Assembly (NCBI GenBank): GCA_022702935.2
Contig: JAKIML020000016.1
Coordinates: forward strand, 1-35,768
Reading direction: 5' to 3'
DNA from: Bacillota bacterium
GTDB taxonomy: Bacteria; Bacillota; Clostridia; DSM-8532
Length of the DNA stretch: 35,768 nt
Within the stretch, counting starts at the first letter, position 1. Each line of letters opens with the position of its first letter. Below are positions 1-35,768 of the stretch, in pieces. The translations under genes were made by a program, and so were the position numbers. The notes beneath the pieces were generated by a model, which did not search any database, was not told the origin of the DNA, and saw nothing but the letters and a program-made list of their open reading frames with translations.

Positions 1-210
1 TTGAGGTCCGTACCCAGCAGGAACGCCGCCCCAGAATTTTAAAAGCACGGGTTCCTTGGCATTACCGGAATTGGGTGATTGGGAAGGTGAAGCGGATCCT
101 GAGGAGGGTGACTGTGCCGGATTTTGATTTCCCGAAGCATTTCCGCAGGCTGCAAAGGCGGTTATCATCATAACCAATGCTAAGAGAAGGGTAAGTACTC
201 TTTTCAACAT
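1..210 (-). CDS. Partial lipoprotein, probable sugar-ABC solute-binding protein (N-terminus only)
   Basis: The visible 70 codons read leftward from an ATG at 208-210 and run off the window edge without a stop. They begin with two basic residues, a hydrophobic stretch and a lipobox (AFAAC, Cys22), so the mature protein should be lipid-anchored outside the membrane. A Ser/Pro/Asn/Gln-rich linker (residues 23-52) follows, then the start of a folded domain (VLLKFWGG) typical of extracellular solute-binding proteins that feed sugar ABC importers. The start is backed by an excellent ribosome site, GGGAGG, seven bases upstream. It lies just downstream of a YesM/YesN-type two-component system, which in Bacillota commonly controls such importers. 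The lipoprotein assignment is firm. The sugar-binding role is inferred from 18 residues and context, and the substrate is unknown. Confidence 0.78.
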   Translation of the reverse strand, partial: MLKRVLTLLLALVMMITAFAACGNASGNQNPAQSPSSGSASPSQSPNSGNAKEPVLLKFWGGVPAGYGPQ

Positions 211-288
211 ATTATTCCTCCCTAATACATTTTTGCGCTTCTTGTGAGCACACTTTCATTTTAAATGGGGGTCCGGGGAAATTGAATC

Positions 289-357
289 ATTTATACTGTC
301 CTCTACCTTCATTAAGCTGTTAAGAACGATAAGGCGCTTCCCTCCTGTTTAATGAAG
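289..357 (-). promoter_or_regulatory. Candidate regulated promoter and operator of the lipoprotein gene
   Basis: Reading leftward, a TATAAA -10-like hexamer (290-295) has no good -35 partner, which suits an activator-dependent promoter. Just upstream is a 9-bp inverted repeat, CTTCATTAA (307-315) and TTAATGAAG (349-357). One arm overlaps the expected -35 position and the other lies about four helical turns further up. Such paired half-sites are plausible targets for the AraC-type response regulator encoded next door. This is inference from spacing only. Confidence 0.35.
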
Positions 358-403
358 AAACCTGGATTAAAAACCCTCTGCTTGTACTTTTTTTCGTTCT
401 CTA

Positions 404-2035
404 TCACTTTTCTGCAATCTTTTTATTTCTATAGTCCTGAGGGGACAGATTTGTTATCTTTTTAAAGAGGATACTGAAGTAATTGGGGTTGTTAATCCCT
501 ACCTCATAGGCAATTTCATTGATTTTTTTATCGCTCTCCGACAACATGGCCATGGCCTTTTCAATCCTGAGGCGATTGACATAGTCCACAAAGGTAATCC
601 CCATTTCCTTCTTAAACAGATGAGAAAAATAGCTTTCACTGATGTGGATGATTCTGGCCACATGGGATATGCTTAAGTTGCCGCTGAGATTATTCTTCAC
701 ATAGGCAATGATCTGAGCCGTCTCTTTTTTAAGCTTCCTGTTGCCTAATTTATCGCATTCCTCTCCAAAGCTTTTCAGAATCTCAGTAAAACTCTCTTCA
801 ATGGTTGAAAGCAGATCATATTGGAAAATAGCCTGATACAGTGTCATGCCAAAATTATCAGTGAGCTTATCCAGGAGTATCCCCTGGGAAAGACCGCTGC
901 TTTTGAGTACCCGATAATAATCATAGAGTTTTTCACGGATGAGATGGGGCTCTGCCTGAAGCTGTTGATATAAGTGGTCAAAAACCTTTCTTATAAAGGC
1001 CTCGGCATCATAAAAGCTGAAGGGATCCAGGGCAATCTTCCATTCGGCAATACCCAGCTCCAGGGGCATCATGAGTTCCTGAACCCGGAAGGCATCCTCA
1101 TGACTGACCAAAAGCTGCGGACTTTTAACAAAAAACCGTTCCTCCATGGTTTTCTTACATTCATTTACCGCATGGGAAAAGGCCTCAAGACCTATAGCCT
1201 TTCGACTCAGCGACCCTAAGACCTTTAGGCCAAAATACCGCTCCACACATTCTACAATCCGCTGGAAGCTGTCTTTTATTTTTTCCACGGTAGGCCGATC
1301 CAACTTTTTACCGGGAAGGTTGATGACCACAAGGCATTGGCCGTTATCATACCGGAAGGTTTGGGAGACAAAACCTTCGGTCATAATCTCGGATACAATA
1401 TTCTCCAGGGAGGCCGTAAAAAGACTGGGTTCCAAAGCATTTTCAGTCATCTGCATGGTATTGTAATTGGCAATGCTTAAATAGAGTAAGGCATAGGGAC
1501 TATTAAAGTCACAGGCCACATTAATCATTTTAAGCTCGTTGAGAAATTCTTCTTCATTGATATAGCTCTGCTCAATAAGTGTGTGAACCAGCCATTCCCG
1601 AATAGGGCCCGCACTACGCCGAAGCAAGCGCTCAGCCTCTTTTACCGAGGTCGTTCTCTCATCTATCTCCTTAGAAACACTGTTGATGACATTCAAAAGC
1701 TCATCGGCATTGATGGTCAGCTTAAAGATAAAATCGCTTGCGCCCAACTTCATGGCCGACTTGACCTTTTCGAAGTCATTATAGTTGCTCAAGACAATAA
1801 TCTTGATATGAGGATACCTTTCGGCACAATACTTAATAAGTTCAAGGCCATTGACAGGCTCCATGACCAGATCGGTCAGAATAATATGGGGATCGGTTTC
1901 AGGGATTTTATCAATAGCATCCTGCCCATGATTGGCATCGTAAACAATGGAATAACCTTGAGCTTCCCAATCCACCATTGATTTAATACCGATATGTACC
2001 AGGAATTCATCGTCCACTATCATAATCCTTTTCAC
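404..2035 (-). CDS. AraC-family response regulator (YesN-like)
   Basis: The 543-residue protein has an N-terminal receiver domain (about residues 2-120) with acidic pair D8-D9, phosphoacceptor D55 (ILTDLVM), S83 and K105. A poorly conserved middle region follows, then a C-terminal AraC-type double helix-turn-helix (about 440-540; ISESYFSHLFKKEMG and INNPNYFSILFKK). It should be phosphorylated by the histidine kinase encoded immediately upstream and then bind promoter DNA. This architecture and length match the YesN type, whose members usually control a neighbouring carbohydrate ABC importer. The start codon is GTG (2033-2035), one base after the kinase stop, with a GGGGAGAGG-like ribosome site inside the end of the kinase gene, so the two are translationally coupled. 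The likely target is the lipoprotein gene to the left. The inducing signal is unknown. Confidence 0.92.
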   Translation of the reverse strand: MKRIMIVDDEFLVHIGIKSMVDWEAQGYSIVYDANHGQDAIDKIPETDPHIILTDLVMEPVNGLELIKYCAERYPHIKIIVLSNYNDFEKVKSAMKLGASDFIFKLTINADELLNVINSVSKEIDERTTSVKEAERLLRRSAGPIREWLVHTLIEQSYINEEEFLNELKMINVACDFNSPYALLYLSIANYNTMQMTENALEPSLFTASLENIVSEIMTEGFVSQTFRYDNGQCLVVINLPGKKLDRPTVEKIKDSFQRIVECVERYFGLKVLGSLSRKAIGLEAFSHAVNECKKTMEERFFVKSPQLLVSHEDAFRVQELMMPLELGIAEWKIALDPFSFYDAEAFIRKVFDHLYQQLQAEPHLIREKLYDYYRVLKSSGLSQGILLDKLTDNFGMTLYQAIFQYDLLSTIEESFTEILKSFGEECDKLGNRKLKKETAQIIAYVKNNLSGNLSISHVARIIHISESYFSHLFKKEMGITFVDYVNRLRIEKAMAMLSESDKKINEIAYEVGINNPNYFSILFKKITNLSPQDYRNKKIAEK

Positions 2036-2036
2036 T

Positions 2037-3863
2037 TTAAGCCTCTCCCCCCGCTTCTTTATTCATGCATTTGATGGGCAGATGATAGTCCACCCGGGCC
2101 CCGCCCGTCTCCCCGTTTGAAAGCTCTATACCGTATTCCTTGCCAAAGGCTATACGTATACGCTCATCAATAATGTCCAGGCCTATACCCAAATGCTCTC
2201 GGGCATTACCGCTGCCCTCTCTTCTTTGATAGAAGATCTCTATACTTTCTTTGCTGAAGCCTTTTCCGTTATCGGAGATGGTGACCAGAAGCCGATCATT
2301 ATCCCTCCATGCGCCGATATGGATGAGCCCGCCCCGGGTATCGGGTGAAAAAGCATGCTTGAAAATGTTCTCAACCACGGGCTGCAGAATGAACTTAATA
2401 ATCAGCAGATCCTTGACCGAATCCTCCAGATCCACTTCAAGGGTGTAAGAGTTTCCAAAGCGCATATTTTGGATATGGCAATAGCTTTTAATGATAGATA
2501 TCTCCTGGTCCAAAGGAACCAGCTCATCATTCTTGGTCATGCTGTATTTAAGAATTTCGGCCAGCGCATCAATACTTTCTCTGATATTGTCAGCCTTTCG
2601 GATAATGGCCATCCAACGGATGGTATTCAAGGTGTTAAACAGAAAGTGGGGGCTCATCTTGGAGCGCAAGGACTCAAACTGGTACTTTTCCTTGATCCGC
2701 TGCTCCTGGGTAAGCCGCTTAAACAGGTCGTTGATATGTGAAGACATGGTATAGAAGGATTGATAGATATCCCCTATTTCATCCTTTCGTCCCACCTCCA
2801 GGGCAACGGGCTGCTCACCTACCCGATAGCGCTTCATAAGTCCTGATAAAACCCGGATAGGTCGGGCTATCCAGCGGGCTATAAAAATTGCTATGATAAA
2901 CAAAACGGCTATAAAAATGAGACTCAGGGTATTAATTTTAATCAATAGGTTGTTCATTTGATTCTGGATATTCTGATAATCGGTAAAATAAAAGATCTTC
3001 AACTGTTTTTGGGAGTAAATGCTGCTCAGGCTGATGGTGTAATAGCTTAAAAGATACCTTCTGCCTTTCTGAGCGATAATGTCATTACCTTCCCTTTCAC
3101 CATTGTAGGCAGTAAGAAGCTGGGTCAGTTCCTCTTCTGAAAGAAATTCATTGTTATTGAACAGGACTGCTCCCTCCTGAGTAAGGGCGCAAATAGAGTC
3201 TAAATCCGAGTATTTGTATTTATTAAGGATACTAAAAACATACTCATGATCAATGCTGAGGATAATGGTGCCCAGCCTTTTATCCGAATGGTCATCATTC
3301 ATGATGGACCGGGCCAGGGATATGTGTTTTCCTGGCTTCTCATCAAGAAATTCAAAGCCGTCAGTGGACAGCTTCCACAGGATATAGCCCTTGGCGGAAA
3401 TACTGTCCTTAACCCAGTCCTGATCCAGGATATAGGCAATATCCTTGTTGTTAAGGCTCCAATTGGCATAGGTTTGTTTCTCTCTGTCAAAAAAGGTCAC
3501 ATGGGTATTTTCCAGAAAACTGTCATAGAGATTCTGCATGGAGATTTCATTTAAAACATTATTAAAGACCACAGCCCTGTCATAATAGGATTGGTCCTCG
3601 TCATTAAAGGTCCGGGCAAAATCCGGATCACGAAAAAATACATTAGATATGCTAATCATCCGTCCAAGAACCTGGCTTATCTCGTTTTCGCTTTTTGAGA
3701 TGTTCTGTACAACCTTAAGGCTTATCTCTTCCCGAAGAACAGCCTCCATATCGCTTTTTACGTACTGGAGCATCAGCGAAAAGGGAAACAGTATCAATAA
3801 TGCAATGATTAGAAATATCCTTAAAGATAGACTGAGCCTTTTTGTAAAAATCACACGCTTCAC
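2037..3863 (-). CDS. Membrane sensor histidine kinase (YesM-like)
   Basis: The 608-residue kinase has a first membrane helix at about residues 12-35, a large extracytoplasmic sensor region to about 300, a second membrane helix at about 305-325, and a HAMP linker (ARPIRVLSGL onward). It then has a HisKA_6-type dimerisation and phosphoacceptor region with SPHFLFNTLN, phospho-His406, and a GHKL ATPase domain with VVENIFKHAF, DNGKGF and GIGLDIIDERI. This is the YesM class, which pairs with YesN-type AraC response regulators. The GTG start at 3861-3863 overlaps the stop of the upstream PocR-AraC gene by four bases, and the stop lies one base before the response regulator, so the three genes form one tight operon. 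The extracellular domain probably senses a carbohydrate or the binding-protein complex. That ligand is inference. Confidence 0.93.
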   Translation of the reverse strand: MKRVIFTKRLSLSLRIFLIIALLILFPFSLMLQYVKSDMEAVLREEISLKVVQNISKSENEISQVLGRMISISNVFFRDPDFARTFNDEDQSYYDRAVVFNNVLNEISMQNLYDSFLENTHVTFFDREKQTYANWSLNNKDIAYILDQDWVKDSISAKGYILWKLSTDGFEFLDEKPGKHISLARSIMNDDHSDKRLGTIILSIDHEYVFSILNKYKYSDLDSICALTQEGAVLFNNNEFLSEEELTQLLTAYNGEREGNDIIAQKGRRYLLSYYTISLSSIYSQKQLKIFYFTDYQNIQNQMNNLLIKINTLSLIFIAVLFIIAIFIARWIARPIRVLSGLMKRYRVGEQPVALEVGRKDEIGDIYQSFYTMSSHINDLFKRLTQEQRIKEKYQFESLRSKMSPHFLFNTLNTIRWMAIIRKADNIRESIDALAEILKYSMTKNDELVPLDQEISIIKSYCHIQNMRFGNSYTLEVDLEDSVKDLLIIKFILQPVVENIFKHAFSPDTRGGLIHIGAWRDNDRLLVTISDNGKGFSKESIEIFYQRREGSGNAREHLGIGLDIIDERIRIAFGKEYGIELSNGETGGARVDYHLPIKCMNKEAGGEA

Positions 3864-4756
3864 CTCTTGATGCTGCTTCTGTACTGGGAGGGTGATTGTC
3901 CGGTTATTCTTTTAAATACACTGGAGAAGTAGTTGGGGTCCGAAAACCCACATTTTCCTGAAATCTCAAAAAAACTGTCCTGTGTTTTATGGATTAAGTC
4001 CTTGGCCTTATCAATACGGACCTGGTTGATATATTGATTAATACTCTGATTCATTCCGGCTTTAAAGATATGGCTCAGATAGGATTCACTGCAATGACAA
4101 AAAGAAGCTATATCCTTAATCTTAATGTCATTGGCATAGTTAATGCGGATATATTCAATGGCGTTGGACAAATGATAGACGCGGCTGGCGTCAGTGGAAT
4201 TGATGCTGTAACGGGAGATTTCTCCGGCATTTAACAGGCTCCTGTAAACCATGATAAAATACTCCACCAGAATTCCACACAAGCGCATGGCCTTCTCATG
4301 GTCGGGAGCCTTGCCTGAAACGGTATTTTTGTAAAGACGCAGGGCTTTTTCTTTATCCATTCTGTATTTTACTGAGATCTTGGCAATGCGATGATGGGCT
4401 CGCCTTTCATTACCTTCAAAGCCATAGAGGCATATGGCTGCAATGGCCCTGTCTTCATGCTTGACGGGAATGACCATTTCACTGACCCCACAGTAACAGG
4501 TTCCTACAAAATACCCCTCACTGACTTCGCATTTTCGGTGCAACAGGCGGGTATTGTCCAGACAGCGGTCCCAGAGCTCTTTGTTGGATTTTATATACAT
4601 GCAGAAGGATGAGCGGTGGATATAGTAGGCATTCAAATCATTGGCTAAATCAGGATCCTTGGGTATAAATCCGACGAAGTCCTTGATAGCTAACTGGCAT
4701 CCTAATTCGGAAACGAGATATCTTACGTACCCCAGAACATTTGAATATCTGCTCAA
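3860..4756 (-). CDS. AraC-family regulator with N-terminal PocR-type sensory domain
   Basis: The protein has 298 residues. Residues about 10-165 resemble the PocR ligand-binding fold, with Cys/His-containing stretches such as CLDNTRLLHRKCEV and GTCYCGVSEMVIPV. Residues about 200-298 are a standard AraC double helix-turn-helix (FCHCSESYLSHIFKAGMN, CGFSDPNYFSSVFKRITG, SPSQYR). PocR-type domains are known to bind small organic ligands in the cytoplasm. The start is TTG (4754-4756), and I see no better in-frame ATG or strong ribosome site, so the exact start is uncertain. It is the first gene of the leftward regulatory operon and overlaps the kinase by four bases. It is transcribed divergently from the FAD oxidoreductases, which are obvious candidate targets. 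Having a one-component and a two-component AraC regulator in one operon suggests internal and external sensing of the same nutrient. Confidence 0.85.
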   Translation of the reverse strand: MSRYSNVLGYVRYLVSELGCQLAIKDFVGFIPKDPDLANDLNAYYIHRSSFCMYIKSNKELWDRCLDNTRLLHRKCEVSEGYFVGTCYCGVSEMVIPVKHEDRAIAAICLYGFEGNERRAHHRIAKISVKYRMDKEKALRLYKNTVSGKAPDHEKAMRLCGILVEYFIMVYRSLLNAGEISRYSINSTDASRVYHLSNAIEYIRINYANDIKIKDIASFCHCSESYLSHIFKAGMNQSINQYINQVRIDKAKDLIHKTQDSFFEISGKCGFSDPNYFSSVFKRITGQSPSQYRSSIKR

Positions 4757-5087
4757 AAAATATCACGTCCACTATCAATAATTTGAGGTCTTATACCTAT
4801 AAACCTACCACTCTTCAGGGATTATTAACAGCGCAAAATGTGCTATTTTATGCCTATTTTATCAAGATGGCGGAATAGTGATAGTGATAGCAGAATTTTA
4901 ATAACGCCATTAGTGCAGATTTTTAAAGATTTTTTGCGATTTATTTAAGGCTTCTTATCGGCCCCCATCCTATAATGAACTCAGGATTATCCATGGTAAG
5001 CCATTTTGGCATTTCAAAGGATGGGCTTTCCACTTCATCCATAGACGACAGCCCTAAAATCATTGAGGAAACAGGAGGAAAGAGTCC
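4757..5087. promoter_or_regulatory. Divergent control region between the PocR-AraC regulator and FAD oxidoreductase genes
   Basis: This 331-bp AT-rich spacer has no convincing ORF. A TATAAT (4971-4976) oriented rightward lies about 110 bp upstream of the first oxidoreductase. It lacks a good -35 element, as expected for AraC-activated promoters. Possible operator material includes a short tandem ATAGTG repeat (about 4874-4890) and a 6-bp inverted repeat ATGGCG/CGCCAT (4867-4872 and 4905-4910). A strong ribosome site (AGGAGG, about 5075-5080) precedes the ATG at 5088. I could not place the leftward promoter. Confidence 0.45.
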
Positions 5088-6905
5088 ATGAGTGACAAGA
5101 GAAATCAGACCAAAAAATATGATGTAGTGGTGGTCGGCGGTGGTATGTCGGGAATATGCGCCGCTCTGGCATCCTCGCGTCATGGAGCCAAAACCGCCCT
5201 CATTCAGGCACGTCCCGTTCTCGGAGGCAATGCAAGCTCTGAGATGAGAATGCATATTACCGGAGCCAACTGTCATCTGGGGAAGACCGATCTTCAGGAG
5301 ACGGGGATTCTAATGGAAATTCTTTTAGAGAATAAACGTAGAAACCCCTATCAAACCTTCGCCATCTGGGATTCGGTCCTTTGGGAAAAGGTCCGCTATC
5401 AGGAAAACCTGGACCTATACCTCAATACCTCCATGGACGAAGCCTATACCGAGGGCAGCAAAATTACCTCCATTCTTTGTCACCAAATCAGCACTGAGAC
5501 CACCTACCATTTCTATGCTGATATTTTTGTGGATGCTACTGGTAATGGTTCCTTAGGCATGTATGCCGGGGCTGAGTTTCGCATGGGAAGCGAGGGTAAG
5601 GCGGAATTCAATGAGCCTAATGCACCCGATGAACCCAACAGTACCACCATGGGCAACACCCTCATGTTCATCGCCGAGGACATGGGTGAGCCAGTACCCT
5701 TCAAAAAACCCGACTGGGCTTATACCTTTACCGAAGAGGATTTGATTTTCCGAGGACATGGCAACATGACCATAAGCCATGGTGAAAACGGGGTTCAGGA
5801 GCTCTACAATGCCGATTCAGGCTATTGGTGGATAGAACTTGGCGGAACCAGCCACGACATCATCGGTGATCATGAGATCATTACCGAAGAGCTTTATAAA
5901 TGCGTCTATGGTATATGGGATCATATTAAAAACAGCGGAGATCATGGTGCCCAAAACTATGCCCTGACCTGGGTGGGCTCGGTTCCCGGTGTAAGAGAAA
6001 GCCGCCGCCTTGTGGGGGACTACTTATTGACCGAAAACGATGTGGCCGGCAACCGTATTTTTGAGGATGCAGTGGCCTATGGCGGTTGGCCCATGGATGA
6101 GCACCCGCCCCATGGTCTTTTCCATAAAGGCTATCCCGTTCGCTATATCAACTTCCCAGGCGCCTATACCATTCCTTATCGCTGTTATTATTCGAAAAAT
6201 ATAGACAATCTGATGATGGCCGGCAGAAATATCAGCACCACAAAAATGGCCCTGGGCTCTACCCGGGTTATGGGAACCTGTGCAGTGGGCGGCCAGGCGG
6301 TAGGAACAGCCGCAGCCATGGCGATCAAATATGGCTGCACTCCCCGGCAAATCGGTCAGCATATGGACGAGCTTCAACAGACGCTTTTAAAGGACGACTG
6401 TTATATTCCGGGCTATAAAAATACCGATACTAAGGATCTGCTTTTAGAGGCCTCGGTCTCGGCTTCCAGCTTTCTTTCTGGTTGTGAGCCTGAAATGGCC
6501 ATTAGTGGTGTGACCCGCAGGGTGGGAAATGCCCAGAACTGCTGGGAGTCCCAGGGTATTTCGGAGCATGGTGAATCCCTTGTCTTTAAGCTTCCATCAA
6601 TTAAGCCCGTCTCCCAGATCAGGGTTACCTTCGACCCCAACCTTACCCTTGAAATCGCCCCTTCTATTACCCGGAAGGTAGTTGAGCGCCAGGTCAAGGG
6701 TATGCCCAAAGAGCTTGTTAAAGATTATAGGCTATTGATTTATAACGGGGAGCAACTGGTTTATTCTCAGGACTTTACTGACAACTATCAGCGGCTAAAT
6801 GTTCACCATTTGTCCCAGGCCATGCTGGGTGATCGGATTGAAATTAAAGTTTTCAGCACTCATGGCTATCCCAACGCCAGAGTTTTTGAAGTTAGAGCCT
6901 ATTGA
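5088..6905 (+). CDS. FAD-dependent oxidoreductase with C-terminal discoidin-like domain (copy 1)
   Basis: The 605-residue protein has a Rossmann dinucleotide-binding motif at residues 15-28 (VVGGGMSGICAALA), the following LGGNASSEMRMH segment, and a second FAD-contacting segment near residues 385-415 (GSTRVMGTCAVGGQAVGTAAAMA). This matches the FAD_oxidored (PF12831-like) family. Residues about 455-605 look like a beta-sandwich of the F5/8 type C kind. There is no signal peptide, so it should act in the cytoplasm. Members of this family often lie in sugar-utilisation loci, but I know of no defined reaction for this subgroup. The ATG is preceded by AGGAGG. It is the first gene of a two-gene operon with a paralogue 10 bp downstream and is divergent from a PocR-AraC regulator. 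A sugar or glycoside redox substrate is inference. Confidence 0.85.
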   Translation: MSDKRNQTKKYDVVVVGGGMSGICAALASSRHGAKTALIQARPVLGGNASSEMRMHITGANCHLGKTDLQETGILMEILLENKRRNPYQTFAIWDSVLWEKVRYQENLDLYLNTSMDEAYTEGSKITSILCHQISTETTYHFYADIFVDATGNGSLGMYAGAEFRMGSEGKAEFNEPNAPDEPNSTTMGNTLMFIAEDMGEPVPFKKPDWAYTFTEEDLIFRGHGNMTISHGENGVQELYNADSGYWWIELGGTSHDIIGDHEIITEELYKCVYGIWDHIKNSGDHGAQNYALTWVGSVPGVRESRRLVGDYLLTENDVAGNRIFEDAVAYGGWPMDEHPPHGLFHKGYPVRYINFPGAYTIPYRCYYSKNIDNLMMAGRNISTTKMALGSTRVMGTCAVGGQAVGTAAAMAIKYGCTPRQIGQHMDELQQTLLKDDCYIPGYKNTDTKDLLLEASVSASSFLSGCEPEMAISGVTRRVGNAQNCWESQGISEHGESLVFKLPSIKPVSQIRVTFDPNLTLEIAPSITRKVVERQVKGMPKELVKDYRLLIYNGEQLVYSQDFTDNYQRLNVHHLSQAMLGDRIEIKVFSTHGYPNARVFEVRAY

Positions 6906-6915
6906 AAGGAATGTG

Positions 6916-8781
6916 ATGGTTATGAGAACATCTCGCAGATATATGGAAAAGAACTTTGATGTGATTGTGGTAGGCGGAGGTCTTGCAGGAACCTGTGCTG
7001 CCATTGCATCTGCCCGGCATGGTGCCAAAACAGCCCTTATTCAGAACCGTTCAGTACTCGGCGGAAATTGCAGCTCTGAAATCCGCATGCATATTGTGGG
7101 TGCAAGCTGCCATCTGGCAAAGCTCAATGCCGCAGAAACAGGAATTGTAGAAGAACTCCTGCTTGAGAATAAAAACATTAATGTAACCCAATCCTTCCCC
7201 ATCTGGGATACCCTGCTCCTTCAAAAGACCCGAGCCACCAAGAACCTGGAAGTCTTTTTAAACACCCATATGCACCATGCTGAGACCCAGGAGGGAAGCA
7301 TTACTGCCATCTACTGTCACCAAACCACTACCGAAACCGATCTAAAGCTTAATGCCAGGATATTCATCGATTGTACCGGACATGGAACCTTGGGTTATCT
7401 GGTGGGCGCCGAAACCCGAAGCGGCAGTGAGTCCATCCATGAGTTTAATGAGCCCAATGCACCCCAGGAGCCCAATCAGTTTACCATGGGCAATACGCTC
7501 ATGTTCCAGGCCATTAACCGGGGAGAGCCGGTCAAGTTTATCAAGCCTTTCTGGGCTTACAGCTTTTCTGAGGAGGATCTGAAGCACAGGAAGCACTACA
7601 ATTGTGTCACAGCCTTTGCTGATGGCGGTGCCACCACAGAGTTTGTGGAGGGAGAAGCCAAAGCACTTCCCGAGTTTTCAGCCATGGACGCTGGTTATTG
7701 GTGGATTGAGCTGGGAGGTAAGTATGACGACATCATTGCCGACGGAGAAATTATTCGTGATGAGCTGTTAAAGTGCGTCTATGGCGTTTGGGATCATATC
7801 AAGAACTGTGGGGATCACGGCGCCGAGAACTATGATCTGGTCTGGGTGGGCATGGTTCCTGGTTATCGGGAAAGCCGTCGTCTTGTAGGGGATTATTTGC
7901 TCACCGAAAACGATATCCGCGCCAATAAGGTCTTTGAGGATGCGGTGGCTTACGGCGGATGGCCCATGGATGAGCATGTGCCTGGTGGGATCATGGACTT
8001 TGATAAATTCCCTTCCCGTATTCTTAACTTTGACGGCCTGTATACGATTCCTTACCGCTGCTACTATTCCAAAAACATTCCCAATCTCATGATGGCTGGG
8101 CGGAATATCAGCACCACAAAAATGGCCTTTGGCAGCACACGGGTCATGGGCACCTGTGCCGTAGGCGGCCAGGCTGCTGGTACTGCGGCAGCGCTTGCCA
8201 TTAAGTACCAATGCACACCCAGAGAGGTTCATCAGCATATGGATGAGCTCCAGCAAACCCTTTTAAAAGATGATTGTTATATCCCCGGGTACAAAAATAC
8301 CGATCCCTGTGATCTCGCCCGTGAGGCCAAGGTCACGGCATCCGGTTATAAGCAAGGCTTTGAACCTGAGAATGTCATTAACGGCATATCCCGTACGGTG
8401 GGAAATAACTCAAATCTCTGGGAGTCCCTGCCCCTGGACCAGGGTGTTCAAACACTGACCCTGGAACTGGAGAGCTTTAAGAAAATCCAAGAAATACGCC
8501 TGACCTTTGACCCCAACTTAAATCAGGAGATTATGCCCTCCATCACCCATCAGGTCAAAAACCGCCAGGTAAAAGATCTCCCGCCGGAACTGGTCAGGGA
8601 TTATGAGGTGACCTTCTATTACGGGGCCAAGGTTGTCCATAGCCTTCATATTAATGATAATTACCAAAGGCACAATGTTATTGCCCTTCCCTCGCCGGTT
8701 ACGGCTGATCGGGTAGAGATCAAAGTTCTGGCAACCTATGGCTATCCTGCGGCAAGGATATTTGAAGTCAGACTATACTAA
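6916..8781 (+). CDS. FAD-dependent oxidoreductase with C-terminal discoidin-like domain (copy 2)
   Basis: This is a 621-residue paralogue of the preceding gene, alignable along its whole length and identical at more than half of positions by eye. It has the Rossmann motif (VVGGGLAGTCAAIA, about residues 18-31), LGGNCSSEIRMH, NEPNAPQEPN, MAGRNISTTKMA and a C-terminal beta-sandwich-like region from about residue 470. Insertions around residues 230-250 (FADGGATTEFVEGEAKALPEF) and near GGIMDFDKFPS distinguish it from copy 1. The ATG at 6916 is chosen because an AAAGGA ribosome site ends five bases upstream and it follows copy 1's stop. The ATG at 6922 is also possible. The open frame extends back to 6799 but those residues have no counterpart in copy 1. 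It may be a second catalyst for a related substrate or a heteromeric partner. Confidence 0.84.
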   Translation: MVMRTSRRYMEKNFDVIVVGGGLAGTCAAIASARHGAKTALIQNRSVLGGNCSSEIRMHIVGASCHLAKLNAAETGIVEELLLENKNINVTQSFPIWDTLLLQKTRATKNLEVFLNTHMHHAETQEGSITAIYCHQTTTETDLKLNARIFIDCTGHGTLGYLVGAETRSGSESIHEFNEPNAPQEPNQFTMGNTLMFQAINRGEPVKFIKPFWAYSFSEEDLKHRKHYNCVTAFADGGATTEFVEGEAKALPEFSAMDAGYWWIELGGKYDDIIADGEIIRDELLKCVYGVWDHIKNCGDHGAENYDLVWVGMVPGYRESRRLVGDYLLTENDIRANKVFEDAVAYGGWPMDEHVPGGIMDFDKFPSRILNFDGLYTIPYRCYYSKNIPNLMMAGRNISTTKMAFGSTRVMGTCAVGGQAAGTAAALAIKYQCTPREVHQHMDELQQTLLKDDCYIPGYKNTDPCDLAREAKVTASGYKQGFEPENVINGISRTVGNNSNLWESLPLDQGVQTLTLELESFKKIQEIRLTFDPNLNQEIMPSITHQVKNRQVKDLPPELVRDYEVTFYYGAKVVHSLHINDNYQRHNVIALPSPVTADRVEIKVLATYGYPAARIFEVRLY

Positions 8782-8836
8782 CCAAATTTTCATACCCACC
8801 AGGCGAAGGGTTTACTCTGCTGTTATAGTTTTATTG

Positions 8837-8861
8837 GGCCGTCCCGCAAAGGCGGCCTTTT
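8837..8861 (+). terminator. Intrinsic terminator after the FAD oxidoreductase operon
   Basis: GGCCG-T-C pairs with G-G-CGGCC (stem 8837-8843 with 8851-8857, one G-T pair) around a 7-base loop, followed by TTTT. It closes the two-gene operon 55 bp after the stop codon. Confidence 0.7.
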
Positions 8862-8927
8862 GATTGACGGTTTTCTGAACATAGAAAATGCGTAAAGCTT
8901 CATATAAAAAAAAGCCTAATTTACTTA

Positions 8928-8936
8928 TGGTATAAT
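8928..8936 (+). promoter_or_regulatory. Extended -10 promoter of the MBL-fold / pol IV genes
   Basis: TGGTATAAT fits an extended -10 (TGnTATAAT) about 40 bp before the ATG of the metallo-beta-lactamase gene. No matching -35 is visible because the spacer is A-rich. Extended -10 promoters can work without one. A GGGGG ribosome site follows at about 8966-8970. Confidence 0.5.
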
Positions 8937-8975
8937 GAGATTAAGTCTACGTTTTTACTGATAAGGGGGTTCATC

Positions 8976-10637
8976 ATGAAGATCAAGTTTCTGGGTGCGG
9001 CTACATCGGTAACCGGCTCTTCTCATCTCATCACAACCCAAAAACACAAGATCTTGCTGGATTGCGGCATGTTCCAGGGGAACGACGAAATAGAGGCCTT
9101 GAATCGGGAGCCTTTTGATTTTGATCCCAGTGAAATAGATTTTGTTATTCTGAGCCACGCCCATATTGATCACAGCGGACGGCTTCCGTTATTGGTCAAG
9201 CGGGGCTATAAAGGCCAGATCTACTGCACCGACGCAACCGCCGACCTTTTGGATATCATGCTCAAGGACAGCGGATACATTCAGGAGCGTGAAGCCGAAT
9301 GGAGGAACAAAAAGAATCAGCGTAAAGGAAAACCCTTAGTCGAGCCGCTGTATACCTTCAATGACGCGCAGGCTGCCTTGAAGCAAGTGCGGCCGGTTCT
9401 TTACAACCAGCTTATCGAGCTTGATCCCGATTTAAAAATCGTCTTTAATGATGCGGGGCATGTACTGGGCTCATCCATTGTCGAGCTCTTTATCAAGGAG
9501 GATGACAATGTCTCTAAAATTGTGTTCTCCGGCGATTTAGGCATGAAGAACAGGCCCATTCTCCGGGATCCTACCATTATTAAGAAGGCCGATTATCTGA
9601 TTATGGAAACGACCTATGGTAATCGGGTTCATGAGAAGAATGCCTCCAGCATAGAAAAGCTCATAGAAATCGTTCTCAAGACCACTAAGCGGGGCGGCAA
9701 TGTCATTATTCCCTCCTTTGCCGTGGGACGGACCCAGGAGCTTATCTTTGAGTTCAACCGTTTTTATGAAGAGCATTCGGAGTACAGAGATGCCCTGAGC
9801 AATATCATGGTCTATATCGACAGCCCCATGGGCGCATCGGCCACTGAGGTATTCAGAAGGAATGCCCAGGTCTTTGACGATGAGATGAAGGCTTATATTC
9901 TTCAGGGAGATAACCCCCTGGACTTTAAAAACCTGAAATTCACTCGCACCAGTGAGGATTCCATGGCCCTGAACCAGGATCCCAGCCCAAAAATCATCAT
10001 CTCCTCCAGCGGTATGTGCGAAGCTGGACGGATTAAGCACCATCTTAAGCATAACCTGTGGAATCCCAAATCCAGCATTGTCTTTGTAGGCTATCAGGCA
10101 GAGGGAACCCTGGGCAGAGCCCTGGTCAATGGGAGCAAGGTAGTCACCATCTTTGGCGAGAAAATCAATGTTGAAGCCGAGATTTACAATTTGGAAGGAT
10201 TCTCGGGCCACGCTGACAGGAACGGCCTTTTGGAATGGCTCTCCGGCTTCCGGGTTAAACCCCACCGGATCTTCTTAGTCCATGGCGAGGAGGAGTCCAA
10301 AAGGGATTTTGCCAGAACTGTCAAGGAGACCCTTGGTTTTGATTGCACAGTGGTCAACAAGGTTTCTGAGTACACCCTATCCCATGAAAGCATACAGACT
10401 GAGGAGGAAATCCTTCAGGAGCGTGTTTCCCCGGAGGCCCTGGCCGAGATTAAGAATAGAATTGCTAACCTTCACGATTTTTTGGAAACCATTCTTTACA
10501 ATACCCGCTTAGCCATGGGCTCCAATCTCTCCCCTGATCAGGTTACCGAGATTAACAACATCCTTCTGGGGCTTGAAAAGAATATTATCAATCTGGGTTC
10601 TGCCGTAACACGGGAATCCAACCCTTTTGTAGAATGA
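8976..10637 (+). CDS. Beta-CASP metallo-beta-lactamase protein (RNA-processing exonuclease type)
   Basis: The 553-residue protein starts with the MBL fold (MKIKFLGAATSVTGSSHL) and the zinc motif HAHIDH at residues 61-66. GHVLGSSI and SGDLG follow, then a beta-CASP domain containing IPSFAVGRTQELIFEF, and finally the RMM segment with SSSGMCEAGRIKHHL and GFSGHADRNGL. This is the CPSF73/YSH1-like family, known for RNA endonuclease or exonuclease activity, and is distinct from RNase J by sequence. About 80 C-terminal residues after the RMM domain (EEEILQERV onward) form a helical extension. It probably shares a transcript with the polymerase gene that begins four bases after its stop. The substrate RNA is unknown, and the link to the neighbouring polymerase may be only co-transcription. 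Confidence 0.88.
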   Translation: MKIKFLGAATSVTGSSHLITTQKHKILLDCGMFQGNDEIEALNREPFDFDPSEIDFVILSHAHIDHSGRLPLLVKRGYKGQIYCTDATADLLDIMLKDSGYIQEREAEWRNKKNQRKGKPLVEPLYTFNDAQAALKQVRPVLYNQLIELDPDLKIVFNDAGHVLGSSIVELFIKEDDNVSKIVFSGDLGMKNRPILRDPTIIKKADYLIMETTYGNRVHEKNASSIEKLIEIVLKTTKRGGNVIIPSFAVGRTQELIFEFNRFYEEHSEYRDALSNIMVYIDSPMGASATEVFRRNAQVFDDEMKAYILQGDNPLDFKNLKFTRTSEDSMALNQDPSPKIIISSSGMCEAGRIKHHLKHNLWNPKSSIVFVGYQAEGTLGRALVNGSKVVTIFGEKINVEAEIYNLEGFSGHADRNGLLEWLSGFRVKPHRIFLVHGEEESKRDFARTVKETLGFDCTVVNKVSEYTLSHESIQTEEEILQERVSPEALAEIKNRIANLHDFLETILYNTRLAMGSNLSPDQVTEINNILLGLEKNIINLGSAVTRESNPFVE

Positions 10638-10641
10638 TGAA

Positions 10642-11874
10642 ATGATGGATCGGACGATATTACATTGTGACTGTAACGGTTTTTATGCCTCGGTAGAATG
10701 TCTGCTGAGGCCTGAGCTTAAGAATGTTCCCATGGCAGTGTGCGGAAATCCGGAGAACAGGCACGGGATTATCCTGGCCAAAAACGAACTGGCCAAGAAA
10801 TACCATGTGAAAACGGCAGAGACCATATGGCAGGCCAAGAAAAAGTGTCCCGACCTGGTCCTGGTTCCGCCCCACCATGATGAATACGAGAAATACTCTG
10901 CACTGGTCAACCGGATATATCAGGATTACACCGACAGGGTGGAGCCCTTCGGTATTGATGAATCCTGGCTGGATGTGACTGGGAGCCTTCATCTCTTCGG
11001 CTCGGGCAAGGAGATTGCCGATACCCTTCGAAAAAGGGTGGCCACTGAGATCGGCTTAACCATTTCAGTAGGGGTTTCCTTTAACAAGGTCTTTGCCAAG
11101 CTGGGCAGCGATTATAAGAAGCCCGATGCCACCACCGTCATTGACCGGAATAATTATAAAGAGCTCATTTATCCCCTGCCGGTTTCTGATCTTCTGTATG
11201 TGGGAAAAGCGGCCAAGGAAGTGCTTTCCCACCTTCATATTTTCACCATCGGTGACCTGGCGAGAAGTGATAAGTCCATGATTATCTCTAAGCTGGGAAA
11301 AATGGGAGAGATGATCCATGATTACGCCAACGGCCTGGACGATGCGCCCGTAAAGTCCGTCACCGAGGAGAGTGATATTAAGTCGGTGGGCAATGGCATG
11401 ACTTTTAAACGGGATCTTGTAGGATTATCGGACATTACCATAAGTGTCCATGCCCTGGCCGACAGTGTGGCTTCCCGTATGAGGAGATACGGTGTAAAAT
11501 GTTCCACCGTCCAGGTGACCATCCGGGATCCGCAGTTTAAGAATATCTGCAGACAGAAATCGCTGAAAAGGCCCACCCATCTTGCCCGAGAGATATCGCA
11601 AGCGGCGCTGGAAATCATTAAGAACTGCTGGGATATGAAAAATCCTATCCGCATGCTCACCATAACAGGCTCAAACCTCATCACCAAGGATGAGTACTAT
11701 ACCGAGCAGTTGAGCCTGTTCGAGGAATGCTGCGATGAGAAGCGGCAGAAGCAGGAGCAATTGGAAACCACCCTGGACAAAATCAGGAGCAAGTTCGGAA
11801 GAGGGGCTGTCACTTTTGGCTCATCCCTCCACAATACCCTGGGCATTAATGAAGAGGACCCTCATTCCTCATAG
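10642..11874 (+). CDS. dinB: Y-family DNA polymerase IV
   Basis: This 410-residue translesion polymerase has the palm motifs with D10 (HCDCNGFYASVE) and D106-E107 (GIDESWLDVTG), which bind the catalytic metals. SVGVSFNKVFAKLGSDYKKP, a helix-hairpin-helix-like thumb (YVGKAAKEVLSHLHIFTIGDLA) and a little-finger domain follow. Near residue 354 QLSLF fits a sliding-clamp-binding peptide, and dnaN in this window encodes the presumed partner. The start is one of two adjacent ATGs (10642 or 10645). No clear ribosome site is seen, so translation probably depends on coupling to the preceding gene. The last 13 bases overlap the 3' end of the convergent tlpA-like gene. No LexA box was recognised upstream. 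Confidence 0.92.
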   Translation: MMDRTILHCDCNGFYASVECLLRPELKNVPMAVCGNPENRHGIILAKNELAKKYHVKTAETIWQAKKKCPDLVLVPPHHDEYEKYSALVNRIYQDYTDRVEPFGIDESWLDVTGSLHLFGSGKEIADTLRKRVATEIGLTISVGVSFNKVFAKLGSDYKKPDATTVIDRNNYKELIYPLPVSDLLYVGKAAKEVLSHLHIFTIGDLARSDKSMIISKLGKMGEMIHDYANGLDDAPVKSVTEESDIKSVGNGMTFKRDLVGLSDITISVHALADSVASRMRRYGVKCSTVQVTIRDPQFKNICRQKSLKRPTHLAREISQAALEIIKNCWDMKNPIRMLTITGSNLITKDEYYTEQLSLFEECCDEKRQKQEQLETTLDKIRSKFGRGAVTFGSSLHNTLGINEEDPHSS

Positions 11875-12491
11875 ATCAGGGCAATTCCTCGTCTGAGGGT
11901 GTCCTCATCGATGGCCCCTTCCACGCCCGCCTGGATATACCCATCTTTGTCAATGAACAAGGTGCTGGGAATGGATCGAACCCCATACGTAATGGCCCCC
12001 TCCTGATGGGTATCAAAGAGGACGGTAAAGGTGAACTGGTTATCTTCAATATACTCTTTGCCTGTCTCAACTTTTTCACGTTGTCCATCCACCAAGTCCA
12101 CCATGAGGAAGATCAGTTCCTCCCTTTCATACTCTTCCGAAACCTTGTTAAAATGCGGCATCTCAGATTTACAGGGAGGGCACCAGCTTGCCCAGAAATT
12201 GAGTACCACCGGAGTTCCACGATAGTCGGAAAGCTTGACCTCATTGCCCTCCCAGTCCACAGCCGTAAAATCGGGGGCAAGAATGGGCTGGGGCGTATCC
12301 TCCTCGGCAGGGGACGGGCTCTGGTTTTGATTCCCCGGTTCCACCGAAGGCGGAGTTCTGCTGGTCTCGACCTTAGTTAGTGAATTCTCCGGCGAATAGC
12401 GGTTGGATAAATACCTGTAGGCCAGGCCCGCACCCGCCATGAACACAATAAACAGGACTATATAAAGAATGGTTCTTAGTTTTTTATTCAT
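11862..12491 (-). CDS. Membrane-anchored TlpA/ResA-like thiol-disulfide oxidoreductase
   Basis: The 209-residue protein has an N-terminal membrane anchor (about residues 7-27), a Ser/Pro/Gln/Glu-rich linker (about 37-68) and a thioredoxin-fold domain from about residue 70. The active site is WCPPC (C104, C107), followed by the cis-Pro region GVRSIPSTLFID. It should act on the outer face of the membrane, reducing or isomerising thiols on exported proteins. The ccdA gene lies 26 bp upstream in the same operon and would supply electrons from cytoplasmic thioredoxin. An AAGGGAG ribosome site supports the ATG. Its 3' end overlaps dinB by 13 bp in convergent orientation. No cytochrome c maturation genes are visible, so the client proteins are unknown. 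Confidence 0.9.
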   Translation of the reverse strand: MNKKLRTILYIVLFIVFMAGAGLAYRYLSNRYSPENSLTKVETSRTPPSVEPGNQNQSPSPAEEDTPQPILAPDFTAVDWEGNEVKLSDYRGTPVVLNFWASWCPPCKSEMPHFNKVSEEYEREELIFLMVDLVDGQREKVETGKEYIEDNQFTFTVLFDTHQEGAITYGVRSIPSTLFIDKDGYIQAGVEGAIDEDTLRRGIALIYEE

Positions 12492-12517
12492 ACCATTTCT
12501 CCCTTTTCATAGATTGC

Positions 12518-13180
12518 TTAGCTGAACAGGGCCAGAAGCCTTCCCATAAGACCCGTCATCATGGCCAGGCCCAGGGCCACCAAAAGCAGGCCTGAAATCA
12601 TGTTAATTACACGGTAATGTTTTTTAATAAAATCAAAGACCCCTTTAAGCTGATTAAGAAGAAGCGCTGATACTACAAAAGGAATGCCAAGCCCGAGAGA
12701 AAAACTTAAAAGCAGGGTAATCCCCTTCATGCTGCTTTGGGCATTGGCCGCCAGCATCAGTGCTGAGCCCAAAAAGGCTCCCACACAGGGGGTCCAGCCT
12801 ATTGAAAACACAGCCCCAAACAGGATGGAGGAAAAGAATCCTAGTTGATTGGGTTGATATTCCTTACTGATGAAGCCCCTGAATAAGTTGAATTTCAAGA
12901 TACCCAGATAATTCAGGCCAAAAAGGACCACCAAAGCCCCTGTGATAATATTTACGGCCATTGCATAGCGAATCAGAAAACTACCCAGGGTGCCTGCAAA
13001 GGCGCCGAGGGCGGTAAAAACAAGGGAAAAGCCCAGTACAAAGCCAAGGGCATTGGTCAAGGTCTTTCCTCTGCTTCTTTCTCCTCCGGCAAAGTACAGA
13101 ACATATAATGGCAGCATGGGAAGCATGCAGGGTGAGACAAAGGTCATGATTCCCTCAAGAAATACAATGATATAATCCAA
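12518..13180 (-). CDS. ccdA: CcdA-type cytochrome c biogenesis / thiol-reductant transporter
   Basis: This polytopic membrane protein of about 220 residues has six predicted hydrophobic helices. The conserved cysteines lie in FVSPCMLPMLPLY (helix 1) and SIGWTPCVGAFLGSAL (helix 4), the signature of the CcdA/DsbD-beta family, which moves reducing equivalents across the membrane. The start is taken as TTG at 13178-13180, with GGAGGA six bases upstream. That gives the usual CcdA length and begins directly before the first helix. The frame remains open to 13309, but the extra 43 residues look unlike the family. It is first in a two-gene operon with the TlpA-like protein, the natural electron acceptor. 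Confidence 0.9.
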   Translation of the reverse strand: MDYIIVFLEGIMTFVSPCMLPMLPLYVLYFAGGERSRGKTLTNALGFVLGFSLVFTALGAFAGTLGSFLIRYAMAVNIITGALVVLFGLNYLGILKFNLFRGFISKEYQPNQLGFFSSILFGAVFSIGWTPCVGAFLGSALMLAANAQSSMKGITLLLSFSLGLGIPFVVSALLLNQLKGVFDFIKKHYRVINMISGLLLVALGLAMMTGLMGRLLALFS

Positions 13181-13302
13181 GACATTTCCTCCTTCTATAT
13201 GGATCATGCCGTTCCATGCTTTTATAGTGTTTGAATCTATCATATCAAATAAACCCTGTTTTGACTGTAACCCTGTCACAAAAAATTTATGATTCAGGAT
13301 GG

Positions 13303-13330
13303 TTTTCATTTCGGCTTTTTATGTTATATT
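13303..13330 (+). promoter_or_regulatory. Candidate promoter of the DUF896 gene
   Basis: TTTTCA (13303-13308) and TATATT (13325-13330) are separated by 16 bp and lie about 40 bp upstream of the ATG. Both are partial matches to the vegetative consensus. Confidence 0.4.
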
Positions 13331-13371
13331 ATGATAGATATAGCTATACCCGGGTTCATAAAGGAGATACT

Positions 13372-13593
13372 ATGGAAAAAGCCAAGATAGAACGCATTAA
13401 TTTCCTTGCCAGAAAGTCTAAAACTGAAGGACTTACTGAGGAAGAAAAGCTGGAGCAGCAGGCACTGAGAAAGGAATATATTGCTGCCATGAAAGAAAGC
13501 CTCATTAATACCTTGGATCAGGTGGTCATTGTGGATAAAGAAGGAAATCAGACCAGGCTCAATCCGAAGCCTTCCTCACATCCCAAGCAATAA
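13372..13593 (+). CDS. DUF896 (YnzC-like) small protein
   Basis: The 73-residue protein begins MEKAKIERINFLARKSKTEG and continues LTEEEKLEQQALRKEYI, the hallmark of the DUF896/YnzC family: a short basic helical hairpin of unknown molecular role. In Bacillus the family is loosely tied to the SOS-linked yneA-yneB-ynzC cluster, but no such neighbours are here. The ATG at 13372 is chosen because AAGGAG lies seven bases upstream and the residues match the family start. The frame stays open to 13231, but those codons are not family-like. The gene stands alone with its own promoter candidate and converges on serS across a shared terminator. The C-terminal tail (QTRLNPKPSSHPKQ) appears unstructured. 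Confidence 0.87.
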   Translation: MEKAKIERINFLARKSKTEGLTEEEKLEQQALRKEYIAAMKESLINTLDQVVIVDKEGNQTRLNPKPSSHPKQ

Positions 13594-13597
13594 TCAA

Positions 13598-13636
13598 AAA
13601 GACACTATAAAGCGTTTAAAGCCTTATAGTGTCTTT
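13598..13636. terminator. Bidirectional terminator between DUF896 gene and serS
   Basis: A 13-bp perfect stem (13598-13610 with 13624-13636; AAAGACACTATAA) surrounds a short loop. A run of A precedes it and a run of T follows it, so it can stop both the rightward DUF896 transcript and the leftward parA-parB-DUF4446-serS transcript. Confidence 0.85.
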
Positions 13637-13657
13637 CTTATCATGATAAACCTTATC

Positions 13658-14944
13658 TTACTTTTTGGGATAGAGTCTGTCCTTGCCAACCCAAGGTCTT
13701 AATACCTCAGGAACAACGATGCTTCCATCCTCCTGCTGATACTGCTCCACAATGGCAGGGAGAACACGGCTGGTTGCCAGGCCCGATGCGTTCAGGGTAT
13801 GCAGGAACTCCGTTTTCTTGCTGTCCTTGCGTCTGAAGCGGATATTGCCTCTTCTGGCCTGATAGTCATAGGCATTGGAGCAGGAGCTTACCTCTTTATA
13901 ATCATTCATACTGGGAATCCATATTTCAATATCATAGGTTTTACCCATGCTTGCGCTGCAATCCTGTGCGGCAAGCTTGCTGACACGATGGTGGAGGCCC
14001 AGGCCCTGAACCAGCTTTTCAGCCTTATGAACCAGTTCCTGGAGTGCATCCTCGGATTGCTCGGGCAGGGTATACTGGAACATCTCAACCTTGTTGAATT
14101 GATGACCGCGTATCATTCCCCTCTCTTCTGCCCTATTGCTTCCGGCTTCCTTTCTATAGCAGGGCGTATAAGCAAAATACTTTTTAGGAAGGTCCTCTTC
14201 GTTTAATATTTCATCCCTGTGATAGTTAATCAGAGCTGTCTCAGCCGTGGGCAGAATAAACTGCATTCTGTCATTGACTTCTCCAGTCTCAATCTTGAAA
14301 ACATCCTCTGCGAACTTGGGGAATTGTCCTGCGGTATAGCCGCATTGATAGGTCAAAAGATGGGGCGGCAGCATAAACTGATAGCCATCCTTAATATGTT
14401 CGGTGATAAAGTAATTGAGCAATGCCCATTCAAGCAAGGCACCGTCCCCGGTATAAACCCAGAAGCCGCTTCCACCGATTTTTACACCCCGATCATAATC
14501 AATGAGTCCGCAGGAGGTAACCAGATCCACATGATTTTTGGGGGTGAATGCGAACTGGGGCTTTTCGCCGAAGGTACGAACTACCTGATTATTCTCTTTT
14601 CCACCGGGAACTACATCATCGGCAGGAATGTTAGGCAGCGCCGAGAGAAAATTGAAGATCTTATCCTCAACTTCTTTAAGCTCATCCTCCATAACCTTGA
14701 CCTTGTCGGAGATCTCCTTCATCTGGGCCAATAAATCGGAGACATTCTTTCCCTGCTTTTTAAGCATGGGAATATCATTGGAAACCTTATTTTTTCTCGC
14801 CTTTAATTCCTCGGATTCAGCAATAATGCTTCTTCTTTTCTGATCCCAGGATAGCAGCTCGGTAAAATCAACCTCATAGAGTCTTTTTTGAAGGGCCAGC
14901 CTGACCTCTTCGGGGTTATTCCGTATTCTTTGAATGTCCAGCAT
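13658..14944 (-). CDS. serS: Seryl-tRNA synthetase
   Basis: This 428-residue class II aminoacyl-tRNA synthetase has the usual family length. The N-terminal residues (about 1-105) form the long tRNA-binding coiled coil (RSIIAESEELKARKNKVSNDI onward). The catalytic core has motif 2 (PCYRKEAGSNRAEERGMIRGHQFNKVE) and motif 3 (NASGLATSRVLPAIVEQYQ). It attaches serine to tRNA-Ser and supplies the precursor for selenocysteyl-tRNA where that exists. GAGGAG precedes the ATG by about eight bases. It sits 31 bp after the DUF4446 gene, so it is probably the last gene of the parA-parB operon. No T-box leader fits in that space. Confidence 0.96.
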   Translation of the reverse strand: MLDIQRIRNNPEEVRLALQKRLYEVDFTELLSWDQKRRSIIAESEELKARKNKVSNDIPMLKKQGKNVSDLLAQMKEISDKVKVMEDELKEVEDKIFNFLSALPNIPADDVVPGGKENNQVVRTFGEKPQFAFTPKNHVDLVTSCGLIDYDRGVKIGGSGFWVYTGDGALLEWALLNYFITEHIKDGYQFMLPPHLLTYQCGYTAGQFPKFAEDVFKIETGEVNDRMQFILPTAETALINYHRDEILNEEDLPKKYFAYTPCYRKEAGSNRAEERGMIRGHQFNKVEMFQYTLPEQSEDALQELVHKAEKLVQGLGLHHRVSKLAAQDCSASMGKTYDIEIWIPSMNDYKEVSSCSNAYDYQARRGNIRFRRKDSKKTEFLHTLNASGLATSRVLPAIVEQYQQEDGSIVVPEVLRPWVGKDRLYPKK

Positions 14945-14975
14945 AATAGAGTTACTCCTCTCGTATTAAAAACCT

Positions 14976-15452
14976 TTATATTGTAAAGGATAGAGCCTTA
15001 GATAAAGCTTCCTTTTCTTCTTTTGACAAGTCCTTCTTGGGATTTCCTTCAATGACCTCTTTTAAGTACACATAAGAGTTTTCCCTGGTGTAAATGCCTG
15101 TAAGCACAAATCCATTCTTTTTATCATCCAGGGCCGCCATTGAAAAGCTCATATTGTTGCCCATGTTCTCAAAAGCATTATACGAAACCATGCCTACATT
15201 TCTAAGGGCAGTGGGCATTCTCTTTTCCAGGTCGCTGATGCGAAGATCCACATTTTCCTTAAGCTCTTTCTTAATCATATCCAATTCTTCGGAATAGGAA
15301 ACCATAAGATCTTCTACATTTTTTTCACTTAATCCCTTAATGAGATTCCGGTACTTTTTTATCATACCACTTAATCTGACATGTTCAATAATGAGCAGAA
15401 TAAAACATAAACCCAATAATCCTAAGCCACCATAAATTAAATAATCTTCCAT
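14976..15452 (-). CDS. DUF4446 membrane-anchored protein
   Basis: The 158-residue protein has one N-terminal membrane helix (about residues 4-24, LIYGGLGLLGLCFILLIIEHV), a charged coiled-coil-like segment (about 28-80) and a conserved C-terminal part (VGMVSYNAFENMGNNMSFSMAALDDKKNGFVLTGIY) that defines DUF4446. The function is unknown. The gene is often found next to parB in Clostridia, as here. The ATG at 15450-15452 is preferred because GGAGG lies nine bases upstream and the membrane helix starts at once. An 11-codon TTG extension to 15485 lacks a ribosome site. A 168-bp AT-rich spacer separates it from parB. A membrane-linked role in segregation is only a guess. Confidence 0.85.
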   Translation of the reverse strand: MEDYLIYGGLGLLGLCFILLIIEHVRLSGMIKKYRNLIKGLSEKNVEDLMVSYSEELDMIKKELKENVDLRISDLEKRMPTALRNVGMVSYNAFENMGNNMSFSMAALDDKKNGFVLTGIYTRENSYVYLKEVIEGNPKKDLSKEEKEALSKALSFTI

Positions 15453-15620
15453 GAACCCATCCCTCCAAAAGATTACTGCATTCAATTCATATTTTTCGTA
15501 AAAATTTTATGCTTCGTATTTAATGCGTCTATTTTTGCTTCTAATTTGTTTTTGTGTTTGGATAGGATATCATATTACCCTTTCTCAAAAAATTAAAATA
15601 CAAGAGTTCTATGAGGTCGG

Positions 15621-16475
15621 CTATTTTACATTATTTAGCAACAGATCGATAATTCTGTCAAACTCATCTTCGGAGTAATACTCCAATACAATTTTTCCTT
15701 TTCCCTTGCCTCTGACAAGATCAATCTTGGTTCCGTAGAGTGAACGAAGCTTTTCTTCAAGATCCTTCATCTCCACGTCCACCTTCCTGGCGGGTTTTTT
15801 AACGGGGCTGACCTTTTTGTCTTCCTGAGCAGCCAGCTTCTCAGTCTCGCGAACATTGAGATTTTTTTCAATAATCTCATTGGCCAGGGCCAATTGACGG
15901 GTAGTATCATTAATGGTTACAAGGTTCCTTGCATGTCCGCTGGTGAGCCTTCCATCCGATATCATTTCTTTGATTGGCTCGGAAAGGTTAAGCAATCTCA
16001 CCGAGTTAGCTATGGCAGCTCGGCTCTTTCCAACCACCCGGGCGACTTCCTCCTGGGTCAGTCCATACTCCTCCATGAGCTTTTGATAGGCCTCTGCTTC
16101 TTCAATGGGATTCAGATCCTCTCTCTGCAGGTTCTCTATCAGTGCAATTTCCATGACTTCCCGAGAGGAAAGATCCTTAACAACCACTGGGATTGTTTTG
16201 AGCCCAGCTATTTTTGAGGCACGCCATCTTCTTTCACCAGCCACTATGATATAGCGTTGGCCTTCCTTACGCACCAGAATGGGCTGCACCACACCATGAT
16301 CCTTTATAGACTGAGCCAGTGCTTCCAGCTTCTCCTGATCAAAAACCTTACGCGGCTGATCCTGATTGGGCTCCACGTCATTGATTTTTACCTCAAGCAC
16401 ACTGTTCTTTGTATCCTCCAGGGCATTGACGGAACTGATAAGTGCGTCCAAACCTTTTCCTAAACCCTTTTTCAT
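15621..16475 (-). CDS. parB: Chromosome-partitioning protein ParB (Spo0J)
   Basis: This 284-residue CTP-dependent DNA clamp has an N-terminal CTPase domain with QPILVRKEGQRYIIVAGERRWRA (the GERRxRA nucleotide motif), IENLQREDLNPIEEA, a central helix-turn-helix (LTQEEVARVVGKSRAAIANSVRLL) that recognises parS, and a C-terminal dimerisation segment ending in LLLNNVK. It loads at parS, spreads and recruits condensin to organise the origin. The ATG lies immediately after the parA stop, with GGAGGA inside the end of parA, so the pair is coupled. Two perfect parS sites occur within 2 kb upstream. It is a different branch from the noc-like gene at 31487, which is also present. Confidence 0.95.
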   Translation of the reverse strand: MKKGLGKGLDALISSVNALEDTKNSVLEVKINDVEPNQDQPRKVFDQEKLEALAQSIKDHGVVQPILVRKEGQRYIIVAGERRWRASKIAGLKTIPVVVKDLSSREVMEIALIENLQREDLNPIEEAEAYQKLMEEYGLTQEEVARVVGKSRAAIANSVRLLNLSEPIKEMISDGRLTSGHARNLVTINDTTRQLALANEIIEKNLNVRETEKLAAQEDKKVSPVKKPARKVDVEMKDLEEKLRSLYGTKIDLVRGKGKGKIVLEYYSEDEFDRIIDLLLNNVK

Positions 16476-17246
16476 TTATATTTCCTCCGAACTCATGATA
16501 ACTTCTTCTGCCAATTCCATATAACATTCGGCACCCTTGGATTTCTCATCATAGAGAATAATGGGCAGACCATAGCTTGGGGCCTCGCTTAAGCGTACAT
16601 TACGAGGAATAATGGTTCTATACACCTTGTTGCCGAAATATTTCTTGACTTCCTCCACCACTTGAATGGATAAATTGGTTCTGGCATCAAACATGGTCAG
16701 TACCACACCCTCTACCCGAAGGGATTTGTTCAGATGCTTTTGAACAATCTTCACCGTGTTCATCAACTGGCTTAGACCTTCCAGTGCATAATATTCGCAC
16801 TGAATGGGAACAAGGATGGTATCCGCTGCCGTCAGTGAATTAACTGTCAGCAATCCCAGTGAGGGCGGACAGTCAATGATAATAAAATCAAATTTATCCT
16901 TAATATCTTCAAGGGCTACCTTTAACCGGGATTCTCTTGAATAAACAGAGACCAGCTCCACTTCTGCACCGGCAAGATTGATATTTGAGGCTGATAAGTA
17001 CAGATTATTAACCTTGGTTTCGATGAGGGTTTCTTCTATGGGTGTCTCGTTGATAATAACATCATAAATGGAATTTTCAACGGTATTTTTATCAACGCCA
17101 AGACCACTGGTTGTATTTCCTTGAGGGTCAATGTCAATGACAAGAACTTTTTTATTCTTAACGGCAAGGCATGCACTCAAATTTACAGCGGTTGTCGTTT
17201 TACCAACACCACCCTTTTGGTTGGCAACTGCAATGATCTTAGCCAT
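16476..17246 (-). CDS. parA: Chromosome-partitioning ATPase ParA (Soj)
   Basis: The 256-residue deviant-Walker ATPase has KGGVGKTTTAVNLS with K11 and K16, the switch region FIIIDCPPSLGLLTVNSL, and DARTNLSIQVVEEVKKYFGNKVYRTIIPRNVRLSEAPS, all typical of chromosomal Soj proteins. It dimerises on nucleoid DNA with ATP, is stimulated by ParB, and in Bacillota also influences DnaA activity. GAGGTG precedes the ATG. A promoter directly abutting a parS site lies upstream, suggesting ParB-dependent autoregulation. In many Bacillota this gene follows noc. Here it follows gyrB across a 1.1-kb gap, one of the two signs of an origin-core inversion. Confidence 0.95.
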   Translation of the reverse strand: MAKIIAVANQKGGVGKTTTAVNLSACLAVKNKKVLVIDIDPQGNTTSGLGVDKNTVENSIYDVIINETPIEETLIETKVNNLYLSASNINLAGAEVELVSVYSRESRLKVALEDIKDKFDFIIIDCPPSLGLLTVNSLTAADTILVPIQCEYYALEGLSQLMNTVKIVQKHLNKSLRVEGVVLTMFDARTNLSIQVVEEVKKYFGNKVYRTIIPRNVRLSEAPSYGLPIILYDEKSKGAECYMELAEEVIMSSEEI

Positions 17247-17299
17247 AAAACACCTCGTATAATAATGCTTTGATTTATCATTCTTTTTGGAGCATACCT

Positions 17300-17327
17300 A
17301 TTATATCACAAATTAAGTGAAAGTGAA
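17300..17327 (-). promoter_or_regulatory. parA-parB promoter
   Basis: Reading leftward there is an extended -10, TGATATAAT (TATAAT at 17300-17305), and a weak -35, TTCACT (17322-17327), with a 16-bp spacer. The -35 touches the parS site at 17328-17343, so ParB bound there should compete with RNA polymerase. Confidence 0.6.
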
Positions 17328-17343
17328 TGTTTCACGTGAAACA
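17328..17343. promoter_or_regulatory. parS: parS centromere site 1
   Basis: TGTTTCACGTGAAACA is a perfect 16-bp palindrome and an exact match to the bacterial parS consensus. It lies 81 bp upstream of parA and directly abuts the parA promoter. Confidence 0.95.
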
Positions 17344-17847
17344 AATCTGGTAGATTGGCTTAATCAACGGTTTCATAAATTTTTATTGCCTTATGTGATT
17401 TGAAACAAGATCCGTAATAGGACATACCTTATATAGATACTCGCATAACTTATTGATTTATATAATTTGTTTATGATTTCTCCTACCTCTTTCAACCACA
17501 TATCACACTTTCGGATTTATGGAATATATTCGTTCATTTATTGATAAGGATAAAAAACACGCGGGTTACAGCCTATCTTAAGCAAATACCGCTTATGCTT
17601 ATATTTATATAGTAAAAAATTAACTATCACTCTTATTTTTTAACTCTCTTCTATTTCATACACTGATTATTATGTTTTGATTTCTCGCTGAAGTCTCTTT
17701 GTCATTTCACTTTCTCGACACACTTAAAAATAGATACCAGAAGACCGAGTAGTCTTCAGACCAATCTAAATTTATAAACTTTAAATACATGTCCCCAGGC
17801 CTCATTTGACCATAAAAAGTTACACTATAAATGCAATATAGATATTA

Positions 17848-17868
17848 CTATGATATTGAATATCATAG
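17848..17868. repeat. Perfect 21-bp palindrome
   Basis: CTATGATATT, one central G, then AATATCATAG gives ten uninterrupted base pairs. As a one-base loop it cannot form a good hairpin, so a protein-binding site is likelier than an RNA structure. It lies near the middle of the parS-bounded gap. The binding factor is unknown. Confidence 0.6.
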
Positions 17869-18013
17869 ACTTTACTGCATTCTTATCATGTAATGTAGTA
17901 TTATACTTCATAATTCGTCATATTAGCATCTTATATGGGTCTTTTATGACAGGGGTAAAACGGATAGATTATAGATGGAGTACACATTCATATTTGCAGG
18001 ACATAATAAGATG

Positions 18014-18049
18014 AAAAAAAGAAGTAGAGAGTTTTCATCTATCTACTTC
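18014..18049 (-). terminator. Leftward intrinsic terminator in the parS-bounded gap
   Basis: On the minus strand GAAGTAGA pairs with TCTACTTC (18042-18049 with 18021-18028) and is followed at once by seven T residues (18014-18020). It lies about 320 bp beyond the gyrB stop, which already has its own terminator, so it may be a backup or the end of an unannotated small RNA. Confidence 0.6.
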
Positions 18050-18322
18050 TCAGGCTTCATTCGATCTGACTATTTGATATAATCACTTCTTTTGATATTC
18101 ATTAATATCGTGCTTTTTACAAACATCTAAATAAAATCATAATGGGATATTGTTTACTTAGACCTTTGGATTTGTTTTCAAAGTACAGATATTCTTGATG
18201 TGAATTCAATGCCTACTGTTTTAACGAGATCCTAAATATATATTTGAAACTGACTTCATACTCTTCGATTCAGATACGTATAGTAATATATCTTCACCAT
18301 CTATTCCCGTCCAAACCATAAA

Positions 18323-18338
18323 TGTTTCACGTGAAACA
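18323..18338. promoter_or_regulatory. parS: parS centromere site 2
   Basis: A second perfect copy of TGTTTCACGTGAAACA lies 995 bp from site 1 and 32 bp downstream of the gyrB stop. It forms the U-tract side of the gyrB terminator. Confidence 0.95.
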
Positions 18339-18366
18339 AAAGGGAAGGATTCTTCTCCTTCCCTTT
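18333..18366 (-). terminator. gyrB intrinsic terminator overlapping parS site 2
   Basis: On the minus strand AAAGGGAAGGA pairs perfectly with TCCTTCCCTTT (18356-18366 with 18339-18349) around a six-base loop. The T-rich tail TTGTTTCAC runs into parS site 2. Confidence 0.8.
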
Positions 18367-18370
18367 CTTT

Positions 18371-20582
<2,212 letters not shown>

Positions 20583-20622
20583 AGAACCACCCTATCAATT
20601 TTAGTCTAGTTTTCAAATCCGG

Positions 20623-21738
20623 TCAACTTTTCAAGGAAACGCACCCATTCTCTACAAAAAACCTGGTGACCGCTTTTCCCTTTATGCCGGAATAAGGAAC
20701 ATCATCGGTTGCAGTAATTAAAGTCTGAACATCATACAATCCTTCCAGAAGATATTCCTGTCGTTTGGTATCAAGTTCGGACATCACATCATCCAATAGC
20801 AGCACAGGCTTTTCTCCTCGAATGGATTCGACAAACAGCAATTCGGATATAATCAAGGCCAGTGCCAGGCTTCTTTGCTGTCCCTGGGAACAATACTGCC
20901 TCGAATTCATATCATTGAGAAGGATTTCAAAATCATCCCTATGGGTTCCGTAAAGGCATTGTGATAATGCCATTTCCTTTGCCATATTTTTATCCAACTT
21001 CTGTCTTAATGCTTCTTCAAAATCCTCTGGCCCAAAGGATGCATCCATAGGACAAAAAGTCTTATAGATCAACTGTGATAGTTCTTTTCCGCTGGATATA
21101 TGATGAATCTCATGCTGCATGTATTGGTTCAGTCTTTCAATGGTCTTCATTCGCGTATAAGCAATCCTGCTTCCGAATTGCGCCAATTGCTCATTCCAAA
21201 CAGGGATGACATCCTTGTATTTTTGCTCCCCACTGGATTTCTTCAGGGCAAGGGACTTGTTTTTTATGATCCCGTTATACTGCTGAAGATTGTGCAGATA
21301 CTGTCGATTGGTCTGGCAGAGCAATACATCGATGAATTTTCTTCTTTCTGCAGGAGAACCCTTGACAACATCAAGGGTTTCCGGAGAAAAAAGTATCATA
21401 TTGAGGGTTCCGAGAATATCTGACAGCTTGCTTCGCTTTATGCCATTGATTTCTGCATATCGTCCCTTTTCTTTTGCATACTTAATGACAATATCTGTTG
21501 GACGTTGATCAATCAAAGCCTCGAGCTTTATCTCAAAGCCCGTCTGTCCATACTGAATCAGATCATTATAATTATTGCTGCGATGGGACTTGCCGGTGGC
21601 GGCAATATATAATGCCTCCAACACATTGGTTTTACCCTGGGCATTTTGTCCGAACAGGAGATTGATGCCTTCGCCAAAAGCAATAACCTGTTTATTGTAA
21701 TTTCTGAAATGAGAAAGCTCGATGGATTTGATAATCAC
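20623..21738 (-). CDS. recF: DNA replication and repair protein RecF
   Basis: The 371-residue SMC-like ATPase has Walker A GQNAQGKTNVLEALY (about residues 30-44), a signature region (YCSQGQQRSLALALIISEL) and Walker B LLLDDVMSELD. It binds single-strand/double-strand junctions and helps load RecA at gapped or stalled forks with RecO and RecR. It opens MIIKSIELSHFRNY, a standard RecF start, and overlaps the stop of the S4-domain gene by four bases (ATGA). Its length is normal. Confidence 0.96.
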   Translation of the reverse strand: MIIKSIELSHFRNYNKQVIAFGEGINLLFGQNAQGKTNVLEALYIAATGKSHRSNNYNDLIQYGQTGFEIKLEALIDQRPTDIVIKYAKEKGRYAEINGIKRSKLSDILGTLNMILFSPETLDVVKGSPAERRKFIDVLLCQTNRQYLHNLQQYNGIIKNKSLALKKSSGEQKYKDVIPVWNEQLAQFGSRIAYTRMKTIERLNQYMQHEIHHISSGKELSQLIYKTFCPMDASFGPEDFEEALRQKLDKNMAKEMALSQCLYGTHRDDFEILLNDMNSRQYCSQGQQRSLALALIISELLFVESIRGEKPVLLLDDVMSELDTKRQEYLLEGLYDVQTLITATDDVPYSGIKGKAVTRFFVENGCVSLKS

Positions 21739-21959
21739 TTTTCTTCACCGGCCTGGGTGATGACGTATTCCTTGCCCAGAACCTTGACGCGATCATTAGG
21801 CCTGAGTTTTCTGCCGCGTCTTGTCTCCTTTTCATCATTGACGAAAATATCATTTTCAAAGATGAAAAGACGTGCCTCTCCCCCTGTGCCTATGATGTTC
21901 GCCAGTTTTAAAAACTGATCCAGCTTGATATATTCTGTTGTAATGGGGACATTTATCAT
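21735..21959 (-). CDS. S4-domain RNA-binding protein (YaaA/RlbA family)
   Basis: The 74-residue protein is almost entirely an S4 RNA-binding fold: IKLDQFLKLANIIGTGGEARLFIFENDIFVNDEKETRRGRKL. It is the small protein encoded between dnaN and recF across Bacillota, called YaaA in Bacillus and linked there to the ribosome. The ATG at 21957-21959 is favoured because AAAGGGG lies eight bases upstream. An in-frame GTG at 21968 falls against that ribosome site. It overlaps recF by four bases. Confidence 0.9.
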   Translation of the reverse strand: MINVPITTEYIKLDQFLKLANIIGTGGEARLFIFENDIFVNDEKETRRGRKLRPNDRVKVLGKEYVITQAGEEK

Positions 21960-21973
21960 ATGAAGCACCCCTT

Positions 21974-23074
21974 TTAATTGCTCTTAATTCTTACAGGAAG
22001 AATCAGATAGAGATAACGATCATGGTCAACGGCTGTAATAATGCAGGGGCCGATATTGGAAGTAAAGGATATTTTGATGGTCTCATCGCTTATTACCTTC
22101 AGCGCATCAATGAAATAGCGCGGATTGAATCCAATATGAAGGTTGTTTCCGTCATTTTGAATCTTAATCTGCTCCTTGGACAAACCAATCTCGGCAGTTG
22201 ACGAAATAACAAGATTGTCATCACCAATGGTGAAACGAACAGGATACCGCTTATCGTCACTGGTTATCAGGGAGGCTCTCTCAAGGCTCTCTGCCAGCTC
22301 CTTAGTGTTAACCTGAATGACTGTCTCAAACTGTGATGGAATGTAGCGTCTGAAGTTCATAAATTCCCCGTCAAGTACGTTGGAGACAATGCGGCAATGA
22401 CTGAAGTTAAAGGATATAAGGTTTCCCGAAAGGGATATGGTCATGGCATCATTGGAGGATTCCAGAATGCGCAGGATTTCATTCATATTTTTTCCGGGAA
22501 CAACAACATTAAACTTTACATCCTCCTTGATAACAGAATGAGCCACAGCCATTCTGAAACCATCCAGAGCAACAATTCGGATTTCACCCTGATCGGCTTC
22601 TATCAGTGCACCGGTCATGATCTTTCTGTTTTCGTCGGTTCCTACTGCAAATATGGTTTGCTTGATAAGCTCCTTTAATATGGCCTGGGAGATAGAGAAG
22701 GAAAGATCTTCCTGGGAAACGGGAGGCAAAGGATAGGATTCTGCATCCATACCCTTTATTTCGAAATAGGAGTTTAAGCATTCAATGCGAACCTTGTTTC
22801 CGTCAAAGACTTCAATGGCCACCGGAGCATCTGGAAGGCGACGGATTATTTCACCGAACATCCTGGCGTTGATAACAATGGCGCCCTTTTCTTTGATATC
22901 TGCTTCAACAATGTACTCAATACCCAAGTCAAAGCAATTGCCTATCAGTTTTAATTGTTCATCGGCCTGTATGAAGATACCTTCAAGAATGGGTAATGTT
23001 GCTTTTGACATAACCGCCTTCTGAACGACATTGATAGCATCCATGAGATTCTGTTTGAGGACAATTGCCTTCAT
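21974..23074 (-). CDS. dnaN: DNA polymerase III beta sliding clamp
   Basis: The 366-residue clamp starts MKAIVLKQNLMDAINVVQKAV and ends YLYLILPVRIKSN, covering the three repeated clamp domains with the expected TLPILEGIFIQ motif near the N-terminus. As a dimeric ring it tethers polymerase III and translesion polymerases, including the DinB in this window, to DNA. GGAGG precedes the ATG by about eight bases. It follows dnaA across a 234-bp spacer that holds the likely origin and may have its own promoter there. Confidence 0.97.
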   Translation of the reverse strand: MKAIVLKQNLMDAINVVQKAVMSKATLPILEGIFIQADEQLKLIGNCFDLGIEYIVEADIKEKGAIVINARMFGEIIRRLPDAPVAIEVFDGNKVRIECLNSYFEIKGMDAESYPLPPVSQEDLSFSISQAILKELIKQTIFAVGTDENRKIMTGALIEADQGEIRIVALDGFRMAVAHSVIKEDVKFNVVVPGKNMNEILRILESSNDAMTISLSGNLISFNFSHCRIVSNVLDGEFMNFRRYIPSQFETVIQVNTKELAESLERASLITSDDKRYPVRFTIGDDNLVISSTAEIGLSKEQIKIQNDGNNLHIGFNPRYFIDALKVISDETIKISFTSNIGPCIITAVDHDRYLYLILPVRIKSN

Positions 23075-23308
23075 TTTCTTTGCCTCCGTTTTTTCCTTCT
23101 TTTTATTCAGAGATCAGTCGTAATAGTAGTAAGGGGTGTGGATTCTGTTGAAAAGTGGTTAAAAGCGTTTAATATCTTCGTTTTCGCCTGTTAAAAACTT
23201 TGTTGAAAACTCTCATGATTTCAAAGTCAACTTGTGCGCAAATTTTCGGGTCACTTTTATTCACCGTTTTTCCAAGGATAATCCACAGGATTTTGGGGAA
23301 AGTTTTCA
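23075..23308. other. oriC: Probable replication origin (oriC) in the dnaA-dnaN spacer
   Basis: The 234-bp spacer contains several near matches to the DnaA box TTATNCACA: TTATTCACC (23257-23265, plus), TAATCCACA (23279-23287, plus), GAATCCACA (23137-23145, minus), two TTTTCAACA (23146-23154 and 23201-23209, minus) and TTAACCACT (23154-23162, minus). None is perfect. Three are nearly contiguous at 23137-23162. Divergent coding of the two replication-gene blocks around 23.1-24.8 kb, and the Bacillota precedent, support an origin here. The dnaA-rpmH spacer may contribute. Confidence 0.6.
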
Positions 23309-24637
23309 TTATTGCTTCCCTGTTATGTTTCGCTTCATTTCTGAAATAGCCCGTCTGAGCTCGGAATTTCTGTCCATTTCCTCTTGAATCTTGTCGCAGG
23401 CATGCATAACGGTGGTGTGATCCCTTCCTCCAAAGACCTGTCCTATTCTGGGAAGGGACATGCCCGTAAGCTCGCGGCACAAATACATGGCCACCTGTCT
23501 GGGGAAGGAAATGTCTCTGGATCGCTTTGATGTGGTAAGCTGATCCGGAGAAATGTCATAATATCGAGAAACCACCTTCATAATGGTATTGTGATTGACA
23601 TTGGTCACCGATATACCGGCCAGGATCTGTTTCAGACAATCCTGAGCCAACTCCAGCGTAATGGGGCTGCCGGTTAAGGAAGCATACGCAATAACGCGGT
23701 TTAACGCCCCCTCCAGCTCTCTGATATTGGATTCAATATTATCAGCAATATAGACCAGTACCTCATTGGGGATATCATAGCGCTCCAATTGGGACTTCTT
23801 TCTTAATATGGCGATACGGGTTTCATTGTCGGGCGCCTGGATATCAGCAATCAGACCCCATTCAAATCTCGAACGGAGTCTGTCCTCAAGGGTGTTGATT
23901 TCTTTTGGTGGTTTATCGCTGGAGATAACGATTTGCTTATTGGCCTCATAGAGTGCATTGAAGGTATGGAAGAATTCCTCCTGGGTTCTTTCCTTACCCC
24001 CGATAAACTGTATATCGTCAATAAGCAGTACGTCGATATTTCTGTACTTGTTTCTGAACTCCTCGTTTCTGTCGTCCTTAATGGCGTTGATGAGTTCATT
24101 GGTAAATTTCTCTGAAGAAGTATAAAGAACTCTTGCGTTGGCGTTCTGTTCAATGACATAGTGGCCGATGGCATGCATAAGGTGCGTCTTGCCAAGCCCC
24201 ACACCACCATAGATAAAGAGAGGATTGTAAGCGGTGGCAGGTGCTTCGGCTACGGCCAAAGCCGCGGCATGAGCCAACTGGTTGCCATTTCCTTTAACAA
24301 AGGTGCTAAAGGTATATTTGGGATTGAGTATGGAAAGCTGAGGTGTAGTGTCTTCAATGACTGTTTCCTTCTGAATTTTAGTTTCCGCGGATTTGACACA
24401 AAGCTCTACTTCAAGATCACGTTGCGTGACTATTTTAACGGCATTTTGTATAAGATCTTTATATCGTGATTTGATAATACCCAGATTAAATTCCGACGGA
24501 ACTTCTAATATAAGACTACTCTTTTCAATTGAAATGGGAATAATGGGTTCAATCCAGGTGCTGAAACTAACACTGGTCATTTCTTCTTCCAAAAGCTTCA
24601 TCACTTCAGCCCATATTTCCCTTAAGCCAGATGCCAT
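23309..24637 (-). CDS. dnaA: Chromosomal replication initiator DnaA
   Basis: The 442-residue AAA+ initiator has an N-terminal helicase-loading domain ([17 protein letters not shown]), Walker [14 protein letters not shown], Walker [11 protein letters not shown], the arginine-finger region [14 protein letters not shown], and the domain IV helix-turn-helix with [14 protein letters not shown], which reads DnaA boxes. The ATG at 24635-24637 is chosen because GGAGG lies eight bases upstream and it matches the family start. The frame stays open 16 codons further upstream to 24685, but that extension has no ribosome site and overlaps the promoter. It is divergent from rpmH. Confidence 0.97.
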
Positions 24638-24675
24638 TAGAAATTCCTCCATTTGTTTTCCTAACCGTATACTTA

Positions 24676-24704
24676 AATATATCAAACTTCGTAAAGTGTT
24701 TCAA
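24676..24704 (-). promoter_or_regulatory. dnaA promoter
   Basis: On the minus strand TTGAAA (24699-24704), a 17-bp spacer and TGA-TATATT (TATATT at 24676-24681) form a good extended -10 promoter. The -35 lies inside a 12-bp inverted repeat, GTGTT-TC-AACAC (24696-24707), a possible operator. Confidence 0.7.
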
Positions 24705-24726
24705 CACATTCGTTCTCAACAATTTC

Positions 24727-24756
24727 TTGACTTAGTGACAGATCGCATTATATAAT
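24727..24756 (+). promoter_or_regulatory. rpmH-rnpA promoter
   Basis: TTGACT (24727-24732) and a perfect TATAAT (24751-24756) with an 18-bp spacer lie about 68 bp upstream of rpmH. It stands back to back with the dnaA promoter, with 22 bp between the two -35 elements. Confidence 0.8.
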
Positions 24757-24823
24757 ATTTGCTGTGTCCCTATGGAAAGAATAATGTATTGTTATAAATA
24801 CAATTGAACGGAGGTGTCCATCC

Positions 24824-24958
24824 ATGCTTCGTACCTACCAGCCAAAGAAAAGGCAACGTTCAAAAGAACACGGCTTCAGAAAGAGAATGAAAACTGCCAA
24901 CGGCAGAAAAGTTTTGAGAAGAAGAAGACTGAAGGGCAGAAAAAAGTTAACTGCATAA
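24824..24958 (+). CDS. rpmH: Ribosomal protein bL34
   Basis: The 44-residue, highly basic protein [20 protein letters not shown]...[13 protein letters not shown] is an essentially complete bL34 of the 50S subunit. GGAGG lies about eight bases before the ATG. It is the first gene of the rightward block and is followed 47-50 bp later by rnpA, the universal Bacillota arrangement. A second frame (+1 relative) is also open across the whole gene and joins rnpA. Confidence 0.97.
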
Positions 24959-25008
24959 AGACCAATTATTGGTCTTTTCTTCTATGTTGCGAAAAATCAG
25001 GTAATATG

Positions 25009-25356
25009 ATGAATAAACTGCCTGTACTGACAAAGAACAACGAATTTCAACGGGTCTATAGCAAGGGAAGATATTCTGCTTCCGCCTTTTTGGTCATCTA
25101 TGTTCTCCCCAATCGTTTGGACAAAACCAGAATAGGTATTACGACCAGTAAAAAAGTTGGTAATGCCGTCAAACGAAACAGAATGAGACGGCTTATTCGG
25201 GAGAACCTAAGAATACTCAGTGATCGGTTGATCAAGGGCATTGATATCGTAGTGGTTGCAAGAAAAGCAGAGGAAACAGCTTCCTTAGAGACTATAGGGA
25301 AAGAGTTAAGGTATCTTCTTCACAGGTTGGAGCTTTTAGATAGGGAAATAGAATGA
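25009..25356 (+). CDS. rnpA: Ribonuclease P protein component
   Basis: The 115-residue basic protein [22 protein letters not shown] onward has the RNR signature [15 protein letters not shown] that contacts the RNA subunit. It assists 5' maturation of tRNA. Two adjacent ATGs (25006 and 25009) are possible, and an AGG at 24999-25001 suits 25009 slightly better. The ribosome site is weak. The reading frame stays open upstream through all of rpmH to a GTG at 24814. The stop overlaps the yidD start by four bases. Confidence 0.95.
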
Positions 25357-25568
25357 TAAAAAGGTTTTTGATTTTTGTCATACGCTTATATCGACGTTAT
25401 ATATCCCCTCTTAAAAGAAAGCCTTCATGCAGATTTTATCCGACATGTTCCCAATATGCTCTGGAAGCCATTACACGATATGGGGCGTTTAAAGGTTCTT
25501 ATCTATCAATACGGAGACTTTTGAAATGCCATCCATTTCATCCCGGAGGCTATGACCCTGTGAAATAA
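25353..25568 (+). CDS. yidD: Membrane-protein insertion efficiency factor YidD
   Basis: The 71-residue protein has an N-terminal amphipathic or hydrophobic helix ([17 protein letters not shown]), then the conserved [15 protein letters not shown] and [13 protein letters not shown] motifs of YidD. It assists YidC-dependent insertion at the inner face of the membrane. It overlaps rnpA by four bases and precedes yidC by 19, so the three are co-translated. The length is normal. Confidence 0.95.
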
Positions 25569-25587
25569 TTATCCGGAGGGAAATTTA

Positions 25588-26613
25588 ATGACGGGAATAT
25601 TAAGCGCAATTGGCTTGTTGTTCGGGAAGCTGATGTACTTTATCTATAACACAGTCGGCTTCCATAATTATGCTCTTTCAATCGTCTTTTTTACCATTGT
25701 GTACAAGCTTATCCTTCTTCCCTTAACCATGAAGCAGATTAAATCCAGCCAAAGGATGCAGGAGATTCAGCCTGAGCTGGCGCGGATTCAGGAAAGATAT
25801 AAGCACGACAAAGAAAAGCTCAATGAAGCAACCATGAAGCTCTATCAGGAAAAAGGATATAATCCTGCCTCCGGATGTCTTCCATTATTTATCCAATTGC
25901 CCATACTGATTGCTCTGTTCTATGTTATCAGAATGCCCATGTCCTATATGCTTGAGATTCCTGCGAAGGCCGTGGGTGAGATGACCATTGTCTCCATTCA
26001 GAAGGGTGAGTTTAATTACGGTAATGTGGGTGAAGAAGCCTATAACAAAATAAAGGACGATCCTTTAGAGGTCTATCAGGCCTTCATTCAGAAGGATCCT
26101 TATTATGAAGTCAAGATTATGAGTGTTATCGATAAGGATCCGGCGCTGATTCAGAACAATACCTACCTTAATGACAGCCAGAAAGATGTTTTATCAAGCT
26201 TTAATCTGAAAATGTTCAATATCTTCAATTTTGGTACGCCGCCCACCCTTGACTTTAAGGCGATAACATCTGATCCGGCAACCAATATTCCTCCGCTGGT
26301 ACTGCTTCTGCTTGCTGTACTGACGACTTACTTTACGGCTGTCCTTTCCATGCCTGCACCACCAAAGAACGACAAGGATAAGAATGCTGCCAATGCGGGT
26401 TGTGCCTCCAAGGGTATGCTGTGGTTAAGCCCGCTTATGACACTTTGGATTGGTTTGACGACACCTTGTGGATTATCCTTCTATTGGACCATTAATAATG
26501 TATTGTCCTTCATTCAGACAAAGACCTTGAATAAGATCTATAAAAAGGATGGCAAGGATCAAAAGGAGGAGAAGAGCGTTGCAAAAGTCGATAATAAAAG
26601 AGGCGAAAAATAG
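25588..26613 (+). CDS. yidC: Membrane protein insertase YidC/Oxa1 (SpoIIIJ type)
   Basis: The 341-residue protein has Oxa1-family helices: an N-terminal helix, HNYALSIVFFTIVYKLILLPLTMKQIKSS with the conserved Lys/Arg groove region, the cytoplasmic hairpin QPELARIQERYKHDKEKLNEATM, GCLPLFIQLPILIALFYVI, and C-terminal helices around 245-265 and 280-315. It inserts and folds membrane proteins beside Sec and, in spore-formers, supports sporulation. Residues about 130-225 form an unusually long insert between helices. No Cys lipobox is seen. Its 3' end overlaps the start of jag by 35 bp. Confidence 0.95.
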   Translation: MTGILSAIGLLFGKLMYFIYNTVGFHNYALSIVFFTIVYKLILLPLTMKQIKSSQRMQEIQPELARIQERYKHDKEKLNEATMKLYQEKGYNPASGCLPLFIQLPILIALFYVIRMPMSYMLEIPAKAVGEMTIVSIQKGEFNYGNVGEEAYNKIKDDPLEVYQAFIQKDPYYEVKIMSVIDKDPALIQNNTYLNDSQKDVLSSFNLKMFNIFNFGTPPTLDFKAITSDPATNIPPLVLLLLAVLTTYFTAVLSMPAPPKNDKDKNAANAGCASKGMLWLSPLMTLWIGLTTPCGLSFYWTINNVLSFIQTKTLNKIYKKDGKDQKEEKSVAKVDNKRGEK

Positions 26614-27220
26614 TGAAGAAGCCATCAGGCTTGCCTGTGAGGAACTGGGCATTAGCCGGGACGAGGCTGAAATAGAGATTATTTCTGAGGGCAATAAGGG
26701 GCTGCTCGGCTTTATCGGAAACAAGAATGCTGTTGTTAAGGTGACCAAGAAGGCCGGCATTGATGATCTTGTGCAGAACTTCTTAAGTCCTATCTTTGAA
26801 AAGATGGATATAGATGCGGATATAGACATCACCCAGGAAGAAGGTCAGGTAACCGTTCGCCTGTCGGGTGAGAATATCGGGATTATCATCGGAAGAAGGG
26901 GCGAAACCCTGGATGCCCTGCAATATCTGTTAAGCCTTGTCATTAACCGAAAGGTTGACGGATATACACGGGTTATTCTGGATGTGGCTGATTACAGGCA
27001 GAAACGGGAGGAAACGCTGGTAAGGCTGGCCCACCGCATGGCCGATAAGGTGGCGAGGACCCGGAAGAACCTCAGCCTGGAGCCCATGAATCCTTATGAG
27101 AGAAGAATAATCCACTCCACTCTGCAAAATCATAAGTACGTTGATACGCAAAGTATCGGAGAAGAGCCTAACCGAAAGGTTGTTATTCGTTATAAGCAGA
27201 GTAATTCCAGACATGCATAA
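26579..27220 (+). CDS. jag: RNA-binding protein Jag (KhpB)
   Basis: The 213-residue protein has a Jag_N domain (QKSIIKEAKNSEEAIRLACEELGI), a KH domain with the variant loop IGRRGETLDALQYLLSLV, and an R3H domain with LEPMNPYERRIIHSTLQ. KhpB binds small RNAs and mRNAs, usually with KhpA, and is tied to cell-division control. The TTG at 26579-26581 is chosen: AGGAGG lies nine bases upstream and the next residues match the family start. An upstream in-frame ATG (26549) would translate the ribosome site itself into an Arg run. The gene begins inside yidC. Confidence 0.93.
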   Translation: MQKSIIKEAKNSEEAIRLACEELGISRDEAEIEIISEGNKGLLGFIGNKNAVVKVTKKAGIDDLVQNFLSPIFEKMDIDADIDITQEEGQVTVRLSGENIGIIIGRRGETLDALQYLLSLVINRKVDGYTRVILDVADYRQKREETLVRLAHRMADKVARTRKNLSLEPMNPYERRIIHSTLQNHKYVDTQSIGEEPNRKVVIRYKQSNSRHA

Positions 27221-27230
27221 GAAATTTTGC

Positions 27231-27258
27231 GGACAACGGAAACACCGTTGTCCTTTTT
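27231..27258 (+). terminator. Intrinsic terminator after jag
   Basis: GGACAACGG pairs perfectly with CCGTTGTCC (27231-27239 with 27245-27253) around a five-base loop, followed by TTTTT. It separates rpmH-jag from mnmE-rsmG, so mnmE needs read-through or its own promoter. Confidence 0.85.
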
Positions 27259-27299
27259 CATAGTATCAATAAATTAAGGGACATGAGGGGATTACTTCT

Positions 27300-28676
27300 A
27301 TGATGACCGAAGATACCATAGCAGGAATATCGACGGCCGTTGGCCAGTCGGGCATATCCATCATTCGTATAAGCGGACCAGAAGCTTTCTCCATCGCCGA
27401 TGGTGTCTTTAAGGGAAAGGAAAGCGTAAAGCTGCAGCCCTCCCAAACCATTCGCTATGGGAAAATATATCGGGACAACGGAGATCTGCTGGATGAGGTG
27501 CTTCTTGCCAAAATGGCAGCACCGCGGTCCTATACCCGGGAGGATGTGGTTGAAATAAGCTGCCACGGCGGCTATACCATAGCCCGTGCCCTATTGGATC
27601 TCCTCTATCAAAAAGGAGCCCGTCCGGCCGAGCCTGGCGAGTTTACCAAACGGGCCTTTTTGAACGGCCGCATTGATCTTACACAGGCAGAAGCCGTTAT
27701 GGACATTATTCAAGCCAGAACCGAGAGAGTTTCCAAGGTGGCTGCCCGACAGCTTGAGGGAGCTCTTTCCGACAAGATCAACGGGATGAGGGAACGGCTG
27801 ATTGCGCTGCTTGCCAATATAGAGGTTAATCTTGACTATCCTGAATATGATGCTGAGGAGGTCACATTAAGCCAGGCCTATGAGGAAACCACGGCAGTCA
27901 TAGAGGAACTTAACCGTCTCATTGAGAGCTTTCGCTATGGAAAGGTTTTGAGGGAGGGGCTGGAAGTGGTTATTGCCGGCCGGCCCAATGTGGGTAAGTC
28001 CTCCTTGATGAATCGCCTGGCCCGAAAAAATAAGTCCATTGTCACCGATATTCCGGGAACCACCAGGGACGTGGTGGAGGAGTATGTTAATATTAAGGGT
28101 ATACCCGTTAAGCTCATGGATACGGCTGGTGTGCATCAGACCGAAGACTACGTGGAACAGCTTGGGGTTGAAAGAACTCTTAAGGCCATAGATGAGGCTG
28201 ATCTGGTGATTATTTTGGAGGATGCAGCCCGTCCCGAAGAAAGCTTCGATCCCACTGTCAATGAGAAGGTGTGTTCTGCCAACAAGCCCTTTATTCGGGT
28301 ATTTAACAAGATAGATCTCATGAGTCAGGAGCATTTGTCGGAGCTCAAAAAGGCCAATCCCCAGGCCCTGTTCCTTTCGGTTTCGGAGGATAAGGGCATT
28401 GAGGCTCTGGAGGAGAGTATTTTTGCATTTGCCTCCGAAAACCGCCAGGACGCGGATAACCAGGTGCTTATTACCAACACCCGCCACGAGCTGCAGCTTA
28501 AGAAAGCCAGAGATCAGTTGAGCGCGGCTCTTGAGGCCATTAACGGTGGAATGACCCTGGACATGGTGGCCTTGGACCTTAAAGGGGCCTTGGAGGAGCT
28601 GGGGAGAATTACGGGGCACCATGCCGATGAGGATGTCGTTCACGCTATCTTCTCGCGGTTCTGTCTTGGAAAGTAA
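27300..28676 (+). CDS. mnmE: tRNA modification GTPase MnmE
   Basis: The 458-residue protein has the N-terminal formyl-tetrahydrofolate-binding domain (EDTIAGISTAVGQSGISIIRISG), a helical domain, and an inserted G domain with GRPNVGKSSL (about residue 225), DIPGTTRD, DTAGVHQ (about 274) and NKID (about 336). It ends in the diagnostic CLGK with the catalytic Cys. With MnmG it modifies wobble uridines (cmnm5U). ATG at 27300 or 27303 fits, with GAGGGG upstream. It follows a strong terminator, leaving 41 bp for any promoter of its own. Confidence 0.96.
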   Translation: MMTEDTIAGISTAVGQSGISIIRISGPEAFSIADGVFKGKESVKLQPSQTIRYGKIYRDNGDLLDEVLLAKMAAPRSYTREDVVEISCHGGYTIARALLDLLYQKGARPAEPGEFTKRAFLNGRIDLTQAEAVMDIIQARTERVSKVAARQLEGALSDKINGMRERLIALLANIEVNLDYPEYDAEEVTLSQAYEETTAVIEELNRLIESFRYGKVLREGLEVVIAGRPNVGKSSLMNRLARKNKSIVTDIPGTTRDVVEEYVNIKGIPVKLMDTAGVHQTEDYVEQLGVERTLKAIDEADLVIILEDAARPEESFDPTVNEKVCSANKPFIRVFNKIDLMSQEHLSELKKANPQALFLSVSEDKGIEALEESIFAFASENRQDADNQVLITNTRHELQLKKARDQLSAALEAINGGMTLDMVALDLKGALEELGRITGHHADEDVVHAIFSRFCLGK

Positions 28677-28729
28677 ACAAAAGGACATCAACATAAAGAA
28701 GTAATACTTATAGAATAAGGTGAGACAAA

Positions 28730-30634
28730 ATGGATGAATTTATCGGCGGGGAATACGATATAATCGTTGTAGGTGCAGGTCATGCCGGTTGTGAAGCGGC
28801 TTTGGCCACATCGCGCCTGGGCTTGAAGACGGCAGTCTTCAGCCTGAACTTGGACAGTATTGCCAATATGCCGTGCAATCCCAATATCGGCGGAACGGCC
28901 AAGGGTCAGTTGGTTCGCGAAATTGATGCCCTGGGCGGTCAAATGGGGCTTTCTGCCGATGAGACCTTTATTCAATCCAAAATATTAAACCGGGCAAAAG
29001 GGCCTGCGGTCTATTCCTTAAGGGCGCAGATTGATCGAAAAGCCTATCATGCCTACATGAAATGGGTGCTGGAGAATCAGGAGAATCTGGACATCAAGCA
29101 GGCTGAGGTCATAGAGATTCTCACACAGGATAAAAAGGTCACCGGAGTTCGTGTGCATACGGGTACTATCTATTTGGCCAGGGCTGTGATCTTAACCACG
29201 GGAACCTACCTCAAAGGCCGCATTATTATTGGTCATACCAGCTTCAGCAGCGGTCCCGACGGGCTCTTTCCGGCCAATGAGCTTTCGGACAGCCTTAGGT
29301 CGCTGGGCATTGAGCTCATGCGTTTTAAGACGGGGACACCAGCCCGGGTCAACAGACGCAGTATTGATTTTTCCAAGCTGGAGGAGCAAAAGGGCGACGA
29401 TCAGATCACACCCTTCTCCTTTATGACTGAGACACTTAAGGAGAACCAGGTTTCCTGCTGGCTGACCCATACCAGCAGCAAAACCCATGAGATTATTAAG
29501 GACAATTTGCATCGTTCTCCCCTTTACAGCGGAGATATTGAAGGTATTGGTCCGCGCTATTGTCCCTCCATAGAGGATAAAATCGTTCGCTTTGCCGACA
29601 AGGAAAGCCATCAGATCTTTATAGAGCCCATGGGCTTAAATACCCAGGAAATGTACCTGCAGGGCCTTTCCACCAGCATGCCCGAGGATGTGCAAATTAA
29701 GATGATTCAATCCTTGCCGGGTTTGGAAAATGCCTCGGTAATGCGCCCTGCCTATGCCATAGAATATGACTGTATCAATCCTACTCAGCTTAAGCTTTCG
29801 CTGGAGTTTAAGGAGATTGACGGCTTGTTCTCCGCGGGTCAGATCAACGGCAGCTCTGGCTATGAAGAAGCTGCTGCTCAGGGGCTTATGGCCGGAATTA
29901 ACGCCGCTATGAAGCTTAAAAACAGGGAGCCCCTTGTTCTGGATCGATCCCAGGCCTATATTGGCGTGCTCATTGATGATCTTGTTACCAAAGGCACCAG
30001 GGAGCCCTATCGTATGATGACATCCCGTGCCGAGTACCGTCTCTGGCTAAGGCAGGACAATGCCGATATGCGGCTGACCCAGCTTGGCAGGGATATTGGA
30101 CTGGTCAGTGATGCACGGTATGACAGGTTCATGCGCAAGAAAAAGATGATAGACGATGAAATGAAGCGGCTTAAGGAGACCATGCTGACGCCCACGGAGG
30201 AAACCAACGCCTTTTTGGCGCGCCACAACAGCGCCCGGCTTCAGGCAGGAATTAAACTCTATGACCTGCTTAAGCGTCCGGAGATGTCCTATGAATTCTT
30301 TAAGGAGATTGGACAGGCCTCTGATCTCCCCGATGATGTTATAGAGCAGATCTCCATAAATATCAAATACGAAGGCTATCTTGACCGACAGATGAATCAG
30401 ATCCAGCAATTTAAACGCATGGAGGAACGGCGCCTGCCCAAGGATATCGATTACACAAAGATCCAGGGCCTTTGCCTGGAGGCACGGCAGAAATTAAGCA
30501 GCCTAAGACCTGAATCATTAGGTCAGGCCTCGAGGATTTCAGGGGTCTCCCCTGCCGATATCTCAGTTCTGCTGGTATACCTGGAATCCCTGAAAAGAAA
30601 AGAATCATCAAAAGGAGAAAGCCATGTTGAGTGA
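28730..30634 (+). CDS. mnmG: tRNA uridine-5-carboxymethylaminomethyl modification enzyme MnmG
   Basis: The 634-residue FAD protein begins with a Rossmann motif ([13 protein letters not shown]) and contains [30 protein letters not shown], the Cys-bearing [11 protein letters not shown] and a C-terminal MnmE-binding helical domain ([17 protein letters not shown]). It is the partner of MnmE in wobble-uridine modification. It starts 53 bp after mnmE and overlaps rsmG by 11 bp, indicating one transcript. The length is normal. Confidence 0.97.
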
Positions 30635-31349
30635 AAAATCCCTGGACTTGCTGAAAGAGGGTTCCAAAGACTTTGGATTGGCACTGAGTCCTGAACAGTT
30701 GGAGAAGCTGTCCACCTACGCTAAGCTGCTGGTGGAATGGAATGAAAAGATAAATCTGACGGCCATCACCGATGAAGAGGGTATCGCCATCAAGCATTTT
30801 CTAGACTCCTTTTCTCTTTATCCTCTGATACCCAAGAATGTTATCTCCGTCATAGATGTGGGAACAGGGGCTGGTTTTCCGGGCATACCCCTAAAGATTG
30901 CCGGGGAAAAGCTCAAGGTCACCCTTCTGGATTCCCTCGAAAAACGTGTGAAGTTTCTCAATGAGGTATGCACACAGCTTGGCCTTAAGGATATCCACCC
31001 GGTCCACGGCCGCGCTGAGGACTTTGGTGTGGATAAGAAACACAGAGAACAGTATGATCTGGCGGTGGCCAGGGCGGTGGCTTCACTTCCAGTATTATTG
31101 GAATACTGCCTGCCCTTTGTAAAGGTGGGCGGCTATTTTATGGCCATGAAGGGACCCGATGCCAAGGAAGAGCTGATCCAATCTGGCAAAGCCCTGGATG
31201 TTCTGGGCGGAGAGCTTGTGGAAGCCAAGACCTTCTCCCTCCCCCATACCGATTATGAACGATGCATTGTAATCATAAAAAAATGTCGACACACTCCGGC
31301 AAATTATCCAAGGAAGAGCGGCAAACCGTCAAAACAGCCCATCATATGA
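30624..31349 (+). CDS. rsmG: 16S rRNA (guanine527-N7)-methyltransferase
   Basis: The 241-residue SAM-dependent methyltransferase has [27 protein letters not shown], the SAM motif [26 protein letters not shown] and [20 protein letters not shown]. It methylates G527 of 16S rRNA, and its loss is known to give low-level streptomycin resistance. An AAAGGAG ribosome site lies within the end of mnmG. The basic tail (residues about 228-241, [13 protein letters not shown]) is common in Bacillota. Confidence 0.96.
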
Positions 31350-31354
31350 TGACG

Positions 31355-31377
31355 AAACCCGCTTATTATGCGGTTTT
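31355..31377 (+). terminator. Probable terminator after rsmG
   Basis: AAACC(C)GC pairs with GCGGTTT around a seven-base loop with one bulged C, followed by TTTT. It is a modest stem just past the rsmG stop, separating it from noc. Confidence 0.5.
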
Positions 31378-31486
31378 CTGCGATCAAAACCCGCTTTAAA
31401 AAAAAGGATGGGGCAATTTTAAGGCGAATTCTTTTATCCAGAAAAATGTGCTAATACACAAAAGAGGATGAAAGGAAAGGTGTCTT

Positions 31487-32359
31487 ATGATTGCCACAAA
31501 ATTTAGATTTCCCGCGCTAGAGAGAAAAGTAGAGGACAAAAAGGCTGATAATAAAAAGATAACAATGCTTCCGATTGATTTAATAAGACCAAATCCCTAC
31601 CAACCCCGCAGGAAATTTGACCAGGCCACCATGGACGAGCTGTGCCAGTCCATACAGCAATACGGGGTGATTCAACCCATAAATGTCAGGAAGATATCCA
31701 ATACCCATTATGAGCTGGTATCGGGTGAAAGACGCCTCAGAGCCTCAGCCATGGCAGGGAAGAAAGAGATTCCTGCCATTGTAGTGGATGTAGGTGAGGA
31801 CGATTCAGCCATTCTTGCCCTGATTGAGAACCTCCAGCGGGAGGATTTGGGCTACATGGAAGAGGCCGAGGGTTATCGCAACCTCATTAAGGAGCATGGC
31901 CTGACCCAGGAGGAGCTGGCCCAGAAAATCGGCAAGAGCCAGTCCACCATCGCCAATAAGATCAGGCTGTTAAGGCTTTCTCCCATGGTCAAGAAGATCC
32001 TGGCCGACAATGGCCTTACCGAAAGGCATGCCCGGGCTCTTTTAAAGATCGAGGATGAACAGATCCAGTTGAAGGTTCTGCAAAAGGTTTGCGAAAGAGG
32101 CCTTAATGTGAGAAAGACCGAGGAACTGGTTCAGAGGGCCCTGGATAAATACTGCAATAACAATAAAGCAGACGATAATAAGAATCGGATCACCAAATCC
32201 ATCAAGGATATTCGTATTTTTGTCAACACCATCAGGCAGGCCATAGACACCATGAAAAAATCAGGGGTCAATGCCCGCGCGGCACAGATTGACCGCGGTG
32301 AATATCTGGAATTTATTGTTCGTATTCCGAAACGTGAAGATCTTCAAAAGGCTCAATAA
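31487..32359 (+). CDS. noc: Noc-like ParB-family nucleoid occlusion protein
   Basis: The 290-residue ParB-fold protein has MLPIDLIRPNPYQPRRKFDQ, VSGERRLRASAMAGKKEI (CTP site), IENLQREDLGYMEEAEGYRNL and a helix-turn-helix LTQEELAQKIGKSQSTIANKIRLLRLS that resembles Noc rather than Spo0J. Its place after rsmG is the standard noc position. Noc binds its own sites and the membrane to keep division away from the nucleoid. The first 15 residues (MIATKFRFPALERKV) could form the amphipathic membrane helix known from Bacillus Noc. It is the second ParB paralogue here. The ATG has AGGAAAGG upstream. Confidence 0.87.
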   Translation: MIATKFRFPALERKVEDKKADNKKITMLPIDLIRPNPYQPRRKFDQATMDELCQSIQQYGVIQPINVRKISNTHYELVSGERRLRASAMAGKKEIPAIVVDVGEDDSAILALIENLQREDLGYMEEAEGYRNLIKEHGLTQEELAQKIGKSQSTIANKIRLLRLSPMVKKILADNGLTERHARALLKIEDEQIQLKVLQKVCERGLNVRKTEELVQRALDKYCNNNKADDNKNRITKSIKDIRIFVNTIRQAIDTMKKSGVNARAAQIDRGEYLEFIVRIPKREDLQKAQ

Positions 32360-32435
32360 AGGCATTTTCCTGTTCAAAGGATCAAATCCTTTATCGTTGT
32401 GGGCTTTTTGGATCACATATGCGATCTCCATCTTT

Positions 32436-32470
32436 GGCCTGCCCTTTATACAGGGACAGGCCGCTTTTTT
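32436..32470 (+). terminator. Intrinsic terminator after noc
   Basis: GGCCTG pairs with CAGGCC (32436-32441 with 32457-32462), extended by CCC/GGG across a bulged A, and is followed by six T (32465-32470). The remaining 174 bp before gyrA hold no ORF. A TACAAT (32608-32613) is a possible -10 for gyrA but has no convincing -35. Confidence 0.8.
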
Positions 32471-32644
32471 ATTTATCGGGGTCATTTTTCACTCTTAACC
32501 CGGTAAAAAGGAATCAGAAGGGCTTATAGGCCGTGAAATTCTTTAATAATGTGGACATGACAGGAAATGTTTATTAAAATATAGGGGTATGCATTTTTAA
32601 AGATGGGTACAATGAATGTATGGAAACGAAAGGAAGCATAGTAA

Positions 32645-35179
32645 ATGTCCGATAATGGCGGAAACATAGAAAATCCCAATCAAAATCGCATAATTCCTGT
32701 GGATATTGAGGCTGAGATGAAGCAGTCCTTCATTGACTATGCCATGAGCGTCATTGCCGACCGTGCTTTGCCCGATGTTCGCGACGGCTTAAAGCCCGTG
32801 CATCGAAGAATTCTCTATGCCATGAGCCTGTTAGGCTTCACACCTGATAAGGCATACAGAAAATGCGCCACCACGGTTGGTGAGGTTCTGGGTAAGTTCC
32901 ATCCCCATGGTGATGCTGCGGTTTACGACAGCTTGGTACGTATGGCCCAGGATTTCTCACTTCGTCATATGCTGGTGGATGGTCATGGTAACTTTGGTTC
33001 AGTGGACGGCGACCCGCCGGCAGCCATGCGTTATACCGAGGCCAGGTTATCCAAGATTGCCATGGAAATGCTCAGGGATATCAATAAGGACACGGTGGAT
33101 TTCAAGCCCAACTTTGACGAGCACGAAATTGAGCCCGTGGTTCTTCCTTCCCGTTTTCCTAACCTTTTGGTAAACGGCTCATCGGGTATTGCCGTTGGTA
33201 TGGCAACCAATATCCCTCCCCACAATCTGGGTGAAACCATTGATGGTATTATCAAAACCATAGAGAACCCCGATGTATCGGTGGACGAGCTCATGGAGAT
33301 CATCAAGGCCCCCGATTTTCCAACGGGTGGAACCATCATTGGCAAGAGCGGCATCCGTGAGGCCTATCAAACCGGGAAAGGCCGGATTGTGGTCCGAGCT
33401 GTTACCGATATAGAATCCTATGGAAACAACCGACAGAGAATTATTGTCACCGAGCTGCCTTATCAGGTGAACAAGGCCCGACTGATAGAGAAGATCGCCT
33501 CCCTGGTTAAGGAAAAGAGAATCGAGGGGATTTCAGACCTGAGGGATGAATCCGACCGTAAGGGTATGCGTATTGTTATTGAGCTGAAGCGGGATGCCAA
33601 TGCCAATGTCATACTCAACCAGCTCTATATGAATACCCAGCTTCAGGATGCTTTCAATGTCAATATGCTGGCGCTTGTTCAGTCCCATGACGGAAAGTTT
33701 GAGCCCAAGGTTCTCAATCTTAAGGAATGTATTGTCTACTATCTGCGTCATCAGGAAGATGTTATCAGGCGCAGAACCAAGTACGATCTTGAGAAGGCTG
33801 AAGCCAGAGCCCATATTTTAGAGGGCTTGAAGATAGCACTGGATAACCTGGATGAGGTTATTCAGATCATCAGAAGCTCCAGAACCGAGGCCATTGCCAA
33901 GGAAGGCCTCATGGAGCGCTTCGGACTTTCAGATAAGCAGGCACAGGCCATTGTGGATATGCGCCTGGGCCGTCTGACCGGTCTGGAAAGAGAGAAGCTC
34001 GAGGAAGAATATCGTGAGCTGATGCAGAAGATTGCTTACTACAAGGATGTTCTCTCTAAGCCCGAGCTTGTGCACCAGATCATTAAGGATGAGCTTACTG
34101 AGATTAAGTATAAGTATGGTGATGAGCGCAGAACCAAGATCACTATTGACGAGACCGATATCGATATGGAGGATCTCATCAAGGATGAGGACGTAGTGGT
34201 CACCCTCACCCGCTTTGGCTATATCAAGCGTACGCCCATTGATGCGTACAGAAGTCAGAAGCGTGGTGGAAAGGGCATTACCGCCTTAACTACCCGTGAG
34301 GATGACTTTGTTGTGGATATGTTCACCACCTCCACCCATCGTTATCTCCTCTTCTTCACCAATAAAGGAAAGTGCTATAAGCTGAGGGCATGGCAAATTC
34401 CTGAAGCGGGCCGTCAGGCACGAGGTACGGCCATTGTCAATCTGCTGCAGCTTGACAGTGACGAGAAGGTAACCTCGGCCATCAAGCTCCATGGCGATGA
34501 AAAGAATATGTACCTTATCATGGCCACCAAGAGTGGTATGGTTAAGAAAACACCGCTGGAGCAGTATGAGAATGTGCGCAAGGGCGGTATTGTGGGCATC
34601 ACGTTAAAGGAGGGCGACGAGCTTATCGGCACTCGCTTAACCGATGGTTCCTATGACATTCTGCTGGTTACCAGAAACGGTATGTCCATTCGCTTCAGCG
34701 AAAAGGATGTAAGGCCTATGGGCCGAACCTCCATGGGTGTTATCGGTATACGGCTTGACGAGGATGATGAGGTTATCTCCATGGTGCCTTATTTTGAAAA
34801 CACCACCCTTTTGGTAGCCACCGTCAATGGCTTCGGCAAGCGGACAGACCTTGAAGAGTATAAGGTTCAGACCAGGGGCGGTAAGGGTGTGCTCACCTAC
34901 CGTGTCACTGATAAAACAGGTCCTTTGGCTGGTGCTTTATCAGTATCGGAGGATGACGATATCATGCTTATCTCCACCGATGGAACCATCATCCGTATGC
35001 ATGTGGATGAGATTAGCGTGTTAAGCCGTGTTACCCAGGGCGTTACGCTGATGCGTACCTCTGAGGAGAACAAGGTTGTCTCCCTGGCTCGTATTTCGGC
35101 TGAGAGCAAGGAGGGAGAAGAAGGGGAGGACGAAGATACTGAGTCTTCCTCCGAAAATGAGGTTGAGTCCCAGGAATAA
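32645..35179 (+). CDS. gyrA: DNA gyrase subunit A
   Basis: The 844-residue subunit has the winged-helix and tower domains with the DNA-cleaving Tyr130 ([12 protein letters not shown]). The quinolone pocket is [17 protein letters not shown] (residues 86-102), with Ala91 at the position of E. coli Ser83 and Asp95 at that of Asp87. A beta-pinwheel C-terminal domain follows with the GyrA box QKRGGKG (about 538-544), which identifies gyrase rather than topoisomerase IV. The last about 25 residues are strongly acidic. AAAGGAAG precedes the ATG. It lies after noc rather than after gyrB, consistent with an inversion of the origin core, and upstream of an rRNA operon. Confidence 0.97.
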
Positions 35180-35221
35180 TTAAGACATAACGAGCATATG
35201 CTATAGAATAAAATCATTTTT

Positions 35222-35243
35222 AAGGGAGCCTGAAGGCTCCCTT
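35222..35243 (+). terminator. gyrA terminator hairpin
   Basis: AAGGGAGCC and GGCTCCCTT form a perfect nine-base stem with a TGAA loop 42 bp after the stop. The downstream T content is modest, so it may be a weak terminator. Confidence 0.7.
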
Positions 35244-35447
35244 GTTATCATCTTATAATTGAAAATGTATATAAAAGCAAAAAAATAGGACATCCCGTCA
35301 GACGGAGGTGTCCTGCCAATTAAGTAGAGTATATTAGGGGGGTAAATAGTTGATAACAAATTAACAAATACATTGATTTAATTTGTCACGACACTATTAT
35401 ATAGTAGAGTGGTTGAAAAAACCAGCCCCTAATATAAAGTTTTTGTA
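35244..35447. other. Gene-free spacer between gyrA and the rRNA promoters
   Basis: No credible ORF is seen. A second imperfect hairpin (AGGACA...TGTCCT, about 35287-35314) and an AT-rich tract (35340-35400) upstream of the first rRNA promoter are the only structure. The AT tract could act as an UP element. Confidence 0.5.
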
Positions 35448-35476
35448 TTGACAACATAACAGCCCTGAGGTATTAT
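35448..35476 (+). promoter_or_regulatory. rRNA operon promoter P1
   Basis: A perfect TTGACA (35448-35453), a 17-bp spacer and TATTAT (35471-35476). It is the first of three strong tandem promoters spaced by about 100 bp. Confidence 0.7.
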
Positions 35477-35541
35477 AGTAAAGCTGCGGTTGCGGAAGGC
35501 CGAGAAATGGCTTAAATAAATGAATAGAGCGAAAAAACCTC

Positions 35542-35571
35542 TTGACATTGATGGCGCAGCCGTGATATACT
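35542..35571 (+). promoter_or_regulatory. rRNA operon promoter P2
   Basis: TTGACA (35542-35547), an 18-bp spacer and TATACT (35566-35571). A GC-rich stretch follows (CCGCCG), as in stringently controlled promoters. Confidence 0.85.
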
Positions 35572-35647
35572 GAATATCCGCCGTTGAGCAAGTCCGATAA
35601 GGACGAGCGGTTAAGCCGATGAGACAGAAAAATGTCGAAAAAAGTGC

Positions 35648-35677
35648 TTGACAAACAGATGGGCGGCGTGATAAACT
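35648..35677 (+). promoter_or_regulatory. rRNA operon promoter P3 and leader start
   Basis: TTGACA (35648-35653), an 18-bp spacer and TAAACT (35672-35677), then CCGCCGCTTGAGC. The flanking sequence repeats that of P2. The last bases (ACATTGAAAATTGAACAGTG) resemble clostridial pre-16S leaders, so the 16S rRNA gene should begin just beyond the window. Confidence 0.85.
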
Positions 35678-35768
35678 AAAGTTCCGCCGCTTGAGCTGAA
35701 AGCTTGAAAGCGGGACGGAGAGCCGGAAACGGCGAATGGACATTGAAAATTGAACAGTGTACGAAAAC

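Follow-up and report, generated by a model that had tools for sequence, protein, structure and literature searches.

FAD-A and FAD-B, two adjacent genes for full-length PF12831 oxidoreductases, belong to a syntenic module with a binding-protein importer and regulatory genes. The reading that we prefer, and put forward tentatively, is that both proteins may well be cytosolic sugar oxidoreductases dedicated to this importer, following a logic like that of E. coli YcjQRS but carried out with flavoproteins. The domains of the two proteins, the fold of FAD-A, the synteny, the transporter linkage, the pairing of the genes and the age of their duplication come directly from the present analysis. The window, that is, the whole stretch of 35,768 nt that was analysed, is an entire contig, and the module occupies its left part:

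1..210, minus strand: substrate-binding lipoprotein, N-terminus, cut by the contig end
404..2035, minus strand: YesN-type response regulator with AraC helix-turn-helix (Pfam)
2037..3863, minus strand: YesM-type histidine kinase with HAMP, His_kinase and HATPase_c domains (Pfam)
3860..4756, minus strand: PocR-domain AraC regulator, divergent from FAD-A (Pfam; 63% identity with its syntenic counterpart in R. papyrosolvens)
5088..6905, plus strand: FAD-A (605 aa), oxidoreductase of PF12831 that ends in an F5/8C-fold domain (Pfam, structure model)
6916..8781, plus strand: FAD-B, paralogous to FAD-A and probably starting at 6916 or 6922
8836..8858, plus strand: terminator-like stem-loop 3' of FAD-B, a consensus match of a kind no commoner than in shuffles

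The PocR-AraC regulator, histidine kinase, response regulator and lipoprotein N-terminus that the initial annotation had named beside the pair are all present, and all lie on the minus strand. Scans for promoters and terminators gave no excess over shuffled sequence, and no repeats were found between the PocR gene and FAD-A. The open reading frame of FAD-B was listed as 6799-8781 (plus strand). Its start is probably later than 6799, since a GAAAGGA at 6904-6910 was seen by eye ahead of in-frame ATGs at 6916 and 6922, and homology begins only at about 6943.

The same annotation had described two adjacent full-length paralogues with an N-terminal FAD-type domain, and this description holds. FAD-A and FAD-B, co-directional and 63% identical, score 305.9 and 301.9 bits against PF12831 (cut-off 27), and in both the match covers model positions 1-416 of 416. 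PF12831 is likewise matched by 77 of 77 aligned homologues. In a tree, FAD-A and FAD-B fall in separate, well-supported clades, which indicates that the pair is old and has been kept; this fits equally a heteromer and action on two related substrates, the alternatives that the initial annotation had offered. As had been stated before, no signal peptide was seen by eye at either N-terminus. Searches of PDB sequences with FAD-A (phmmer) and with the 77-row profile gave, among the best 60 matches, N-terminal alignments of at most about 95 residues around the dinucleotide motif, and no close relative with an assigned substrate or activity. The best 25 NCBIfam models all scored far below their own cut-offs, and the best 50 rows from a viral structure library held flavoprotein-like and discoidin-like matches. 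No report of these proteins was found among the papers listed in searches of the open-access literature, and the reactions of PF12831 proteins seem, judged from open-access text in which a single paper mentions the accession, to be almost unassigned.

The GxGxxG motif is intact, G17, G19 and G22 being conserved in all 77 aligned homologues. In such sites the ribose is usually contacted by an acidic residue with which the second strand ends, a feature that the Pfam model does not require. After the Rossmann motif this residue is absent from the 77 aligned homologues, which carry Q (42), H (24) or N (11); at the same position the short PF12831 relatives have E in 22 cases, D in one and V in one (24 readable of 26). 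From their sequences, FAD-A and FAD-B are predicted to bind flavin and to be flavin-type oxidoreductases.

For the catalytic domain, Foldseek returned fumarate, urocanate and geranylgeranyl reductases among its neighbours, and the hosts are largely clostridial. Both observations would suit reductases for which an imported compound, for example an unsaturated or keto compound or an aglycone, serves as electron sink. We regard this explanation as distinctly unlikely: the Foldseek matches express global fold similarity at a low TM-score (~0.2-0.3 on the query), and sugar genes stand beside many of the loci.

Each protein ends in a further domain, for which the initial annotation had proposed an F5/8C reading:

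6426..6902, plus strand: F5/8C (discoidin/CBM32-fold) tail of FAD-A, residues 447-605 (structure model, fold search)
8302..8778, plus strand: F5/8C-like tail, the 159 C-terminal residues of FAD-B (position taken from the alignment to FAD-A)

PF00754 was found in FAD-B below its cut-off (E 8e-4, 19.9 bits, cut-off 28.2) and had no match in FAD-A at E<=0.1; among the 77 aligned homologues, at E<=0.01, DUF7402 was detected in 36 and PF00754 in 12. A fold search was needed, because the tail profile gave a single, non-significant match in PDB sequences (2v72, a CBM32, E 0.46). The structure model of FAD-A (pLDDT 91.8, pTM 0.93) places residues 447-605 with CBM32/F5-8C chains, at Z up to 18.9 and an rmsd of 1.8 over 126 residues (4zxe), and the tail folded alone gave a Z of 18.5. 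In its modelled structure, the tail of FAD-A is thus of the F5/8C (discoidin/CBM32) fold; the earlier reading is right as to fold, and the C-terminus did not fall in a non-carbohydrate family, the outcome that had been named as refuting it. The tail is apparently packed on the catalytic domain through a conserved linker. Fusion of a discoidin domain to a flavoprotein had been considered odd, a view that is overstated: relatives of the pair occur in 56 of the 381 sampled genomes of the class, so that the architecture is not rare. Carbohydrate binding by the tail is a possibility, and intracellular IFT25, PP25 and APC10/Doc1 appear in the same lists of fold matches as the CBM32/F5-8C chains.

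The gene order PocR regulator, histidine kinase, response regulator, binding protein (SBP) and two permeases (P1, P2), divergent from A-B, is common to the window's genome, where it spans two contigs, and to two genomes of the R. papyrosolvens genus. The second of these contigs, C117 (L109, 5,780 bp), carries the last 30 residues of a matching binding protein and two permeases that are 81% and 79% identical to those of the syntenic R. papyrosolvens locus (L014), and the locus apparently continues onto it from the window. The Pfam check for a CUT1-type importer (SBP_bac_1, BPD_transp_1) covered cluster representatives, the window's own binding protein being cut. Extension of the locus leftward had been suggested as a check for permeases and glycosidases. 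The permeases are there; a scan that covered all but five genes of the window and all but two ORFs of C117, and inspection of C117 by eye, brought no recognisable glycosidase to light. The transporter operon of the window's genome stops after the permeases, and the epimerase and alcohol dehydrogenase are located on contig C24, beside short PF12831 genes.

The sugar-uptake setting proposed earlier was borne out by the transporter linkage. The second-type permease (P2) was found in 37 of 74 homologous loci. The expected number is 10.7, based on a background of 448 matches in 57.3 Mb (18 genomes, hand-picked from those of the loci); different detectors were used for loci and background, and windows were set at 20 kb, whereas the flanks average 14.9 kb. 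These 74 loci remain of 79 after removal by hand of L024, L072, L075, L078 and L083, which had partial or irregular matches; 28 of them have less than 4 kb on one side, and ORF calling followed a crude longest-ORF rule that loses genes in G+C-rich loci. The same type of transporter (P2 65-74% identical) precedes one short and one long PF12831 gene in L062, L074, L078, L079 and L124. Lacrimispora, Hungatella and Spirochaetales have this transporter type together with a PF12831 gene pair. In L031 and L073 the order is SBP-P1-P2-flavoprotein-TIM barrel-flavoprotein; the two loci are near-identical and so count as one case. In 22 of the 74 loci a further PF12831 gene (9 long, 13 short) is located no more than 1.5 kb away, and in 20 of these 22 it is on the same strand. 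Many loci have sugar genes as neighbours, and some have FGGY kinases and short-chain and Zn dehydrogenases. The neighbour families vary from locus to locus (sulfatase, histidine phosphatase, GDPD, FGGY, URO-D, SSF, TctA), so no single substrate follows; the operon survey covered 92 of the 148 listed neighbours and the first 25 of 92 families.

An importer and two flavoproteins can form a whole module, and this bears on another explanation, hydrolase-free cleavage of an imported glycoside by the pair. The flavin would oxidise the substrate transiently, and beta-elimination, hydration and re-reduction would follow, either within a single enzyme or shared between A and B. NAD-dependent RgNanOx cleaves 2,7-anhydro-sialic acid in this manner. 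The lack of a recognised glycosidase in the genes scanned and on C117 is in its favour, as are a nan/nag gene set that adjoins the R. papyrosolvens operon and a redox-neutral keto mechanism that is on record, according to the accessible part of PMC7535918. However, that gene set may belong to a separate operon next door, with a lyase-like gene that stays below the NanA cut-offs, no nan/nag genes were recognised beside the window's locus, and distant relatives do adjoin glycosidase genes. We consider cleavage of this kind very unlikely here.

In R. papyrosolvens the operon continues with genes for a D-psicose 3-epimerase (458.7 bits against NF051856, cut-off 300), a Zn-dependent alcohol dehydrogenase (Zn-ADH) and a fructokinase-like PfkB kinase, and the same three genes were found, by blastp and by eye, in the second genome of the genus. 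The epimerase is most likely the characterised RpDAE, a D-allulose 3-epimerase that was purified and assayed, as given in the accessible part of PMC9047997. A gene identical over 293 residues to the crystallised D-psicose 3-epimerase (3VNK/3VNI) lies directly downstream of two short PF12831 genes.

The kinase and epimerase of this operon would also fit one-way dehydrogenases, acting on an imported polyol, cyclitol or sugar acid to give a ketose that is then epimerised and phosphorylated, with no cycle of oxidation, epimerisation and reduction. The kinases and dehydrogenases near some loci point the same way, as does the C24 cluster of the window's own genome, where short PF12831 genes stand with an FGGY kinase, an SDR and alcohol dehydrogenases. 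Yet the smallest modules (L062, L074, L078, L079) have neither kinase nor epimerase in the gene run, and no electron-acceptor partner was recognised beside the A-B pair among the genes scanned; one-way dehydrogenases are possible, if somewhat unlikely.

An epimerase link as a general rule was rejected. PF12831 genes were near 3 of 20 further clostridial epimerase loci and were not found near the other 17, at least four of which (L167, L170, L171, L177) are near contig ends. Of 30 epimerase loci, six had a PF12831 gene within 1.5 kb, all from the window's family and the R. papyrosolvens genus. The long flavoprotein and the epimerase co-occur in 18 genomes (odds ratio 10.5, p 8e-9, kinship ignored), and a control, fucose isomerase (fucI), was nearly as strong (40 genomes, odds ratio 7.7, p 3e-11, kinship ignored), so that the co-occurrence is not specific. 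The epimerase odds ratio was 2.6 (p 0.05) within fucI-positive genomes and 48 within fucI-negative ones; of the 8 genomes behind the latter value, 5 belong to the two lineages just mentioned, the window's family and the genus of R. papyrosolvens. Epimerase genes were listed for 391 genomes, and the flavoprotein and fucI for 381, taken as a subset of these.

The preferred reading, sugar oxidoreductases serving the importer, has its model in E. coli ycjNOPQRS, which interconverts D-gulosides and D-glucosides, YcjQRS acting to oxidise, epimerise and reduce. In the scheme that we infer, with its substrate class, direction of reaction, order of steps, regulation and role of the tail, a small sugar or sugar derivative would enter through the binding-protein importer encoded alongside, and the module would be switched on by its regulators, PocR-AraC and YesM/YesN. 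FAD-A and FAD-B would reversibly oxidise a ring or chain hydroxyl to a ketone, the most likely chemistry. In fuller modules a TIM-barrel epimerase would invert the carbon adjoining the ketone, and a second oxidoreductase, flavoprotein or Zn-alcohol dehydrogenase, would close the cycle, so that an unusual sugar unit would become a common one. The F5/8C tail would probably shape or screen the substrate site or hold subunits together. In a stronger form, which we think unlikely, two PF12831 enzymes and a TIM-barrel epimerase would be a flavoprotein counterpart of YcjQRS that turns imported rare-sugar units into common ones without net redox change. The Ruminiclostridium D-allulose 3-epimerases used in industry would then really be keto-sugar epimerases of such flavoprotein pathways.

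Through the syntenic module, PF12831 proteins are tied to a single importer and, in the case of R. papyrosolvens, also to an epimerase that has most likely been purified and assayed before, which makes the PF12831 reaction directly testable. If the scheme is true, it would give this group's D-allulose 3-epimerases a physiological setting and add a flavin route to YcjQRS-type sugar interconversion.

Compared with PF12831 FAD_oxidored proteins at large, FAD-A and FAD-B match the model over its full length and differ by the extra C-terminal F5/8C-fold domain; all 77 aligned homologues carry Q/H/N at the position that is E/D in 23 of 24 readable short relatives. The tail, as modelled in FAD-A, shares the fold of CBM32 and F5/8C domains, and is found in a protein without a recognisable signal peptide. 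RpDAE (accessible part of PMC9047997) and 3VNI are encoded in operons with PF12831 genes, and are partners, not relatives, of A and B. The proposed reaction resembles that of the GMC-family glycoside 3-oxidases (accessible part of PMC10646112), flavin oxidation of a sugar hydroxyl, but theirs is a different protein family, with no GMC among the Pfam hits of FAD-A and FAD-B at E<=0.1.

In comparison with the ycjNOPQRS genes (names and order from RefSeq annotation), the permeases are distant homologues (26-30% identity), and so are, in R. papyrosolvens, the Zn-ADH (24%) and the epimerase, whose alignment to YcjR shows 27% identity over 234 residues (E 2e-18). No ycj protein, YcjQ and YcjS included, matches FAD-A (blastp, E 1e-3), YcjN has no match to the binding proteins here (E 1e-3), and the TIM barrel of L073 has none to YcjR. 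The ycj gene order is absent from the window's genome, where the epimerase lies elsewhere. It is found in L031/L073 (binding protein, two permeases, oxidoreductase, TIM barrel, oxidoreductase), where the flanking oxidoreductases are PF12831 proteins with F5/8C tails, not YcjQ or YcjS.

The contig carries FAD-A and FAD-B, two PF12831 paralogues in tandem, beside regulatory genes and the start of a lipoprotein gene on the opposite strand:

Window 5088-6905, plus strand: FAD-A, 605 aa
Window 6916 (or 6922)-8781, plus strand: FAD-B, start placed by eye
Left of FAD-A, minus strand: PocR-AraC regulator, YesM-type kinase, YesN-type regulator
Left of FAD-A, minus strand: lipoprotein, first 70 residues

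The paralogues are 63% identical and both cover the PF12831 model end to end; by eye, the likely ribosome site of FAD-B overlaps the FAD-A stop. FAD-A was modelled with AlphaFold from a 77-row alignment (FAD-A, FAD-B, the second R. papyrosolvens copy and 74 loci), giving a pLDDT of 91.8 and a pTM of 0.93. The F5/8C-like C-terminal tail proposed in the initial annotation was borne out for FAD-A: in the modelled structure, residues 447-605 form an F5/8C (discoidin) sandwich, whose top match in a fold search was the chitosan-binding module 4zxe (Z 18.9, rmsd 1.8, 126 aligned), and the tail modelled by itself scored Z 18.5. CBM32 modules were common among the matches. Such a fold does not imply sugar binding, because the intracellular proteins IFT25 (Z 17.2), PP25 (16.6) and APC10/Doc1 (15.4, with the tail alone) match as well. 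The high pTM, together with linker positions D437, N445, D447 and D450 conserved at 91-99% in the 77 rows, suggests a rigid two-domain enzyme rather than a tethered module.

Across the 77 rows, 54 of 605 positions are invariant. The catalytic domain (440 positions) contributes 50 of these, including the candidate catalytic residues E52, H56, H224, D278, R306, R307, D337 and H339; the tail (159 positions) contributes four, namely G474, R477, R569 and G593. Of 55 columns invariant in the remaining 75 rows, FAD-A differs at one (S for A, position 30) and FAD-B at none, so that, judged from sequence, neither looks like a dead copy. FAD/NAD Rossmann folds usually have E or D past the glycine motif. 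The column of FAD-A residue Q40 instead holds Q in 42, H in 24 and N in 11 of the 77 aligned homologues. Among the 24 short PF12831 relatives that could be read at the equivalent position, 23 have E or D and one a V that reflects a shift in the reading. Family membership thus makes FAD binding likely, though not certain.

A scan of named genomes confirmed at least 573 relatives in at least 592 matched stretches; the 79 loci kept come from Clostridia, Spirochaetota, a Coriobacteriia and a Photobacterium. Within the class Clostridia, 56 of 381 sampled genomes had a match at E<=1e-150, and 55 of 62 matched places reached model position 580 of 609 or further, into the tail. The family is thus widespread and patchy. 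No match at E<=1e-100 was found in the 13 other genomes searched of the window's genus, three of them 81-86% complete. FAD-A and FAD-B fall in separate clades in a quick tree (SH-aLRT 98 and 99), and the duplication is therefore older than the split of the genomes of the window, R. papyrosolvens C7 (L014) and another member of that genus (L123).

These last two, whose FAD-A proteins are 92% identical, share the regulator, kinase, response regulator, binding lipoprotein and two permeases, divergent from FAD-A and FAD-B. The leftward extension for permeases suggested in the initial annotation yielded two, on C117 (5,780 bp) of the same 3.17-Mb genome, of which the window is a complete contig, C50. 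At the end of C117, 30 residues match, at 73%, the C-terminus of the binding protein in R. papyrosolvens, followed by permeases 81% and 79% identical to those of R. papyrosolvens, then two ORFs; from this synteny we infer that C117 joins the window. Two genes past the permeases is a long open-ended ORF (C117 1-2754), whose start looks TIR-like by eye (FDAFISYRHSE).

Replication-origin-type genes (ParB, ParA, GyrB, SMC/RecF-like, DnaN, DnaA, RnpA, YidC-type, GyrA) occupy window 15621-35179, so the flavoprotein locus is probably close to the origin. The protein at 8976-10637 has a beta-CASP metallo-beta-lactamase fold and scored below cut-off with both the type VII CRISPR Cas14 model (453.6 bits, cut-off 800) and the archaeal aCPSF1 model (333.4, cut-off 580.2). 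A third long flavoprotein copy in the window's genome (C19 58850-59202; L112:8850-9203) is broken off by the contig end and seems to continue on C85 1-726, the two pieces matching residues 9-124 (78%) and 123-242 (74%) of the same L056 protein. The C85 piece is fused in frame to the C-terminal portion of a permease, which would fit a deletion of the DNA between them, or possibly an assembly error.

In Lacrimispora (L062), Hungatella (L078, L079), Spirochaetales (L074) and a genome assigned to the R. papyrosolvens genus (L124), a transporter of the same type as in the syntenic loci (second permease 65-74%) lies ahead of a short and a long PF12831 gene, the short proteins being 58-76% identical to one another. 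The constant part of these modules is one importer plus two flavoproteins. Among 74 loci, 37 have a permease of the second type, versus about 11 expected, and 22 a second PF12831 gene within 1.5 kb, 20 on the same strand. More distant relatives of the long form have fucose isomerase, GH94, GH28-like and heparinase-like genes as neighbours (L216; L217 alike by eye); in L215, GH127 and arabinofuranosidase genes are a few kb away.

The minus-strand operon of R. papyrosolvens extends further, as does that of L123, to genes for a D-psicose 3-epimerase and a Zn-ADH and for a PfkB kinase most similar to fructokinases. In R. papyrosolvens a nan/nag-type set comes next on the same strand: NagA, NagB, a ROK protein, N-acetylmannosamine-6-P epimerase, another importer (by eye) and a sialate-lyase-like gene that scores under the NanA cut-offs. 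RpDAE, the characterised D-allulose 3-epimerase of R. papyrosolvens C7, is reported to share 59% identity with the enzyme of C. cellulolyticum (PDB 3VNI; PMC9047997). In another genome (G016), an epimerase directly 3' of two short PF12831 genes equals 3VNK/3VNI letter for letter over 293 residues; against this protein the R. papyrosolvens operon copy shows 59% identity and the second copy in that genome 94%, which makes RpDAE most likely the one in the operon. The window's genome has its epimerase (60%) and Zn-ADH (75%) on C24, beside short PF12831 genes. A cluster on the same contig (74000-104000), which the R. papyrosolvens genus has kept, holds at least five short PF12831 genes, with a kinase/regulator pair, an importer, an FGGY kinase, an SDR and alcohol dehydrogenases (partly by eye).

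In three further genomes of the window's family (L166, L168, L173) the epimerase likewise lies beside short PF12831 genes; the remaining 17 of 20 loci examined, some cut short, showed no PF12831 gene nearby. Long flavoprotein and epimerase co-occurred in 18 genomes, with an odds ratio of 10.5 (p 8e-9). The figures for a fucose-isomerase control were similar, at 40 genomes and an odds ratio of 7.7 (p 3e-11), so the association mostly reflects sugar-using genomes. A general rule was rejected on both counts; the link is physical and lineage-bound.

In two near-identical loci, L031 and L073, the binding protein and both permeases are followed by two long flavoproteins with a TIM barrel between them, assigned to PF01261 by a scan of L073. 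The proposed mechanism is modelled on the E. coli YcjQRS set: a flavoprotein would oxidise a hydroxyl to a ketone, the adjoining carbon would be epimerised, and a second oxidoreductase would reduce the ketone. This scheme would account for the flavoprotein pairing, the R. papyrosolvens epimerase and ADH, and the L031 order; it would also account for the lack of a recognised glycosidase or electron acceptor with the pair among the genes scanned. It does not account for modules lacking an epimerase, and would fit the window's only if that module draws on the C24 epimerase. The flavoproteins may simply oxidise a polyol or sugar acid, may reduce an electron sink, or may carry out redox-neutral bond cleavage.

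The locus is a real, conserved sugar module, uncharacterised as far as searches show; its parts are ordinary and their combination new. For oxidation, epimerisation and reduction the comparison is with E. coli: the L031/L073 gene order is that of ycjN-O-P-Q-R-S, for which the RefSeq annotation names read guloside to glucoside, and YcjQ and YcjS are described as dehydrogenases and YcjR as a 3-keto-glucoside isomerase (PMC11543891).
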